A DNA stretch of 57,845 nt, from positions 1 through 57,845 of IMG/VR virus record IMGVR_UViG_3300025810_000007; one strand, 5' to 3'. The notes below the pieces were generated by a model. It searched no databases. It was given only the letters and a program-made list of their open reading frames with translations, and was not told the DNA's origin. Numbering within the stretch: the first letter of the stretch is position 1; each line of letters starts with the position of its first letter. This document shows, in pieces, positions 1-57,845 of the stretch. A program made the translations under genes and the position numbers. This stretch comes from a virus.

Positions 1-20
1 TGTGATCGTGATATTGCCAT
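1..20 (-). CDS. Major capsid protein, 5' fragment at contig edge
   Basis: These 20 bases are the reverse complement of the first six codons plus two bases of the capsid gene found whole at 57468..56557, and are identical to it. The fragment is there only because the contig wraps. It places the capsid gene directly downstream of the 186-aa protein gene on a circular map. Confidence 0.85.
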
Positions 21-397
21 TATTGTTCTCCTATTCTAGCTTTACGATTGTAGCTCAATTAGATTAGCAACTACTACTACAGATCTGAAAGCCGCATTTT
101 CATCGTTTTCAGGATCTTCAGCAGATCTTAATAATCTCCATGAAGCTGCATCAGCACTTGTATCTCCAATATCTAGTGTAGCTGAAGACTGACCAGTAGT
201 TGTACTACCAGCTGAAGCATTCATGTCATACGTTTCTAAATATCCAGATTGTGCTACTGCATCATCAGTTGCTACTACATATTGTTGTTGTGGGTTATCG
301 AATACAAATGCATCGATATCTTCCGAGTTTGCTGGTGTTACCTGAACGTAATGATTTGCAAACGTAGGCTTTAAAGTTGTAGCCGCGTTGTAAAATA
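1..397. repeat. Left copy of contig-end repeat
   Basis: Bases 1-397 match 57449-57845. The first 127 bases are identical. After that about 22 substitutions and no indels are seen (about 94 percent identity by eye). It covers the first codons of the capsid gene and the 3' part of the 186-aa protein gene. A perfect 127-base stretch is what a de Bruijn assembler with k=127 leaves at the ends of a circular contig. The diverged remainder suggests that two strain variants were joined, rather than a true terminal repeat. Confidence 0.9.
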
Positions 398-602
398 TTC
401 CGTTTAATACACCTAAAACAGGTGCATCAGTCGTTTGACCATCGATAATGTAACCAGCATTAGAAGCAACACAACCACCATGAAATATAGTCGTTGCATA
501 ACCCGCATCGATTTTGTACTTACCTTGACCAGAAGTCGCTGGAGTTGATCCAAGCGTTCCTGCAGGCACTAGTCCAAAACCTTGTGTGTTTCTATTTGCC
601 AT
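42..602 (-). CDS. Putative head decoration/capsid-associated protein
   Basis: 186 aa, rich in Ala, Thr, Ser, Gly and Val with few charges, as expected of a beta-rich virion protein. No named family is recognised. The start is fixed by AAGGAGA about seven bases before the ATG. It lies between the scaffold-like gene and the major capsid gene, the usual place for a head decoration or stabilising protein. A second allele of its C-terminal part is present at 57845..57490. The role is inferred from position and composition. Confidence 0.6.
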   Translation of the reverse strand: MANRNTQGFGLVPAGTLGSTPATSGQGKYKIDAGYATTIFHGGCVASNAGYIIDGQTTDAPVLGVLNGIFYNAATTLKPTFANHYVQVTPANSEDIDAFVFDNPQQQYVVATDDAVAQSGYLETYDMNASAGSTTTGQSSATLDIGDTSADAASWRLLRSAEDPENDENAAFRSVVVVANLIELQS

Positions 603-624
603 AGTTGTTTCTCCTTATGTACCT

Positions 625-636
625 GCCCCGAAGGGC
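625..636 (-). other. UUCG-tetraloop hairpin in leader of the decoration gene
   Basis: Read on the minus strand this is GCCC-TTCG-GGGC, a four-pair stem closed by the very stable C(UUCG)G tetraloop. An outer GTAC/GTAC pair at 619-622 and 642-645 can extend it. It lies between the stop of the 153-aa gene and the ribosome binding site of the 186-aa gene. No U-tract follows, so mRNA processing or stabilisation is likelier than termination. Confidence 0.5.
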
Positions 637-673
637 CTCCAGTACGGTTTATAAATTCAGTGATTAAAAAAAA

Positions 674-1135
674 TTATTTTTTCGTACCACCGAAGGTTAC
701 ACGAGATTGTCTATCAACATTGATAGGCATTCTACTATCCTGCTCCTTCATAAGATCGTTATTTACTGCTTCGTCTTGTTGTTTATGTCTATTAGACATA
801 TAATCTTGACGTTGTCGCGCGATCTCTTCAGGTACCTTCGCAAGTAGAAGGCCACCGACCCCAATCACTCCCTTGTATTTGCCCTCATCGAGGACTGGAT
901 AATCAGATGCATTTTCAACTTCTTCAGCTCTTACTAATTCATATCCTTCTCTTAATCTTCCAGATATGTTTTTAGTGTCTTGAAAGCCGACGCTCTCTGC
1001 TCTTATCCATCTATACCTGAATCCATCAGGTGCAGGGGGTGCATCTAGAGAAGATGGTGGAACCCACACTTTAGGTCTTTCAGATTGTGACCGTGTTTGG
1101 TTCGCACGAGAAGTATTTTTTTCGTCTTTTGTCAT
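674..1135 (-). CDS. Hypothetical head-module protein (153 aa)
   Basis: A charged, soluble 153-aa protein with no membrane segment. A Pro-rich stretch (VWVPPSSLDAPPAPDGF) near residue 24 is followed by a compact region with FRYRWIRAESVGFQD. It begins two bases after the scaffold-like gene ends, so the two are probably translated together. Its place between scaffold and decoration protein suggests a head assembly role, but I recognise no domain. Confidence 0.6.
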   Translation of the reverse strand: MTKDEKNTSRANQTRSQSERPKVWVPPSSLDAPPAPDGFRYRWIRAESVGFQDTKNISGRLREGYELVRAEEVENASDYPVLDEGKYKGVIGVGGLLLAKVPEEIARQRQDYMSNRHKQQDEAVNNDLMKEQDSRMPINVDRQSRVTFGGTKK

Positions 1136-1136
1136 T

Positions 1137-2090
1137 TTACGCTCCTTCCGTGTTTTTTAATTGTTTTGCGTACTCTTCGAGTGGCACACCTAATTTTTTA
1201 GCTATTGCTACCTGTGATGATGTGAGTCTCACAGTTTTGCGACCAGGCTTTACGCTTCTATTAGCTGAAGCTACTGTCTGAACAGGAGCGGTCGTTTGCT
1301 TTGTTTCAGTATTACCAAATTTATGCGGAAAGTCAACTCTAATACGTTTATCAACTTCAGCATAATACTCGTTAGAACTTGGATCATACCCTTCTTTTTC
1401 AGTAAGATCCTTGTGTATCTCAAATGCAGTGTAAGTCATTGCTCTGTCAGTTCCAAACCATGAGTTTCTTGCAGCCCATGCTTCAGCCCTAGGATCCGTG
1501 TTAATTGGATCATCTTTTTGAGGAATGTTTACATTATTTGCTTGAGAGAGTTGTACAGGTTTTTCTTCTTGTGTTGTTTGTCTTCCCTCTTTAGCTGCAT
1601 CAAGTTTTGCATTCTCAAACGCGAGCATTGCAATTCTTTTATTAGCTTCAACTTGAGCACCTGCATCACCAGCTTCAATAGCAGCAGCTAATTCTTTTTG
1701 TGCAGCTTCTAAACCTGAAGATATAGTTGTCTCAAATTTTTTAATGTAATCAGAATCTGTCTTTTCAAAACGTTTTTCTAATTGTTGTCTTTTTTCTTCT
1801 ACATTTCTAGCATACTCAACAGCAGCCTGTTCTCTTCTTTCTGCTTCTCTCATTTTACGAGTTAATTTCGCAATACGAGCTTGTACACCTTTACTGTAGT
1901 CTTCTAACTCACTATCATCTTTTTTTTCTTCTAACTTTGTTTCTCGTTCGTTTTCATATGTTTTATCTGTTTCTTGTTCCGTTGTTTCCGGCTGTTCAAT
2001 TACAGCTTCTTCTTTTTTTTCTTCAATATCTACTGTAGCATCAGGTCCTGATGTATCAATAGGTACTAATTTTTCTTCTTTGTCTGGCAT
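1137..2090 (-). CDS. Capsid scaffolding-like protein
   Basis: 317 aa. The N-terminal third is very acidic (Glu/Asp with Lys) and is followed by a long Glu/Lys/Ala/Gln heptad-like stretch (about residues 75-180) typical of coiled coil. The C-terminal part has a short basic region, as in scaffolds that bind the capsid shell through a basic helix-turn-helix tail. It lies between the GroES-like gene and the capsid genes. Composition and position match phage scaffold proteins; there is no catalytic motif, and no internal protease is recognised nearby. Confidence 0.65.
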   Translation of the reverse strand: MPDKEEKLVPIDTSGPDATVDIEEKKEEAVIEQPETTEQETDKTYENERETKLEEKKDDSELEDYSKGVQARIAKLTRKMREAERREQAAVEYARNVEEKRQQLEKRFEKTDSDYIKKFETTISSGLEAAQKELAAAIEAGDAGAQVEANKRIAMLAFENAKLDAAKEGRQTTQEEKPVQLSQANNVNIPQKDDPINTDPRAEAWAARNSWFGTDRAMTYTAFEIHKDLTEKEGYDPSSNEYYAEVDKRIRVDFPHKFGNTETKQTTAPVQTVASANRSVKPGRKTVRLTSSQVAIAKKLGVPLEEYAKQLKNTEGA

Positions 2091-2108
2091 AGCTACTCCT
2101 TCCTATGT

Positions 2109-2513
2109 TTAGAACTCATGCAAGATGTCCTCTGGACTATCAATTGTTGCTAACACTTCATCGTCGTTTAGCAGACGCATTTCCCCACCATCTATTTTGA
2201 TTCGGCTGCCTGCATAACGCGCAAACATAACCCAATCTTTAACCTTGCACCATGGACCTTCAGGATATCTCTCCTTATCCTTATAACATTGTGGACCCAT
2301 GGCCATAACTAATCCTACTTGAGATGCAACTTGTTGTCTCTCTAATGTAGTTTCAGCTAATACTAATCCACCTTTAGTTTTCTCTTTCATTTTAAAAGGT
2401 AAAACTAACATTCTCCAACCTGTTGGTTGAGGTAGTTTAGGTTCTTTTTTTTCTGATTTTTTTACACCAATAAGATCATTTTTTGGTGTTAATATCGATG
2501 ACTGTTCCTTCAT
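2109..2513 (-). CDS. GroES-like co-chaperonin
   Basis: 134 aa from the ATG at 2513, which has AAGGAG five bases upstream; an ATG 15 bases earlier would bury that site. About residues 30-125 follow the Cpn10 pattern. A GWRMLVLPF strand comes first, then the mobile loop KTKGGLVLAETT, then VGLVMAMG, then VKDWVMFARYAGSRIKIDG, and an end like LLNDDEVLATID. GroES caps GroEL and closes the folding chamber. Phage versions (T4 gp31, for example) adapt host GroEL for capsid folding, which fits its place in the head module. No GroEL is encoded here, so host GroEL is the likely partner. Confidence 0.85.
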   Translation of the reverse strand: MKEQSSILTPKNDLIGVKKSEKKEPKLPQPTGWRMLVLPFKMKEKTKGGLVLAETTLERQQVASQVGLVMAMGPQCYKDKERYPEGPWCKVKDWVMFARYAGSRIKIDGGEMRLLNDDEVLATIDSPEDILHEF

Positions 2514-2700
2514 TGTGCTCCTTATCATTTAGCAGGTTAGAGATTTCCTGGTGCACTGATTCCAATGCATTGATTTGTCCTATTATATACTTGTAATTTT
2601 CCATACTGTCAACCCCTCCAGATGTGACTGATACGGATAAGTCTTCTGTTCTTTCTTTTAAAAATCTTAAAAGTTTATTTATTACTGTTTCTAATTGCAT
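2476..2700 (-). CDS. Small helical protein upstream of GroES
   Basis: 74 aa, mostly helical in appearance, with Leu/Ile repeats (VINKLLRFLKERTED, YIIGQINALESVHQEISNLL) suggesting a small coiled coil. It overlaps the start of the GroES-like gene by 38 bases in another frame, so the two may be coupled. No family is recognised. Confidence 0.65.
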   Translation of the reverse strand: MQLETVINKLLRFLKERTEDLSVSVTSGGVDSMENYKYIIGQINALESVHQEISNLLNDKEHNEGTVIDINTKK

Positions 2701-2994
2701 TTAGCACTTCCATCTTCTCCGTGCCTGTCTTATTCTTGAATTAGGATCGTTTCTTGTTTTAGCTGATGCTCTTTTTAATTGTCCAAGAGATCTTGCGCAG
2801 TATGATTTTCTACGTTTGGCAGCTTTTGATCCTGGCTTCACTTTTCCAGTCACGGCTGTTTTTAATTTAGAACCAGGGTTAAGTCTTCTATAAGCTTTAA
2901 CTCCAGCCTCTGTCATTCCAGCTCCACTTTTTGTGGATCTAAAATTCTTTTTGTTTCTTGCAGGCATTGTGCCTTTTGAATAATATTTTCTCAT
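2701..2994 (-). CDS. Tiny basic protein 1 of the head module
   Basis: 97 aa, strongly basic (Lys/Arg-rich), with GAGMTEAGVKAYRRLNPGS followed by KTAVTGKVKPGSKAAKRRKS and a C-terminus rich in Arg. It starts at the stop of the preceding gene (TAATG). An internal ATG at 2967 (MPARNKKNF) could be the true start. Basic tails and small size suggest nucleic-acid binding or a virion DNA-associated role, but this is inference. Confidence 0.65.
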   Translation of the reverse strand: MRKYYSKGTMPARNKKNFRSTKSGAGMTEAGVKAYRRLNPGSKLKTAVTGKVKPGSKAAKRRKSYCARSLGQLKRASAKTRNDPNSRIRQARRRWKC

Positions 2995-3269
2995 TATGCT
3001 GTCTTCTTTTTCTTTGCAAATGTTGCAGCTCTACTCGGTGTTGGTCCTGTATTAGCCACTGCTTGTTTTCTTCTTACGGCACCCGCACGTTGCCCTTTGG
3101 ACATCGCTCTTGCTTTTGCAATAGGCACGCATTTTGGATAATTTTTTCTTTTTTCTCCACCACTTCTTCCACACTTCGGGTATGAGCCATCTGATTTTTT
3201 GTTTGCAATATCGACCCAGTTTTCCTTCACCCATGATCTTAAACCACCTTTTGAAAAATGCGTTCGCAT
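2994..3269 (-). CDS. Tiny basic protein 2 of the head module
   Basis: 91 aa, basic. It begins MRTHFSKGGLRSWVKENWVD, with two Cys in YPKCGRSGGEKRKNYPKC (about residues 31-48) that could bind a metal, and ends in a Lys run. It has one-base overlaps with both neighbours, so it belongs to a tightly coupled set. It shares an Arg/Lys-rich style and the N-terminal SKGG with its neighbours. Function unknown. Confidence 0.65.
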   Translation of the reverse strand: MRTHFSKGGLRSWVKENWVDIANKKSDGSYPKCGRSGGEKRKNYPKCVPIAKARAMSKGQRAGAVRRKQAVANTGPTPSRAATFAKKKKTA

Positions 3270-3514
3270 TACGAATTCTTTCCGTAAGCTCTTCCTTTGC
3301 CTTTCATGGCTAACTTACATTTACTACCCATCTTAAATCCTGCTCTTCCACCTTTTGAAAAGTTCATCACCTCAAGATTTTTACCAGGATTTAATATAAA
3401 TTCTTCCCCATCCATTTTAATAATGATTGGTATTTTTTTCTGTTTTTTTGGTTTACCTGCAGTAGGACCTGCTTGTTTTTCTTTTTTTTTTTGAATAAAT
3501 TTAGATTCAGCCAT
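3269..3514 (-). CDS. Tiny basic protein 3, carries a GGRAG motif
   Basis: 81 aa, Lys-rich. After a central beta-like segment (IPIIIKMDGEEFILNPGKN) comes FSKGGRAGFKMGSKCKL, one of the recurring GGR(I/A)G motifs found in several virion-module proteins here. It overlaps its neighbours by one base. Function unknown. Confidence 0.65.
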   Translation of the reverse strand: MAESKFIQKKKEKQAGPTAGKPKKQKKIPIIIKMDGEEFILNPGKNLEVMNFSKGGRAGFKMGSKCKLAMKGKGRAYGKNS

Positions 3515-3717
3515 TATACTTGTCCTCCTTTTAGATATCTCATTCTAGTCATGTCCATCATTCCACCACCCATAGCTTTTTTACGGCTACCTTTTTTTCC
3601 ACCTGGTGTAATTTTACCTGAACAAACTCCAGAAGCATACATATTAGCATATGCTGATGGATATACTTTAAATTTTCTCTTCGCTGCTGCTTTTCCTTTT
3701 GGACAAAGTTTTGCCAT
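3514..3717 (-). CDS. Tiny basic protein 4 (67 aa)
   Basis: 67 aa. The N-terminus is basic (MAKLCPKGKAAAKRKFKVYP) and the C-terminus has KAMGGGMMDMTRMRYLKGG, close to the MGGGMMGRRFGYKGG segment of the next gene upstream. The shared MGGGMM box suggests a common partner or processing signal. One-base overlap at both ends. Confidence 0.65.
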   Translation of the reverse strand: MAKLCPKGKAAAKRKFKVYPSAYANMYASGVCSGKITPGGKKGSRKKAMGGGMMDMTRMRYLKGGQV

Positions 3718-4076
3718 TATTTTTTCCTTAATTTTTTAAAGTCCGCTCCAGTAATTTTACCAAACGGTGCTGCTATATCTATATTTTTTTGTTTACCTAC
3801 AAGACCATTAGATCCACCTTTGTAACCAAATCTACGGCCCATCATTCCGCCGCCCATTTTATTTTCTCTCTTTGTAGCTTTTTCTTTTATATCAGCTAAA
3901 GTATTTTTTAATTTTAAACTAGAAGTTTTTGTTTTTTGTTTTAAAATATTTAATTTAGATAAAGCTTTTTCTTTTTTTGTTAGAGGAACATTTGGTTTCA
4001 CAGAACTAATAGTTGGTGAAACTTTACCCTTACCAAAAATCTTTTTACCTGCTTTTACAAAACTAAATAGACTCAT
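3717..4076 (-). CDS. Basic protein with MGGGMM box (119 aa)
   Basis: 119 aa, Lys-rich, probably helical in the middle (KEKALSKLNILKQKTKTSS). It then carries NKMGGGMMGRRFGYKGGSNG, which combines the MGGGMM box of the previous protein with a GGRIG-like Arg-Phe-Gly-Tyr-x-Gly-Gly segment. It lies between the holin-like gene and the small basic genes. No known family; may be virion-associated. Confidence 0.65.
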   Translation of the reverse strand: MSLFSFVKAGKKIFGKGKVSPTISSVKPNVPLTKKEKALSKLNILKQKTKTSSLKLKNTLADIKEKATKRENKMGGGMMGRRFGYKGGSNGLVGKQKNIDIAAPFGKITGADFKKLRKK

Positions 4077-4465
4077 TATTTTTTTCCTCCGCCGTTTCTA
4101 AAAATTTGTGTACCCTTTATACCATAAATACTCGCCACGACAAGGATCCAAAGATTTGTGAACCATGACGGGAGCTGCGAGAACATATCGAAGAACAATT
4201 TTACCTTGTCCATCGCTGTTGGATCGTCCGATACGACTGCCCAAGCAAGCACCAACACGGGCAAACTTAAAATTATTAAAACTGCCTCGTCCTTCCAGTC
4301 TGATTGTCTGGCTTCTAAAAGTTTTCCCTGGTAAGCTTCCTCTCCAGAGGCCATACGAGAGGCATGCATCAGTTGTGCTTCTGACATTGCCATTTTCGTC
4401 TTCTGCTTGTTCTCGTAAATCTTACTTCCAGCAGAAACGGCTAGTTTAATTGCCGATAACCACAT
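4076..4465 (-). CDS. Holin-like membrane protein
   Basis: 129 aa. A helical N-terminal region is followed by WKDEAVLIILSLPVLVLAWA (about residues 57-76) and a second hydrophobic segment near NLWILVVASIYGIKG (about 104-118). The charged WKDE step just before the first membrane helix matches the pattern of the GTA-type three-TM holin family as I know it. Such proteins make the inner-membrane lesion that starts lysis. Position beside virion genes is normal for this family in marine phages. A non-lytic membrane role cannot be excluded. Confidence 0.6.
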   Translation of the reverse strand: MWLSAIKLAVSAGSKIYENKQKTKMAMSEAQLMHASRMASGEEAYQGKLLEARQSDWKDEAVLIILSLPVLVLAWAVVSDDPTAMDKVKLFFDMFSQLPSWFTNLWILVVASIYGIKGTQIFRNGGGKK

Positions 4466-4468
4466 AAT

Positions 4469-4648
4469 TTAGTACCAAGTAGCTTCTTTTTTCTTGTTAG
4501 CTAGCATTCTTTTAGTACCTCTAACTTTTTCCTTGTCTCCAGTAGGAATATAGTTGAAAGCACCATCAGCAGTAGTTTTAGATCTTGGATCTACCTCTAC
4601 ATTCTGCTCTGGAACCGCTATTTGTTTTGCTTTTTTATAGTTCATCAT
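4469..4648 (-). CDS. Small conserved-type protein (59 aa)
   Basis: 59 codons, from ATG at 4648 with AAGGAG upstream, ending three bases before the holin-like gene starts. It begins MMNYKKAKQIAVPEQNVEVD and has a middle segment FNYIPTGDKEKVRGTKRML. Hydrophilic, no membrane segment. The strong ribosome binding site and snug fit between portal and holin-like genes support a real gene. Function unknown. Confidence 0.65.
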   Translation of the reverse strand: MMNYKKAKQIAVPEQNVEVDPRSKTTADGAFNYIPTGDKEKVRGTKRMLANKKKEATWY

Positions 4649-4666
4649 AATATTATCTCCTTAACA

Positions 4667-7120
4667 TTAATTATCGTCCATTACAATAGCTGCTTGATCA
4701 ATTCCTGACTTTGCAAGACTGACTCCAGCTCGTAATTTTGCTAAATCTTCGTTTTGATCCATTTTATCCTCTGCAAGATCTTGTGCTTGCATTAATTTAG
4801 ACCTTTGAAGATCTTGATTTGCCTCATCATTTATTCTTTTTCTTTCATTTTCCATCGCACGTAAGTCAACTTCACGTGATTTTAGTTTTAATAGAGGGTC
4901 ATTATCAAATTGTGACGTAATTTTTTTCTCTTCTTTCATATATTCTTCAGTCATCTCTGCAATTAAGATAGCTTTTCGTGCTTCAATTTGATTTGTTATC
5001 TGTTGTAACTGTGCTTGAACCTGTGGATTAGTCGCTGCCTGCTGTTGCATCATCATCATTTGTTGCATTTGTTCTCTAAACTCTAATTGTACTTGCTCTT
5101 GAGCCATAATTGATATGTGTTCAAGAATATTTTTTTGTATTGCAGCCATAACTGCAGGATTATTTCTTACAATATTAGTCGACATAAAATTTAAGTGAGC
5201 TGTAATGTGTGCTCTATGGTCTTGACCAGGAAAAGCTCTAAAAGGTTTGCCACCTAAAGCATTAATGTGTTCTAAACTTGGGTCCATCGGTGCTGTTGGC
5301 GCCGGTGGTGGTAAAACTGCATCAACATCTTTAACACCTATCGCTTCATACATTCCTCGATACACTTGATACATGTTATGTAATTGTGGATTTGATGTTG
5401 CAATCTGCAACTGTGTTTGTGCTAAAGTAATTCTTTGAGACATTGAAAAAATATTAGGATCAGCAACTGGTATTACATCAACTCTATCATCAAAATCTGA
5501 TTGTTTAATATTTCTTGCACCACCTACAACATCAAATGGATATTCTGGTGGTAAATATTGTGAAACAATTTTAGATAATAATCTAAATTCTGATTTCATC
5601 GCTGCGTAACATCTTTTATGAATTGCAGACATAACTCTTGATCCTCTCTCAAGAAGAGCAATTGTAGTTCCTACAGCTGCACCTTGATTTCCATCGCCCA
5701 CTTGCATATCAGCAATAGCCGCGAATCTTTGACCTGCTTGTACAACGATACCTAAAAGATTTAATAAAGTCTGTGATGGTTCTTTGTATGGTAAAGGAAA
5801 GAATGCATCTCTTAAATTTCCACCTGGTGCATCTACATCTTTAAATTCACCTGGTTGAATAGGTGATGCTTCATCCCTAACTCTTACACCTCTCTGCTTA
5901 AATCCTGCTGGAAGATTTGAGAGAGTTCCTGCATCTAATAATTGACGGAGAGCCGCCGTTGCCGTACGACTCAATCCGCCAATCATGTGAATGAGTCCAA
6001 AGCCATAAAATCCAAGTCCTGGCAGAAATTTAAAATGGACAAAATATTGGATCTTACTTTTCTTTAGATCATTGGGCGCATAGTTCCTTCTAATAGAAAG
6101 AACTTTTCTATTGCCTTCTTCTACAGTTACTACGTAGGGCAATTTTATTCCGGTTGGCTCATTTTGTGCATCAACCTCTTCAAAACCTTCTAGGTCTAAA
6201 TTAACATGACATTCTAACAAAGTATATACAGGTTCATTCTTACCTGTTTTTTTTGTACCATCTAACTCACGTTCTTTTTTTGCAAGTTCATTATTTGTGT
6301 CTGTGCCTGGAGGACCTAACTCTACATCTCTATAGAATCCTGACACTTGTTGTTTTCTTAATTCGTTTTCAGAAATTTTTATTTTATGAATAACTGCCTC
6401 CGCATCGTCTAATGAGGTAGCCGTATACGGGACAATTAATTCATCTGCAGGTACAAACTTTGATACTGCTCTGCCCATAGGGACATCGTAGTATACTTTT
6501 TTAAAAGTTGATCCTGCTAATGGTAAGTGAAATAACATAGAATCGAATTCCGATTCATACTCTTTCATCTGATCCATAATTAGGTAATTCATAAAATCCT
6601 TAACACGATTTGCTTGTTGTTCTGTTCCAGGATTTTTAACACCAATAACCTGTGTTCTTACAGGTCCATCTGATGGTAGTAATTCTTTGTAAGCTTGTGC
6701 TTGAAACTGTGTGACTGCTTCAGCAAGAACTGGGTGAGTTGCACCACTAGCTCCTTGAAAAGGTTCAGTTCTATTTTCATATTTAAATCCTAAAAGATCT
6801 AAACCTGTGATATACGCTTGTTCCCATTCTTTTCTTGAAGTTTTATAATCCATATAATTTTGAGTCATCTCATTACCAATTGGATCTAAAACATCATCTG
6901 GTAAAAGATCTGCTAAATTATCAAAATGTGATTCTGTTCCAGGTACATTAATTGAACCTGGTTCGTAATCGATAGTTGCTCCACCATCTTCTTCAGGGAT
7001 AACTTCGATTGGTCCTTTTTCTGGTTGTTTTTCCTGAACAGCAATTTCTTGTATTTCTTCATCCGAAGGAATCTCAAGTTTATTTCTAGTGTTCGGGAGT
7101 CCTTTGTCTATTTCTGCCAT
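4667..7120 (-). CDS. Portal protein, P22-like
   Basis: 817 aa, in the size range of large podovirus portals. The N-terminal region has acidic residues and then MTQNYMDYKTSRKEWEQAY and the wing-like ATHPVLAEAVTQFQAQAYKE segment. The middle holds DGNQGAAVGTTIALLERGSR, a stretch I associate with P22-type portals. The last 150 residues are Gln/Met/Glu-rich helix (QMMMMQQQAATNPQVQ), like a barrel or crown. The portal forms the dodecameric ring through which terminase packs DNA and to which the tail attaches. It lies between terminase-side genes and the head genes, as expected. Confidence 0.85.
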   Translation of the reverse strand: MAEIDKGLPNTRNKLEIPSDEEIQEIAVQEKQPEKGPIEVIPEEDGGATIDYEPGSINVPGTESHFDNLADLLPDDVLDPIGNEMTQNYMDYKTSRKEWEQAYITGLDLLGFKYENRTEPFQGASGATHPVLAEAVTQFQAQAYKELLPSDGPVRTQVIGVKNPGTEQQANRVKDFMNYLIMDQMKEYESEFDSMLFHLPLAGSTFKKVYYDVPMGRAVSKFVPADELIVPYTATSLDDAEAVIHKIKISENELRKQQVSGFYRDVELGPPGTDTNNELAKKERELDGTKKTGKNEPVYTLLECHVNLDLEGFEEVDAQNEPTGIKLPYVVTVEEGNRKVLSIRRNYAPNDLKKSKIQYFVHFKFLPGLGFYGFGLIHMIGGLSRTATAALRQLLDAGTLSNLPAGFKQRGVRVRDEASPIQPGEFKDVDAPGGNLRDAFFPLPYKEPSQTLLNLLGIVVQAGQRFAAIADMQVGDGNQGAAVGTTIALLERGSRVMSAIHKRCYAAMKSEFRLLSKIVSQYLPPEYPFDVVGGARNIKQSDFDDRVDVIPVADPNIFSMSQRITLAQTQLQIATSNPQLHNMYQVYRGMYEAIGVKDVDAVLPPPAPTAPMDPSLEHINALGGKPFRAFPGQDHRAHITAHLNFMSTNIVRNNPAVMAAIQKNILEHISIMAQEQVQLEFREQMQQMMMMQQQAATNPQVQAQLQQITNQIEARKAILIAEMTEEYMKEEKKITSQFDNDPLLKLKSREVDLRAMENERKRINDEANQDLQRSKLMQAQDLAEDKMDQNEDLAKLRAGVSLAKSGIDQAAIVMDDN

Positions 7121-7129
7121 ATATTACTC

Positions 7130-8845
7130 CTAGTAGTTTCTAACACGGTTTTTAAGGGATAGCAACCCTAGAGGTTGAGGCCCTGATTCTGGAGGAGGTC
7201 CTGATGGATCACCTGCTTCTTTTGCAATACCACCACCTGCAGCTTGAAATTCATCTATTCTTTGTGAACCACCAATGCCTGGATCATAGTATCCTCGTTC
7301 TTCTGCTCGTTTTAATCTTTCCTCTGCAAATTTTGCTTCTGCTGCTCTATCTTTTTTTGCTTGTGATTCATACATATTTAAATCAAAAAAATCTCCAGTC
7401 TCTAGTTGTGGGTTTACTCTCGTAAAAGGTTGCATAGCTTTTAATACATCTTGTTCAGTTGTTACTTTACCAGGTCTGCTGACATATTGTTTTGGTTCAC
7501 CTAATTTATTTAAACCACTTAAATAACCTTGATAAACATCTGTTAGTTTATCTGCTTGTCCGTATCTTGGATCAGATTTTTTTAATTGTTCTTTCATGTC
7601 TTTACCAGCAAAACCAAAAGTTAAATTAGAAATTATCTCATCTTTGTTTGCACCAGTTGCATAATCTGTTGCTGCAAAGAAACCACCAAAAATTATTTCA
7701 GGAGCAATTAATCCTGCACCAAGAACTTTAGTTACATTAGCTACAGCTTTTGCACCTTTTGCTGTTTTAGTAATATTGTTTATTTTATTTATATTTAATC
7801 TATCTGCAGGTGATAAATTATCTCCACTTCTAACTTTTTCTAAACCTTTTCTAATACATGATATACTTGCACCTGCATCAAAATTTATTCTGCCACCTTC
7901 TTTTGCTGCTTTTGGTCCACAACCTATCGCTGCATATTTTTGTAATAAATTTTTTTGCAATGAATCTTTTCCTAGTTTTAATATTTCATCTGCTTTAGCA
8001 GATTTAGAATCTATTTTTTTTAATGTAGTGCCTGCTTCATCTGGAGCAATAGCAATACTTGGATCAGGTAATTTTTCTTTAATCATTAACCCTCCATCAA
8101 AGCCTGTTGCTTTGACATTTAATCTAGCTTTTGTTTTTGCATATTGAGGAAATTTTTTTCTTAACGCTCTATCTTCTTTTTGTTTTTGAGCTATCGCCAT
8201 TCTTTTTTCTGAAACAGATAAATTTTTATTATTCTGTATGTCATAAATATCTTTTGATATAGCTACTATTTTTTTTTCAAAAGGGTGATATTGTTTTATG
8301 TTTATATCTGCTGGTAGATAACCTAAATTTTTTAAAGTATCTAACTCTCCTAAAGATAAGTGAGCAAGTTGCAATCCATCTTTACCAGCTAATTTAGTTA
8401 AGATAGCAGGATTCGATCTGTATAAGTCTTTAGCTTTTCTGGCTTCTGCATATTTAGAAGTATTTTCTATTCTTTTTTTACCAGCTGATTTGTATTTTAA
8501 TTTTTCACCATACTTATCTTGTTCTTTTCTAGTAACAACTGATTTTCCAGAATATTCACTATCTCCTCTTAAATCTTTTTTATTTTGTTCAAATAGTTTA
8601 TCTTCTATTTTTATAGGAGGTGCATTGTCAATTGCAGCTTGAACTTCTTCTAAAGTACGCATTGCTGCATATTGATTTTTACCAGGAGTTTTAGCATAAA
8701 CAGTTCCAAATCTATTTGATCGTGGATATTGATATACATCTGTTTTAACAGGACTAGTGTCCGGGGGTGGTTGACTACCTCTTTTTAATTCTACTCTTAT
8801 CTCGTCATCATCATATAGATCGATAGTAGCTAACAAATCTTTCAT
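7130..8845 (-). CDS. Large GGR-motif protein between terminase and portal (571 aa)
   Basis: 571 aa, basic and helical, with no enzymatic motif recognised. Around residues 315-335 it carries AKEGGRINFDAGASISCIRK, a variant of the GGRIG motif. A Gly/Ala-rich hydrophobic stretch (VTKVLGAGLIAPEIIFGGFF, about 375-395) could insert in a membrane. Its last residues end in PLGLLSLKNRVRNY. Size, the shared motif and the Gly-rich hydrophobic segment fit an internal virion or DNA-ejection protein, but this is inference. Confidence 0.55.
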   Translation of the reverse strand: MKDLLATIDLYDDDEIRVELKRGSQPPPDTSPVKTDVYQYPRSNRFGTVYAKTPGKNQYAAMRTLEEVQAAIDNAPPIKIEDKLFEQNKKDLRGDSEYSGKSVVTRKEQDKYGEKLKYKSAGKKRIENTSKYAEARKAKDLYRSNPAILTKLAGKDGLQLAHLSLGELDTLKNLGYLPADINIKQYHPFEKKIVAISKDIYDIQNNKNLSVSEKRMAIAQKQKEDRALRKKFPQYAKTKARLNVKATGFDGGLMIKEKLPDPSIAIAPDEAGTTLKKIDSKSAKADEILKLGKDSLQKNLLQKYAAIGCGPKAAKEGGRINFDAGASISCIRKGLEKVRSGDNLSPADRLNINKINNITKTAKGAKAVANVTKVLGAGLIAPEIIFGGFFAATDYATGANKDEIISNLTFGFAGKDMKEQLKKSDPRYGQADKLTDVYQGYLSGLNKLGEPKQYVSRPGKVTTEQDVLKAMQPFTRVNPQLETGDFFDLNMYESQAKKDRAAEAKFAEERLKRAEERGYYDPGIGGSQRIDEFQAAGGGIAKEAGDPSGPPPESGPQPLGLLSLKNRVRNY

Positions 8846-10050
8846 TATTCTCCTAATAGTCTTGCAACACCGCCTGATGCAAAGTCTGGTTCGTTATCAG
8901 GAGCTGGTCCATATTTTTCCTCTAGATATTCTGCTTGTTGTACTGGATCTTCGTTAATAGCTTTTGTCTTATCTTTTTTTCTTTTAGATTCTACAAATTC
9001 TTTTATAGTTGGTTTATTATCTCCTCTTGCAATTATTTTTAATCTACTTGTGTCGGACATTAAATCATCAATACTGTTTACTAAATTTTCTCCATCAAAT
9101 TCCATATCACCATCTGGATTCATAACTCGTGGTTCAGGTTCTACTGCATAAAATTCAGCTGATGGTCTTGGATCACCTTCATCAGCTAAAGGTTTTTTGT
9201 AAACAAGATCAACAGACTCTTCACCAACGTTTGTTGGTGATTCATAAGATACTCTGATCTCACCTGTATCTGTATTTCTATAAACTGTTACATCTTCAAA
9301 TTTATCTATATTTAATCTATGCACACTTTCTCTTTCCTGTGTTGCAAATTTTTTAGTTACATCTTCACCTTGATTAATTACTTTTGTAACAAGAGCATCA
9401 AACCATTCTGGTTTACCAGGCACAGCGTCTGTTTTAATAATATCTTTTGTAATTTTGCTTGCAGCTCCCTTACCAGCAAATTTTAATAATCCTGTTTTAA
9501 GTGCACCAATACCTGCACCAACGCCACCCATTAATTTTAAAAACGCTCGTCTATTCATACCAAGTTTTAAACCAATACGACCACCATCAGCTGCTTCTTG
9601 TTTTTGCTGCATAACTTCTTTTCTACGTAGGTCTTCTAAATATTCTTTGTATAGTCTTTCAAAATTTTCTTTTTTTTCTATGCCTTGTCTTTCTTTTAAA
9701 TACTCTTCAAAAGAAGGTGTGCCTTCTGCATAACCAATACGACCACCCATAGCTTTTTTTTCTGGGTCTGGTTTTTTTGGTTTTACTATTTTTGGATCAC
9801 CTTTACCCATCTGTTTTTGCATTTTATTAAATATGTTATCAAACATTCCAACCTGTTCGCCACCCATAATACCTTTTGATGTATCGATAACGTTGCCTTT
9901 CATGTCGACAACTTTATCTTGTTGTTTAATTTTTTCTAATGCTTCTTGTTTGATTTTAATTTTTTCTAGGCCATCTGGCATTCTACCCGTCACTTTGACA
10001 AAGCCTTTTGTCAATCTTGAGATCATCTGCGGTAATGTAAACGTAGCCAT
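8845..10050 (-). CDS. GGRIG-motif protein with internal twin-Arg segment (401 aa)
   Basis: 401 aa. It has two GGRIG boxes, MGGRIGYAEG near residue 100 and DGGRIGLKLG near 155, and ends FASGGVARLLGE. Straight after the second box comes MNRRAFLKLMGGVGAGIGAL, which reads like a twin-arginine signal peptide (RRxFLK then a hydrophobic Gly/Ala run) in the middle of the protein. The C-terminal half is acidic. It overlaps the terminase gene by one base (TAATG-type). An ejection or scaffold-type virion role is possible; function not known. Confidence 0.55.
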   Translation of the reverse strand: MATFTLPQMISRLTKGFVKVTGRMPDGLEKIKIKQEALEKIKQQDKVVDMKGNVIDTSKGIMGGEQVGMFDNIFNKMQKQMGKGDPKIVKPKKPDPEKKAMGGRIGYAEGTPSFEEYLKERQGIEKKENFERLYKEYLEDLRRKEVMQQKQEAADGGRIGLKLGMNRRAFLKLMGGVGAGIGALKTGLLKFAGKGAASKITKDIIKTDAVPGKPEWFDALVTKVINQGEDVTKKFATQERESVHRLNIDKFEDVTVYRNTDTGEIRVSYESPTNVGEESVDLVYKKPLADEGDPRPSAEFYAVEPEPRVMNPDGDMEFDGENLVNSIDDLMSDTSRLKIIARGDNKPTIKEFVESKRKKDKTKAINEDPVQQAEYLEEKYGPAPDNEPDFASGGVARLLGE

Positions 10051-11531
10051 TAGTAATAATTCCTTTTAGTTTTTTCGACTTGTTCGTCGACATAGTCTTC
10101 AGGGTGATTAATTAGTCCACCTTGTCTGAATCGCATGATGGCTTGTGTAGTAGAGTCGACTAGGTCATCATGGTCTCCATACGGAAACGCAGCACACTCT
10201 TCAATGACGTCGTCTGCAAATTTCTGCTCTGGAGCCCATATCATACCAGATTCGAACAGAGGTGCAACCGAATTTACTCTAGAATGCTTGTCATTACCTT
10301 TCGAGGGTGTGTAGTTCATAACCGGTATATCCATCTTACGAAGTTCGTAAGTAAGTGGTAAACCTGATGCTTTCGCCTCAATAATAACTGTTTCAGGATT
10401 CCAATACTTATATTGCTCTAATGCAAGACGCCGTAGTTCTGGAAACTCGTAACGTCCTTTAATTGCATCGAGTAATATTAAATTAGCACCTGAATCTTCA
10501 TTAGGATAAAAAATACCCCAAGTCGTTATAGCAGAATAATCTGCAGTTTCTTTTTTTAAAAATGCAGTATCATAAGATTGTATGACGTGATGTAGTTGTG
10601 GAATATTCTCACCCTCATAAGTTCGCCACCACTCTCGTTTTAGAATAGCTCCTTCTTCTGCTGTTGGGTTTTGCATCCACTGCGCGTTCCATTTGCCCGT
10701 GGGCAGTGTTGCTTGGACCTTCTCAAGCTCATCTAACTTCCAATACTCTGGCCAAACTGGCTTTGCGTCCTTTGATCCATGGTCCATGATTGCTGGAAAT
10801 TCGACCACGTGCCACTGATCAGCTTTAGCTTCTTTTTGGTTCTGTATAAGTTTACCCGTTAGATCTTTATTACTCCATCTTGTCATGACGAGCACGATCT
10901 TACCGCCTGGTTGTAAACGCTGACGTGGACCTGACGTGTACCATTCGTAAGCTGATTCGAGAGCCGTGGGTGATAGTGCGTCTTGCTCGGAATGTGGATC
11001 ATCGATAATCAGTAGGTCCGCTCCTCTACCTGTAATCGCTCCGCCAACACCAGCCGCAAAATATTCACCGCCCTGTGCAGTTTCCCATCTCCCTGCTGCC
11101 TTTGAATCTTCTTGTAATCTTGTTTGAAAAATTTTTGTATAATCTTCCGAGTCGATTAGGTTCTTGGCTTTCCGACCGAACCTGACTGCGAGTTCTCCTG
11201 TGTGCGTTGCTTGAATGATCTTGAGTTTTGGATCACGGCCCACCATCCACGCTGGCAGGAGATAAGATGCAAATTCAGATTTTGTATGCCTAGGAGGCAT
11301 ATTAATGATCAAACGATTTATTTCACCGGTTGCTAATTTATTAAATTTTTCTGCAATGTGCCTGTGATGGGACCCCTCTATAAAATCGGGCCACATACAT
11401 TTAACAAAAGATAAGAAGTCTTCTTTAGCTTTATTCTGTATCTTTTTTTCAGCATGCATTACTTGCAGCTGTTTATATTTCCTACGGACGTCTGCGGGTA
11501 GTTTACTTATATCTATATTATTCAAATTCAT
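10050..11531 (-). CDS. terL: Terminase large subunit
   Basis: 493 aa. The ATPase domain has a deviant Walker A, MPPRHTKSE (about residues 78-86), and Walker B LLIIDDP (about 173-179). The nuclease domain has SYDTAFLKKETADYSAITTW near residue 320, whose Asp residues are the likely metal ligands, with further acidic residues before the C-terminus. The protein drives DNA into the prohead through the portal and cuts the concatemer. It is first in the row terminase, two GGR proteins, portal. Its small-subunit partner lies 4.6 kb away on the other strand. Confidence 0.92.
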   Translation of the reverse strand: MNLNNIDISKLPADVRRKYKQLQVMHAEKKIQNKAKEDFLSFVKCMWPDFIEGSHHRHIAEKFNKLATGEINRLIINMPPRHTKSEFASYLLPAWMVGRDPKLKIIQATHTGELAVRFGRKAKNLIDSEDYTKIFQTRLQEDSKAAGRWETAQGGEYFAAGVGGAITGRGADLLIIDDPHSEQDALSPTALESAYEWYTSGPRQRLQPGGKIVLVMTRWSNKDLTGKLIQNQKEAKADQWHVVEFPAIMDHGSKDAKPVWPEYWKLDELEKVQATLPTGKWNAQWMQNPTAEEGAILKREWWRTYEGENIPQLHHVIQSYDTAFLKKETADYSAITTWGIFYPNEDSGANLILLDAIKGRYEFPELRRLALEQYKYWNPETVIIEAKASGLPLTYELRKMDIPVMNYTPSKGNDKHSRVNSVAPLFESGMIWAPEQKFADDVIEECAAFPYGDHDDLVDSTTQAIMRFRQGGLINHPEDYVDEQVEKTKRNYY

Positions 11532-11634
11532 TTAAAATTTTTTAAAAAATTTTTTGCATCATATTTAAGATGTTCAACATGTTTTTACCAGCTAAAACTC
11601 TGTAAATCAAGCAATACAACCTAGAGTAGTGGGA

Positions 11635-11654
11635 CCCCTTTTTGTAAAAAGGGG
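11635..11654. terminator. Perfect 9-bp hairpin upstream of terL
   Basis: CCCCTTTTT at 11635-11643 pairs with AAAAAGGGG at 11646-11654 over a two-base gap. It lies in the 198-base gap between terL and the 81-aa gene. There is no U-run after it in either direction, so it could be a terminator, attenuator or processing site. Confidence 0.45.
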
Positions 11655-11698
11655 GGATAGGGTCTTATATATTTTAGATGTTTGGAATTTGTTTGGGA

Positions 11699-11721
11699 CC
11701 CCTGGCCCGTAGGGCCAGGGG
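11699..11721. terminator. Perfect 10-bp GC hairpin after the 81-aa gene
   Basis: CCCCTGGCCC at 11699-11708 pairs with GGGCCAGGGG at 11712-11721 around a GTA loop. It starts eight bases past the stop of the minus-strand 81-aa gene, where a terminator would sit. The sequence after it on the minus strand is not T-rich, so Rho-dependent or partial termination is more likely than a classic intrinsic terminator. Confidence 0.5.
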
Positions 11722-11729
11722 CAAGGAGT

Positions 11730-11975
11730 TTAATCTAATAAGATCATGTAAGCTTCGGCATTGTGTTGTCTAAACCAATTGATGTCGGCTCGTACCTTAT
11801 CCCATAGTTTAGATGCACCGTCAAAACCTGCGGCTTTGTCTTCTAGTGTAGCTGCTAATTCATTGATGAATAATCTATCATGAATCGTAGCTTCTTGTTT
11901 AGTTAATAGAATAGATTGACCTGTGAATCTATTCTTTCTTTCTTCTGTTTTATTGTCTGTATTTGTATTTGTCAT
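11730..11975 (-). CDS. Hypothetical early protein (81 aa)
   Basis: 81 aa, hydrophilic. A polar N-terminus (TNTDNKTEERKN) is followed by a helical region (EATIHDRLFINELAATLEDK) and a C-terminus NAEAYMILLD. The ATG lies about one base from the expected +1 of the promoter at 11981-12009, so the message should be leaderless. A GC hairpin follows the stop. Function unknown; the separate promoter and hairpin suggest an independent early transcript. Confidence 0.65.
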   Translation of the reverse strand: MTNTNTDNKTEERKNRFTGQSILLTKQEATIHDRLFINELAATLEDKAAGFDGASKLWDKVRADINWFRQHNAEAYMILLD

Positions 11976-11980
11976 ATCCT

Positions 11981-12009
11981 ACATTATCAAGGATTGGTGT
12001 TATTGTCAA
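11981..12009 (-). promoter_or_regulatory. Sigma70-like promoter of the 81-aa gene (leaderless)
   Basis: On the minus strand TTGACA (12009-12004), 17 bases, TAATGT (11986-11981). The expected start of transcription coincides with the ATG at 11975. It overlaps the 3' end of the upstream gene. Confidence 0.6.
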
Positions 12010-12319
12010 CCTCTTTTATTTCTGTGTTTGTATAAGTATAACCATAACTAGTTGTATGAGTTGTTTTCTTTGGGTCCTCAATCGGTGTTTCAAGGCACTC
12101 GGTCCTCGGCGCGATTGCAATAACTTGTCGCCAATATGTATAAAAGAAATCTGTGTAACAACCTTGACTACAAAACACAGACCATATTGTATTTGCATTC
12201 CATTTATTACTTGCAATCTTTCTAGTCCTCAAAACCTTTGAGCCTTTAACACCTCTTATTCTATCCTGTGTTTTATTTGTATGGCAATTCGGACCATGGC
12301 ACCAATTATAATCACTCAT
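11987..12319 (-). CDS. Small Cys/His protein (110 aa)
   Basis: 110 aa from the ATG at 12319, which overlaps the stop of the upstream 54-aa gene. The N-terminus has WCHGPNCHT and the middle has FCSQGCYTDFF, two Cys pairs that could form a zinc site. The C-terminus is polar and Thr-rich (KKTTHTTSYGYTYTNTE). It may be a small DNA- or protein-binding factor; no family recognised. Confidence 0.6.
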   Translation of the reverse strand: MSDYNWCHGPNCHTNKTQDRIRGVKGSKVLRTRKIASNKWNANTIWSVFCSQGCYTDFFYTYWRQVIAIAPRTECLETPIEDPKKTTHTTSYGYTYTNTEIKEVDNNTNP

Positions 12320-12476
12320 AATATGGTAACCCCCCAAACATTGCCATGACACCACCAAAAGAAATTAATACTCCTATCTCATAATGTTGTCCATGTATAA
12401 AAACTATTACTCCTAACATCGCTAGTACAAATCCTGTTAGTACCATTAACAATCTTCCTATTATTTCGCCTGTCAT
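12312..12476 (-). CDS. Two-TM small membrane protein (54 aa)
   Basis: 54 codons. Two hydrophobic segments (IIGRLLMVLTGFVLAMLGVI and VLISFGGVMAMFGGL) are joined by a short HGQHYE loop. The start has GAGGAG five bases upstream. It starts at the stop of the 42-aa gene (TAATG) and its own stop overlaps the next start. A pinholin or an early membrane protein acting on the host envelope are both possible. Confidence 0.6.
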   Translation of the reverse strand: MTGEIIGRLLMVLTGFVLAMLGVIVFIHGQHYEIGVLISFGGVMAMFGGLPYYE

Positions 12477-12604
12477 TACTCCTCTCTTTCTTTTTTTAGT
12501 CTAGCCTGTGCATTTTTAAAGTCAATAAATTTTTGAGTGTCTTTAGCTAACCAGACACCCAAAACAAAAATTAATGGAAATCCAAAACAAATTAAATATT
12601 CCAT
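12476..12604 (-). CDS. Single-TM small protein (42 aa)
   Basis: 42 codons: a hydrophobic N-terminus (MEYLICFGFPLIFVLGVWLA) followed by a charged helical tail (KDTQKFIDFKNAQARLKK). It overlaps its neighbours by one and three bases. It looks like an N-terminally anchored membrane protein. Function unknown. Confidence 0.55.
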   Translation of the reverse strand: MEYLICFGFPLIFVLGVWLAKDTQKFIDFKNAQARLKKEREE

Positions 12605-12789
12605 TAGTGCCTCACTTTCCAACTTGTTGTTGCAGTCCTATATCCATGACTATCTAAATCATAATAAACATAATAAGGGACACCCTGTTTAGATGTTCCA
12701 TATCTAGATTTTTCGTCATGCTTACCTTGTCTTGTTATGTGCTTCTTATGTTTAGAAGCCCAATAAGTTATGTAGAATGTTTTAGTCAT
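12604..12789 (-). CDS. Hypothetical small basic protein (61 aa)
   Basis: 61 aa, rich in Tyr, Lys and His (MTKTFYITYWASKHKKHI, then GVPYYVYYDLDSHGYRTAT). AGAAAGG upstream is a fair ribosome binding site. It is first gene of a four-gene overlapping minus-strand unit (12789 to 11987) with a promoter-like site just upstream. No family recognised. Confidence 0.6.
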   Translation of the reverse strand: MTKTFYITYWASKHKKHITRQGKHDEKSRYGTSKQGVPYYVYYDLDSHGYRTATTSWKVRH

Positions 12790-12812
12790 ATATCCTTTCT
12801 AATTAATAACCT

Positions 12813-12842
12813 ATCCTACAATAAGTAGGATAGGTTTGTCAA
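12813..12842 (-). promoter_or_regulatory. Promoter-like site of the four-gene unit
   Basis: On the minus strand TTGACA (12842-12837), 18 bases, TAGGAT (12818-12813). The spacer holds an inverted repeat, CTATCCTAC...GTAGGATAG. The -10 is weak. Confidence 0.4.
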
Positions 12843-12845
12843 CCC

Positions 12846-13802
12846 TTAATTTACAGATTGTTGTTCTCGCAATAGTTGTTTGGCTATTGCTATTTTTTCC
12901 TCTCTAGTTTGTTCAACCTCATCAGTTAATAAATCAGCTAGATTAGTTGGACTATAAATAGATAATGCCATTGAACTACTTTCATTCAATACACTTTCAT
13001 TTAGTACAACACCTAATTTATCAGCTAACTCTTTTGCTTGGTCAAAGTATCTGTAAGATTTCAAACCAAGTTTTAGTTTTTGCATTTTCTTATCAACATG
13101 GTCAAAAAGATTTTTGTGTGCAAGAATTACATTGTCTTTTGCAACCATAAAAGATTTAAACCAATTATATTCTGCCTCATTGGTTTGAAACATACGACTA
13201 TGACAATAAGATGTTCCAATAACAATAAGTTTAAAATCATTTTCCCATTTATCTTTTTGAAAATCTGATTGTCCACTTACATCATTACGACTACCATAAC
13301 CCAAATATTTATTTACTGCACTTTCTGAATTATAATAAGTCGGATTTCTTTTGTCGTAATTGTCGCCAAGTCTTACATCATAATCTGCGTCAATGCCTTT
13401 TGCTTTCATCTCATCACGATAATAAGCAGTTAAAAATTCTTTATCTGCTTTAAACTCAACATGAACATCATCATATTTTTCAACTGGATTGTCGTTGTAG
13501 TCGGTGTCCATACGAGGTGTAGAGTTTTGAACATGAAAACAATTATCATCATATAATCTTCCACCACTTTCGCCATACTTATTAACCATAGAACGAATTG
13601 TATCTACATCTTCTTGTGGTTGATGAAATCTTACGAGATTATTTATTTTAACTTTTGCTTGTTCTCGCATATCATTGTAAGTTTCTTTTGCGTCTTGCCA
13701 TGCTTTCTTATATTTTGAATTATCTTCAAAATGGCTTTGAAATACATCTGCAATAACTTTTCTCTTATCTGCATTAAGAGTTTGTCTTTTTTCTTTAGTC
13801 AT
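12846..13802 (-). CDS. Hypothetical early protein (318 aa)
   Basis: 318 aa from the ATG at 13802, chosen because GAGGAAAC stands just before it; an ATG at 13835 lies at the expected transcription start and has no such site. The protein is charged, rich in Lys, Asp, Asn and Tyr, helical at both ends (KYKKAWQDAKETYNDMREQA near residue 30) and has an acidic C-terminus. No catalytic motif or membrane segment is seen. A strong promoter lies directly upstream, which fits an early takeover protein, but the role is unknown. Confidence 0.65.
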   Translation of the reverse strand: MTKEKRQTLNADKRKVIADVFQSHFEDNSKYKKAWQDAKETYNDMREQAKVKINNLVRFHQPQEDVDTIRSMVNKYGESGGRLYDDNCFHVQNSTPRMDTDYNDNPVEKYDDVHVEFKADKEFLTAYYRDEMKAKGIDADYDVRLGDNYDKRNPTYYNSESAVNKYLGYGSRNDVSGQSDFQKDKWENDFKLIVIGTSYCHSRMFQTNEAEYNWFKSFMVAKDNVILAHKNLFDHVDKKMQKLKLGLKSYRYFDQAKELADKLGVVLNESVLNESSSMALSIYSPTNLADLLTDEVEQTREEKIAIAKQLLREQQSVN

Positions 13803-13841
13803 GTTTCCTCTTTCTTGGTTATTTATTTTTTGCATGATTTG

Positions 13842-13870
13842 AAATTAGCACTTGACAAAAGGATTGTCAA
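13842..13870 (-). promoter_or_regulatory. Minus-strand promoter of the 318-aa gene
   Basis: On the minus strand TTGACA (13870-13865), 17 bases, TAATTT (13847-13842). It overlaps a plus-strand promoter, so the site fires in both directions. Confidence 0.6.
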
Positions 13871-13880
13871 GGATTATATA
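13852..13880 (+). promoter_or_regulatory. Plus-strand promoter into the structured region
   Basis: TTGACA (13852-13857), 17 bases, TATATA (13875-13880). The expected start is near 13887, about 315 bases before the first plus-strand ATG, so it should make a long untranslated RNA. Confidence 0.6.
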
Positions 13881-13886
13881 TGATGT

Positions 13887-14136
13887 TCAGCCTCATTTGA
13901 ATATTTATCGCTGAAACAAAACTATAAATATTCTGGGGACTTGCACCTACAAAAGCAAGTAGGATTAAAGCCAGGGATACACAGACAACCTGGCCTGATC
14001 CCTGGTTACTATACCATAGCCCGGTAAACATATGATACTATCGGGTCGGTCAATATAGGGAGCCCTAGAATAGTAACCTGGGATCAGTCAACGCGCCGCC
14101 GCCGCTAGAACACAGACAGTCTGGCGTTGGCTGGTC
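13887..14136 (+). ncRNA. Structured untranslated RNA candidate
   Basis: No ORF with a ribosome binding site lies here, but paired elements are dense. TTCAGC (13886-13891) pairs with GCTGAA near 13912. AATATTTAT pairs with ATAAATATT. CTTGC/GCAAG and CCTAC/GTAGG near 13940-13964 interleave as in an H-type pseudoknot. CCAGGGAT (13971-13978) pairs with ATCCCTGG (13998-14005), and an 18-base inverted repeat (13995-14012/14070-14087) has one mismatch. It follows a good promoter and precedes the heptamer arrays. It could be a regulatory leader, small RNA or origin; no known RNA family is recognised. Confidence 0.45.
13995..14087. repeat. 18-bp inverted repeat, 57-base spacing
   Basis: CTGATCCCTGGTTACTAT at 13995-14012 faces its reverse complement at 14070-14087 with one mismatch. 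The centre holds shorter pairs (CCCG/CGGG and AGGG-AG-CCCT). It could form a cruciform or a long RNA stem. Confidence 0.8.
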
Positions 14137-14157
14137 AAGCCGCAAGCTTCAAGCTTG
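14137..14157. repeat. Heptamer array A (AAGCNNC x3)
   Basis: Three head-to-tail 7-base units: AAGCCGC, AAGCTTC, AAGCTTG. The last unit runs into the -35 box TTGACA at 14155. Confidence 0.85.
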
Positions 14158-14183
14158 ACAGCTGGTGAAGGATACTATAGGAT
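14155..14183 (+). promoter_or_regulatory. Promoter at end of array A
   Basis: TTGACA (14155-14160) then GCTGG, 17-base spacer to TAGGAT (14178-14183), within TATAGGAT. The same TTGACAGCTGG...TATAGGAT block recurs after array B. It would serve the 41-aa gene at 14203. Confidence 0.45.
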
Positions 14184-14202
14184 GGATTTAGAAAGGAATA
14201 AT

Positions 14203-14328
14203 ATGGACAAAGAAATAAATGATAGATCAGTTAACCCGCTAATAAGAATAGCAGACGCTCTAGAAGAGATCCTGCGGCTGGTAAAGCAGGATATGGATCG
14301 AATGAAGAAAATAAATGAAGAGAATTAA
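14203..14328 (+). CDS. Small protein, first gene of the plus-strand island (41 aa)
   Basis: 41 codons with AGAAAGGA about six bases before the ATG; an in-frame ATG at 14182 is possible but has no such site. The protein is a single charged helix (IADALEEILRLVKQDMDRMK) and may be a short coiled coil. It overlaps the next gene by 14 bases. Function unknown. Confidence 0.55.
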   Translation: MDKEINDRSVNPLIRIADALEEILRLVKQDMDRMKKINEEN

Positions 14329-14533
14329 ACACAATAATTTGCTGCCATGGTTCACACAGGACCATGGCACATTGCCGGCCGCGTACCTGGCCAGCTGTGA
14401 AGAGTTCTTCAAATGGTTAGAAGACTGCAAGCGCACCGGGTTCAAAGCTCCAAGCAACAAGCCGCAAGCTCCAGGCTGCAAGCTTGACAGCTGGCCGGAT
14501 TCATGTTATAGGATAATAAAGGAGAAATTATGA
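14315..14533 (+). CDS. Small protein whose C-terminus is coded by heptamer repeats (72 aa)
   Basis: 72 aa. Residues 1-43 look ordinary (LLPWFTQDHGTLPAAYLASC, EEFFKWLEDCKRTG). The next stretch, APSNKPQAPGCKLDSW, is the translation of heptamer array B. The stop overlaps the ATG of the Gp88-like gene (ATGA), so coupling is likely. Array B also serves as upstream part of a promoter, so this end of the gene has two roles. Whether the protein is made is uncertain. Confidence 0.45.
   Translation: MKRIKHNNLLPWFTQDHGTLPAAYLASCEEFFKWLEDCKRTGFKAPSNKPQAPGCKLDSWPDSCYRIIKEKL
14445..14486. repeat. Heptamer array B (AAGCNNC x6)
   Basis: Six units in a row: AAGCTCC, AAGCAAC, AAGCCGC, AAGCTCC, AGGCTGC, AAGCTTG. 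Five of six keep AAGC and the last ends in TTGACA, exactly as array A does. Confidence 0.85.
14484..14512 (+). promoter_or_regulatory. Promoter at end of array B
   Basis: TTGACA (14484-14489), 17 bases, TATAGG (14507-14512), inside TATAGGATAAT. The Gp88-like ATG is at 14530 with AGGAGA upstream, so a short leader is expected. Confidence 0.45.
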
Positions 14534-15135
14534 AAACTGATGAAGCATTAAAAATTATAGGCGGCTCATTGAGCAAGCCTTCAAAGATGCCTGGCTGGTC
14601 AATTGGTTTACCTGCCAAAGAGTGCAAGACTGGCGGCAAGCTCCAGCAGGTGAAGGGCAGCGTCTGTTATGACTGTTACGCGCTCAAGGGCTGTTACGTT
14701 TTCAAAGTTGTTCAGGATGCACAGTATCGAAGGCTGGCAGCGTTGAAGAGTCCGGACTGGGTCCAGGCAATGGCTCACCTGATCAACAGCAAAAAGCCGG
14801 ACGTGTTCAGATGGCACGACAGCGGCGATGTACAAGATTTAAATCACTTACAAAAAATTTATGAAGTGTGCAAGTTAACACCTTCAAAAAAGCATTGGAT
14901 GCCAACTCGTGAAGCATGGATTAAGGACCATCTTCAGGATAAGCCAAACAATTTAGTCATACGATTTAGCGCGCCCATGGTGAACCAGCGGGCGCCTGCT
15001 TCGTGGCCTAACTCTTCAATGGTAGTGGACAAAGGTTTTCACACCTGCCCGGCTCCAGCTCAAGACAACGAGTGCAGAGACTGCAGACAATGTTGGGATC
15101 CAAAAATTAAAACGGTTTCATATGGTAAACATTAA
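14530..15135 (+). CDS. Gp88-like Cys-rich protein
   Basis: 201 aa with AAAGGAGA upstream. Near residue 40 it has GSVCYDCYALKGCYVF and near residue 185 ECRDCRQCWDP, with RWHDSGDVQDLNHL and MPTREAWIKDH between. This order (CYxC box, R-x-H-x-SGD box, T-R box, terminal CxxCxxCW) matches the phage gene-product-88 family as I know it. The Cys sets suggest a metal or Fe-S site; the biochemical role is not established. The gene is clearly GC-richer than its neighbours and lies on the opposite strand, which suggests transfer with the surrounding island. Confidence 0.7.
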   Translation: MKTDEALKIIGGSLSKPSKMPGWSIGLPAKECKTGGKLQQVKGSVCYDCYALKGCYVFKVVQDAQYRRLAALKSPDWVQAMAHLINSKKPDVFRWHDSGDVQDLNHLQKIYEVCKLTPSKKHWMPTREAWIKDHLQDKPNNLVIRFSAPMVNQRAPASWPNSSMVVDKGFHTCPAPAQDNECRDCRQCWDPKIKTVSYGKH

Positions 15136-15158
15136 AACAAAATTCCCGCGTGGAATAT

Positions 15159-15220
15159 CGGACCAGACTATTAGCGCTTCGGGCTCGTACGGCCTTACCA
15201 AGCGCGTACGTCCTGGTCCG
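15159..15220. other. Nested hairpin after the Gp88-like gene
   Basis: CGGACCAG (15159-15166) pairs with CTGGTCCG (15213-15220), and inside it GCGCTT (15174-15179) pairs with AAGCGC (15200-15205). Two CGTACG palindromes lie in the loops. It starts 24 bases after the Gp88-like stop, between convergent genes, so it may end transcription or be a stable RNA. Confidence 0.5.
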
Positions 15221-15226
15221 GGCCTA

Positions 15227-15261
15227 AAGCTTCAAGCTACAAGCGCCAAGCTTCAAGCACC
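15227..15261. repeat. Heptamer array C (AAGCNNC x5)
   Basis: AAGCTTC, AAGCTAC, AAGCGCC, AAGCTTC, AAGCACC, then AAG. It contains the stop codon of the VRR-NUC gene on the other strand. Confidence 0.88.
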
Positions 15262-15621
15262 AAGTTTTGATAAATATAAATGACAAGCCTCAAGCCCCAA
15301 GCTGCAAGCTTCAAGCTCCAAGCCACAAGCAACAAGTTCTTGAATCTTGGACCCTGGAAAAAGTTTCACGGTACTCGGACCGAGGGCCTCTACCATGATA
15401 AAGGTATTGTTAGGATGCCTAACATGGAAGGCTATTTGGTGTGGTGAAAATTTAATCTTGTTACCTGAAGTGACTTTCAGTTCGATAGTGAAAAAGTGAC
15501 CAGAAGTATTATAAGCCAATAGATCGGGAGTACCGTGTAAGCTATTATTTTCAAGTCGAATAAGCGAAATATTAGTAAAATGTTTTTTAATTTTTTGATA
15601 TAATTTACGCTCTGGTCCCAT
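15253..15621 (-). CDS. VRR-NUC nuclease with repeat-coded tail
   Basis: 122 aa. Residues 1-95 match VRR-NUC nucleases: ERKLYQKIKKHF, then GTPDLLAYN and FFTIELKVTSGNKIKFSPHQ, giving the PD...ExK metal site (Asp in GTPDL, Glu and Lys in ELK). The family includes structure-specific or recombination-type nucleases in phages. The last 30 residues (ELVACGLELEACSLGLEACH) are the reverse translation of heptamer array D, ending inside array C, so the repeats were probably inserted over the original stop. No good ribosome binding site is seen before 15621. Confidence 0.75.
   Translation of the reverse strand: MGPERKLYQKIKKHFTNISLIRLENNSLHGTPDLLAYNTSGHFFTIELKVTSGNKIKFSPHQIAFHVRHPNNTFIMVEALGPSTVKLFPGSKIQELVACGLELEACSLGLEACHLYLSKLGA
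15285..15333. repeat. Heptamer array D (AAGCNNC x7)
   Basis: Seven units: AAGCCTC, AAGCCCC, AAGCTGC, AAGCTTC, AAGCTCC, AAGCCAC, AAGCAAC. It lies inside the 3' end of the VRR-NUC gene, in antisense to it. Confidence 0.88.
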
Positions 15622-15649
15622 GCGTTTTTTAGAGTAACATTGTCATTCA

Positions 15650-15889
15650 TTAATAGTCCTTCTGAAGTTTATCTGGTAAGATAAGACTCGAAGGTTTTTC
15701 AGTTTTCATAACTAATCTGTGAGCACTACGACCTGGCTGGCCTATGATAGGAACTGCATTTTCATGTACTTCCATACGTCGGATTGCATGCAACTTTCCT
15801 TTTATCTCGACATAGATAACTGCATTTTTTACTGCGTCAGAACCTTTTGTAAAGTTACTCAAGAATAGCTGCAAGTCTTGAACTCTCAT
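15650..15889 (-). CDS. Hypothetical protein (79 aa)
   Basis: 79 aa, mixed alpha/beta in appearance: MRVQDLQLFLSNFTKGSDAV, then NAVIYVEIKGKLHAIRRMEV. The start overlaps the stop of the coiled-coil gene upstream (ATGA). It is followed by the VRR-NUC gene, so the three may be one unit from the promoter at 16110-16138. No family recognised. Confidence 0.62.
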   Translation of the reverse strand: MRVQDLQLFLSNFTKGSDAVKNAVIYVEIKGKLHAIRRMEVHENAVPIIGQPGRSAHRLVMKTEKPSSLILPDKLQKDY

Positions 15890-16101
15890 GAATCTTTTCG
15901 TCTTAACTTGTTGGATAAATCCTCTATCACTTTTTTATAACCTTGCAAGAGATTTATGTTTTTTTCATTCTCGTATGAGAATTTTTTCCAGTAATAAATT
16001 TGTCTTTGAGCATCAACTAACAACTGTTGATACATCTTAATGGTAAGTTTAAGATTATCTATTTGTTTGGTTAAATCTAGATTTCCTCTGTCATCTTTCA
16101 T
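15886..16101 (-). CDS. Small coiled-coil protein (71 aa)
   Basis: 71 aa from ATG at 16101, starting MKDDRGNLDLTKQIDNLKLT and continuing as one long helix with Leu/Ile heptads. The upstream extension to 16119 would start before the expected +1 near 16103, so 16101 is preferred and the message is leaderless. It is read from the minus half of a bidirectional promoter. Function unknown. Confidence 0.62.
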   Translation of the reverse strand: MKDDRGNLDLTKQIDNLKLTIKMYQQLLVDAQRQIYYWKKFSYENEKNINLLQGYKKVIEDLSNKLRRKDS

Positions 16102-16104
16102 ATC

Positions 16105-16133
16105 TTGACAATATAACAATGTTACCTTAAATT
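16105..16133 (+). promoter_or_regulatory. terS promoter, half of a palindromic pair
   Basis: TTGACA (16105-16110), 17 bases, TAAATT (16128-16133). The expected +1 is at or next to the terS ATG at 16141, so the terS message is leaderless. Confidence 0.6.
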
Positions 16134-16138
16134 GTCAA
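16110..16138 (-). promoter_or_regulatory. Minus-strand promoter interleaved with the terS promoter
   Basis: On the minus strand TTGACA (16138-16133), 17 bases, TATATT (16115-16110). Each -35 overlaps the other promoter's -10 end, because the site is a TTGACAAT/ATTGTCAA palindrome. Only one polymerase could bind at a time. Confidence 0.6.
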
Positions 16139-16140
16139 CT

Positions 16141-16617
16141 ATGGGTGTTCCAAAAAGATTAACAGAGATGCAACAGAGGTTCGCAGAGTTTTTAGTATTC
16201 GGTGGACCAGATGGACCTATGACTCAAACAGAAGCAGCTATCGCTGCTGGGTATAGTCCTAAACGTGCAAGACAAGAAGGATCAGAATTATGCAACCCAA
16301 GACAATCACCTCTTGTTGTAAAATATATCGGTCAGTTAAGAGAAGAAAGACTTCGTAAACATGAAGTGACTTATGAAGGTCACGTTGCAGAGCTTGCTAG
16401 ACTCCGTGAAGCCGCTTTAAAAAAAGGATCGTTTTCTTCTGCAGTGAATGCGGAAGCAAACAGAGGAAAAGCAGCAGGACTATACATAGATAGGAAGATA
16501 ATAAAAACAGGAAAATTAGAGGACCTATCAGAACAAGAACTAGAAGCAAAAATGAAACAGATATTAGACGATTACGCACAGATAATTGATGTGACTCCAA
16601 AGGTTTCATCTTCTTAA
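16141..16617 (+). CDS. terS: Terminase small subunit
   Basis: 158 aa from ATG at 16141 (a TTG three codons earlier is also open). The N-terminal domain fits phage small terminases: RLTEMQQRFAEFLVFGG, then TQTEAAIAAGYSPKRARQEG, a helix-turn-helix that binds the packaging site, then helical oligomer-forming segments (KYIGQLREERLRKHE) and an acidic tail. It recruits the large subunit to viral DNA. It is alone on the plus strand, far from terL, with its own leaderless promoter. Confidence 0.85.
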   Translation: MGVPKRLTEMQQRFAEFLVFGGPDGPMTQTEAAIAAGYSPKRARQEGSELCNPRQSPLVVKYIGQLREERLRKHEVTYEGHVAELARLREAALKKGSFSSAVNAEANRGKAAGLYIDRKIIKTGKLEDLSEQELEAKMKQILDDYAQIIDVTPKVSSS

Positions 16618-17208
16618 ATTAAAAGAAATAGATATTCTCTCCTCTTGACTAAAATTAGGCGTTACCAAATGTGGTAACCAACCTGGAAACAATAACAGTT
16701 TGTTTTCTTTAGGAGTGACGTTCCATGCAGGTAAGTTATGTGGTGTATACTTTTCCATCAAATGTGGTTCCCAATCATACTCTATAACATTGTTAGAAGG
16801 ATGTTTAAAATTTATAGTTCCTGAATTTTTAGGAACATTAATATAATAAACACCAGCTAACACAGCGTTAGGATGTATATGTTGTGAGTTCCAATCTTTA
16901 TAACCATTTACATTTACCCAAATATTTGAAATCTTTAATTTTTGAGAATAGTGTATTTTCTTTCTATATTCTTCTCCTGCTTTTAATATTTCTTTAAAAA
17001 GTTTACCTAAAACAGGTGTTTGTTTTATAACATCTTTTATAACAGGATCATCTCCACCCAGTTTTGGAGACTGCCAACCGCCTGCATTACTTGCATCAAA
17101 ACTAACTTTATGTCTTTGTTTAAATTTTAAACAATATTTAGATAACTCATTAAGATTTAATTTTAAATCTTTACTGTAAAGCAATGTAGGAAATAAATCT
17201 TCGAACAT
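16606..17208 (-). CDS. 2OG-Fe(II) oxygenase, type A (LFPT family)
   Basis: 200 aa from ATG at 17208; this start gives MFEDLFPTLLY, aligning with the MxxxLFPT starts of the paralogues at 20698 and 48355, and overlaps the upstream stop by one base. The core has HIHPNAVLAGVYYINVP, then LLFPGWLPHLV and ERISISFNLRR. The His-x-His and the later His are the likely iron ligands, with Arg binding 2-oxoglutarate. This pattern is that of the TIGR02466/2OG-FeII_Oxy_5 type as I know it. Such enzymes hydroxylate a substrate using oxygen and 2-oxoglutarate; the substrate is unknown. Confidence 0.78.
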   Translation of the reverse strand: MFEDLFPTLLYSKDLKLNLNELSKYCLKFKQRHKVSFDASNAGGWQSPKLGGDDPVIKDVIKQTPVLGKLFKEILKAGEEYRKKIHYSQKLKISNIWVNVNGYKDWNSQHIHPNAVLAGVYYINVPKNSGTINFKHPSNNVIEYDWEPHLMEKYTPHNLPAWNVTPKENKLLLFPGWLPHLVTPNFSQEERISISFNLRR

Positions 17209-17501
17209 TAAATTTTTTGAATCTTCTTCACCCACTGACGAGGTATCATAGTACGATCCCCAAACGTAATACTATCCTCATCTAAATCATAAGACGCAAA
17301 TAGTTTTATTGAATCTTTATCTTTAGAGTATAACCAACCTTCATTAACAGGTCTTGCTAATTTCATTTTGTCAAACTCTTTGTCGGTAGCCCAGCCCGAG
17401 TCGCTGACACAATCAATCCACTCCACTCGAACTCTCGGATAAGGTATATCGGGAGCACCTTCAGCTGCAATTCGTTTTCGTCTTTTCCTAGGCATATTCA
17501 T
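17208..17501 (-). CDS. Hypothetical protein with basic N-terminus (97 aa)
   Basis: 97 aa (95 if started at the second Met). A basic start (MPRKRRKRIAAEG) is followed by a compact Trp-rich region (VRVEWIDCVSDSGWATDKEF, then NEGWLYSKDKDSIKLFAS). The last part resembles a small beta barrel. It precedes a 2OG oxygenase with a one-base overlap, so the two may be made together. No named family. Confidence 0.6.
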   Translation of the reverse strand: MNMPRKRRKRIAAEGAPDIPYPRVRVEWIDCVSDSGWATDKEFDKMKLARPVNEGWLYSKDKDSIKLFASYDLDEDSITFGDRTMIPRQWVKKIQKI

Positions 17502-17838
17502 TTTTACTCTTTCGACACCTAAATGACAATTTATTTTTTTCTTGCGCTAAAAATAAAAAAAAACTGAAGGGTGTCGCAAAACCCTGAAATTGAGCTATAA
17601 CCGTTGGTATATATGAATAGTAGCTTCGACACCCCCCCCGTCGCAAGGGTATCGCAAGGGTATCGCAAGTGTCGACTTTTTGCCTCGATTTCGCCATAAT
17701 TGTACACTTCTGACGCAGTTTAGACCAAAGTTCGACACCTTTGCGACACCCTGCCGACACCCTGCCGACACCCATTCGATACCAGAGAGTCCTGGATAAA
17801 CTACGTGATAATCCTATAAATAGGTTAGTAATCATGAC
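17502..17838. repeat. 11-base motif array in a 337-base gap
   Basis: A gap richer in GC than the genome holds many copies of a motif close to TTGCGAYACCC. CGACACC occurs at 17513, 17627, 17733, 17744, 17755 and 17766, and as its reverse complement at 17570. TCGCAAGGGTA is repeated head to tail from 17641. The right cluster has TGCCGACACCC with 11-base spacing and the left cluster is its inverse. An ORF across it (17835..17488) looks like a by-product of the repeats. It could be an operator or origin region; no promoter is obvious inside. Confidence 0.7.
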
Positions 17839-18066
17839 CTATAATACCTGCTTGTCTGCCTTATTTTGGACATAATATTTCCTCATTACTGCCATTTTGT
17901 CTTCAGCTTCAGCAATAAGCTGTAATAGTTTGTCAACCTCACCTGTTATATCTATGTGTTCAGGTATAATTATATTGTTTTCATTAAAAGACTGTATCTT
18001 GTACCGTGCGTCTTCAATATCTGCTTCATACTTCTTTAGAAGTGTTCTAAATAACATTTCATTCAT
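17839..18066 (-). CDS. Small helical protein (75 aa)
   Basis: 75 aa, charged and helical (LLKKYEADIEDARYKIQSFN, then EVDKLLQLIAEAEDKMAVMR), probably a coiled coil. Its ATG overlaps the end of the 36-codon ORF upstream by eight bases. Function unknown. Confidence 0.6.
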   Translation of the reverse strand: MNEMLFRTLLKKYEADIEDARYKIQSFNENNIIIPEHIDITGEVDKLLQLIAEAEDKMAVMRKYYVQNKADKQVL

Positions 18067-18169
18067 CTCTCCACCTCTTCATTATTATTTTATTATGTTC
18101 ATCTTCGTACATGATCCATGACTTTTTACCATCAAAGTAATACCCATGTATTTTTCTTTTTACTTTCAT
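18059..18169 (-). CDS. Small ORF between nuclease and coiled-coil gene (36 aa)
   Basis: 36 codons, MKVKRKIHGYYFDGKKSWIM and so on, basic and Tyr-rich. Its start overlaps the nuclease stop (ATGA) and its stop overlaps the next start, filling the gap exactly, as other genes here do. No family. Confidence 0.5.
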   Translation of the reverse strand: MKVKRKIHGYYFDGKKSWIMYEDEHNKIIMKRWRDE

Positions 18170-18930
18170 TTAAAGTCCTCCTCTTTCATTTTTACATTAG
18201 CTTGTTCTTTCTCATCATGTTTTATTTCATGATACATATCCAAACGTTTAAGAAACTTATGCTTCCACTTACGAAGCTCTGCTCCTTCAACTTTGAATTC
18301 TTGATAGTATAGATCAGGAGTACAAATCATTATAACTCCTTGTTCTATCTTACTATTATGCACATAGTCATGTGCCATGGCGTATGCAGCAATCTGCATA
18401 AAGTAATCTTCAATCCACTCTACTTTCTTTGGTCTGTTCGATTGTTTAAAATCTACAATAGATTCTTTACCATTATGAGAGCAAACTAAATCAGTAGACC
18501 CAGCGTAAAGGCCAGGATAATATAATGTAACTTCAGAGCCATACCACTCTTCAACAGGTGCAAGACCGATCTCAATAACTTTTTGGGCCATGGTTTTCGC
18601 CTTCTGTCCGAGCTCTGTAAGATCATCGTAGCCAGTTCCGAGGATATAGTGCTCCAAGAATTTGTGCATAGCTGTCCCCCGATTACTCGATAGATTTTTG
18701 ATTCGCTCTGCTTCTTGTTCTCCAACTTTGGCCTTCCAGTCTTTTAAAAATTGTTGATCTTTGGTCGCCCCTAATATCGTAGTGACAGAAGGAAGTCTAG
18801 TACCATTTACATCATAGAGCCGTGTTCCGTGGTCCTCGTGTCTTGTTGCATCGACATAGGTATACTTATCACTCTTCTTGATCTTTCGACCAATGTTATG
18901 AAATTCTCTTATATCTTCGTCATTCATCAT
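18166..18930 (-). CDS. PD-(D/E)XK nuclease (Cas4/RecB-like)
   Basis: 254 aa. The N-terminus has RLPSVTTILGATKDQQFLKD, and near residue 95 RGTAMHKFLEHYI supplies the conserved His. The metal site is GSTDLV followed by SIVDFKQSNRPKK (Asp and Asp-x-Lys) near residues 155-175, followed by the motif IV helix with DYFMQIAAYAMAH. This is the RecB/Cas4-type exonuclease core. It probably trims DNA ends in recombination or host DNA breakdown. No Cys of the Cas4 Fe-S type are seen. Confidence 0.8.
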   Translation of the reverse strand: MMNDEDIREFHNIGRKIKKSDKYTYVDATRHEDHGTRLYDVNGTRLPSVTTILGATKDQQFLKDWKAKVGEQEAERIKNLSSNRGTAMHKFLEHYILGTGYDDLTELGQKAKTMAQKVIEIGLAPVEEWYGSEVTLYYPGLYAGSTDLVCSHNGKESIVDFKQSNRPKKVEWIEDYFMQIAAYAMAHDYVHNSKIEQGVIMICTPDLYYQEFKVEGAELRKWKHKFLKRLDMYHEIKHDEKEQANVKMKEEDFK

Positions 18931-19592
18931 TTATTTTTATCCTTTAAATATGCTGGAGCAAAATTTTTAATCGCATTCAATGGTGCTGAATCGTGTATAT
19001 TACCACTAACCGAGATCCGTGTACAATCACTCTTAAACGGTGCAACCCAGTGTTTTAACCACGCAGGAAAGATAAACATATCTCCTTCTTCAGGAAAGAA
19101 AGACATATAAGTTACACAATCTCTAGGTCCATTACCATAGATAAACTGTATACCTCCAGGTCCACAGCTCTTACCATTATAATCAGCATTCTCTTTTTTT
19201 AACTCTTCAGGTATCTGTAAGTATGTTACAAAAGACAACTTACCATCATGATCATGTGGTGGGTTAAACTCATTAGCTTTCTGATAATTTATCCACATAG
19301 TAGTCAAGATATATTCAGGTCTTTTCTCGTACGGTTTATTAATAAATTTTTCAAACATCTGGTCATATACACCAAGATATTGAGACATATACGGTACAGC
19401 TTTAGCTTTAGCTTCTTCACTATACCCCGTCTCTTTCTCTATGATTCCTGCTAGTTTATCTCTAAAATCTTTTTTATTATCTTTAGCTTCATTCAATAAA
19501 AAATTTTTAAACTCATCAGTTATCTTTAATTTAATAACACAGGGTCCCCAATTAAATACACTGACGTTTATCTTTTCTTGTTCATTACTCAT
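18927..19592 (-). CDS. 2OG-Fe(II) oxygenase, divergent type A
   Basis: 221 aa, the longest of the oxygenase set before the nuclease gene. The core is FNPPHDHDGKLSFVTYLQIP (His113 or His115 with Asp116), then MFIFPAWLKHWVAPF (His181) and TRISVSGNIH (Arg192). A loop with GKSCGPGGIQFIYGN separates the halves. It starts the run of four oxygenase genes in row (19592 down to 20695 upstream). Its stop overlaps the nuclease start. Substrate unknown. Confidence 0.75.
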   Translation of the reverse strand: MSNEQEKINVSVFNWGPCVIKLKITDEFKNFLLNEAKDNKKDFRDKLAGIIEKETGYSEEAKAKAVPYMSQYLGVYDQMFEKFINKPYEKRPEYILTTMWINYQKANEFNPPHDHDGKLSFVTYLQIPEELKKENADYNGKSCGPGGIQFIYGNGPRDCVTYMSFFPEEGDMFIFPAWLKHWVAPFKSDCTRISVSGNIHDSAPLNAIKNFAPAYLKDKNK

Positions 19593-19601
19593 ACTATCTC
19601 C

Positions 19602-20093
19602 TTATTTATCATAATAATTTATATTTAACACGACCCTTTGATTCTGATCTGTGCATGTGCTGCTTGAATGTTTTAGTTTAGAATTGAAAATGACCACTCT
19701 ATTGTCTACACAATCGACTTTACTACCATCTTCAAAGTGTGTTGCGCCATTTGTTGTGTTAAAATACATAATGGCTGTCTTATTTTTATTAGGTGGATCA
19801 TAATCTGTATGATAACCATGAATTAATTTTTTGTGTGATCTGGTTATTAAATTAGCTTTTACTCTCATGATTGCTTTACAATTTAATTTATTAACTATCG
19901 GTGGTACAATATCATTGTAGTAGTTGGACCACATCTTATGGTCTTCGTAGAAGAAATGTATAAACTGAAAACCTTCTTTATCTTCACGACTGTTTACATA
20001 ATCATTGTAGTGCCAAGGAAAAAACTCACCACATAAAATAGCTTTCATTTTTCCATATTCTTCTGGTTCTAAAAAATTATCTATTATCTTCAT
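19602..20093 (-). CDS. 2OG-Fe(II) oxygenase, short type C
   Basis: 163 aa. The core is IHGYHTDYDPPNKNKTAIMY (His95 and Asp97), GATHFEDGS, then SKLKHSSSTCTDQNQRVVLN (His142, Arg153). It is a clear paralogue of the plus-strand protein at 34610: both share FPW, MRVKANL and the H-(S/T)-x-(S/T)-x-C-T-D box. The small size leaves little beyond the catalytic fold. Substrate unknown. Confidence 0.78.
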   Translation of the reverse strand: MKIIDNFLEPEEYGKMKAILCGEFFPWHYNDYVNSREDKEGFQFIHFFYEDHKMWSNYYNDIVPPIVNKLNCKAIMRVKANLITRSHKKLIHGYHTDYDPPNKNKTAIMYFNTTNGATHFEDGSKVDCVDNRVVIFNSKLKHSSSTCTDQNQRVVLNINYYDK

Positions 20094-20698
20094 ATACTTA
20101 ATAAATTTAGTTCTAAATCATCACCGATTGTACCTTCTACAAAAACGTTAAAAGATAAACTTATTCTTAAATCATCTTCTTGTTTTACATCAACACCGTG
20201 CATTAAACTTGATGGAAACAAAAATATATCTCCTGTGTGAACAGGATGCCACCAAGACTTACAGTTGTAGGCATTAACTACTTCAGGTGTTAGCTCTATC
20301 ATAGGGTTATTATCTTTATAAAATTTTATAGTGTCTACTTCTCTATTTGCTTTAATATATAAGACTCCAGACAATACACTATTGGAGTGTCTGTGTATGT
20401 GATGACCTTGATTCTTTTCATTCCAGTTTAACCAAGATTGTGTAATGATAGGTGTTACATTGTTCTTACTTTGAAAAACATTATCAAAGTAATATTGTAT
20501 GCATGTAAATAATTTTTTTTTAAGTTTAACAAGATTCTTATCATGTAATACAAAAGTTTCTTTAGAATATTTATTACCCCCTGCATTTAATACAGCATTT
20601 TTTTTATATTTATCAAAACAATTCAATTCTTTATTTGTAAATGGTCTTGTCATTGCAGACATAAATATCGGTGTTGGAAATAAACCTTCTATTTTCAT
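20090..20698 (-). CDS. 2OG-Fe(II) oxygenase, type A (LFPT family)
   Basis: 202 aa, starting MKIEGLFPTPIF. Core HHIHRHSNSVLSGVLYIKAN (His100 and His102), then IFLFPSSLMHGVDV (His167) and LRISLSFNVF (Arg178). It aligns over its whole length with the proteins at 16606 and 47765. It overlaps both neighbours by four bases (ATGA), which fixes the start. Probably a hydroxylase; the target may be protein, nucleobase or small molecule. Confidence 0.8.
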   Translation of the reverse strand: MKIEGLFPTPIFMSAMTRPFTNKELNCFDKYKKNAVLNAGGNKYSKETFVLHDKNLVKLKKKLFTCIQYYFDNVFQSKNNVTPIITQSWLNWNEKNQGHHIHRHSNSVLSGVLYIKANREVDTIKFYKDNNPMIELTPEVVNAYNCKSWWHPVHTGDIFLFPSSLMHGVDVKQEDDLRISLSFNVFVEGTIGDDLELNLLSI

Positions 20699-21255
20699 CT
20701 AAACTTTGGTCCTCTTAAAAATATAGCTAATGTAATTCTCTCTCCTTTTGTAATAGGAGTTACTTTGTGATATGTTGGTGATTTAATCATAACAGTATCA
20801 CCAGGATTCTTAAACTCTGGTATCATAAACTCTTCACCTGTAAAAATTTTTAAGTCACCGCCTTCATATTTTTTTTCAGAAAGATTAATTAATATTGTTA
20901 ATTTGATATCGCAGTTCTCACCTTGTGTTGTTGCATCACAGTGCCAGCCATATTCAGAATCTTTACCTTTGTAAGAGTTATAATTTACATGGGCCCAATT
21001 GTTTAATGGAAATACATCATAACCAAAGACATCTTGATTTATGTAAGAATAATATTCTACTACCTCATTCAAATAGTCTTTCATCTTTCTCCAGGCTATG
21101 GTTTTTGTTGTAAGCTTTTTTACATCTTTGTAATTAGCTTTTACTGATTGTTCATTACCATCAAAATTTTTTTTTATATATTTATTTATATCTTTTATTT
21201 GTTTTGAATTTAAAAATGATTGTTTAAACCAGTATTCATATCTATTCTGAATCAT
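20695..21255 (-). CDS. 2OG-Fe(II) oxygenase, prolyl-hydroxylase type B
   Basis: 186 aa from ATG at 21255, preferred over 21294 because GAGAAGAAG stands before it and the earlier start lies well inside the upstream gene. Core YGWHCDATTQGENCDIKLTI (His105, Asp107), KYEGGDLKIFTGE, then YHKVTPITKGERITLAIFL (His163, Arg173). The Y-E-G-G-D-L and H-x-V-x-P-x-x-x-G-x-R boxes are typical of PKHD/prolyl-4-hydroxylase-like enzymes. It overlaps the preceding gene and the next oxygenase. Confidence 0.8.
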   Translation of the reverse strand: MIQNRYEYWFKQSFLNSKQIKDINKYIKKNFDGNEQSVKANYKDVKKLTTKTIAWRKMKDYLNEVVEYYSYINQDVFGYDVFPLNNWAHVNYNSYKGKDSEYGWHCDATTQGENCDIKLTILINLSEKKYEGGDLKIFTGEEFMIPEFKNPGDTVMIKSPTYHKVTPITKGERITLAIFLRGPKFR

Positions 21256-21403
21256 CTTCTTCTCTTTCTTTCTGTTCTTTTTCAAATCCTTCATCTAACA
21301 TTTCGGATAGTGTCTTTTCTTTCTTAAAAATTTCATCAAAGTTTTTACGATACAAATCATTAGAAGGTCTACTTATACCATCAAATTTTTCTTTTTTACT
21401 CAT
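21242..21403 (-). CDS. Small charged protein (53 aa)
   Basis: 53 codons, MSKKEKFDGISRPSNDLYRK, then FDEIFKKEKTLSEMLDEGF and an acidic tail. It overlaps the gene upstream by eight bases and the oxygenase downstream by 14. The FDGISRPSNDLYRKNFDEIF type sequence is one I associate with marine phages. Function unknown. Confidence 0.6.
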   Translation of the reverse strand: MSKKEKFDGISRPSNDLYRKNFDEIFKKEKTLSEMLDEGFEKEQKEREEDDSE

Positions 21404-21680
21404 AATCTGAATTATCTACAATTAAACTATCGTCATTTTTATTAAAAGGATATGGATGACCTAAACTAGAATTAAAATGTTTTCCAGGATATTCATACCA
21501 ACCTGTTACTTCTAAATGATCTCTAATTTTTTCTAAACTATGTTTAAAAAATCTTCTGTTTCTGTGATTTAAATATTTTTTAGTTAAATCATCATCAGCA
21601 TTGGCTACTAACCAACCCATTAGTGAATAAACATAATCTTCTTCATCTGTAAAATTTTTCTTTCTTTTAATATCAATCAT
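21396..21680 (-). CDS. Hypothetical protein (94 aa)
   Basis: 94 aa, soluble: DEEDYVYSLMGWLVANADDD, then FFKHSLEKIRDHLEVTGWYE and a polar tail. It overlaps both neighbours by a few bases. No domain recognised. Confidence 0.6.
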   Translation of the reverse strand: MIDIKRKKNFTDEEDYVYSLMGWLVANADDDLTKKYLNHRNRRFFKHSLEKIRDHLEVTGWYEYPGKHFNSSLGHPYPFNKNDDSLIVDNSDYE

Positions 21681-21859
21681 AGTTTTCTTTTTAACTCTTC
21701 TAAATATTCAAAGTTTTCTTGACGTCTTACTAACTCTTCCATCTCTTTGCTTTGTTTAGTTCGAAGTATTTTTGCATGTTTACGCCATGCCCAGGAATTT
21801 ATCTGTCCTGACCATTTCATAATAAAATGTAAACCTTCGTATATGTATTTATCGAACAT
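21677..21859 (-). CDS. Small basic helical protein (60 aa)
   Basis: 60 aa, with Trp-rich middle (MKWSGQINSWAWRKHAKI) and a C-terminal charged helix (KEMEELVRRQENFEYLEELK). Its ATG lies inside the last codons of the LAGLIDADG gene and its stop overlaps the next start. Function unknown. Confidence 0.58.
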   Translation of the reverse strand: MFDKYIYEGLHFIMKWSGQINSWAWRKHAKILRTKQSKEMEELVRRQENFEYLEELKRKL

Positions 21860-22289
21860 TGTTCTTTACCTCTCTGTACTCTTCTAAACTTATAACATTA
21901 TCTTTTAATGCTTTTTGTGTGTAATGTTCTATTACCTTTTGTATCTTTGGTAGCTTTGTATGAGCCCAAGGCCAAATCAAACAACACACATAGTATGCGT
22001 CTCTAAATGTACAACGCCATCTATATTGTTTCAAGTATGGAGTTCCATCAACTCGTTTACCTTTTCTAGGTTTATCGGTTAGTGTACCACAACCTAATAT
22101 TTCGTGGACCCATGTTAGAACAGATTTATCAGTCATGGTTATCTCCATTGATAAACGTAAACTGTTTGACAATCTATATCCTGGTTTACCCTTGTGTCGT
22201 TTCTTTTTTTCAATACCTCTTCGCATATGTATTGATCCTTCACCATCAAATAATCCTGCAATGTATGCTTTGTCTGTATCAGGAATCAT
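21849..22289 (-). CDS. LAGLIDADG-type homing endonuclease-like protein
   Basis: 146 aa with one clear LAGLIDADG-type motif near residue 10, YIAGLFDGEGSI, then a Lys/Arg-rich DNA-binding region and a beta-rich middle (LRLSMEITMTDKSVLTWVHE, YRWRCTFRDAYYVC). A single motif implies a homodimer. Free-standing enzymes cut near their own locus and spread by repair. No intron or inserted gene is visible around it, so it may be mobile on its own. GAGG stands before the ATG. Confidence 0.75.
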   Translation of the reverse strand: MIPDTDKAYIAGLFDGEGSIHMRRGIEKKKRHKGKPGYRLSNSLRLSMEITMTDKSVLTWVHEILGCGTLTDKPRKGKRVDGTPYLKQYRWRCTFRDAYYVCCLIWPWAHTKLPKIQKVIEHYTQKALKDNVISLEEYREVKNNVR

Positions 22290-22362
22290 ATTTCCTCACA
22301 TGTATCAGTATAGCTAATACAACAATTGAAACTGCAGTGCCTAAAAAAAACAAACCTATCAT
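22279..22362 (-). CDS. 27-residue membrane peptide
   Basis: 27 codons, MIGLFFLGTAVSIVVLAILI then a short charged tail (HVRKYDS). It has GGAG seven bases before the ATG, overlaps the lipoprotein stop (ATGA) and its own stop falls inside the LAGLIDADG start. The signals are good for such a small ORF, but expression is unproven. Confidence 0.4.
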   Translation of the reverse strand: MIGLFFLGTAVSIVVLAILIHVRKYDS

Positions 22363-22487
22363 TTTTTATCTCCGGTAAAGACCCACTTCACTATTGACGT
22401 TGTTGGATCAAATCCATCAAATCTTAAATCTTTAGTGCATGCTGTCAGAAGTACCATCATCAATCCAACCCATATCAGTTGTCTCAT
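22359..22487 (-). CDS. Small lipoprotein, possible spanin subunit (42 aa)
   Basis: 42 codons in a second frame inside the zinc-finger gene. MRQLIWVGLMMVLLTACTKD is a signal peptide with lipobox L-T-A-C, so Cys17 would be lipidated. GGAGG lies nine bases upstream. The short mature part (25 residues) resembles Rz1-like outer-membrane spanins, which are often hidden in another gene's frame. The partner could be the N-anchored coiled-coil proteins at 24339 or 25294. Confidence 0.5.
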   Translation of the reverse strand: MRQLIWVGLMMVLLTACTKDLRFDGFDPTTSIVKWVFTGDKK

Positions 22488-22623
22488 AGAACTCACCCTC
22501 CGAATCACAATCCCAACACTGGTGTATTGTGTCTTGTCCTTCTGTTGCCACTTTTAAATATCCATTACCCTTACAAGTCTGGCAGATAGTTATTGTGACT
22601 TTAGCTTTTTTTAATTTTGCCAT
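22432..22623 (-). CDS. DnaJ-type zinc-finger protein (63 aa)
   Basis: 63 aa. It has CQTCKGNGYLKV near residue 16 and CWDCDSEGEF near 36, the CxxCxGxG layout of half a DnaJ zinc-binding domain. It probably binds zinc and acts in RNA or protein handling. It overlaps the ribbon-helix-helix gene upstream, and the lipoprotein gene lies within its 3' half. Confidence 0.68.
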   Translation of the reverse strand: MAKLKKAKVTITICQTCKGNGYLKVATEGQDTIHQCWDCDSEGEFYETTDMGWIDDGTSDSMH

Positions 22624-22774
22624 TTAATTTCTTTGCTTTCTCGTTTGCTATTGATTCAATCGTCTTTGCTATAGATAATTTAGCATCGGGCAATAATACC
22701 TTTGATAACTTATCTAAAGTAGCGTATGTTTCTTTTGTTAGAGAAACATTTTTATATTTACTCATGTCTGTCAT
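22601..22774 (-). CDS. Ribbon-helix-helix DNA-binding protein (57 aa)
   Basis: 57 codons with AAAGGAAA before ATG at 22774. The sequence KYKNVSLTKETYATLDKLSK followed by LSIAKTIESIANEKAKK fits the CopG/Arc fold: one beta strand, a helix and a second helix with the SIAKTIE turn. It is first gene of the unit and lies next to its own promoter at 22802-22829, so self-regulation is likely. Confidence 0.6.
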   Translation of the reverse strand: MTDMSKYKNVSLTKETYATLDKLSKVLLPDAKLSIAKTIESIANEKAKKLNGKIKKS

Positions 22775-22801
22775 GCGTTTCCTTTCATATTTAATAACTT
22801 A

Positions 22802-22829
22802 TATATAGGTGATATTGTAGGATTGTCAA
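22802..22829 (-). promoter_or_regulatory. Promoter of the ribbon-helix-helix unit
   Basis: On the minus strand TTGACA (22829-22824), 16 bases, TATATA (22807-22802). It abuts the divergent plus-strand gene at 22829, so the regulator could control both. Confidence 0.58.
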
Positions 22830-23044
22830 TGAAAATATTATTAACTTTATTAATTTGTTCACAAGTTGCAGGTGCTTGTATGGAGCCATATAAATGGCCT
22901 GATAAGTTCAATACACAATATGATTGTCTTATGTTTGGCTATGAAGAATCTTTAAAAAAAATGAAAGAAATAGGTAGAACTGATGTTAATCAATATAATA
23001 TGTTTGTTAAATTCTACTGCACACCAGAAAAACCTAGCATTTGA
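22829..23044 (+). CDS. Small secreted protein (71 aa)
   Basis: About 71 aa from ATG at 22829. A signal peptide (MKILLTLLICSQVAGAC) is followed by MEPYKWPDKFNTQYDCLMFG and a C-terminal FVKFYCTP; three Cys remain and may form disulphides. The gene stands alone on the plus strand, and AGGATTG is its only ribosome-site candidate. A periplasmic role such as superinfection exclusion is possible but not shown. Confidence 0.6.
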   Translation: MKILLTLLICSQVAGACMEPYKWPDKFNTQYDCLMFGYEESLKKMKEIGRTDVNQYNMFVKFYCTPEKPSI

Positions 23045-23089
23045 CATTGTGGCAAAATAATGATAAAGGAAATTTAATTTCTCACCATT

Positions 23090-23124
23090 ACCTACCCTTA
23101 TTTTTTTCCCTCTTTAGGGTAGGT
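23090..23124. other. Hairpin between convergent genes
   Basis: ACCTACCCT (23090-23098) pairs with AGGGTAGGT (23116-23124) over a T-rich 17-base loop. It may act as a terminator for either side, though the T-run is inside the loop. Confidence 0.4.
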
Positions 23125-23127
23125 GTA

Positions 23128-23340
23128 TCATCTACAGATACATCCTTGTAAACTACCACTACCATCATTCATAATGTGTAGGTTTAACGTGTCAACATAT
23201 CCTGTTAATTTTAGTCTTAATATTTCGCACAGGTCCATGCAATCGACTTCGCCCAATAAAGACACATGTTCCATCATCTGCTTTGACAACGGAATTAATT
23301 GATATAGTCCGTCGTTTAAAATAATTAGCTCCATCTGCAA
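23128..23340 (-). CDS. Overlapping ORF, 3' frame (70 aa)
   Basis: 70 aa, ending LRLKLTGYVDTLNLHIMNDG and GSLQGCICR. It overlaps the 86-aa ORF by 149 bases in another frame. Both read like natural protein. Either both are used, or a frameshift joins them; I cannot decide from one sequence. Confidence 0.4.
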   Translation of the reverse strand: MQMELIILNDGLYQLIPLSKQMMEHVSLLGEVDCMDLCEILRLKLTGYVDTLNLHIMNDGSGSLQGCICR

Positions 23341-23452
23341 ACTCCTTTACTAATTTATACCAAAGATCTTTGTAGTAAGGATCTTTAGTTTTATTCCAAT
23401 TGTTAGCTGCTTCGTCTATTTCTTTTTGTGTCATCAAAAACTTTTGTTCCAT
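23192..23452 (-). CDS. Overlapping ORF, 5' frame (86 aa)
   Basis: 86 aa; a second Met (MTQKEIDEAANNWNKTKDPY) at 23434 is another possible start. It continues as DLWYKLVKEFADGANYF and is basic at the end. It overlaps the 67-aa gene by 50 bases and the next ORF by 149. No family recognised. Confidence 0.5.
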   Translation of the reverse strand: MEQKFLMTQKEIDEAANNWNKTKDPYYKDLWYKLVKEFADGANYFKRRTISINSVVKADDGTCVFIGRSRLHGPVRNIKTKINRIC

Positions 23453-23606
23453 GATTCAAAACACTTTTTAATCCTGGTGCTTTTATATTTATGTCAACAC
23501 CATAAGACTTCCATGCTTTCTTCATTAGATTTAATTCTAACAACAGATGAGACCACTGACCCTGCGCTGCATCTTCTACTTTTATTGTTATTACTTTTTC
23601 TTTCAT
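23403..23606 (-). CDS. Hypothetical small protein (67 aa)
   Basis: 67 aa: KVITIKVEDAAQGQWSHLLL, then KKAWKSYGVDINIKAPGLKS. The ATG sits at the expected start of transcription of the promoter at 23613-23640, so it is probably leaderless. Function unknown. Confidence 0.55.
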   Translation of the reverse strand: MKEKVITIKVEDAAQGQWSHLLLELNLMKKAWKSYGVDINIKAPGLKSVLNHGTKVFDDTKRNRRSS

Positions 23607-23612
23607 ATCTAT

Positions 23613-23640
23613 AATGTAGGATACTTCAGGATATTGTCAA
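23613..23640 (-). promoter_or_regulatory. Promoter of the 67-aa gene
   Basis: On the minus strand TTGACA (23640-23635), 16 bases, TACATT (23618-23613). The -35 overlaps the stop of the upstream 46-aa gene. Confidence 0.45.
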
Positions 23641-23777
23641 CCTTTACCTTGACCTTTATATCTAGTTTGTTTTTGCTGTCTTTTTTCGTGTTTACTTTTA
23701 TTTTTCTTGTGTTGCCGTGCACCTCTTTTTTTAGGTTTATCACGAGGTGTAAAATGTTTAAAGGTTCTCTTGGCCAT
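23637..23777 (-). CDS. Tiny Lys/Arg-rich protein (46 aa)
   Basis: 46 codons, MAKRTFKHFTPRDKPKKRGA then a run of Lys, Arg, Gln and His. Extremely basic, so probably nucleic-acid binding. It overlaps the zinc-ribbon gene by 20 bases. I associate this type with marine phages. Function unknown. Confidence 0.58.
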   Translation of the reverse strand: MAKRTFKHFTPRDKPKKRGARQHKKNKSKHEKRQQKQTRYKGQGKG

Positions 23778-23976
23778 CTGTCCAATCTTTTACAAATACA
23801 TTCATATCTTCTTGTCTAGTTATGTGTGGTAAGTAAGTTATCTTTCCGTTTATATGCTGTTCAAGATCAGCACCACAATTCATACATCTATACATTTCTT
23901 TTGTAAGTCCAACTAACATTGTGAACTCATCACACGTTGGACATTTGCCATTTACGATTTCCGCTGTAATTTTCAT
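23758..23976 (-). CDS. Zinc-ribbon protein (72 aa)
   Basis: 72 aa with CPTCDEF near residue 12 and CMNCGAD near 31, a classic four-Cys zinc ribbon. The C-terminal half is acidic and polar. It starts at the stop of the gene upstream. Such ribbons in phages often bind RNA polymerase or DNA; the target here is unknown. Confidence 0.68.
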   Translation of the reverse strand: MKITAEIVNGKCPTCDEFTMLVGLTKEMYRCMNCGADLEQHINGKITYLPHITRQEDMNVFVKDWTDGQENL

Positions 23977-24194
23977 TAATCTAATATTAACTTCTTTATA
24001 GATAAAGATCCATCAATATTTTGCTCTAACTCTGCCATAGATTTTATGCACTGGTACTTGACATGTCCATCAGGTTTTAACTGACGTTTAGCTACACGTG
24101 CCCCCTTGAGACATTCAGACATCGAAGTTTGGATACGTGCCTCCTTGATCTCTCCTTGTACAATCATAAGTAGGGCTACCACTAACTCTGTCAT
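23976..24194 (-). CDS. Small membrane-anchored or secreted protein (72 aa)
   Basis: 72 aa: hydrophobic start MTELVVALLMIVQGEIKEAR, then a soluble part with two Cys (SMSECLKGARV, VKYQCIKSM) that may pair in the periplasm. It overlaps the neighbour upstream (ATGA). Function unknown. Confidence 0.6.
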   Translation of the reverse strand: MTELVVALLMIVQGEIKEARIQTSMSECLKGARVAKRQLKPDGHVKYQCIKSMAELEQNIDGSLSIKKLILD

Positions 24195-24355
24195 AATATT
24201 TTACCTTTGTTAATACCTTGCTTTACAACGTACTTTTGTGTACCATGCTTGCCAGTTTCAACTTCTTTTTTTAAATTCTTAACAAAGTTCATTTGTTTAG
24301 CTTTCTTTTCCATGTCAGAAATATATTGCACAATTTGTCTAGTAATTCTTTCCAT
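24191..24355 (-). CDS. Small basic helical protein (54 aa)
   Basis: 54 codons, MERITRQIVQYISDMEKKAK, then KNLKKEVETGKHGTQKYVVK. It overlaps the membrane coiled-coil gene by 17 bases and the next gene by four. Function unknown. Confidence 0.55.
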   Translation of the reverse strand: MERITRQIVQYISDMEKKAKQMNFVKNLKKEVETGKHGTQKYVVKQGINKGKIL

Positions 24356-24716
24356 TTTCTCTAACCTTATCTTTTAAGTTTTCAATATCCTCTAATGCTT
24401 TTTCTAATTGTTCTCTTAAAAATTCTATATTAACTTTGTTTGTCATATTCATCTCTTGAGTTTGTTCCATTTTCTCTACGGTCTTATAAAGATCTTCGAT
24501 CAAAAAATGTTGTTCCTGGTCCGTGGGCACTTGTTCACTTTTTTTTAACAAATCATTCTCAAACAACTCACGTGATGTCTCCAACGATACTAATCTCGCC
24601 GTAAGCTCCGTGTATGCGAACACGCCGGCTGCGACGAGCAAAATCAAGCTAGCAACCGTCTTCATCGGCATCTGCACGGCAGCGGATTCAGATATGTTTA
24701 AAGGTTTCTTACTCAT
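24339..24716 (-). CDS. N-anchored coiled-coil membrane protein (125 aa)
   Basis: 125 aa. One hydrophobic segment (TVASLILLVAAGVFAYTEL, about residues 20-38) is followed by a long helical region with Leu heptads (EDLYKTVEKMEQTQEM, FLREQLEKALEDIENLKDKV). This is the layout of inner-membrane spanins (Rz-like) and of other lysis-linked proteins. The lipoprotein at 22359 could be its partner. Role inferred from layout. Confidence 0.6.
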   Translation of the reverse strand: MSKKPLNISESAAVQMPMKTVASLILLVAAGVFAYTELTARLVSLETSRELFENDLLKKSEQVPTDQEQHFLIEDLYKTVEKMEQTQEMNMTNKVNIEFLREQLEKALEDIENLKDKVRENGKNY

Positions 24717-25272
24717 TTATTTTTGGTTTTGGTAATGGTAATATTATATTCTCATCTGTCAAGTATTTCGGTATTTTTAGCTTCTTTTTACTGGGTTTTA
24801 TGAATTTATCTCCCATTAAAGTGACGTCTGGATTCTCTTTTTTGTAATCATCTTTCATATCATCCCACAAACTTTGTGAATCAGATGGTCTAGTATTATC
24901 TCGTGTAGGAGTGACACCTCTGCATTTAGATACAAGTAAGGCAAAGTTTTCATTAAGAGCTAGACTAGGATTGCTATTTACTCTACCACACATCTTCATC
25001 AATTCTAATTGTTGTTTGATTGCTACGTTTTCTTTTGATGTTTTACAATCTGTACCTAAATATTTTCTGTAAGTAAATCTTATACCTTGTTGTTCATTTG
25101 TACTACTATCACTGTAATCATAATCAGTGTCTCTTCTCTCTGTACTAATTTCAAATTCTCCACATCTTACACCATACTCGTTAAGATATTCATTTCTAGG
25201 ATAAGCAGGCTGCATAAATAAAGCCATAAAACAAAGCATAAGTATGAGTATCGCTGTAAATCTGTAATCCAT
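24709..25272 (-). CDS. Exported protein (187 aa)
   Basis: 187 aa from ATG at 25272, which has GGAG eight bases upstream; a start five codons earlier lacks one. A signal-like N-terminus (FTAILILMLCFMALFMQPAY) precedes a soluble part with conserved-looking Cys (GVRCGEFEIS, GTDCKTSKE, KMCGRVNS, SKCRGV) that could form two disulphides. The C-terminus is Lys/Pro-rich. Probably periplasmic; function unknown. Confidence 0.62.
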   Translation of the reverse strand: MDYRFTAILILMLCFMALFMQPAYPRNEYLNEYGVRCGEFEISTERRDTDYDYSDSSTNEQQGIRFTYRKYLGTDCKTSKENVAIKQQLELMKMCGRVNSNPSLALNENFALLVSKCRGVTPTRDNTRPSDSQSLWDDMKDDYKKENPDVTLMGDKFIKPSKKKLKIPKYLTDENIILPLPKPKINE

Positions 25273-25293
25273 CTTGGCTATCTCCATAATTCA

Positions 25294-25593
25294 TTACCTA
25301 TTTAAATCCTTAATATCATAGTCGTGTTCTCTGACTTGATCTGCTAGTTGTCTATATAAATTTTCTGCCATCTGCCACGTAGATTCTGCAGAAGTTAGTC
25401 TTGTGTTTTGATCTACAATTTTATCTTCAACTACTTTTAAATCTCTTTTTAAATCTACAATTTCTTGCTGACTAGTATTAATAGTATCTGTAAGATTAAC
25501 AATATAACGAACGCCAGTAAATGTACCAACTAGCACTGAAGCTACTACCGGCACTAATACAAAATTTTTTTTTAATAAATCTGCTAAATTCAT
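25294..25593 (-). CDS. N-anchored coiled-coil protein, spanin-like (99 aa)
   Basis: 99 aa: one hydrophobic segment (FVLVPVVASVLVGTFTGV) then a continuous helix (QEIVDLKRDLKVVEDKI, AENLYRQLADQVREHDYD). This is a good Rz-like inner-membrane spanin layout. It overlaps the 215-aa gene by four bases. With the proteins at 24339 and 22359 it may make up the lysis set. Confidence 0.6.
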   Translation of the reverse strand: MNLADLLKKNFVLVPVVASVLVGTFTGVRYIVNLTDTINTSQQEIVDLKRDLKVVEDKIVDQNTRLTSAESTWQMAENLYRQLADQVREHDYDIKDLNR

Positions 25594-26237
25594 TTTTTCT
25601 TTTCCTCAATTTCATAGAAGAACTTGTCCGTATCTTCTGTACGCCAGGCTCTACTATCTTCTACATTCCATTCAGATGTTTGCACTTTCCAGTCAGGTAT
25701 ATTATCTTTTACAGTAAAAGAAGGTATATCCCATATACATCTATTGTTTGGTTGTGCTGCATAATTACCATCGTCTAATGCAATTATGTGAGCGCACTTA
25801 TGTTCGTGCGGAATCTCTGAATGATCAGTGTCTAGTATATTACTCTCTGGGTGTGCAAAATCAACAGTAAATAAATATTTACCTGGATGCCATTTTTTAT
25901 CTTTACCTATGTATTTGCCAGCTTGTCCGTCTAGAATATCCCAAGAATGCACAGAAGGATAATAAGAGAAACAATTCCAAAGCTGTAGTTCATCAAGTCT
26001 TCTGGTTGGTACGTCTTCGACTTTGAAACCACGTTGAATAAACGCGCTAATTGGGAGGCGATAAAAGATTGCACCGTTTTCCATAATAGCGTGCCATAAG
26101 ATGCTGCGACCTGTAAGAGCGCTAATACCAAAGATAACACAGTCTTCAACTTCTCCATGATGTTTTTGTAAGTCATATAAATACTCCTTTTTTATTTGCG
26201 CATATACTACAGGAATGTTTGCATTTAAGTAAGCCAT
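25590..26237 (-). CDS. Hypothetical protein (215 aa)
   Basis: 215 aa with no obvious membrane segment in this frame. Trp/His-rich regions (GRSILWHAIMENGAIFYRLP, DKKWHPGKYLFTVDFAHPES, EIPHEHKCAHIIALDDG) suggest a small beta-rich, possibly metal-binding fold. A second ORF in another frame (25931-26176) lies inside it. It is preceded by the polymerase gene. I do not recognise a family. Confidence 0.6.
   Translation of the reverse strand: MAYLNANIPVVYAQIKKEYLYDLQKHHGEVEDCVIFGISALTGRSILWHAIMENGAIFYRLPISAFIQRGFKVEDVPTRRLDELQLWNCFSYYPSVHSWDILDGQAGKYIGKDKKWHPGKYLFTVDFAHPESNILDTDHSEIPHEHKCAHIIALDDGNYAAQPNNRCIWDIPSFTVKDNIPDWKVQTSEWNVEDSRAWRTEDTDKFFYEIEEKKK
25931..26176 (-). CDS. Nested ORF, holin-like (81 aa)
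   Basis: 81 aa, in another frame inside the 215-aa gene. Two hydrophobic segments, LSLVLALLQVAASYGTLLW and YSFGIVSLIILLCILGIF, are separated by a basic loop. AAGGAG stands eight bases before its ATG, a good ribosome binding site. Holins are often small and two-TM, and spanin-like genes follow. Alternatively, the hydrophobic frame could be chance; the host frame is also open. Confidence 0.4.
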   Translation of the reverse strand: MTYKNIMEKLKTVLSLVLALLQVAASYGTLLWKTVQSFIASQLARLFNVVSKSKTYQPEDLMNYSFGIVSLIILLCILGIF

Positions 26238-26246
26238 AAATTAACC

Positions 26247-28208
26247 TCATTTTATTGTACCCCAATTTGGTCCAGATTCAAAGTCTACTTTGTTCTTAAC
26301 TTCAAGAGGTATTGTTTCTTGCATAATTTTTCTTATCTCTTCTGGTCCTTGGTCCGTGATCGAAATACAAAGCTCATCGTGTATTTGTATGTGAGGCACT
26401 ATACCTTTTTTATGTAAATCTACCATAGCCTTCTTTGTCATATCTGCAGCGGACCCTTGTATCAATCTATTCAAAGCCTTGTAAGTAAATGCAGGTGTGT
26501 AGTATCTATCAAAATAATCCATGTAATTAGGATCTATTTTATTTTCTTTAAACTTCTCTATCATTTCAGCTTTAAATGCTTCTTTTGCTTGTTCCTCTGT
26601 GTACAAAGGCACTTCGTTAAATCTATTTGTTTCAGGATTCCATTCTTTGTTTGTTGTCTCCCACTTATTAAACCTGCAGAATCTGTCGTACAAAGTAAAT
26701 AATAATTTATTCTCTTTTGCAAATTGTATTAATTCTTGTGATAGCTGTCTTACAAAAGGCACACGTCCATGATATTCATTAAATAATGCTTTTGCTTTAG
26801 CTTGATCTAGTCCTAATTCTTTCTGTAATTTTATCTTACCCATACCATAGAAAAGACCTAGGTTAATTGTTTTTGCCTGTTTCCTGGAGATATTAGCCAT
26901 GTCAGCGACTATCTGATGGAAATCCGCATCGTCCTTGTCAAATTCTTCTTGGAGCGTCTCCGTGCCTGGTAGGCCTAGTTTAATTGCATAGTGCACTACA
27001 ATACGTGGCTCCTGTTGTGAGTAGTCAAAGCTACCCCATTTACAGCCCTCTTCAGGTATAAATAGTTCTCTCATCTTTTTGCCGATATACCCTTTAGATG
27101 GTATCTGTTGTAAGTTTGGATTAGACATACTAAATCGACCAGTTACAGTTCCTCCTGCATCTGATCTAATCTGATTTATATCTGCGTGTATTCTTTCTTC
27201 ATGCACATAATCTAACAAACCATTTACGAAAGTATTAACTGCCTTGTCATACTCTCTTGCTTTTGCAATCATACGTAAACATTTATTGTTATGTGTTTTT
27301 AAATAATCTTTTGGTAGTTGTGGCATCTTTGATTTTGGTGTGACCTTGTAATCTTTGATACAAAGATGATCTAATAATTTTTTAATTGATGCTGCAGCCC
27401 AGATGTCAACTTTTATTGTTGTAATACTTTCTATTGCATTTACAATTTGATCTCTACGTTTTTTAAGATGTCTGCCAAACGTAATAGCTTTTGCGACATC
27501 TATTCTAACGCCTTTGAATTTCATGTCAACTAAACATAAAAATAATTCTGTTTCTAATTCAAATATTTGTCTACAAGTTTTTTGTTCTCCATCTTCTTTG
27601 ATGTATAATACTTCGTCTATTTTTTTATTAAATAGATTCCATAATTTATAAGTTAAGTTTACATCTTGTTTTGCATATTCTTTTACAATTGATGCAGGTA
27701 GTTTATGCATGTTAGTCATTGGGTCCTTAACTGTACCACCAGACCATTCTAATGTTTTTTGTTGTAAATCGTATTTGTATTTTTCTTCGTTGAGATAATC
27801 TTTTGATAATGCATCGAGTGAATATTTAAATCTGTTCTCATCAATAACAGATGCAGCTATCATAGTATCGACTATTCTACCTTTCATCATCTTACCAGTT
27901 ACAGCTCTAATCCAACAAACATCATACATTGCATTGTGAAATACTTTTGTGATGTTTTCGTTTTGAAATATTTTATCATTTAATACTTCCCATATCTTGT
28001 CTATTCTTTCAGGATCTATGTCAGTATCTGAATGACGTAAAGGAAAGTATGATGTATCTTTACCTGTTGCAACAGCTATACCACAAATGAAACCATCGTT
28101 TCTTATAGCACCTAAACCTTTTGTTTTAAGATTTGGATCGTATGTTTCTATATCAACTGCAACTGTATCTACACCGTTTAGGTCTAGATCTTCTGGTGTA
28201 TTACACAT
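26247..28208 (-). CDS. polA: DNA polymerase I family (family A) with proofreading
   Basis: 653 aa. The 3'-5' exonuclease domain is intact: DIE at 19-21, HNAMYD around 91-96 and YAKQD at 178-182. The polymerase domain has motif A FDYSQQEPR (394-402), motif B RKQAKTINLGLFYG (442-455) and motif C IHDEL near residue 622. The position equal to E. coli Phe762 is Leu450. No 5'-3' nuclease domain is present, as in phage T7-type enzymes. It is the replicative enzyme of the module at 26-34.6 kb. Confidence 0.93.
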   Translation of the reverse strand: MCNTPEDLDLNGVDTVAVDIETYDPNLKTKGLGAIRNDGFICGIAVATGKDTSYFPLRHSDTDIDPERIDKIWEVLNDKIFQNENITKVFHNAMYDVCWIRAVTGKMMKGRIVDTMIAASVIDENRFKYSLDALSKDYLNEEKYKYDLQQKTLEWSGGTVKDPMTNMHKLPASIVKEYAKQDVNLTYKLWNLFNKKIDEVLYIKEDGEQKTCRQIFELETELFLCLVDMKFKGVRIDVAKAITFGRHLKKRRDQIVNAIESITTIKVDIWAAASIKKLLDHLCIKDYKVTPKSKMPQLPKDYLKTHNNKCLRMIAKAREYDKAVNTFVNGLLDYVHEERIHADINQIRSDAGGTVTGRFSMSNPNLQQIPSKGYIGKKMRELFIPEEGCKWGSFDYSQQEPRIVVHYAIKLGLPGTETLQEEFDKDDADFHQIVADMANISRKQAKTINLGLFYGMGKIKLQKELGLDQAKAKALFNEYHGRVPFVRQLSQELIQFAKENKLLFTLYDRFCRFNKWETTNKEWNPETNRFNEVPLYTEEQAKEAFKAEMIEKFKENKIDPNYMDYFDRYYTPAFTYKALNRLIQGSAADMTKKAMVDLHKKGIVPHIQIHDELCISITDQGPEEIRKIMQETIPLEVKNKVDFESGPNWGTIK

Positions 28209-28443
28209 TATAATCTCTCTCCAATATCATTTCTAAATAGTGTATTGCCTTCTTTATATCTTGCTCTTTCCCTTTCGACTGATGTCGACAGATATACTTT
28301 ATAGCATTACCCTCTGCAAAAAGCAATTTGTTCTCATTAATAAACTCTGCTGGTTGAATCTTCATCGATCGATAGTGCTTCCCACCTACCTGCTCTTCTA
28401 ATGAAGAGTATGTTGTTCCTTTAAATATATCTTTGTGTGTCAT
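28201..28443 (-). CDS. DUF3310/SaV-like protein (80 aa)
   Basis: 80 aa. GGKHYRSMKIQPAEFINENK and then AEGNAIKYICRHQSKGKEQDIKKAIHYLE match the pattern I know as DUF3310: HY at the start, an N-x-I-K-Y-x-x-R box and a D-x-x-K-A helix. The family is common in phages beside replication genes; its role may be nucleotide-related. It overlaps the polymerase start by eight bases and the helicase stop by four. Confidence 0.75.
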   Translation of the reverse strand: MTHKDIFKGTTYSSLEEQVGGKHYRSMKIQPAEFINENKLLFAEGNAIKYICRHQSKGKEQDIKKAIHYLEMILERDYNV

Positions 28444-29987
28444 CTTACTCCTAGTTTATATTTGTCTTGTGATGCTATTGTCCAACAGTCAAATCTGCCA
28501 CGACTATACGCTACGTATTTTAATCTCAACTGACTAAAATAATCTTCTGGTCTAAATCTTGTGTCGTCTACTATGACATTATCAAAAGTTAAACCTTTTA
28601 CGGTGTGAATGTTTGCATACTTAACTCTAACTTCACCGTTAAGATCACAACCATTTCGTAAAATTTTATTAATATATAATATTCTGTCTTCTTCTGTTTT
28701 AGTTCTTATTAATGCAAAGTCTTTTTGAAATTTTGAATTTTCTTTTAAATACTTATGATATATTAAATAATCTATATTGTATTCTCTATCTACCCATTCT
28801 TCAAAAGTTTCATCTCCTCTTCCATGCACTATAACTTTACTACCCATATAACTCCAAAAATCTTTTATTTGTTTTAATGGCATTGCTTTACCGCTTGCAA
28901 ACTCTGGCCATAATTTATGACATCTTAATTCTTTCTTTGGTACGTGAGCCGTGTTCCCTACATGTGCAAACTCTATGCCGTGTTTCTTAAAAAACTTTTT
29001 AACCCATGCATCAGATGGCTTTTGACGATAAGTAAATAAAAAAGTCTCTTTAGTATTTTTTATTTTATCTAATAAAATTTCTAAAGCGCTACAATTTTTT
29101 TGTAGATTTGGGAGATAATAATGATTTCCTGTTATATCAGTAGCTTTCCATACTCTATAAGTTCCATAATGATGCCATATTGGAGCTATAATTTTTTTAC
29201 ATAAATTGTTTATAGTTTTACTACATCTATGTCCTTGTTCTAATTCCTTTGCACCTTGTGATAATTTATAAAATTCATGTGCATCTGCACCCGCCCATTC
29301 AAATATAGTTTGATCAGGGTCTCCCACAAACCAGTATTCTTGTGCATTAGTTGCAATTTTATCTAATGCTATTTTTTGTGTTTTATTACTGTCTTGTGCC
29401 TCATCTACTATCAAAGCATCTATGTTTGGTTCGACTGCTTTGTCTATAAATCTTTTAATCATATCGTGAAAATCTAATTTACCATTGTCTTTGTTATATT
29501 TTTCTACGATTGGTAACATTGTTTCTATATCAGTTATAGAATAGCCATGGTATTTTTTGTCAGATATTTTCCAATGTTCTTTTAAAGATCTGTTAAATCC
29601 GTATGCTTCTCTAACAAATTTAAAATACCCATGTTCTCTGTTATCAAATTGAGATTGTATTACTTTGTGTCTTTGAAATATAGAATCTATTCTGCATAAA
29701 TTTTTATAATCATCATAGTCTAAAACTTGTTCTCCGATAGTTGCTTTGTTTTTACAATAGTGATGTATTGTACAAATGTTATGTTCTAATGCTTTTTTAG
29801 TAATGCCTTGCATTTCTGGTAGTTTTAATATCTCATCTTTAATTTCATCTGCTGCAACATTAGTGTGAGATAGAATTATAATTTTTTTGTAATCAAATTT
29901 TTTTAACAACTCTGTATATTTACTTGTAATAAATGTAGAAGTCTTACCTGTACCTGGAGGACCCACCATAAACTGAAGCTTACTCAT
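28440..29987 (-). CDS. SF1 (UvrD/Rep-like) DNA helicase
   Basis: 515 aa from ATG at 29987, which has AAGGAG before it; an earlier start at 30017 is less good. Walker A is VGPPGTGKTS (8-17), motif Ia ILSHTNVAADEI, Walker B ALIVDEAQDS near 200, motif III WFVGDPDQTIFEWAGA, motif IV-like ELEQGHRCSKTI, motif V HTVKGLTFDNVI, and motif VI VAYSRGRFD. It unwinds DNA 3'-5' and probably serves as a replication or recombination helicase. It overlaps the primase gene by eight bases. Confidence 0.88.
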   Translation of the reverse strand: MSKLQFMVGPPGTGKTSTFITSKYTELLKKFDYKKIIILSHTNVAADEIKDEILKLPEMQGITKKALEHNICTIHHYCKNKATIGEQVLDYDDYKNLCRIDSIFQRHKVIQSQFDNREHGYFKFVREAYGFNRSLKEHWKISDKKYHGYSITDIETMLPIVEKYNKDNGKLDFHDMIKRFIDKAVEPNIDALIVDEAQDSNKTQKIALDKIATNAQEYWFVGDPDQTIFEWAGADAHEFYKLSQGAKELEQGHRCSKTINNLCKKIIAPIWHHYGTYRVWKATDITGNHYYLPNLQKNCSALEILLDKIKNTKETFLFTYRQKPSDAWVKKFFKKHGIEFAHVGNTAHVPKKELRCHKLWPEFASGKAMPLKQIKDFWSYMGSKVIVHGRGDETFEEWVDREYNIDYLIYHKYLKENSKFQKDFALIRTKTEEDRILYINKILRNGCDLNGEVRVKYANIHTVKGLTFDNVIVDDTRFRPEDYFSQLRLKYVAYSRGRFDCWTIASQDKYKLGVR

Positions 29988-31416
29988 TAGTAATCTCCTT
30001 GTATTCTCCTTCAACAATTAAATCTTCAACATCTACTGCTTGATTTATCATACGCCATGATACACAAGACTTACCATTAAACTTACCGTGATTCTTTTTT
30101 GCTTTAAGTATGTTTTGACATTTTATAACTAAATCTACTCTTGGTAAATTTACTTTCTGTCTATGTAAATAATCTTCAAACTTATCTAAACTAAATTCTA
30201 ATATATTTTTACCCATGTTAAAATAAGGTAAACCAAAGTTTGCTAGTTCTTTTTTATTTGTATATGCTTTTTCTTCTGAAATATAATTTTTAAAATGTTT
30301 TTTAAATCTTAAATCTTCTTCTGCATCTTCAACATAATCTTTTGACTTCTCTCGTGCTTCATACTTTCTACGCATAATCTCTTCAAAGTCTGCAGCTTTC
30401 ATCTCTGGAATCCAAACAGATGCTTTACTAATTACAGCATCATAAAATAATTTTTTATTACGAAGTGTAGGACCGTCAACTGTAATAGTTTTTTCAACGG
30501 CCTCCCCCTGTACTACAGCATTTATTTTTACAAAATATCTATCACTGCCATATTCTATTATTTGTCCGATAGATTGTTTTGCTTCTTCACTTGTAGCTTC
30601 TTGTACACCAATCCAACTAAACAATGTTGCTATTGTTTTTGTAGAGCACCCAATGATCTCTGCAAGTTTTGGCATACCAAATTTTCTGTTTGCTTTTTTG
30701 TGTGTTGTTCCTTTTTTCTTTCTTTTTTCTGCCTCTTCATCTTTTGCTGCAACAGCAATTTTATAAATATAGTCATCAATTTCTTCTGTGTTCCACTCTG
30801 TATGTTTTAACAATACTCCTGCCATAGCAGTGCAATAATCATCTCTTTGTCCTGATCCTGCGTATGTAATACACAAGGCTGCAGCTAAAGCAATCTTACC
30901 AAGATCAACTTTAATATTACCTGGGTATTCGTCAATACCATCGTATTTAACCCACTTAACAACTTCATTTGTTGTATGATATTTTGTTTCTGGAACTAAT
31001 GTGTATTTATTTGCGCCATGTCTTATCTCACACAAAGTTGCACCATGACCATAATCTTTGTAATAATTTTCTAATTCTTTTGGTAGTGCAAATTTTTTAT
31101 AGTCTGATGTACCAGACCAAAGATAATGACTTGATGGATTATTTCTTCTACCAAATATTGCACCACATGATTTTATGTGATCGCTTGTAAATCTTTTAAC
31201 AACAGGATTGTCAATATCAAAATCTATATATTGATCTAACCGAAGTCCTATTTGTTTTGTTGTGTGTTCTATTCTCCATTCTTCTTTCGTAATCTTAAAA
31301 TCAGGGTCGGACCATTTTTCAACCACCGCCTGCTTTGTATCGCAGGGTATGATCACCCGTCCCAGATCTATCCAATCTTCGTACGTAACCGGAGCTTTAT
31401 TTATCTTATCATTCAT
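29980..31416 (-). CDS. Prim-Pol type primase (AEP family)
   Basis: 478 aa. The N-terminal domain has YIDFDIDNPV (Asp65, Asp67, Asp69, the metal site) and NNPSSHYLWSG (His97), plus HGATLCEIRHG, as in bifunctional primase-polymerases. A middle domain with GSGQRDDYCTAMAGVLLKHT and helices looks like the PriCT type. The C-terminal third is charged. It makes primers for polymerase A. No DnaB-type helicase is fused or nearby. Confidence 0.8.
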   Translation of the reverse strand: MNDKINKAPVTYEDWIDLGRVIIPCDTKQAVVEKWSDPDFKITKEEWRIEHTTKQIGLRLDQYIDFDIDNPVVKRFTSDHIKSCGAIFGRRNNPSSHYLWSGTSDYKKFALPKELENYYKDYGHGATLCEIRHGANKYTLVPETKYHTTNEVVKWVKYDGIDEYPGNIKVDLGKIALAAALCITYAGSGQRDDYCTAMAGVLLKHTEWNTEEIDDYIYKIAVAAKDEEAEKRKKKGTTHKKANRKFGMPKLAEIIGCSTKTIATLFSWIGVQEATSEEAKQSIGQIIEYGSDRYFVKINAVVQGEAVEKTITVDGPTLRNKKLFYDAVISKASVWIPEMKAADFEEIMRRKYEAREKSKDYVEDAEEDLRFKKHFKNYISEEKAYTNKKELANFGLPYFNMGKNILEFSLDKFEDYLHRQKVNLPRVDLVIKCQNILKAKKNHGKFNGKSCVSWRMINQAVDVEDLIVEGEYKEITNE

Positions 31417-31424
31417 AAATTAAA

Positions 31425-31458
31425 AGTGGGCGTATCCACTCTCGCTTCGACGCCCACT
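31425..31458 (-). terminator. Intrinsic terminator/attenuator before the primase gene
   Basis: On the minus strand AGTGGGCGT (31458-31450) pairs with ACGCCCACT (31433-31425) and is followed by TTTTAATTT. This is a good Rho-independent terminator by shape. It stands between the 250-aa gene and the primase, so it may reduce rather than end the transcript. Confidence 0.6.
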
Positions 31459-31468
31459 ACCTAGGATC

Positions 31469-32221
31469 TTATAAATTTAAAGATTTTTTAGTTTGTTCTT
31501 GAGTTTCAGGTTTTGCTTCTATCTCACCCTTACCTACAGAATCTGCAAAAGATTTTGCCATATCATAGATAGCTTTATCTGTGACTGGTCCAACCTTCGA
31601 TACATCCCAACCAAACCATGTTCCTTTGTCATTAGACATCTGAACAGTTGATAGTTTATAAATGTGGCTGTAAGTTGGCGGAGTAAACAAACCATTTTTA
31701 CCCTGCATCTTTAAACCCATCATCATTGAATTCCATTTTCTACTAACTTTTAATTGAGTAGACTTCATAGATATCAACGCTGTCTCCGGGTTATCACCAA
31801 CTACAAGTACAAAATGACTAGCGGTATTATCTAGATAATTACCATTTGGTAATCTGTCCTTATAATCTTTACCTCTAGTTGTTTGGCTAATGATATCACT
31901 ATCTGCATCGTGTATCGCAACAGGAGCACCAGTGCTGGTACCTCTATCTTGCCATTCAATGTACTGTCTCTTGTAGTGACATGGTACAACATTAATAGAA
32001 TCGTACAATGCGTTAGTGACAGTGTTTATGATTTTGCCTGGCTCTGCGCCCTCGACATACTTACCATCTCTTTTGTTTACCTCTGGAGATAGTTGTCCCA
32101 AAATTTTTAAGAATGGTAACGCAAGATCTTCTTGCGAAATATTCTGGGCTCCTTGTTGTGCATCTGCTTCCATATCAAATGTAGCTAATGCACCATTCTT
32201 TTTTTCTGTTACTTGGTTCAT
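31469..32221 (-). CDS. Putative ssDNA-binding-type replication protein (250 aa)
   Basis: 250 aa. The middle is beta-rich (INVVPCHYKRQYIEWQDRG, ASHFVLVVGDNPETALISMK, LKVSRKWNSMMMGLK), with several aromatic residues, followed by an acidic/amide-rich tail. Phage genomes often place such a protein next to primase, and I think ssDNA binding is likely. No zinc or other motif proves it. It ends 53 bases before the primase gene. Confidence 0.5.
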   Translation of the reverse strand: MNQVTEKKNGALATFDMEADAQQGAQNISQEDLALPFLKILGQLSPEVNKRDGKYVEGAEPGKIINTVTNALYDSINVVPCHYKRQYIEWQDRGTSTGAPVAIHDADSDIISQTTRGKDYKDRLPNGNYLDNTASHFVLVVGDNPETALISMKSTQLKVSRKWNSMMMGLKMQGKNGLFTPPTYSHIYKLSTVQMSNDKGTWFGWDVSKVGPVTDKAIYDMAKSFADSVGKGEIEAKPETQEQTKKSLNL

Positions 32222-32223
32222 GT

Positions 32224-32775
32224 TTATTTGTTCCTTTTTATTGTTGTCTTATTCTCCGAGAATACCCCGAAGATTTCCGTTGGCATTTCTTTACCTGCCT
32301 CAATACGCTCACGGACTAGCGCTTTCAAAGTCATGGGTTCTACCTTCATCTTTTGTGTCGGTTGGAACCCTTGACCTTTTGCAAGATCGGCATAATCAGC
32401 CGCCTTGTTATCTTCGTTGCGACCAAAGGATACGGATATCTCGTTTTTGATTATATCCCCTAGTCCATTGTTACGAAGCCAGTTAAACGCCGCTTCTTTA
32501 TTTGCTTCTGTAATAGTAGCACGATACGACGTTGAAACTTTTAGATGTGATCCATCATGAAGTTTTAATTCTGCTAAACCCATTTCAGACATCATGGTTG
32601 GTATAACCTCTCCCGAAATATGGTCCCTCTGTTTTTTCATCATCTTCAAATCGTTTTCTAAATCTGCAATACGATCATCACATGTTTCTAATCTTTCAAC
32701 TTGATCTGCAAGTGATTGAACACCTCCAGTATTTTTCATTGCATCTTGTTGGTCTTTTTCAAAATCAATTGTCAT
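32224..32775 (-). CDS. Coiled-coil protein of the replication module (183 aa)
   Basis: 183 aa. Residues 25-55 form a clear coiled coil (RLETCDDRIADLENDLKMMK). A compact C-terminal domain follows (MTLKALVRERIEAGKEMPTE). The layout, a long helix then alpha/beta, resembles Gam-like host nuclease inhibitors, but I cannot confirm that. It overlaps the gene upstream by 11 bases. Confidence 0.55.
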   Translation of the reverse strand: MTIDFEKDQQDAMKNTGGVQSLADQVERLETCDDRIADLENDLKMMKKQRDHISGEVIPTMMSEMGLAELKLHDGSHLKVSTSYRATITEANKEAAFNWLRNNGLGDIIKNEISVSFGRNEDNKAADYADLAKGQGFQPTQKMKVEPMTLKALVRERIEAGKEMPTEIFGVFSENKTTIKRNK

Positions 32776-33133
32776 CTATTTCTCCTTTCTCGTATAGATT
32801 AATTTCAATAGGATAATATTTTCTTTCTTGTTTATCCCACTTCAATACATTGTATTTGCCGTTTGTAATATCAGATACAATAGAACATGCAACACCAATG
32901 ATTGCAGGATCTCCTGTTAATAATAAATAATCTTCTGGTTTATAATTTCTTAAACCTTTTCTTAATTTAAAAATTAATGGACCAGGAGAAAAAATCATTT
33001 GAGAAAACTCTGGTAATAAAAAAATAAAATCATTGGTTGTAGAATAAGCAGCTGCACCCATAATATTTATTTTAGGAGTACCTGCTTGGCTACCTGGTAT
33101 CTCTTGTATTACATAAACTTTTCTTTCTGACAT
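32765..33133 (-). CDS. Hypothetical protein of the replication module (122 aa)
   Basis: 122 aa from ATG at 33133, the expected start of the leaderless transcript; an extension through TTG at 33139 is less likely. It has VYVIQEIPGSQAGTPKINIM, then IFKLRKGLRNYKPEDYLLLT and GDPAIIGVACSIVSD, a compact alpha/beta fold. No family recognised. It is the first gene of the minus-strand replication unit. Confidence 0.6.
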   Translation of the reverse strand: MSERKVYVIQEIPGSQAGTPKINIMGAAAYSTTNDFIFLLPEFSQMIFSPGPLIFKLRKGLRNYKPEDYLLLTGDPAIIGVACSIVSDITNGKYNVLKWDKQERKYYPIEINLYEKGEIDDN

Positions 33134-33161
33134 TGACAAACAATATAATCATGTTTATATA
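33133..33161 (+). promoter_or_regulatory. Promoter of the SNF2 helicase gene
   Basis: TTGACA (33133-33138), 17 bases, TATATA (33156-33161). It leads to the ATG at 33189 with a short leader. Confidence 0.62.
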
Positions 33162-33169
33162 GATGTCAA
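33142..33169 (-). promoter_or_regulatory. Promoter of the minus-strand replication unit
   Basis: On the minus strand TTGACA (33169-33164), 16 bases, TATATT (33147-33142). Interleaved with the SNF2 promoter as a palindromic two-way site; the +1 falls on the ATG at 33133. Confidence 0.6.
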
Positions 33170-33188
33170 CTAGAAAGAAAAAAAAATT

Positions 33189-34619
33189 ATGAATTATAAA
33201 TTTAAAACTAAACCTTATGCACATCAATTAACTGCATTGGAAAAATCTTGGAACAAAGAAAACTTTGCTTACTTCATGGAAATGGGTACAGGCAAAACAA
33301 AAGTTTTGATTGATAATATGTCTATGCTTTATGACAAAGGTAAAGTTGATGGTGCATTAATCATAGCTCCCAAAGGTGTTATAAAAACCTGGTATGAGCA
33401 AGAGCTTCCTGCGCACTTACCAAACCATATAGAGAATGTGACTGTATTATGGCAAGCTAATATTACAAAAGGACAACAAGAAAAACTAGAAAGCCTGTTT
33501 GAAATAGAGACTGCATTACATATTTTAATTATGAATGTTGAAGCTTTATCTACAGACAAAGGTGTAAAGTTTGCTGGTAAATTTTTAAACTCACACAAAG
33601 TCATAATGGCTATTGATGAGTCTACAACTATTAAAACACCTACAGCTAAACGAACTAAAAATATTATAGATCTTGGTAAATATGCAAAATATAAAAGAAT
33701 AATGACAGGTTCTCCTGTTACTAAAAATCCTTTAGATTTGTATTCTCAATGTGAATTTTTAGATCCTTATCTGTTAGATTTTACTTCTTATTATGCGTTT
33801 CGTAATAGGTATGCAGAAATGAAAACTATGCATCTTCGTGGTAGATCAATACAGGTTGTAGACGAGTTTAAAAATCTTGGAGAGTTATCTGACACTGTAA
33901 AAACTTTTTCTGAAAGAATTTTAAAAGAGGATTGTTTAGATTTACCACCAAAAAATTTTATTAAACGACATATTGTTCTTACAGGTGAACAAAGAAAAGC
34001 TTACGATCAAATGAAGAAAGCAGCTATGGCTGTATTAAACGGTAAAGTTACAACTACTATGACAGTGTTAACGCAGCTAATGAGACTACATCAAATTACA
34101 TGTGGACATTTTACAGCTGATGATGGTTCAGTTCAGTTAATTGAAAACAATAGAATAAAAGAACTAATGAATGTATTAGAAGAAACAGAAGGTAAAGCTA
34201 TAATTTGGGCTAACTATCAGAGAGATATTACAAATATAATAGAAAATATTATTAAAGTTTATGGTCCAGGGTCCGTGGTTGATTATTATGGATTAACGCC
34301 ACAAGAAGAACGACAAGATAATATTAAAAAGTTTCAAAATAATAAGAACTGTAGATTTATCGTAGGCACAACACAAACAGGTGGTTATGGCATTACACTT
34401 ACACAAGCAAACACAGTTATATATTATTCTAATGGGTATGATTTAGAAAAAAGATTACAGTCAGAAGATAGAGCACACAGAATAGGCCAAACCAAATCAG
34501 TGACATATGTGGACTTAATTGCTGAAGATACAGTTGATGAAAAAATCGTGAAAGCTTTACGCGATAAAATAAATATAGCATCTGAAGTATTAGGAGAGGA
34601 GTTAAAACAATGGATATAA
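33189..34619 (+). CDS. SNF2-type DEAD-box helicase
   Basis: 476 aa. Walker A MEMGTGKTKVLID (31-43), motif II VIMAIDESTT near 138-146, motif III KRIMTGSPVTKNPLDL, motif V GTTQTGGYGITLTQAN, motif VI RLQSEDRAHRIGQTKS. The EDRAHRIGQ box is typical of the SNF2/helicase superfamily 2. Such phage proteins remodel or unwind DNA in replication or recombination. It is transcribed apart from the other replication genes, with its own promoter, and overlaps the oxygenase downstream by ten bases. Confidence 0.9.
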   Translation: MNYKFKTKPYAHQLTALEKSWNKENFAYFMEMGTGKTKVLIDNMSMLYDKGKVDGALIIAPKGVIKTWYEQELPAHLPNHIENVTVLWQANITKGQQEKLESLFEIETALHILIMNVEALSTDKGVKFAGKFLNSHKVIMAIDESTTIKTPTAKRTKNIIDLGKYAKYKRIMTGSPVTKNPLDLYSQCEFLDPYLLDFTSYYAFRNRYAEMKTMHLRGRSIQVVDEFKNLGELSDTVKTFSERILKEDCLDLPPKNFIKRHIVLTGEQRKAYDQMKKAAMAVLNGKVTTTMTVLTQLMRLHQITCGHFTADDGSVQLIENNRIKELMNVLEETEGKAIIWANYQRDITNIIENIIKVYGPGSVVDYYGLTPQEERQDNIKKFQNNKNCRFIVGTTQTGGYGITLTQANTVIYYSNGYDLEKRLQSEDRAHRIGQTKSVTYVDLIAEDTVDEKIVKALRDKINIASEVLGEELKQWI

Positions 34620-35092
34620 AAGTGCATGAAAACTTTATGGATTACTTTTTGTTTTTAAAATTAAAAGAAACTATGAGCAATCAATATTTTCCTTGGTACA
34701 AAAATCGTATTGTAGATGAAACAGATGATGTTCAAATGGTTCATAATTTTTTTGAGTTTAACAAAATTAACTCTGAATTTTTTGAACTTCTAACCCCTTG
34801 CATAGACCGTTTAAAAGTTGAAAAGTTAATAAGAGTAAAAGCTAATTTAGTTTTACGAACTCCTAAAATACAAGAACATGGTTTTCATATTGACAATCAA
34901 ACATATAAAGAATTTAAAACTGCTATATTATATATAAACTCTAATAATGGTTATACTCGTTTTGAAAAAAAGAATAAAAAAATTAAAAGTGAAGAAAATA
35001 AATTAATAGATTTTAATGGTCGTTTACAACATACAGGAACTAGTTGTACCGATACTCCATATAGAATGGTGATTAATTTTGTTTATCTCTAA
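34610..35092 (+). CDS. 2OG-Fe(II) oxygenase, short type C (plus strand)
   Basis: 160 aa. Core EHGFHIDNQTYKEFKTAILY (His93, Asp95), NGYTRFEKK, then GRLQHTGTSCTDTPYRMVIN (His141, Arg152). It is the closest paralogue of the 19602 protein. GAGGAG stands eight bases before the ATG, inside the helicase gene. Coupling to the SNF2 helicase is a hint that the substrate may be DNA-linked, though this is inference. Confidence 0.78.
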   Translation: MDIKVHENFMDYFLFLKLKETMSNQYFPWYKNRIVDETDDVQMVHNFFEFNKINSEFFELLTPCIDRLKVEKLIRVKANLVLRTPKIQEHGFHIDNQTYKEFKTAILYINSNNGYTRFEKKNKKIKSEENKLIDFNGRLQHTGTSCTDTPYRMVINFVYL

Positions 35093-35565
35093 ACTAAATC
35101 TTTAGCTTTTCCCATTACAGGTTTGTATTTTGTTTTACCTTCTGATTTAAATGCATGTAAAAATGATGCTCTTGGTGTTCCTTCTATCCACGAGCAATGT
35201 ATCCATCCGCTATTAGGTTCACCTGGAGTATAGAACTCAAGAATGAGCTGATCTGGTGAAAGGTTTGATTTAATCCAATCAAAAAGTTCAGCATTATCAA
35301 CTCCCACACATTCGAAATCTGCCGCTTCAGCTTTTGCATGCTGCGACCGTGCCGAGCTGCCGATGGCTTCACACAGCGCTACGCTACGGAAACCGCTGGT
35401 AATCTTAACCCTGCCAAAATGGTCACGTACCGGCTGCAAAATATTTTCACATAATGCTTTTAATTTTTCTACTTGTTCTGCGTTAGGATTATTATTGATA
35501 CCCCTACGGATCGCTGTGTCCGATTTGATTAATTCTGACAAAGTAAAATTACGTGTAAGTTGCAT
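35089..35565 (-). CDS. Peptidase M15 endolysin
   Basis: 158 aa. TLSELIKSDTAIRRGINNNP is a typical start of M15A peptidases. The zinc site has SARSQHAKAEAADFE (His76, Asp83) and GWIHCSW (His about 131). It cuts the peptide part of peptidoglycan, releasing progeny. No signal peptide is seen, so a holin would be needed to let it through the membrane. It converges on the plus-strand oxygenase gene, overlapping by four bases. Confidence 0.85.
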   Translation of the reverse strand: MQLTRNFTLSELIKSDTAIRRGINNNPNAEQVEKLKALCENILQPVRDHFGRVKITSGFRSVALCEAIGSSARSQHAKAEAADFECVGVDNAELFDWIKSNLSPDQLILEFYTPGEPNSGWIHCSWIEGTPRASFLHAFKSEGKTKYKPVMGKAKDLV

Positions 35566-35567
35566 TT

Positions 35568-36236
35568 TTAATATTTTATATTAAACTTTATACCATCTTT
35601 TGGATTAAATTTGTAATTATTTCCTAACATACTTTTAACATTTTTCATGTGTTCTATTATGCTAGTAGGCATATCTTGTAAAAAACAATTTGTACTATAC
35701 CTTACGCCTTTTGTTATTGGTTTTACTTCGTGGACCCAAAAATAATCTGCAGGAAATATTAAAGCATCTCCTCTTTTTAATTTTATTTTTTTCTTTCCTC
35801 TAAAAAATGTAAACTCACCACCTTCATATTCTTCATTTAAATTAAATGTACAAGATCCATAAACATGAGGGTCATGATCTGTATGAGGGTGTATTTTAGC
35901 TCCTGTTTCATATTTCATTAATCTTAACTTATGTGCATACAACATACTTTTTCTTTTCCATTTATGAAACATTTTAAATTCATCTGTATAGTCTTGCCAC
36001 ATATTAATTATTTTTTCTATAGATGAAGAAACTAATTCATTTTCTTTTGTTCCGTACGTAATATCTATTACATCAAAAGTAGAAAGTGTGTTAATTCCTG
36101 TTTCAGCGTGAGGACAATATTCTTTAGTTTTTTTAATTTTATTTTTTTCATAAAATTTAATTAAAGAATCACATTGTTTTTTTGATAAAAAATTAGGTTT
36201 GTGTAAAATTAATTTAGTAATGTCAAAGGTGTTCAT
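35568..36236 (-). CDS. 2OG-Fe(II) oxygenase, prolyl-hydroxylase type B
   Basis: 222 aa from ATG at 36236; a longer reading to 36296 would run back through the 58-aa membrane gene. Core KIHPHTDHDPHVYGSCTFNL (His118, Asp120), YEGGEFTFFRGKKK, then FWVHEVKPITKGVRYSTNCF (His169, Arg179). It belongs to the same type as the proteins at 20695 and 47196. It lies between the endolysin and the internal-virion operon. Confidence 0.8.
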   Translation of the reverse strand: MNTFDITKLILHKPNFLSKKQCDSLIKFYEKNKIKKTKEYCPHAETGINTLSTFDVIDITYGTKENELVSSSIEKIINMWQDYTDEFKMFHKWKRKSMLYAHKLRLMKYETGAKIHPHTDHDPHVYGSCTFNLNEEYEGGEFTFFRGKKKIKLKRGDALIFPADYFWVHEVKPITKGVRYSTNCFLQDMPTSIIEHMKNVKSMLGNNYKFNPKDGIKFNIKY

Positions 36237-36238
36237 TT

Positions 36239-36415
36239 TTATGCAAGGTCTGTAAGTAAAGTTATAAGGACAGCCCCCATACCTCCTACTATCCAATACT
36301 CTAATCTTTTAATTCGTTCTTGCATTTCTTTTATTTGTTCAAAGGTTTGCTTTTGCATTATTCTGCAAAGCTTTTCATGTGATTCAATTTTTTGTAATGC
36401 CGATTTTTTTGCCAT
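36239..36415 (-). CDS. Coiled coil plus C-terminal TM protein (58 aa)
   Basis: 58 codons. A helix (LQKIESHEKLCRIMQKQTFE, QIKEMQERIKRLEYW) is followed by one membrane segment (IVGGMGAVLITLLTDLA). This is the layout of XhlA-type holin-associated proteins. The start overlaps the 1405-aa gene's stop by one base, and the endolysin is 700 bases downstream, so a lysis role is plausible. Confidence 0.6.
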   Translation of the reverse strand: MAKKSALQKIESHEKLCRIMQKQTFEQIKEMQERIKRLEYWIVGGMGAVLITLLTDLA

Positions 36416-39400
36416 TATGTTCTACTCGCTATTACTTGTTCTTCAGGTGATAATAAAGCTTGTTCTGTACGTGTCAAGTTAGTATTTGTAGCTGGTAATC
36501 TTGCAGTTTGCACTATTGGTGTTGGCGTATTTGGTAATGGTGGTGTTTGTATATCAGCTAATTGTGTTGTTTGTTCTTGATTTGGTAAAGAACTTTGATC
36601 TGAACTTTCTTTTTCTTTTAAATATTCTTTTAATTCATCTAATTCAGATTTACCTGGTTGTTCTATTTTAATGCTTTTGTTTTTAAATTCGTTTAATATT
36701 TCTCTAAATAATTTTTTAGGATAAAAATATTCTTTATTAACTGTTTCACCTTCGCCTCTTCTTTCCGCTTCTTTTTGAGCTTCCTTAACTCTGTTTTTCA
36801 TACGCTCATCATATGCAGTATAAGGTATATTTTTACCATCTAATAATTTTTTAGCTTTCGCATAAGGCAGTCTTCTTTTTCTTAATATTTTTAATAACTC
36901 TTTTCTTGGAACACCCATTTTTATTGCATCTTGTAATATCATATGAAAGTCTTTGTTTACTTTTAATGTTTCATTTTGAATTTGTCTAAATTCATCAGCT
37001 AATACGAGCGGTCCTCTGTTTTGATAATTTTCTAAACTAAATATATTTTCAGTTGTTGTTACAGATCTAAACTTATTATTATAATCTGTTACTTTAAATT
37101 GTATAGATTGTGGTCCGTTTACATTAATTATTCTAACACCAGAAAATAATGCAAGTAGTTCATCTCTTAAATTAACTGGTTGACCGCCTCTTTTAATATC
37201 TTGTTCTAAACCTGAAACTAATTTACCTGCAGTTGTAATTGCAGTCGGTTGAACACCTTCTATAATGTGTACAAGACTTTTCATAAAAGCATCTGGTCCG
37301 TCGTCTGTAATTGAATATACTTTTTTTCCTGTTTTAGTTTCACCACCTCTACCACCAATAAATAAACCACTTGGTATTACGTCAGAAACTTTTTCAAAAA
37401 AGATTGCTTCTGAAATAAATGGTTCTAATAGTTTAGCAACAGGGCCATCTCTACCTAACATTAAATTAAAAGCTACATCACCAGCATCTTGTTGTTTTAA
37501 TTTACCTTCTTCTAATGTTTTTAATGCGGCACTAAAAGGCTGTTTTACTACATCGTATGGACTAAAGTATGAGAAGTTAATTGCTTTACCTACACCATCT
37601 TTCCATTTGTTAATTGGTATAATAGCAGCCCTTGAATCCCAAGGAGCTGATAAACTTCTTTTATATGCTTCTATTTGATCATTAGTTATACCTGTTAAAT
37701 TTTGTGCTAATGTAGACACTCCTTTTTCTGCACCGCCAAGTGTTACTAGTGTACCCATAATTCTTCTATAACCGTTTTGTCTTAATTGTGCATTTGATGA
37801 TGTTGCTTCTTTTAATCCAATACTTAATATATTAAATGTTGTTCTAATCATTTCTGCAGGAAACGATACGAAGTTACCAAATGGCAGTTTTCTTATATTT
37901 TTAATTACTTCAGGAACCTTACTATATGTTGGATATGTATTTCTAATTTGCCATGCTGCGGCTTCATCTATAGCATCATCAAATGTTTTAAGTTTACCTG
38001 TAAAAGTATTAACTCTATTAAATTTTCTACCTACAATTTCTTCTGTCCATTTTGCAATATCGTCTACGTTTTTATACATAGATCTCATTTGTGATTTTAC
38101 ATACTCATGACCATACCATTTCCATAAGTTATCACCTCCAGCATAAATTCTTGTTGCTGTTTTTAACATTTTTGTTTCTGATAATTTTGATATTAAACTA
38201 TCTAAATTTTTTACTTTTGCCCCTGCACGTATATCTTTTAATACAGCTTTTAATTCTGATGCTACAATGTTTTCATCAATTACACCAAGACGTATTTTAT
38301 TTTCTAAATTTTTAATAAATTTAGCTTCATCAATTTGTTTACCCGCACCAAATATATCATCCATAACCATCTTAATAGATTCTGTTACAGATGCTCTGCC
38401 GCCGATATGTCCGTTTGCTAACGGAAACATACTAGCAGAAGTTACGTTTCTAACTTGTGTTGCAGGTGAAAGAACTGTTTTACCAAACTGTGTTGCAACT
38501 TTTAACTGTAACATATTTCTGTATGCAGAAGATTGTAATAAACCATCTAGTTTACCTGGTGCACCTTTAATTGCTTTTGCCATATCAGCAGTTGCATATA
38601 GTTTTGATATACCACTTTTTAATATACCTAAACTTTGTAAATCACCTATCTTCGCTGCATCAAAAGCATTTTTAGCAATTGCGTCTGCCTCTGATCTAAA
38701 TAACCAACCTTCATCTAATCCTACTTTAGCTAACTTATCTAAAGTTTGTTTGTTAACAGCTTGTGTAATCGCATGTGATGTTGTTTGTAGCACAGATGAT
38801 TTTAAATTATTTTCTTCACCTAATAATTTTTTAATTGCATCCGGTAATTCTTCTCCTGTTCTTATTAATTTATCAGATCTTAATGTATCTTTAGATACTT
38901 GTTGTAATAATTTTAATGGATCAACTCCATCTGTTTTTGTATTAGTTAAAATTTTATGCACTAAAGAATCTGCATATGCATCTAATGCTTGAGCGTCAGA
39001 CATTTTACCTGTTTTTAAAGTTAGTGCAGATTCTCTTAAATCTTTATTTCTTTTAACTACGTTTTCTAATATCCATTTTTTTGCACCATCTTTTAATTTT
39101 TGATCTGGCATATATTCTGGATTTGTAAATATAGAAAAAGATTTTCTCATATATGTTTTTACATTGTTAATAAGAAAATTTTTAAGATCTCCACTTGGTA
39201 ATAATTCACCAAATATTTTTTTAGTGCTTATCATTTCTTTATTTAAATTTTCAGCTGTTTCTTGTAGAATTTTTGGTAATGCAGATTTTTGAGTCTGTCC
39301 TTTTAAATATGCTAATACTTGATCTAAATAATAATCTTTACTAGCAGGAGATGTAGTGGCTGTATTATACATACCTTCGAAACCTTTAGCTAAATCATAT

Positions 39401-40632
39401 GATTTTTTTTCTATAGATTCTAAATATTTTTCTATTGTTCTAGATCTTGCTTTAATTTCTCTTTTAGCTCCTGACGTAAGTTCAAAACTTGAACCCGTAT
39501 ATTTACCAAGTGATCTAAAACCTGATAAAAAATTATCTACTTTTTTCAATCTTGCTTGTAGTGGATCTTTACTTTTTGTAGAAAACATTCTCCATTTATC
39601 AAATGCAGGTAATTGTTTTGTAGGGTTTCCAGTTAATACTGTTGATAACCCCTTATCAATTGCGTATGAACTTGCATTTCTTATTGCTTTACCGGCTGTT
39701 GTAGATCCTGGTATGTTTGCTAAAAGATATGTTGCAGGTCTAACAACTAATTTATCTACACCAGTTAACGCATAACCTGCTGGTTTCATTAATCCATACT
39801 TCGCACCTACAGTTGCAATCTTTGCAAGTGGTTTACCCATTAATGGAAACAATGCACCTATCAAAGTACCTTCAGCACCAAATCTTAATTTGTTTCTAAA
39901 TCTTGCAAGTGCAAGATCTCTTCCTTGTAGTCCTTCTTCACTTTCTTGTTTTAAAACTAATGATTCTTCACCTGCTCTTTGTCTTGCGCCAGAAGTAATA
40001 AAATCTGTTGCACCAAAAGCTGTTGCCATATAACCAACTCTTTTTGCAAGATTAACTGTTTTTGCTCCTGCACCTGTTGCAGCTGCAGCTGTAGCTGCAT
40101 CTTTAGTTTTTTTAACTTTTAATAATTTATTAGCTCTACTCATTATTTTGAATACAGCGCCACCTGGCATACCGTATTCAATAAGAACTTTATTTACTGT
40201 TCCTAATAATGTTTCGGGATCTTCTACTTTGTTTCGTTCATATTCTGCATCTAACTTTTCTGAAAGGTTAGTATCTCTTGCTGCATCAATTCCGGTAGTA
40301 ATTAAATCACCAAATGAATAAGCTATATTTTGAGCTGCACCAAATATAGACTTTTCCATGTCTTCAAAAAAATCTATGTAATCTTTTTCTTTTGCTCTTT
40401 CTTTACCTTCTGCAAGGTCCGTGATCCGTGGTAAAGACTTATCCATCAACGTAGATAGTTGATAATTTCTTAATGGCGTATTACTCATAGACGCGAGTAA
40501 ATCAGCTGCACCCTTCCAAGTAAATTTTACAGGTTTTTTTTGTTTGGTAAGTGTATTTTTTAAAGAATTAGTTAATGTATTTTTTACAACTTCTTGATCT
40601 AAAATAATCTTATTCTTGTTAAAGGGTTCCAT
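36415..40632 (-). CDS. Very large internal virion/ejection-type protein (1405 aa)
   Basis: 1405 aa. A mostly helical, Lys-rich protein with Gly/Ala hydrophobic patches near residues 180-300 and a central segment with SPATQVRNVTSASMFPLANG. Later parts include PFGNFVSFPAEMIRTTFNIL. The last 90 residues are Pro/Gln/Thr-rich. No enzymatic motif was seen. Size and position (first of the GGRIG-containing virion genes) fit a large ejection protein that crosses the envelope with the DNA, like T7 gp16 in role. Inferred, not proven. Confidence 0.62.
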   Translation of the reverse strand: MEPFNKNKIILDQEVVKNTLTNSLKNTLTKQKKPVKFTWKGAADLLASMSNTPLRNYQLSTLMDKSLPRITDLAEGKERAKEKDYIDFFEDMEKSIFGAAQNIAYSFGDLITTGIDAARDTNLSEKLDAEYERNKVEDPETLLGTVNKVLIEYGMPGGAVFKIMSRANKLLKVKKTKDAATAAAATGAGAKTVNLAKRVGYMATAFGATDFITSGARQRAGEESLVLKQESEEGLQGRDLALARFRNKLRFGAEGTLIGALFPLMGKPLAKIATVGAKYGLMKPAGYALTGVDKLVVRPATYLLANIPGSTTAGKAIRNASSYAIDKGLSTVLTGNPTKQLPAFDKWRMFSTKSKDPLQARLKKVDNFLSGFRSLGKYTGSSFELTSGAKREIKARSRTIEKYLESIEKKSYDLAKGFEGMYNTATTSPASKDYYLDQVLAYLKGQTQKSALPKILQETAENLNKEMISTKKIFGELLPSGDLKNFLINNVKTYMRKSFSIFTNPEYMPDQKLKDGAKKWILENVVKRNKDLRESALTLKTGKMSDAQALDAYADSLVHKILTNTKTDGVDPLKLLQQVSKDTLRSDKLIRTGEELPDAIKKLLGEENNLKSSVLQTTSHAITQAVNKQTLDKLAKVGLDEGWLFRSEADAIAKNAFDAAKIGDLQSLGILKSGISKLYATADMAKAIKGAPGKLDGLLQSSAYRNMLQLKVATQFGKTVLSPATQVRNVTSASMFPLANGHIGGRASVTESIKMVMDDIFGAGKQIDEAKFIKNLENKIRLGVIDENIVASELKAVLKDIRAGAKVKNLDSLISKLSETKMLKTATRIYAGGDNLWKWYGHEYVKSQMRSMYKNVDDIAKWTEEIVGRKFNRVNTFTGKLKTFDDAIDEAAAWQIRNTYPTYSKVPEVIKNIRKLPFGNFVSFPAEMIRTTFNILSIGLKEATSSNAQLRQNGYRRIMGTLVTLGGAEKGVSTLAQNLTGITNDQIEAYKRSLSAPWDSRAAIIPINKWKDGVGKAINFSYFSPYDVVKQPFSAALKTLEEGKLKQQDAGDVAFNLMLGRDGPVAKLLEPFISEAIFFEKVSDVIPSGLFIGGRGGETKTGKKVYSITDDGPDAFMKSLVHIIEGVQPTAITTAGKLVSGLEQDIKRGGQPVNLRDELLALFSGVRIINVNGPQSIQFKVTDYNNKFRSVTTTENIFSLENYQNRGPLVLADEFRQIQNETLKVNKDFHMILQDAIKMGVPRKELLKILRKRRLPYAKAKKLLDGKNIPYTAYDERMKNRVKEAQKEAERRGEGETVNKEYFYPKKLFREILNEFKNKSIKIEQPGKSELDELKEYLKEKESSDQSSLPNQEQTTQLADIQTPPLPNTPTPIVQTARLPATNTNLTRTEQALLSPEEQVIASRT

Positions 40633-41733
40633 CTACGCCCCCTGTGGTAATGATAAATTTACGTCGTATTGTTGATTAAATGATGCGATGTCTTCGCCTG
40701 TTTGTATATTTGCAAACTCTAATAATGCTTGTTTACTATTAGCTAATAACTGCACAATATCATTTGATATTTCTTGTGGAAGTCTTGCTCGAAGTTCTGT
40801 GTAAGATAAATCTTGTACTTCTCCTGTTTCTCTTTTTTGATCTACAACAGATCCCATCATAGGATCACCACCTAATCTGTATCCTGCTCTACCACCTTCG
40901 TTATAATAAAATCTTTTCTTTAAGTCTTCAAATGTTAATGCTCTTGCTGCTGCAGTGCCATCAACCATGCTAGGGAACAATGTTAGTGCATCTTCAGGTG
41001 TTTTATCTGGATTAGCATCTAGATAATCTTTTCGTTTTTTATCTTGTTCTTGATTATAAGTAGAAACTACTGTTGTCATTTCTGCATCAAATAATTCTTG
41101 ACTACTAATGATAGCCGCATATTCAGCAGGGACACCTAATTCTTTAACAAGAACATTTTGTTGTACTTTAATTATTCGGTTCGCAGCTTTTTTTTCTGCA
41201 TCTGTTGAGTCTTCATCAGCTATAATGTCTCTTTGTTTAAATATTTCGTTTTGAGCAGTTTCAATAATACCACGTTCTACCTCTGCAGTTTTTCTACTAT
41301 CAGCATCTGCTCCTTCTTTTTTTGCTAGTATGTCATATTCAGAAGCTAATGCACCGGTAAATATATCTTCTGCTGATTTATATTTATCATCTCTTTCAGC
41401 TAGTTTAGCTGCTTGAAATGTTTGAAAAGGTTGTTGTGCAGCTTTAGCAGCTGTAGCTGCTAATCCACCAAAGCCAGTGCCTGTTGGTGTTGCGCTAGCA
41501 AGATTTAAACCAAAAGAAGTTAAAAAACTTGGTAAGCTACCTGGTAATAAAGGTTGTTTTCTACCTTTAAATTTTTGAAGATCTTTCATAGCTCTTTCTG
41601 TTGTTGATAAAGCTCTGTCAAATGGATCAGTTCCGTCTTCAAATTTTTTCCTAGGTGTATCTAAACCTGATGTAATACCAGTTCCTGCAGAACCACCTAT
41701 TCTAAACATTGGTCTTTTTAATACTCTGTTCAT
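40633..41733 (-). CDS. GGRAG-motif virion-module protein (366 aa)
   Basis: 366 aa. Residues 8-30 are RPMFRIGGSAGTGITSGLDT, another Gly-rich box. A long helical middle (TAEVERGIIETAQNEIFKQR) is followed by YNEGGRAGYRLGGDPMMG near residue 290. It ends SFNQQYDVNLSLPQGA. It lies next to the 1405-aa and 400-aa proteins, so an internal virion role is likely. No enzyme motif. Confidence 0.58.
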   Translation of the reverse strand: MNRVLKRPMFRIGGSAGTGITSGLDTPRKKFEDGTDPFDRALSTTERAMKDLQKFKGRKQPLLPGSLPSFLTSFGLNLASATPTGTGFGGLAATAAKAAQQPFQTFQAAKLAERDDKYKSAEDIFTGALASEYDILAKKEGADADSRKTAEVERGIIETAQNEIFKQRDIIADEDSTDAEKKAANRIIKVQQNVLVKELGVPAEYAAIISSQELFDAEMTTVVSTYNQEQDKKRKDYLDANPDKTPEDALTLFPSMVDGTAAARALTFEDLKKRFYYNEGGRAGYRLGGDPMMGSVVDQKRETGEVQDLSYTELRARLPQEISNDIVQLLANSKQALLEFANIQTGEDIASFNQQYDVNLSLPQGA

Positions 41734-41735
41734 AT

Positions 41736-42938
41736 TTAACCTTGTCCTGCTAAAACCATACTTCTAAATTCTTCAAAAGACATCGGCATTGCATCCGGTC
41801 TATTTTCTAATAAGTCAAATTTATATTTTTCGTATTCTTCTTTTAATGTATCAATTTCAGCCATTTGCATAATACCTTTTTTATCAGTTCCATCTGCATA
41901 ACCTATTCTACCACCATCTTTTCTACCTAGATATAATCCTGCAAGAGTTGTTCCAATACCAAGAGCTGTTTGTAATGGTGTTGGATTAGGTACAAATGAT
42001 TGTTGTGTTTGACCTGGATAGCCACCCATTAATCCTGTTACTTGTCCTGCATATCTATCTAGTTGTTGTTGCGGTAAGAACGCTGCTTGTCTTGCTGCTT
42101 CTCTGCTTGCATCAGCTTCTGCTTGTGCTTGTGCTTGGTTTATTGCGCCCAATGTTCCAAGTGATGATACGTCTCTGCCTGTAGCAGCTTGTGATGCTGA
42201 TCCTAAAGCCGCTTGTTGTCCAGCTAGTCCTGATCTAAATGCTCCTAGACCTTGTTGTGCTTGAGCTAAACCAAATCTATTTTGAATATCTTGTTGTCTA
42301 GCATTCATTGCTTGACCAAATCCTTGTTGCAAGAGACCGGCTTGTAATAACGCTCGTTCTCTCGCAGCCCCTGTGCCATACTCTGCGAGTTGCACTCCCG
42401 CTCGACCACTGCCGAGCGCACCCAAACTTGCTTGTTGATCTCTGATCTGTTGTTCTTGTATTTGTCTGTTACGATCAAACTCTGCGAGTGTTGCATCAAT
42501 CACTTGTGATTGATAAGGGGACATGAAGTCTGTTACTTCTTGTGTTGTTGGTGCGCCTGTTGAAATAGCCGATAATCCTCCAAGAGCAGATGTTCCTAAT
42601 CCAGAAGCAAGAGATGCTTCTGTCTGTGCTTGTTGTAAGAAAGGTGTAAAAGAACCTATTCCTGCTTGCGCAACTTGTTGTGCTTGTTGTTGCAATGCAT
42701 CTTGACCTGCAACTGTTGGTGCAAGTCCTGCAATGCTTTGTTGTCTAATATCAAATTGTTGTCCTGCTTGTTGTCTTGCTGCAAAATCTTCAGGTGATTC
42801 TCCTGCTAATTGTGTAATACCAGCAGCACCTGGTGCAACAACGGGTACACCAGATTGTGCAACTATTTGTGTTGCTAAATCTGTTCCTAAATCTTCAATA
42901 AATTTTGGTGGCAGTTGCCTTGTTTCTGTAATAGCCAT
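41736..42938 (-). CDS. Gln/Ala-rich internal virion-type protein (400 aa)
   Basis: 400 aa, extraordinarily rich in Gln and Ala, with long helices (QQQAQQVAQAGIGSFTPFLQ, LAEFDRNRQIQEQQIRDQQA). The middle of the C-terminal third has RKDGGRIGYADGTDKKG, and a short hydrophobic stretch (LQTALGIGTTLAGLYLG) precedes it. Such helical Gln-rich proteins of podoviruses (P22 gp7/gp20-like) are ejected with DNA. Function inferred from composition. Confidence 0.58.
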   Translation of the reverse strand: MAITETRQLPPKFIEDLGTDLATQIVAQSGVPVVAPGAAGITQLAGESPEDFAARQQAGQQFDIRQQSIAGLAPTVAGQDALQQQAQQVAQAGIGSFTPFLQQAQTEASLASGLGTSALGGLSAISTGAPTTQEVTDFMSPYQSQVIDATLAEFDRNRQIQEQQIRDQQASLGALGSGRAGVQLAEYGTGAARERALLQAGLLQQGFGQAMNARQQDIQNRFGLAQAQQGLGAFRSGLAGQQAALGSASQAATGRDVSSLGTLGAINQAQAQAEADASREAARQAAFLPQQQLDRYAGQVTGLMGGYPGQTQQSFVPNPTPLQTALGIGTTLAGLYLGRKDGGRIGYADGTDKKGIMQMAEIDTLKEEYEKYKFDLLENRPDAMPMSFEEFRSMVLAGQG

Positions 42939-44302
42939 TATAATACTTCCTCTAGTCTTTGTGATGTTTGAAACATTTTACGTGCGCCATCTAATCCTTG
43001 CGATTCTTCAGATACTTCACCTCCGGATTCGAGATTCTTCATCATGTTATACATAACTTCTGCGCCTTTGTCCACATCTCCCTCACCTGCATTTCTGACA
43101 GCTTCAGCTGTAAATACAAACTCGTTCTTTGATAATCTTGCAGGCACATCATCTGCTTTTTCCATTCTACCTATTGGTACAAATCCACCTTCAGCTCTTA
43201 AATCCATTTCTTGTCCACCCATGTCTAATAGTGGCATTGTTTTTTTAGCCACTGGTTCTTTCATAGAACCACCTTCAGCTCTAAAAGGTCTAGCTAAAAA
43301 ATTGTAAGGATCAGACCTAATTCCTTGTATATCTATTCCTTCACCTAGTGCACCTCTTGATTCTAAAAATTTTCGATACTCATCTTCATCATCTTCTTCG
43401 TCTTGAAATAAAAAAGGTGCTGCTGTTAATCCTAAAGATGCAGCTAAAGCAAGTTTATCTTTATTATCTTCAGGAAGAAAACTTCCTAGACGGTCACCAA
43501 TATTAGAAAATTCAAAACCACTATCTACACCTCTTTTAAATAAATCACCAAAACTACCACCACCTAATTTAAATGTAGCAGCTGCAGCTAATGCAGCTTT
43601 ACCTACATCTGACTTACCAATTTTTTTAAGAGATCTTCCTATCTTCTTAACAAGTTTACCTAATTTGTATCCTTGTCTAGCTTGTTCAAGATCCATGATT
43701 CCACCGTCAGCAACAAAGGCTCTTGGTCCACCCATTAAATCTCTTTGTTGTAATGCTAATTGAATAGGACTTAATTCTTCTACTTTGTCTTCGACTATGT
43801 CTTGTTGATATGGTGTAAATTTTTGTGCTATCATTGTTTCTCTAAAATTATTTTCACCTTCGCCATCACCAGTATCATCATCAGTAGTAATTGATGTTTT
43901 ACCTTTTCCATAACCCATTGCTGTACTGTCCACTGCTTTATTAAAAAGAAATCTACCTACACCAAAAGGAGTAGTTGCTCCAAGTATACCTCCTATTACT
44001 TTATTACTAAATTTTGTGCTAGGAGTTATTGCTTCTAGTGCTCTCTTTCTTTGAGCTGCTATTCTATCTCTATTTTCTTGTTGTCCTTCATTAATATTGT
44101 TTTTTGTTCCAAAAGCTTTTTGAATACTTTCAAGATTAGTTGCAGCTGACACTCTATTTTCACTAGCTTGTCTATCATCTCTACCGGCCCTACCTGTTTC
44201 AGGTCCTTTTTCTTGGCCCATATCAGCACCACCACCTTGAAGTCCTATACGTCCTCCTTTTGCTAATAGTTGTTTTGCGATTTGAGTTCTAGTTATGGCC
44301 AT
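42938..44302 (-). CDS. Multi-GG-motif virion-module protein (454 aa)
   Basis: 454 aa. Gly boxes occur from end to end: LLAKGGRIGLQGGGADMG at residues 12-30, FVADGGIMDLEQARQGYKLG in the middle, and RAEGGSMKEP and RAEGGFVPIGRM later. The C-terminal region VPARLSKNEFVFTAEAVRNA is a phrase I associate with structural genes of marine phages. No enzyme motif. The number of motifs suggests repeated binding or cleavage sites. Confidence 0.58.
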   Translation of the reverse strand: MAITRTQIAKQLLAKGGRIGLQGGGADMGQEKGPETGRAGRDDRQASENRVSAATNLESIQKAFGTKNNINEGQQENRDRIAAQRKRALEAITPSTKFSNKVIGGILGATTPFGVGRFLFNKAVDSTAMGYGKGKTSITTDDDTGDGEGENNFRETMIAQKFTPYQQDIVEDKVEELSPIQLALQQRDLMGGPRAFVADGGIMDLEQARQGYKLGKLVKKIGRSLKKIGKSDVGKAALAAAATFKLGGGSFGDLFKRGVDSGFEFSNIGDRLGSFLPEDNKDKLALAASLGLTAAPFLFQDEEDDEDEYRKFLESRGALGEGIDIQGIRSDPYNFLARPFRAEGGSMKEPVAKKTMPLLDMGGQEMDLRAEGGFVPIGRMEKADDVPARLSKNEFVFTAEAVRNAGEGDVDKGAEVMYNMMKNLESGGEVSEESQGLDGARKMFQTSQRLEEVL

Positions 44303-44311
44303 TTTACTATT

Positions 44312-44482
44312 CTATTTTGTTTTTCCAAATAAATCAAGGCTTGGCATGACAACAGTTAGATCTCTTCTGATATCATCAGGAGATATACCTTTTGATTTCC
44401 ATTCTTCTTCATTTTTGTATACTTCACCTGTTTTTTTATTACTTATTTTTTCTATTATTTTATCTGGATATATTTCCTTCAT
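44312..44482 (-). CDS. Small conserved-type virion-module protein (56 aa)
   Basis: 56 codons: MKEIYPDKIIEKISNKKTGE, then NEEEWKSKGISPDDIRRDLT, ending MPSLDLFGKTK. Its ATG overlaps the stop of the gene upstream by one base. I associate this sequence style with marine phage structural operons. Function unknown. Confidence 0.6.
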   Translation of the reverse strand: MKEIYPDKIIEKISNKKTGEVYKNEEEWKSKGISPDDIRRDLTVVMPSLDLFGKTK

Positions 44483-44811
44483 TATGTTGTTACCTCTTTT
44501 TTAATGTTTAAATAGCTAATTGCTACGTCAAATGAATCTGTAGTGCTTGATAATACTGTAAAACTATCTCCTCCCTGCACTATTAAAGGTTGAGATAGCA
44601 ATTCTGTTGTAACATTTGCTGTCAAAGCTGCTGATTTTATAGCTGTAATACTGTTATTAGTAATGGTCACTGTTGGTGTGCCTGCAGATGTCACTAATAT
44701 AGATTTGATAACATATGTTTCACTAACAAGAGGATTGCCTGATCCAAATGGAGTTAAAGCCGCTCCTGATGTGCTGTTATCTATACCTACAAATTTATAT
44801 TGATTAGCCAT
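44482..44811 (-). CDS. Small beta-rich virion protein (109 aa)
   Basis: 109 aa, Ser/Thr/Val-rich with few charges: FVGIDNSTSGAALTPFGSGN, LVTSAGTPTVTITNNSITAI, GGDSFTVLSSTTDSFDVAIS. A beta-sandwich look typical of virion decoration or tail proteins. Function unknown. Confidence 0.62.
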   Translation of the reverse strand: MANQYKFVGIDNSTSGAALTPFGSGNPLVSETYVIKSILVTSAGTPTVTITNNSITAIKSAALTANVTTELLSQPLIVQGGDSFTVLSSTTDSFDVAISYLNIKKEVTT

Positions 44812-44975
44812 TAGTTTACAAAAAAGTTAAACGCTTCAATTTCATCTTTTAATTCTTCTTGAAACGTTGAGTTTAATTTTTCTACAATTGCATCGAGATC
44901 TCTTACTTGAGATTCTGCAATTTCTACATCATAATCCTTACCAGCTCTTGTTAATACTATTCCTATTTTTGCCAT
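44811..44975 (-). CDS. Small acidic protein (54 aa)
   Basis: 54 codons: MAKIGIVLTRAGKDYDVEIA, then EIAESQVRDLDAIVEKLNST and an acidic end (FQEELKDEIEAFNFF). One-base overlaps at both ends. Possibly a chaperone or connector helper; function unknown. Confidence 0.58.
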   Translation of the reverse strand: MAKIGIVLTRAGKDYDVEIAESQVRDLDAIVEKLNSTFQEELKDEIEAFNFFVN

Positions 44976-47161
44976 TATCTACGTCCATCTGGTTGTACAT
45001 CTAATCTAAAAGTTCCTAATTTCCAACTTTGACTAGCTCCTGTATTTTCTATTTTTAATGAAATAGCTCTAGCTCTAGCTCTTGTATCTACTTTAGTAGT
45101 GGCTGATGTAATATCAAATGGCCCAAGAGATGAGCTAGCCTGTGAACTATTTGGATAATTTTTTAATTGTAAAGTAACTCTAGTAGATCCTGTTTGAGAT
45201 AAAAAATCTGGTACAAATCTTTTTATTCTCATTAAAAATTCACCATCTCCTTTAAATGTTGCAACACCTGTTTGTGTTCCTTGAGCCGATCTTTGCTGTG
45301 TAATGTCATAATCTCCAGAAGAAATATTAGATGTAATCGCTGTTATAGTTCCATTTTTGTTTTGATCAGTTCCTGTTTCGTGTTCATAATATGTTGTTCG
45401 TCCTTCAGTGTTGCCTATTACATCAAACGATGTATCTGTTTCTGCATCATATTCTAAAGCATGTGGTAAACCAAATACAGCGGAATCTCTCCACATTGTT
45501 CTTGCTAGTGTGCCTACTGTCCAAACAGGTCTTTGTGGTGATGAGTCAAAGTAATTATATGCAACCATTTTGTTTACAACTGATGATGTTGATGATGGAT
45601 AAAACCACATCACTTCACCAAATAAATTATTTAATCCTGCGGATACCATCTGATTACCAGAGTCTAAATTTATATCATCGTAAACATGATCCTCTACTAA
45701 ACAAGGTAATGATTCCAATTTACCAGCGTATCTAAAAAAACCATTTTCTGACATCCAGTATGCAGCACCATCAACTTCTACACATGCATTTTGTCCAACG
45801 AGTCCACAGTTAGTTCCAACCTGTGCAAACGCAAAGGTAAATGGTTGTCCAACAAAACGTTGAGTGAACAATGCGGTATCGGTCCAAACATAAATTGCAT
45901 CTCTACCTCTAATTGCTCCTCTGATCTGTGATCCGTCGGCCAATCTCTGTGTGCCAGCTGTATTGGTTGCTGTAGGTATGTAAGTATTAATATCTTCTTG
46001 ATCCGAAAATCTTATAAACATATCATCTTGTGTAGATGTGTCTCCAATAGTTGTTTCAGTTCCATAAAATACCAAGTGACGATCTGGTGTAGATACAACC
46101 ATGTGACGTGATGCAGTTGGTGCACCAGATATTATTGTAGCTCTTGTTGACGTTGCATTTGATAGAGAAGAATCCCACTCAAAACACGCACCATCGTGAA
46201 TTAAACAAATGGCTTTGTCACCAAAATTATCTATAGACCACATACCAGGCTCTAATACTAAATCTCCAGATGCCGCTTCACCCCATGCAACATAATTAGT
46301 TGAAAAAGTTATAGTTGCACCATCACTATGAGATGCAGCTGTTGTCCCTGCTACTCCTCTAGTTACACCTGTTAAAGTATTACTACTAATTCCAGTGTAA
46401 GATATTTCTTCACTTCCTATGATTGCAAAGTTTGTACCAGAAGATAAAAACTGTGATGCGTCTGCCACAGTTATACTTGTTACAGAATCATTGATACCAC
46501 CGTCTAAAGTTGTAGAAACTGCAGAAGTGTCTTCTCCACTCCATGATCCTAAACCCCATCCAAAACCTTTTGCTTGTACAGCAGGTCCAACAGTATAATA
46601 TTTCTGTATTGTTATTCCTCCAGAAGTAGTTGCTCCTGAACCAGATTCATTGGACGTCATAGTTATTGTTGCTGTAGTATTGGTTGGTGTGCTTGAAACC
46701 ATAAATTTTTTATCATCAAAATCTGATGCACTATAATTTGAATTTGTAATTGTTGAAAAACTACTCATTAAAAGTATATCACCAGGAACTAAATTATGGG
46801 CTGATGAATATGTTATTGTGACAGTAGGTGATCCGTTAGTTGTGCTAAAAGCATTTGTAAGAGTAGTTGTAGATTGTATAGGGTGTATGTCATAAAATAC
46901 ACCACCAGAAAAAGCGTACAGTATTCTATTAGTTCCTATAATAGCATATTTTCTAGATAAACTATTTACAAAATGATGTAGACCTCTGCCAGCTCCTGTA
47001 AGTTCATTTTCGTTTTCTGTTCCTAACTGATTCCAACCACCTATTTTTTCAGGAATACCATAACGAAATCTAACATTATCACAATCTGTCCACTGACCTT
47101 CGGCCGTAGTTTCAGATATTTGTTTATTTATACCAGGTTGAAATCCAATTTTTTGAAGCAT
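44975..47161 (-). CDS. Tail hub/stabilisation-type virion protein (728 aa)
   Basis: 728 aa. It starts MLQKIGFQPGINKQISETTA and has WTDCDNVRFRYGIPEKIGGW and repeated beta segments through to the end, with WGSDTW-type aromatic motifs absent but many Asn/Thr-rich strands. Starts of the PGINKQ...DCDNVRFRYGIPEKIGGW kind are known from P22 gp10-like and tail-tube-B-like proteins of marine podoviruses. It probably sits in the tail hub and helps hold the DNA in. No enzyme motif. Confidence 0.7.
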   Translation of the reverse strand: MLQKIGFQPGINKQISETTAEGQWTDCDNVRFRYGIPEKIGGWNQLGTENENELTGAGRGLHHFVNSLSRKYAIIGTNRILYAFSGGVFYDIHPIQSTTTLTNAFSTTNGSPTVTITYSSAHNLVPGDILLMSSFSTITNSNYSASDFDDKKFMVSSTPTNTTATITMTSNESGSGATTSGGITIQKYYTVGPAVQAKGFGWGLGSWSGEDTSAVSTTLDGGINDSVTSITVADASQFLSSGTNFAIIGSEEISYTGISSNTLTGVTRGVAGTTAASHSDGATITFSTNYVAWGEAASGDLVLEPGMWSIDNFGDKAICLIHDGACFEWDSSLSNATSTRATIISGAPTASRHMVVSTPDRHLVFYGTETTIGDTSTQDDMFIRFSDQEDINTYIPTATNTAGTQRLADGSQIRGAIRGRDAIYVWTDTALFTQRFVGQPFTFAFAQVGTNCGLVGQNACVEVDGAAYWMSENGFFRYAGKLESLPCLVEDHVYDDINLDSGNQMVSAGLNNLFGEVMWFYPSSTSSVVNKMVAYNYFDSSPQRPVWTVGTLARTMWRDSAVFGLPHALEYDAETDTSFDVIGNTEGRTTYYEHETGTDQNKNGTITAITSNISSGDYDITQQRSAQGTQTGVATFKGDGEFLMRIKRFVPDFLSQTGSTRVTLQLKNYPNSSQASSSLGPFDITSATTKVDTRARARAISLKIENTGASQSWKLGTFRLDVQPDGRR

Positions 47162-47195
47162 AGCTTATTAATTATATAGGATTTTTGTTGTTTTA

Positions 47196-47768
47196 CTACC
47201 TAAAATTTTTACCTGTGATCCAGCCAACAAGAGAGTTTCTCTCTCCTTTTGAGACTTTGGTCACTTCGTGTAAAGTATAACTAGGAAAACAAAACAAACT
47301 TCCTTTGGTTTTATCTAACACAGTTCCTTTTGAACCATCGAATAAAACCAAGTTTCCTCCTTTGTAGTCTTTAGAATCAGATAATTGTACACTAAAAGAT
47401 AGTTTTCTAATTACTTTTTCATATCTTTTATCAACATGTTTTTTGTATTTACCATGTGGTGCTTTATAATGTGTAAATTGCAAGTTGTCACTAAATCCAG
47501 ATATATCAAAATTAAACCATTTATTATTTACATCTAGAATACATTTACTTAATTTATTAAAAATCCAACCTGTGGTTTTTGTATTATATGATATCCATTT
47601 TACTTTACTATCTCTATAAGATTTTACTGTTTCTAATTCTTTTACAAGACCGTTTTGAAGTTTTTCTTTCATACACATATTTACAATTTCATCACATTCA
47701 TTTTCTGTAAAAAGTCTATCAACGTTTACATAAAAAGGCACTGTGTCTTTTTCAAAAGAAATACTCAT
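47196..47768 (-). CDS. 2OG-Fe(II) oxygenase, prolyl-hydroxylase type B
   Basis: 190 aa. Core KYKKHVDKRYEKVIRKLSFS (His111, Asp113), DYKGGNLVLFDGS, then YTLHEVTKVSKGERNSLVGW (His167, Arg177). A PKHD-type enzyme. Together with the next oxygenase it interrupts the virion operon, between the tail hub gene and the fibre genes. The two genes overlap by four bases (ATGA). Confidence 0.8.
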   Translation of the reverse strand: MSISFEKDTVPFYVNVDRLFTENECDEIVNMCMKEKLQNGLVKELETVKSYRDSKVKWISYNTKTTGWIFNKLSKCILDVNNKWFNFDISGFSDNLQFTHYKAPHGKYKKHVDKRYEKVIRKLSFSVQLSDSKDYKGGNLVLFDGSKGTVLDKTKGSLFCFPSYTLHEVTKVSKGERNSLVGWITGKNFR

Positions 47769-48355
47769 CTGTTTTCTTTTATTTTAAAATTATATGCAAA
47801 AGATATTCTAGTATCTTTAGATTTGTTTTGTTTTACTTGATGAAACATATTAGATTTAAATATTACAAGTAAACCTTCTTTTGGAGGAACTTCAAAAGTC
47901 TTCCAAGTATAAGGATTATCTTGATTAAAAATATTTTTACCTACTGGCTCATGACTATTAAAAACTAAATTTCCAGAACCTTTAGGACTTTTTAAAAAAT
48001 AAACTGCTGATATATCATCATGATCAGGTAAATGATTATGCATTTCTTGATAATCATATTGTTTATAAAAATTAAACCAACTAGAGGATACTGAAATATT
48101 ACAATTTAAAAAACCAATAGCTGCTATATAATTATAAACTTGAGCAAAAATCCAAGAATTTAAGTTATCAAACTCTTTATCCATATGGATAGGATAAGTC
48201 CCTGATGTATTATAAACACCACTTGACCAATTTAAACCACCCATTCCGATATTTGATTTAATTTTTTTACAATGTTTAATTAAATGTTTTTCTTTATGGT
48301 GATTTTTGTTTTCTTCAAAACCAATTACTGTTGGAAATAATTCCCTTAAATTCAT
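47765..48355 (-). CDS. 2OG-Fe(II) oxygenase, type A (LFPT family)
   Basis: 196 aa, starting MNLRELFPTVIGF. Core EMHNHLPDHDDISAVYFLKS (His106 and His108), then VIFKSNMFHQVKQN (His172) and TRISFAYNFKI (Arg183). It aligns with the 16606 and 20090 proteins. The neighbouring adhesin and fibres are possible substrates, but no evidence shows that. Confidence 0.78.
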   Translation of the reverse strand: MNLRELFPTVIGFEENKNHHKEKHLIKHCKKIKSNIGMGGLNWSSGVYNTSGTYPIHMDKEFDNLNSWIFAQVYNYIAAIGFLNCNISVSSSWFNFYKQYDYQEMHNHLPDHDDISAVYFLKSPKGSGNLVFNSHEPVGKNIFNQDNPYTWKTFEVPPKEGLLVIFKSNMFHQVKQNKSKDTRISFAYNFKIKENR

Positions 48356-48374
48356 ATATCTTTCTTAAATTATT

Positions 48375-48686
48375 TTATTCCTCCCAAGCTCCTGTATCTT
48401 CATTCCATTTATAATATTTTCCATCATCTGGCATTGCTATTGGCGGGTCCCAATCACAAGTTGTTTCATTAAGTGTCCAACTTGGAAAAGGTTTTTCTGG
48501 TATAAAAGCATCTCTTACAGAGTCATACTCCATACCTATACCAGCATAATTTTTTCTTTGACTTCCATCTTTAAAAGTTTCAACAAATGATCCTCCAAAT
48601 GCCGGATGAGAATCTATAAAATCCTGTTCCGCCACTATGACGTTTCTTACAATTCCACCTTCTACTTTTGCCCAATATCTAGTCAT
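48375..48686 (-). CDS. Tail-fibre-associated small protein (103 aa)
   Basis: 103 aa: RYWAKVEGGIVRNVIVAEQD, then SWTLNETTCDWDPPIAMPDD and YYKWNEDTGAWEE. The W-x-x-x-P-I-x-x-P...Y-x-W-x-E...W ending is a common small-protein pattern beside tail fibre genes of marine phages. It may be a fibre assembly or structural partner. Confidence 0.6.
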   Translation of the reverse strand: MTRYWAKVEGGIVRNVIVAEQDFIDSHPAFGGSFVETFKDGSQRKNYAGIGMEYDSVRDAFIPEKPFPSWTLNETTCDWDPPIAMPDDGKYYKWNEDTGAWEE

Positions 48687-48687
48687 A

Positions 48688-49593
48688 TTAATTTACCGAA
48701 AACGTTCCTGATGATGTAAACGTATGAAACGTAAAACCACCTGAACTTGTTATAGTTCCTCCTGATCCTTGAGTTCCCCCTGCATAACGAACTATTACTA
48801 CTCCAGATCCTCCAGTTCTTCCATTTCCACCACCTTCTCCAGATCCTCCACCGCCTCCACCGAGACCGTCAGTACCATTTTGCATTCCACTATTTTGAAA
48901 TTGTCCATTACCTCCGCCGCCAGTTCCACCTTGCGCACGTGTATTACCACCAGAACGAGAAGATCCACCTCCGCCTCCAGCGTATGTTACTCCATCTACC
49001 CAAGCGCTACCATCACCGCCTGGTCCACCATTTTCACCACTATTATTTGAACCTGATTGATTTGCTCCACCACCGCCTCCGGCAGCTTCTCCTCCAGGGT
49101 TTCCACCTCCGTTATTTCCTTCGGATGGAGAATAACCTCCTTGGTTACCAGATCCTCCAGATCCTCCGCCTTGGCCTCCGCCTCCGCCAGATCCTCCAGC
49201 TCCTCCAGATCTACCAGAATAACCTCCACCTTGGCCACCTCCAGTTGATGTATAAGTTGTTCCTCCAACTACTATACTACTATTTCCACCTTTAGAACCA
49301 TTAGAGTTTCCTCCACTTCCACCGCTACCTACGGTGACAGCTCCTGAAGATCCTCTTTCGACTTCTGTGCTTGAAAATTGACGAAAGCCTCCGCCTCCAC
49401 CCCCGCCACCTTGGCCTGGGTTTCCGGAAGCACCACCTCCGCCACCACCAACTACAAGATAATCAATTATTAAAGGTCCTAAAGCTCCTCCAGATCCAAA
49501 TCCTAAAACTTGATATCCAAAGTTTTTACCTTTTCTATTTTGTATAGTTTTTGTGTTCTTACTAGCTGTAAGTTTAGGGTCTATTCTTTTCAT
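48688..49593 (-). CDS. Gly-rich adhesin-like tail protein (301 aa)
   Basis: 301 aa. After a short N-terminus and DYLVVGGGGGGASGNPG, almost 200 residues are Gly with Ser/Asn/Gln (for example GGQGGGYSGRSGGAGGSGGG). It ends GFTFHTFTSSGTFSVN, a closing phrase known from fibre-tip proteins. Poly-Gly sheets of the gp38-type (Salmonella phage S16) adhesins form polyglycine II helices, and this one may too. It may bind a host receptor. Reading-frame shadows on the other strand are due to composition. Confidence 0.65.
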   Translation of the reverse strand: MKRIDPKLTASKNTKTIQNRKGKNFGYQVLGFGSGGALGPLIIDYLVVGGGGGGASGNPGQGGGGGGGGFRQFSSTEVERGSSGAVTVGSGGSGGNSNGSKGGNSSIVVGGTTYTSTGGGQGGGYSGRSGGAGGSGGGGGQGGGSGGSGNQGGYSPSEGNNGGGNPGGEAAGGGGGANQSGSNNSGENGGPGGDGSAWVDGVTYAGGGGGSSRSGGNTRAQGGTGGGGNGQFQNSGMQNGTDGLGGGGGGSGEGGGNGRTGGSGVVIVRYAGGTQGSGGTITSSGGFTFHTFTSSGTFSVN

Positions 49594-49605
49594 ACTCTAT
49601 TCCTA

Positions 49606-51030
49606 TTATGCGTCGTTAGCAGCGTCAGTAGTAAAGAATAATTTAATACCTAATAGTTTTGCATCTGCTGTTAAACTATCTGCTGACACATCTCTTGAAA
49701 TTTGAAAAAATACTTCATCTCCTGCTGCAGGTGATCCTGCAATAGTCACTGCTCCACTTTCAGCAGCTACTGCTAAATCGTTTGCTGTTCCACTCATAGC
49801 TTTTGCAGTTGCAACAACTTGTGTTCCAAAAGCTGTGTTGCAAGAATCATCATCAGAAATAGCTACACCAGATAAACCCCATGCTGTTGTTCCTGTGTTT
49901 GTAGTATCTGCTGTAAAGAAAGCTTGAAAAGTTACTGTACCTTCATTCCATGATTTAGGAAATGCTACAGCAAACTGTGCAAACTCGTCTGCATCTTTGT
50001 CAAAATCTAAAGTTTTAATTTCTGGACCATTTGCTAACTCAACTTGTGCTAAATCTGCACAACCATTTGTAGAGTTAGGGTACATAGCAACTGCTGGAAC
50101 CCAAATAGTTTCCTTACCTGCTACTTTTACTGCTGAACCACCAGCTTGAACAACACCAGTTCCATTTGGTGCAATGTTAATATTTCCATCTGCTCCATCA
50201 GTAATTGTAATTGATCCTGAACTAGTTCCACTGTTTGTATTTAAAACTAGGTCAGTTGCTCCACCTGTTGTTACTGTAAGTGTACCTGCTCCATTTGAAG
50301 TTAAAGTAGCTGCTGCACCACTGTCTCCAACTTTTACAGTGTCACCTGCAAGAACAACATCTCCAGTTCCTTTTGGAGTTATGTTAATATCTATATTTGA
50401 ATCATCACCTGTAGATGAAAGAGTTGGTCCCGCACCTGTTGCAGCGTTAGCAACTGTAAATTCATTTACTGCAGAACTTGTAGCTGTAAGTAAAGCTAAT
50501 TCATTTCCGTTAGTATCTAAAATAGATGTACCAATTTTTGGTGAAGTTAAAGTTTTATTAGTTAAAGTTTCAGTTCCAGTAAGTGTTACATCACCAGCTG
50601 GTAAAGTATCTATATCTGGATTAGTTCCATCATTTCCAGTTGCAAATACAAGAGCATCGCCTTTGTTTCCTGCTGCAAAAGTAAAACTATCTCCTGATCC
50701 AGAAGCATATTTAAATTGTACAGTGTGTGATCCAGATGTTGAATTTCTTAAAAAATAAAAAGTTTGTACATCTAGTGGAATTGTTACGATCTGATTTCCT
50801 GAAATAGTTCCTGTAAACTCAATCATTCTGTGAGATAAAGTTGCTCCAGTTGATCCGTCAGAAACTGATAAAGCTGTAGTTTGTGCACCACCAGCTATTG
50901 ATTGTGTTGTATAGCCACCTGAAATTTGTTCGATAATTTGTAAATTCGTATTAGTTTTTGTTCCCCATGTACCGGCGTTTTCACCAGTTGCCTGAAGTTC
51001 TATCCCTAGGGGTGTATAAGTTGATGCCAT
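49606..51030 (-). CDS. Tail fibre protein (474 aa)
   Basis: 474 aa. The N-terminus MASTYTPLGIELQATGENAG is typical of marine phage fibres. Then beta-rich repeats such as TLTGTETLTNKTLTSPKIG, IDINITPKGTGDVVLAGDT and INIAPNGTGVVQAGG, which often form trimeric beta-helix shafts. The C-terminal half with Asp/Cys segments (DDDSCNTAFGTQVVATAKAM) may be the receptor-binding tip. No lyase motif seen. Confidence 0.7.
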   Translation of the reverse strand: MASTYTPLGIELQATGENAGTWGTKTNTNLQIIEQISGGYTTQSIAGGAQTTALSVSDGSTGATLSHRMIEFTGTISGNQIVTIPLDVQTFYFLRNSTSGSHTVQFKYASGSGDSFTFAAGNKGDALVFATGNDGTNPDIDTLPAGDVTLTGTETLTNKTLTSPKIGTSILDTNGNELALLTATSSAVNEFTVANAATGAGPTLSSTGDDSNIDINITPKGTGDVVLAGDTVKVGDSGAAATLTSNGAGTLTVTTGGATDLVLNTNSGTSSGSITITDGADGNINIAPNGTGVVQAGGSAVKVAGKETIWVPAVAMYPNSTNGCADLAQVELANGPEIKTLDFDKDADEFAQFAVAFPKSWNEGTVTFQAFFTADTTNTGTTAWGLSGVAISDDDSCNTAFGTQVVATAKAMSGTANDLAVAAESGAVTIAGSPAAGDEVFFQISRDVSADSLTADAKLLGIKLFFTTDAANDA

Positions 51031-51046
51031 ATTTTTTCTCCTAAAC

Positions 51047-52249
51047 TTATGCTGCTACGTCTGTATACGATGTATTTGAACCTGTGTCAATAGCTTGATA
51101 TGCTTGAATACCAAAACCTGAAGAAGTTCCAAATTCAGCAACAGAAGCAGTAGCTGATTGTCCTGTTAATCCCATGACATCTGAAGGTGATAAAGAACCA
51201 ACAGAAGAAGTCATGGATACTCCTGTTAATCCCATTACATCTGCTGGTGCTAATGCTCCGACAGAAACAGTTGCAGAAACTCCTGTTGGTACAACAATAG
51301 GGTTTGATGAAACAGTTGCATCACCAAGACTTACTGTTGCAGATACTCCTGTTAATCCCATTACATCTGCTGGAGTTAACGCTCCGACAGAAACAGTTGC
51401 AGAAACTCCTGTTAGTCCCATTACATCTGCTGCAGATAATGTTCCTACTGCAGAAGTTGCAGAAACTCCAGTTAGCGTTTGTGTTATATCTCCAATAATG
51501 TCAGGAGCTCCAACACTTGCTGTCGCAGATACTCCGGTTAATCCTATTATGTCTCCAACTGTTGGTGAACCAACACTTGCAGTTGCTTGTTGACCATCAA
51601 GTAATATAGTTCCCTGAATACCCCAAGCGTTAGCATTCCAAGCTTGTCTTCCCCAACCTGAATTTATTTCCGCTGATACGGTTACAGAACCAACTGCAGA
51701 AGTTGCAGAGACTCCACTCATATCTACAACTACAGTTAAAGCACTCTCTCCCCAGTTTTCAAAACCCCAAGTATCAGATCCCCATCCTTGTTCAGGAAAA
51801 ACATCTGGTGCTCCAACACTTGCTGTCGCAGATACTCCGGTTAAAGAAGCTAAAGCTACACCAGACTGCCATGAGTTTGCATTCCAAGTATTATTACCCC
51901 ATGTACTTGTGCCTATAAAAACAGAACCGCCCATTAAAGAGTGATTTGAACAATAATAATATAAATTATCAGGAGCGTCAGAAGCTACTTCAATTTGAGT
52001 ATAAGCTCCTGCACTTCCAGGTGTTCCATTAGTTGTAACTCCCGTAGTATATTCGCTTCCTCCAGAATGAGTTCCGTTGAATGTAGTTGAAAGTCTTAAA
52101 GGATGAGATGAGTTTGAAGAATCAGATTGATCAAATTTATATGTTCCAGTTTTTGAAAAGAAAAGAGTGTCTTGTCTTACACCATCAATAAAATATTTAT
52201 TACCATCATCTGTACTTACTACGGTAACTGTAAATGTCGTAGTAGACAT
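51047..52249 (-). CDS. Fibre protein with cupredoxin-like head and VSATASVG repeats (400 aa)
   Basis: 400 aa. Residues about 1-115 contain SSNSSHPLRLSTTF and YYYCSNHSLMGG. His followed later by C-x2-H-x2-M is the ligand order of a type I (blue) copper site. After Trp-rich linkers (GNNTWNANSWQSG, GWGSDTWGFENWG) come ten copies of a repeat around GVSATASVG, most following (D)VMGLT. The repeats are probably beta-helix turns. Copper binding is suggested by motif only. Confidence 0.65.
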   Translation of the reverse strand: MSTTTFTVTVVSTDDGNKYFIDGVRQDTLFFSKTGTYKFDQSDSSNSSHPLRLSTTFNGTHSGGSEYTTGVTTNGTPGSAGAYTQIEVASDAPDNLYYYCSNHSLMGGSVFIGTSTWGNNTWNANSWQSGVALASLTGVSATASVGAPDVFPEQGWGSDTWGFENWGESALTVVVDMSGVSATSAVGSVTVSAEINSGWGRQAWNANAWGIQGTILLDGQQATASVGSPTVGDIIGLTGVSATASVGAPDIIGDITQTLTGVSATSAVGTLSAADVMGLTGVSATVSVGALTPADVMGLTGVSATVSLGDATVSSNPIVVPTGVSATVSVGALAPADVMGLTGVSMTSSVGSLSPSDVMGLTGQSATASVAEFGTSSGFGIQAYQAIDTGSNTSYTDVAA

Positions 52250-52262
52250 AAGAGTTTACCTC

Positions 52263-52703
52263 CTATGCTATTCTTATGATTGCGTTAGTTGCGTCTGCTG
52301 TTGGGAATTGAATTGTGAAAGTTCCACTTGTTACAGTTTTATCAGAACCAAATGCAATTACTGCACATGCTGGATCACCTGAAGCAGAGTCATTGTAAAT
52401 TAAAGCACCATTAGCTGTGAATGTAGCATCTGTATAACTAACATCTGCAAAATCACAAACTGCTGTTGTGCTTGATGCTACAGGAGTAACACTTGTAAGA
52501 GTTGCTCCAGCTGCTGTGTAAGCAGTTCCAGATGTATTTGAAATTTCGTTTGTTGCGCTGTAAGCTGTTGTAGAAGCTCCTAAAGTTGCAGAACTTGTAT
52601 ATAAAGCTATTTTGAATGTGTTTCCTGTTGTAGCTGTAAAATTGTGAACTCCTTTTAAAAGTTCAACTTTAAAACTTGTACATACTGCCGATGTTATTGC
52701 CAT
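52263..52703 (-). CDS. Beta-rich virion protein (146 aa)
   Basis: 146 aa, Ala/Thr/Ser-rich: VCTSFKVELLKGVHNFTATT, NTFKIALYTSSATLGASTTA, and a C-terminus with TSGTFTIQFPTADATNAIIR. Looks like a tail or baseplate beta-sandwich. No family named. Confidence 0.62.
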   Translation of the reverse strand: MAITSAVCTSFKVELLKGVHNFTATTGNTFKIALYTSSATLGASTTAYSATNEISNTSGTAYTAAGATLTSVTPVASSTTAVCDFADVSYTDATFTANGALIYNDSASGDPACAVIAFGSDKTVTSGTFTIQFPTADATNAIIRIA

Positions 52704-52713
52704 AATTTTTCTC

Positions 52714-53418
52714 CTATGGGTTTGCCGAGGTTACTGGTATTCTAACTGCGCCGTCTGTGTAGTCGTCTCTTCGTCTTCTACCAACTTGCTCATTAGCAAA
52801 CTTTTGTACCTCTTGTTTATACTTATTTTCGTATAGTGTCAACATATCAATTGGACCTTTTAAAAATCCATATGCCTCTGATAGACAACAATATAATAGT
52901 CCATTTGGAAAGTTTAGACTAATATAATTCGTATCATTATTTTCTAATAAAGCCGGTGCAGCATTGTAGTGAACTCTAAATTTGTATGTTGTATCAGGGA
53001 CAGGAGCAAACATCATTCTTCCAGATGTTGTGTCAGACTCACCAGTTCCACCACCAAACATAGCATAATATTTAGGTTGGCCCCTTTTAGTTGATGCTGT
53101 TGAAGATACATATTCTTGTAAATAAGTTATGTCTTTTTTTTCTAACCAAACATTAGGTCCTGTAATTTCTGATGTAGAATCATAGACTTGGATACCTCTT
53201 ATAAAGACAGCTCCTGCTGGAGCATTAATAGTTTCTTGTCCTGTCACCAAATTACCTGATTGTTGCTTTCTATCAGCATCAATTGGTACATCTCTAAAAA
53301 TTCTATATTGTGCATTTAATATTATATTTTCTAAAACAGAGTCTGATAAAACATTAGAATCTGTTTCGGTATAACTTCTAATTTGTGTTTTTAATCCTGA
53401 TGCACTTAATCCAGCCAT
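52714..53418 (-). CDS. Head-tail connector/adaptor-type protein (234 aa)
   Basis: 234 aa. Starts ASGLKTQIRSYTETDSNVLS, then ILNAQYRIFRDVPIDADRKQ, which is the helical start seen in adaptor proteins that bind below the portal. The last part (KYKQEVQKFANEQVGRRRRD) is a charged helix. It lies with the tail-tube-like gene at 54196. Assignment by layout, moderate certainty. Confidence 0.55.
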   Translation of the reverse strand: MAGLSASGLKTQIRSYTETDSNVLSDSVLENIILNAQYRIFRDVPIDADRKQQSGNLVTGQETINAPAGAVFIRGIQVYDSTSEITGPNVWLEKKDITYLQEYVSSTASTKRGQPKYYAMFGGGTGESDTTSGRMMFAPVPDTTYKFRVHYNAAPALLENNDTNYISLNFPNGLLYCCLSEAYGFLKGPIDMLTLYENKYKQEVQKFANEQVGRRRRDDYTDGAVRIPVTSANP

Positions 53419-53579
53419 TATGCTACTCCTGCTAATTCTCTACATTTAGGACAACGGTGTTTATATTTATTGTGTTCATCACAAAAATTTTTTTTAACTT
53501 CTTCATACAAAGTAAGATGTGGGTCCTGTTTTTCAGGTTTAAATATATTTTTTATCCAATTCCAAATTTTATTTATCAT
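53418..53579 (-). CDS. Small Cys/His protein (53 aa)
   Basis: 53 aa from ATG at 53579, which overlaps the stop upstream (ATGA); a start at 53609 would lie inside the previous gene. It starts MINKIWNWIKNIFKPEKQDP, an amphipathic helix, and ends NFCDEHNKYKHRCPKC, a C-x2-H...C-x2-C zinc-type site. Function unknown. Confidence 0.58.
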   Translation of the reverse strand: MINKIWNWIKNIFKPEKQDPHLTLYEEVKKNFCDEHNKYKHRCPKCRELAGVA

Positions 53580-54196
53580 GCTTCTATTGTTATGGGTCCT
53601 ATTGAACAACCATAACCTCCTCCTTTTATATTACCACTTGTAGCAGTATCTGAATTAACTGTAAAGAAGAAGAAATTTGAAACAAAATAATCAGATGTAC
53701 CTCTTCCTGGATTTCCGTCTCCTGTATCGGGAATATATTTTCCTGTTGTAACAGCATATCCTGAACCTTGACCTATTTGTGCACCTGTTATCCCATCAAA
53801 ATTAGGAATTGTTGCGTAAGCAAAAACAGGATTACTTGCTGTGCCTGTTCCTGGTGAAATTGTTGGGGGTCCTCTAAATAAATATGTTGTTCCATTTGTT
53901 AAACCGTGTCCAGGTGAAAATACATTTATAATTCCTGATCCTGCAGCATATGTTTCAAAACCATCTTGTGCTATCATTACAGTTGTAATTGGTTCTGTTC
54001 TATCTGGTCTTACTTGTAATAATGCAATACCATCTCCACCTGCTGGTTTTGGTTCTAATTGAGGTTGTTTTGGTTCAAACTCTGTGTAGTGAACAAATGA
54101 ACCATTCCATTCTCTAACCATTTCTCTATATGGAAACTCCATACCAGACCTGTCTGATATTGCTTTTGCATGTTTTCCTGTTGCATACTTTGACAT
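53576..54196 (-). CDS. Virion protein of the tail module (206 aa)
   Basis: 206 aa. The N-terminus MSKYATGKHAKAISDRSGME with YREMVREWNGSFVHYTEFEP is followed by a beta-rich C-terminal part (GGYGCSIGPITIEA at the end). Pro- and Gly-rich loops. I associate its first 45 residues with marine podovirus structural genes. Function unknown. Confidence 0.6.
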   Translation of the reverse strand: MSKYATGKHAKAISDRSGMEFPYREMVREWNGSFVHYTEFEPKQPQLEPKPAGGDGIALLQVRPDRTEPITTVMIAQDGFETYAAGSGIINVFSPGHGLTNGTTYLFRGPPTISPGTGTASNPVFAYATIPNFDGITGAQIGQGSGYAVTTGKYIPDTGDGNPGRGTSDYFVSNFFFFTVNSDTATSGNIKGGGYGCSIGPITIEA

Positions 54197-54948
54197 TATG
54201 TTCCTGGGTAATAAGCTTTTGGTGTTATATGTGTACTTGAAGCTGAACCATCTTCTGCAAGTGCTCTTTGTAATTCGTCTTCATAATATAATTTCATTTG
54301 TTGAGCTAGTTGTGGTGCATATTTTTGTGATAAATAAAAAGCAAGTCCAGCTGTCATACAAGGTACAAATCTAAATGGTACATCTGTTGCATTTGTATAA
54401 TCACCCACATCTTGTATTCTTTTTATATAATAAAAATGTAGGTCTTTAGATGCATTTGTAGAATCTGGTGTTGGGTAAACATGTATTCTAACTTTATCAA
54501 TAAATCTTTCTACCCAATATTGATTAGGTGTACCTTGTGAAAGTTTATTAGAAAAACCTGCATAAGTAGATCTATCTACTTTTGTCATCGGTGAGTCTGA
54601 TTGAGTAGTTTGAGTTCTATTATTTCTTAATTGTGCTTCAAGAACATCGGACATGCCATAGATTCCATTAGTAGGTGTAGTCGTTGCAGAAGTTCCATCA
54701 CTACTAGCTCTAAAAAAATCATAGTCTGACTGACCTTGAATTAAATCAAGATTAGTTTCGTCTATTTCCCAATAGTGAATACCTCTATTACCCCATTCTT
54801 GAAATAGAATATTAAGAGATCTTCTAGCAGATTTTAATTGATAACCCGCTACAGAATTTAGTCCAATACGTTCAAAAGCATCTTCTATTATCTCTTCAAT
54901 AGAAAAAGTTTTGTCGAACGTTGTAGTTCCCGAAGTAGTATTAGCCAT
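54196..54948 (-). CDS. Tail tubular protein A-like (250 aa)
   Basis: 250 aa. FSIEEIIEDAFERIGLNSVAGYQL gives the helical start; then ARRSLNILFQEWGNRGIHYW and YPTPDSTNASKDLHFYYIKR, ending in a helical segment (PQLAQQMKLYYEDELQRALA). This order fits podovirus tail-tube A (gp11) or P22 gp4-type adaptor proteins, which join portal and tail hub. No enzyme motif. Confidence 0.6.
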   Translation of the reverse strand: MANTTSGTTTFDKTFSIEEIIEDAFERIGLNSVAGYQLKSARRSLNILFQEWGNRGIHYWEIDETNLDLIQGQSDYDFFRASSDGTSATTTPTNGIYGMSDVLEAQLRNNRTQTTQSDSPMTKVDRSTYAGFSNKLSQGTPNQYWVERFIDKVRIHVYPTPDSTNASKDLHFYYIKRIQDVGDYTNATDVPFRFVPCMTAGLAFYLSQKYAPQLAQQMKLYYEDELQRALAEDGSASSTHITPKAYYPGT

Positions 54949-54956
54949 TTAAAATC

Positions 54957-55364
54957 CTATTCGTAAACTTTAATCCACTCACAAACAACTGTTCCGGTAT
55001 CTCCTGCTGTACAAGCTGGTAAAACTATGTTTACATCTCCAGTATAACCACTAGCTTTAGTGTTTTTTAAACCACCAAAATCAGAGTAATCATATTCCAT
55101 TTCACCATTTAAACTTTGAAATACAACATCAGTCGTTGCATCCCATTGCATACGTAATGCATCTGCTGGTGCAGTTACTGAAACGTTACAACTAACTTTA
55201 TTTAATCTTACAGTTAGGCAACTTTTTCCTGCTGGGCTTTTTGTTAATTCAGAAACATCAACAATTTTAGTTGTGCTCCCTGAATTATCAGAAACTACGT
55301 TGTAGTGTGTGATTAGTTTTTTTGCTCCGTCAAATACAGTTGTATTTAATACTGTGTCTGCCAT
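54957..55364 (-). CDS. Beta-rich virion protein (135 aa)
   Basis: 135 aa: NTTVFDGAKKLITHYNVVSD, GKSCLTVRLNKVSCNVSVTA, DVVFQSLNGEMEYDYSDFGG. A compact Cys-containing beta fold. It lies after a hairpin at 55388-55405. No named family. Confidence 0.6.
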   Translation of the reverse strand: MADTVLNTTVFDGAKKLITHYNVVSDNSGSTTKIVDVSELTKSPAGKSCLTVRLNKVSCNVSVTAPADALRMQWDATTDVVFQSLNGEMEYDYSDFGGLKNTKASGYTGDVNIVLPACTAGDTGTVVCEWIKVYE

Positions 55365-55387
55365 GTTTTTGTCCTCCTTTTAAAGGA

Positions 55388-55405
55388 CGCCTGCATTACC
55401 AGGCG
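55388..55405 (-). terminator. Hairpin between two virion genes
   Basis: On the minus strand CGCCTG-6-CAGGCG with flanking GG/CC pairs, followed by TCCTTT. It may partly end transcription between the 172-aa and 135-aa genes. Confidence 0.45.
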
Positions 55406-55420
55406 CCCCGAGTTAATTTA

Positions 55421-55939
55421 TTACGCGTCTGCGAATGGTGTTACTATTGTACCTGATCCAATTAATAAAGAATTATGAACCATGTATGTAGCAGTATCAA
55501 TCGCTGTGAAAGATACTACACTACCAACGATTCCACCTTTTGTAGAACCATTCATAGTAATAACATCGTTAGATGCACCTGGTACGAAAGCTTTTTTCGA
55601 ACCATCGTCAACACCAATCATGATAGCACCTTTAAATTTATCAGTACCATCAGTTAAGATGTCCATATCAGTTGCAGCTGTTTCAACAAAAAATGTGAAA
55701 GTTGCACCGATATTATTTAGATTATTAAAGTCATTATCACCTGCTGATGCGCCATTTGCATTTACATTGATTGAAGGTAAAGTAAATTTACCGTCAGCAT
55801 CATTGCAAAGTAAAATTCTACCCGCATGTGCAGCAACTGTTAATGTTGTGTCAGCTGTTAAGCTAACAGTCATACCAGGACCTGTACTTGTAAAGCCATT
55901 TTTAGAAATGACTGGTCCTGAAAACGTAGTGTTTGCCAT
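55421..55939 (-). CDS. Beta-rich virion protein, promoter-proximal (172 aa)
   Basis: 172 aa: TFSGPVISKNGFTSTGPGMT, then LTADTTLTVAAHAGRILLCN, IGATFTFFVETAATDMDILT. Looks like a head or tail decoration protein. It is first gene after the best promoter of the window (56024-56052) and a 10-bp inverted repeat, so it is likely made in large amounts. No named family. Confidence 0.6.
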   Translation of the reverse strand: MANTTFSGPVISKNGFTSTGPGMTVSLTADTTLTVAAHAGRILLCNDADGKFTLPSINVNANGASAGDNDFNNLNNIGATFTFFVETAATDMDILTDGTDKFKGAIMIGVDDGSKKAFVPGASNDVITMNGSTKGGIVGSVVSFTAIDTATYMVHNSLLIGSGTIVTPFADA

Positions 55940-55959
55940 AGTGTTATCCTCCTAGTTAT

Positions 55960-56004
55960 TTGAATATCGTCTCTAGGCCGTCGACTATACGCGTCGATAT
56001 TCAA
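55960..56004 (-). repeat. Perfect 10-bp inverted repeat in a virion leader
   Basis: TTGAATATCG (55960-55969) faces CGATATTCAA (55995-56004). It lies between the expected transcription start near 56017 and the ATG at 55939, so it forms a leader hairpin. Confidence 0.75.
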
Positions 56005-56023
56005 TTTAATGTATAGTAAAGAT

Positions 56024-56052
56024 ATTATATGTTATTTTTTAGTAGAGTGCAA
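56024..56052 (-). promoter_or_regulatory. Strong -10 promoter of the virion unit
   Basis: On the minus strand TTGCAC (56052-56047), 17 bases, TATAAT (56029-56024). The -10 is perfect and the spacing ideal; the -35 is poor. It should drive the genes from 55939 downward. Confidence 0.6.
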
Positions 56053-56095
56053 GAGAGCCTACGGTATTTATGCATTTCAGCGATGTAGCTTTTGA

Positions 56096-56305
56096 TTAAG
56101 TAGCTACAGAAACTTGTGGAGCGGCACCTTCAATAGTATTTTGCCTGTGAGCAATTTTAGCTTCTTCAAGCTTAATGTCAGTAATGACTTGTTTAACTTT
56201 GTCATCGATTCTGACCATTTCAAGAGTGTATCTACCATTAGACAGATGCTCCTGTTCCCACTTCAACTCCAAGGACCTTTTTTGTTTGTATAGGTCTTGT
56301 ATCAT
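56096..56305 (-). CDS. Small helical protein, overlapping frame (69 aa)
   Basis: 69 aa from ATG at 56305, with AGGAGG just upstream. A charged helix (MIQDLYKQKRSLELKWEQEH, then LEMVRIDDKVKQVITDIKLE) that may be a coiled coil. It overlaps the previous gene by 65 bases in another frame, and both read like real protein. Function unknown. Confidence 0.6.
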   Translation of the reverse strand: MIQDLYKQKRSLELKWEQEHLSNGRYTLEMVRIDDKVKQVITDIKLEEAKIAHRQNTIEGAAPQVSVAT

Positions 56306-56495
56306 CAACAACCTCCTCATAGGTTATTCTGTTTACTCGGTTATCATATGATATACCAAGATATTCCCAATTTATACTCTTTTCTCCCAGTTTGTCAAGG
56401 ATTGACTGTTCAAGAGAAATAGCAGTATCTTCTGCAAAAACATTAAATTTTGCATAGTGATCATATGCCCATATTTTTACTGTGAAGTTTTTCAT
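56238..56495 (-). CDS. Hypothetical protein downstream of capsid (85 aa)
   Basis: 85 aa from ATG at 56495, which has GTGGGA before it; the longer reading from 56507 lacks one. NFTVKIWAYDHYAKFNVFAE, then INWEYLGISYDNRVNRITYE look like a small beta-rich fold. It follows a strong hairpin after the capsid gene, so it may be made at a lower level. Confidence 0.6.
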   Translation of the reverse strand: MKNFTVKIWAYDHYAKFNVFAEDTAISLEQSILDKLGEKSINWEYLGISYDNRVNRITYEEVVDDTRPIQTKKVLGVEVGTGASV

Positions 56496-56518
56496 GAATC
56501 CCACCATTTATGTTGTAA

Positions 56519-56544
56519 ATGGGGCCGTTTTAAGGCGGCCCCAT
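56519..56544 (-). terminator. Terminator hairpin after the major capsid gene
   Basis: ATGGGGCCG (56519-56527) and CGGCCCCAT (56536-56544) form a perfect nine-pair stem over eight bases. It begins 13 bases after the capsid stop. On the minus strand it is followed by TTTAC, a short U-tract, so partial termination is likely. Confidence 0.6.
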
Positions 56545-56556
56545 AAAATTTATTGA

Positions 56557-57468
56557 TTACGCACCTTCAACGCCGAAGATACCTCTAGGGTCAGATACAC
56601 CAAATGAGTATCTTTCTCTAGCTTTGTATCTTACGTTTCCAGTATCGAAGTCACCTTCCATTGCAGTTGTCAATGGAGCTCTGTTGAACATTTTCATTCC
56701 ATTTGGAATGTCTGTTAAGATATAAAACGCATCTGTATCAGTTAGGTAATTGTTCACTCTATAACCTTGAGGAATCATACCCATAGATACGATAGCATTG
56801 ATATCGTTATCAGCTGTTCCAGTTCTACCTTGAGACTTCATAAGTCTTTCAGCTGTGAATTGTAGCTCTGAAGGAATAATCATTTTTACTCCTCTTGCAG
56901 CAATTCTTAAACCTCTTTCGTCAGTCATTTGACCGATGTCGATCAAAGATTGCTCTAACGAAGTTTCGTTTAAGTCAGCTTGAGTAGTCAACGTGTTCTG
57001 GAAAGTTCCAGATACTGTTGGGTGAGATGTGTTAAACAAACTAACGCCGTCACCTGAATCAAAACCATCCGTTGAAGGAAGACCTTGAATTAAAGGTTCT
57101 ACCGCTTTTACTTGTTTAGCGTTACTCATAGATCTTGCTAAAGCTTTTGTATATCTAGACGCAAGTCTGTCATACAAGTTGTCCTCGATCGCTTCTTCAG
57201 TGATCGCGAATGCTAAAGCTACAGTCTCGTGAGTGTATCTCGCAGTGAAAGTTTCTTGTGCTTCATCAAATGATACACCAGATCCTTCACCTTTTACTTG
57301 TGCGTTTGCAAAGCCACTTAACATTACTTCCTCTTCGAAAGCTCTGTCAGATGCTTCTTCAGTATAAATTTCAGCATGCTGATTTTCATACCTTTTGTAT
57401 TCCAAGCCGAACAGTGCGTTCAAACCTGGCTCTAGTTCTTTAACTAGTTGTGATCGTGATATTGCCAT
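56557..57468 (-). CDS. Major capsid protein
   Basis: 303 aa. Starts MAISRSQLVKELEPGLNALF, has YTEEASDRAFEEEVMLSGFA, then VALAFAITEEAIEDNLYDRL and KMIIPSELQFTAERLMKSQG, ending YSFGVSDPRGIFGVEGA. This is the pattern I know from Mu gpT-like and related HK97-fold capsid proteins. It builds the shell. It is preceded by the 186-aa protein, whose gene is split across the contig ends, and followed by a terminator hairpin. Confidence 0.82.
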   Translation of the reverse strand: MAISRSQLVKELEPGLNALFGLEYKRYENQHAEIYTEEASDRAFEEEVMLSGFANAQVKGEGSGVSFDEAQETFTARYTHETVALAFAITEEAIEDNLYDRLASRYTKALARSMSNAKQVKAVEPLIQGLPSTDGFDSGDGVSLFNTSHPTVSGTFQNTLTTQADLNETSLEQSLIDIGQMTDERGLRIAARGVKMIIPSELQFTAERLMKSQGRTGTADNDINAIVSMGMIPQGYRVNNYLTDTDAFYILTDIPNGMKMFNRAPLTTAMEGDFDTGNVRYKARERYSFGVSDPRGIFGVEGA

Positions 57469-57845
57469 TATTGTTCTCCTATTCTAGCTTTACGATTGTA
57501 GCTCAATTAGATTAGCAACTACTACTACAGATCTGAAAGCCGCATTTTCATCGTTTTCAGGATCTTCAGCAGATCGAAGTAATCTCCAAGAGTCTGCATC
57601 AGCACTTGTATCTCCGATATCTAACGTAGCTGAAGACTGACCAGTAGTTGTACTACCAGCTGTTGTATTCATATCATACGTTTCTAGATATCCAGATTGC
57701 GCTACTGCAGCATCTGTTGCTACTACATATTGTTGTTGTGGGTTATCGAATACAAATGCATCGATATCTTCTGAGTTTGCTGGTGTTACTTGAACGTAAT
57801 GATTCGCAAACGTCGGCTTTAAAGTTGTAGCCGCGTTGTAGAATA
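57449..57845. repeat. Right copy of contig-end repeat
   Basis: Partner of bases 1-397: 127 identical bases (57449-57575), then about 22 substitutions to the end. The overlap includes the start of the capsid gene and the 3' part of a variant decoration gene. Confidence 0.9.
57490..57845 (-). CDS. Second allele of the decoration protein, 5' truncated
   Basis: The last 118 codons of the 186-aa protein in a variant form, cut by the contig end. Most of the substitutions relative to 42-602 are silent or conservative, but they include YDMNASAGSTT against YDMNTTAGSTT and VATDDAVAQSG against VATDAAVAQSG. The frame stays open, so it is a real allele from another strain or copy and not an error. Confidence 0.75.
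   Translation of the reverse strand, partial: FYNAATTLKPTFANHYVQVTPANSEDIDAFVFDNPQQQYVVATDAAVAQSGYLETYDMNTTAGSTTTGQSSATLDIGDTSADADSWRLLRSAEDPENDENAAFRSVVVVANLIELQS

Follow-up and report, generated by a model that had tools for sequence, protein, structure and literature searches.

Promoter-linked arrays of seven-base CAAGC repeats in pelagiphages related to HTVC027P

Organization of the locus

The window analysed here is a viral DNA of 57,845 nucleotides (IMG/VR record IMGVR_UViG_3300025810_000007). It is related to the Pelagibacter phage HTVC027P, a 57.6-kb SAR11 phage. Pelagiphages are very abundant viruses of SAR11, the commonest bacteria of the ocean. HTVC027P is the sole match to the array region among 50,697 records (72% identity), and it has the same locus layout as the window: a short rightward operon, framed by arrays of seven-base repeats, that runs into a convergent nuclease-like gene.

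A predicted promoter without an array, P0 (13852–13880, + strand; TTGACA, a 17-base spacer and TATATA), would, judged from its sequence, transcribe the hairpin RNA region rightward. Its -35 region (13852–13870) is palindromic, TTGACAA-aagga-TTGTCAA, and is located between this hairpin RNA and the divergent gene of a 329-residue protein. P0 may be a two-way promoter with an operator. The 329-residue protein is conserved, and its AlphaFold model has a mean pLDDT of 76. It was considered as a known DNA-binding fold and set aside, with no PDB match at E < 0.2.

The RNA hairpin cassette (13995–14087, + strand) has an outer stem, CTGATCCC/GGGATCAG, with a U·U mismatch, a covarying inner stem and a variable loop, and its fold has a z score of -4.8. 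There are 0–5 copies of such cassettes upstream of array 1 in each locus (also in L139, L169, L187, L009 and others). The outer stem is invariant, and the U·U mismatch is kept in 133 of 148 cassettes. Eight further pairs are 94–99% paired, with all pair types, and the loops are unrelated between cassettes. Among the pairs of the 148 cassettes there are 103 G-T as compared to 4 A-C, and therefore it is the + strand RNA that folds. The cassettes have no match in Rfam or to a known RNA family, and are possibly a new phage RNA family. More GC-rich noncoding blocks, for example GTCAACGCGCCGCCGCCGCTAGAACACAGACAGTCTGGCGTTGGCTGGTC, are found at 14088–14136 of the window and in L133, L197 and L209, with mosaic sharing among the phages. 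They are perhaps more structured RNA domains.

Array 1 (14136–14154, + strand) consists of three CAAGC cores at 7-base spacing, the last of which abuts the -35 element of promoter P1 (14155–14183, + strand; TTGACA-17-TAGGAT, with a TATAGG overlapping it two bases upstream). Behind P1 is a small open reading frame of 41 residues (14203–14328, + strand), gp34-like from its position as compared with gp34 of HTVC027P. It is followed by one of 72 residues (14315–14533, + strand), which has 39% identity to an unannotated reading frame of HTVC027P, with array 2 coding for its C-terminal tail. Array 2 (14445–14483, + strand; AAGCTCC, AAGCAAC, AAGCCGC, AAGCTCC, AGGCTGC and AAGC) abuts the -35 element of promoter P2 (14484–14512, + strand; TTGACA-17-TATAGG, from the sequence). 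The next gene belongs to the GP88 family (14530–15135, + strand; PF17338) and is, from the Pfam match and direct comparison, a homologue of HTVC027P gp33. Its stop codon is overlapped by a gp32-like reading frame of 53 residues (15122–15283, + strand; SDQTIS...RPGPG), the tail of which is encoded by array 3.

Arrays 3 (15227–15261, + strand; five exact units) and 4 (15284–15333, + strand; seven exact units) have no promoter. The final codons of the nuclease-like gene (15253–15621, - strand; weak Hjc and PHROG helicase-nuclease matches) fall within these two arrays. A possible RNA stem, GGACCAG/CTGGTCC, lies between the GP88 stop codon and array 3 (15160–15219, + strand), but it is weak. This stretch was dropped as a conserved RNA because the small reading frame accounts for much of the region and the pair changes are few.

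Elsewhere in the window, about nine reading frames (within 16606–21294, 34610–36236 and 47196–48355) look on inspection like proteins of the 2OG-Fe(II) oxygenase type, which is unusually many for a single phage genome. One gene of HTVC027P is annotated as this type. The two ends of the window (57490–57672 and 42–602) share near-identical coding sequence (TTAGSTTTGQSSATLDIGDTSADA...), which suggests an end repeat or a duplicated segment. In HTVC027P (L009), TGTTTCACGTGAAACG is found at about position 6300, just past the arrays, and is one base off the bacterial parS consensus. It is absent from the window, and its likeness to parS is possibly a coincidence within coding sequence.

Structure of the arrays

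Direct reading of the sequence from 13600 to 15900 places four array blocks within 14137–15333, in agreement with the original prediction. This prediction counted 21 AAGCNNC units. Eighteen are exact (2, 4, 5 and 7 by block), and the total of 21 is reached only by including three near-units: AAGCTTG, which closes both blocks 1 and 2, and AGGCTGC inside block 2. All the units are on the + strand. Nearly every AAGCNNC unit is preceded by C, and because of this the unit is best described as a CAAGC core followed by two free bases. AAGCNNC and CAAGC-NN are one object in two registers.

The arrays do not arise from the base composition of the window, a possibility raised with the prediction. Fourteen tandem AAGCNNC doublets are observed, as compared to 0.08 expected from dinucleotide shuffles, and the reversed pattern, used as a control, gives no matches. 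In the region of arrays 3 and 4 the identity at lags of 7, 14, 21 and 28 is 0.64, 0.58, 0.53 and 0.47, respectively, and about 0.2 at other lags; the periodicity is thus restricted to multiples of 7. The arrays of the window are rich in C and poor in G (47 C and 22 G among 126 bases).

Distribution among related phages

The arrays are not limited to this assembly. They are found in over 200 related phage contigs, at one locus and always on one strand. When the search was started from GP88, arrays were present in almost all relatives with enough flanking sequence. When viral contigs were scanned with the AAGCNNC pattern, a GP88 relative was found at 86 of 120 loci among the matches listed, and of the 34 without one, 32 contain other HTVC027P-type phage genes. 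The window, HTVC027P and three further long contigs have no array of more than two units outside this locus. There are no arrays near the GP88 gene of HTVC033P (47% identity in GP88).

The spacing and the word of the array differ between lineages. A scan for 8-base spacing finds GP88, at 51–93% identity, at 59 of 120 loci among the matches listed, whereas a scan for 9-base spacing finds it at 0 of 120 among those listed. Therefore, the locus uses spacings of 7 and 8, and not 9. The 9-base spacing was rejected as a further class, and this set serves as a control. In the clade around phage 023Pt_psg01 (L329, L344–L356), RAGC tetramer repeats take the place of the heptamers at syntenic positions, and contain G at least as often as C.

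Conservation of the array units

The constraint on each base was assessed with 515 internal units, each flanked by two perfect units, in contigs chosen by GP88 and not by their arrays. Positions 1–4 and 7 are 97–99% conserved, whereas base use at positions 5 and 6 is close to even. Between related phages, the differences are 0.04–0.07 at positions 1–4 and 0.14 at position 7, as compared to 0.19 in the flanks and 0.37–0.44 at the free positions, the last figure being inflated by misplaced registers. The distance between neighbouring CAAGC cores is 7 in 1911 cases, 8 in 25, 9 in 6 and 6 in 5.

Adjacent phage units have the same free dinucleotide in 5.7% of cases (7.6% expected), as compared to 65% in bacterial AAGCNNC arrays. 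Units at lag 3 share it above expectation (14% versus 7%), which is tentatively attributed to related arrays or to reading-frame effects. Among the closest pairs of near-identical phages, no unit has been gained or lost. Recent slippage is therefore unsupported, as the free bases are not shared between neighbours and copy number is constant. This goes against one of the two readings first offered for the arrays, and against the copy-number variation that it led one to look for among close relatives.

An AAGCNNC array is free of stop codons in all three forward frames and, because 7 equals 1 modulo 3, encodes the same heptapeptide, K-X-Q-A-X-S-X, in each of them. Among 151 units that share a codon phase, none has lost the A at the four-fold degenerate site or the C of AGC (151 of 151 for each), and the other synonymous sites are 97–99% conserved. 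Synonymous sites of both kinds within the arrays, two-fold and four-fold (97–100% conserved), are thus as well conserved as the remaining sites, and selection therefore acts on the nucleic acid and not on the protein. Arrays of at least three units number 207 on the transcribed strand and 0 on the other. These counts, like the others given here, pool related sequences and so are not independent events.

Coupling to promoters and expression class

Arrays 1 and 2 run directly into sigma-70-type promoters, with TTGACA followed by a -10 element after 17 bases. Across the relatives, the consensus arrangement is CAAGC-TTGACA-17-TATAAT. A first count gave 137 promoters with 7-base arrays, and a later count 336 distinct ones. 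The last core touches TTGACA in 219 of these 336, and the spacer is 17 bases in 300. A promoter abuts 151 of 208 upstream arrays, as compared to 1 of 324 downstream arrays. In most of the upstream arrays that do not abut, one degenerate unit intervenes or there is another promoter-like sequence. Shared ancestry could partly be behind the exact phase with the -35 element.

Among 32 array promoters in the lineages with 8-base spacing, 17 have a further core in the stretch between the -35 and -10 elements, and in 14 of these its offset is identical; the frequency is 60 of 1240 for promoters without an upstream core. A further variant is observed upstream of GP88 in L374, L378, L381 and L450, where the arrays are followed by a palindrome such as TGCGACAAATTGTCGCA and a CGTGTTAA element. 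These replace TTGACA and TATAAT, so that the same arrays here precede promoters of another class.

Of the 17 promoter-like sites in HTVC027P, just two have arrays, those of gp34 and gp33. Transcript starts are predicted shortly downstream of positions 17395 and 17718 of its genome (MN698241, minus strand). In the text of the published HTVC027P transcriptome, from which the class assignment is taken, exactly gp33 and gp34 form 'extra cluster 2', high at 6–9 hpi; no early gene has a known function, and no mechanism is given for the gp33/gp34 class (PMC12753301). The separate class is independent support for a behaviour that the two promoters with arrays have in common and that sets them apart from the others.

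Possible functions of the arrays

With about even confidence, we consider the arrays to be cis-acting, operator-like strips for a predicted cooperative DNA-binding protein. Of the two original readings, a binding array or slippage, it is the former that is favoured by the fixed and free positions, the constant spacing and the placement at promoters. Each CAAGC unit would be one site, and the exact 7-base spacing would let copies of one protein sit side by side. The protein bound at arrays 1 and 2 would control RNA polymerase at P1 and P2, as suggested by the arrays ending exactly at the -35 element and by the cores between the -35 and -10 elements in some relatives. The simplest guess is repression once an early-middle burst is over, preferred over activation because P1 and P2 are near consensus. 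Arrays 3 and 4, which follow the final gene in the operon, may be a second docking site, for cooperative loading, looping or a boundary.

Several observations do not fit this model easily. Arrays 3 and 4 lack a promoter although they are the longest, and the presence of all 207 arrays on the transcribed strand is what an RNA element would also give. The RAGC clade is hard to square with a strict geometry, unless the protein has changed too. Among the Pfam matches of 51 window proteins (25 families listed of 36), there is no ribbon-helix-helix (RHH), ParA or other regulator family, nor does the divergent 329-residue protein, the single candidate modelled, match a known fold. No RHH or ParA was found in ten proteins scanned singly, although a divergent RHH fold could escape such a scan.

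The strongest rival, although in our view unlikely, is a role in RNA. The arrays would act at the 3' ends of the rightward units (the P0 hairpin RNA, P1 and P2) to bind a protein, to terminate transcription (by loading Rho) or to affect RNA stability, and their closeness to promoters would reflect compactness. It ranks first among the rivals because the arrays are all on the transcribed strand and the excess of G-T over A-C pairs identifies the adjoining hairpins as + strand RNA. Moreover, no intrinsic terminator was found in a scan downstream of GP88, and the C-rich, G-poor composition of the window arrays fits Rho utilization. However, a Rho site would not predict the conserved A-A-G, nor repeats with as much G as in the RAGC clade. 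The fold of the array RNA is ordinary (z scores of -1.3 and +0.5), and a role in RNA leaves the exact abutment on the -35 element and the cores in the promoter spacer unexplained.

It is improbable that the arrays serve a small terminase or an initiator as packaging (pac) or replication sites. Direct-repeat sites are common for such proteins, and array 4 is followed, about 0.8 kb downstream and beyond the nuclease-like gene, by the terminase small-subunit gene, which is also near the arrays in HTVC027P and psg01. However, no accumulation of contig ends is seen at the arrays, which speaks against a physical genome end there. GC skew shows no switch beyond that of gene orientation, and an origin activity, which was to be checked, gains no support from it or from the position of the arrays. 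The placement on two promoters would also be unexplained.

A functional repetitive protein tail, K-X-Q-A-X-S-X, is very improbable. Two small reading frames and the opposite-strand nuclease gene do end in array sequence, such tails are present on many gp32-like reading frames, and the tetramer clade also encodes Q/A/S-rich tails. On the other hand, the four-fold and AGC/AGT sites are fixed, there is no obvious reading frame through array 1, and the length and the end of the tail vary, so any protein function would be at most secondary. Neutral slippage is hardly credible: seven-base tandem repeats do expand in this way, as the largely homogeneous bacterial AAGCNNC arrays illustrate, but neighbouring phage units differ at their free bases more than by chance, the nearest relatives have equal copy numbers, and substitutions are several times rarer at the fixed bases than at the free ones.

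Returning to the operator-like array, a more tentative extension, which we consider less likely than not, concerns the HTVC027P-type pelagiphages as a group. Their regulatory locus may combine two new parts, the arrays and a variable set of adjoining RNA hairpin cassettes. The array spacing (7 or 8) or word (RAGC) may co-vary by lineage with the predicted cooperative protein, and the arrays may give this island a time class of its own. If true, this would be a natural case of the spacing and the word of a binding array changing between lineages. The conserved array at exactly the gp33 and gp34 promoters provides a testable handle, and a bait for the regulator.

Comparison with known systems

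An operator-like array of this kind is probably previously undescribed. Arrays of this kind are not known to have been described in phages, and the literature searched, itself only part of the whole, contains no report of one. Lambda-type origin iterons and P1 pac hexamers are direct-repeat arrays read as a group by phage proteins. Their units are longer or otherwise spaced and do not abut a -35 element, and the pelagiphage arrays show no sign of an origin or of packaging in contig ends or GC skew.

The cyanobacterial STRR sequences, for which our search returned no paper, likewise have seven-base tandem units, but the word is different. The phage arrays, unlike STRR, are linked to promoters, have heterogeneous free bases and are under selection; the near-identical neighbours and variable copy number of slippage-type repeats are not found in them. 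Bacterial genomes do contain AAGCNNC arrays, as was to be checked, with the same consensus by construction of the search. These come from unrelated bacteria, and were rejected as homologues since they are mostly homogeneous or near the chance expectation. They are expected from slippage and chance in a collection of 257 Gb.

The closest likeness is to the parS sites of plasmid pSM19035. Dimers of its omega protein, a ParB of the ribbon-helix-helix type, bind 7–10 unspaced 7-bp units that have a 5-base core and overlap promoters; binding is weak on a single heptad and cooperative in tandem, and full activation of ParA (delta) needs at least four contiguous units (PMC9499535). The omega heptad is WATCACW, in mixed orientations, whereas the phage word is CAAGC-NN, always in one orientation. 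Omega belongs to a ParA/ParB partition system, whereas no RHH or ParA homologue is recognised among the Pfam families listed for the window. The phage arrays are therefore not a member of the omega system, because the word differs and these partners are not recognised. As in pSM19035, however, the phage arrays are made of 7-bp direct repeats that follow one another without gaps at promoters, each with a 5-base core, and the best explanation, by analogy, is that they would work like the omega heptads.
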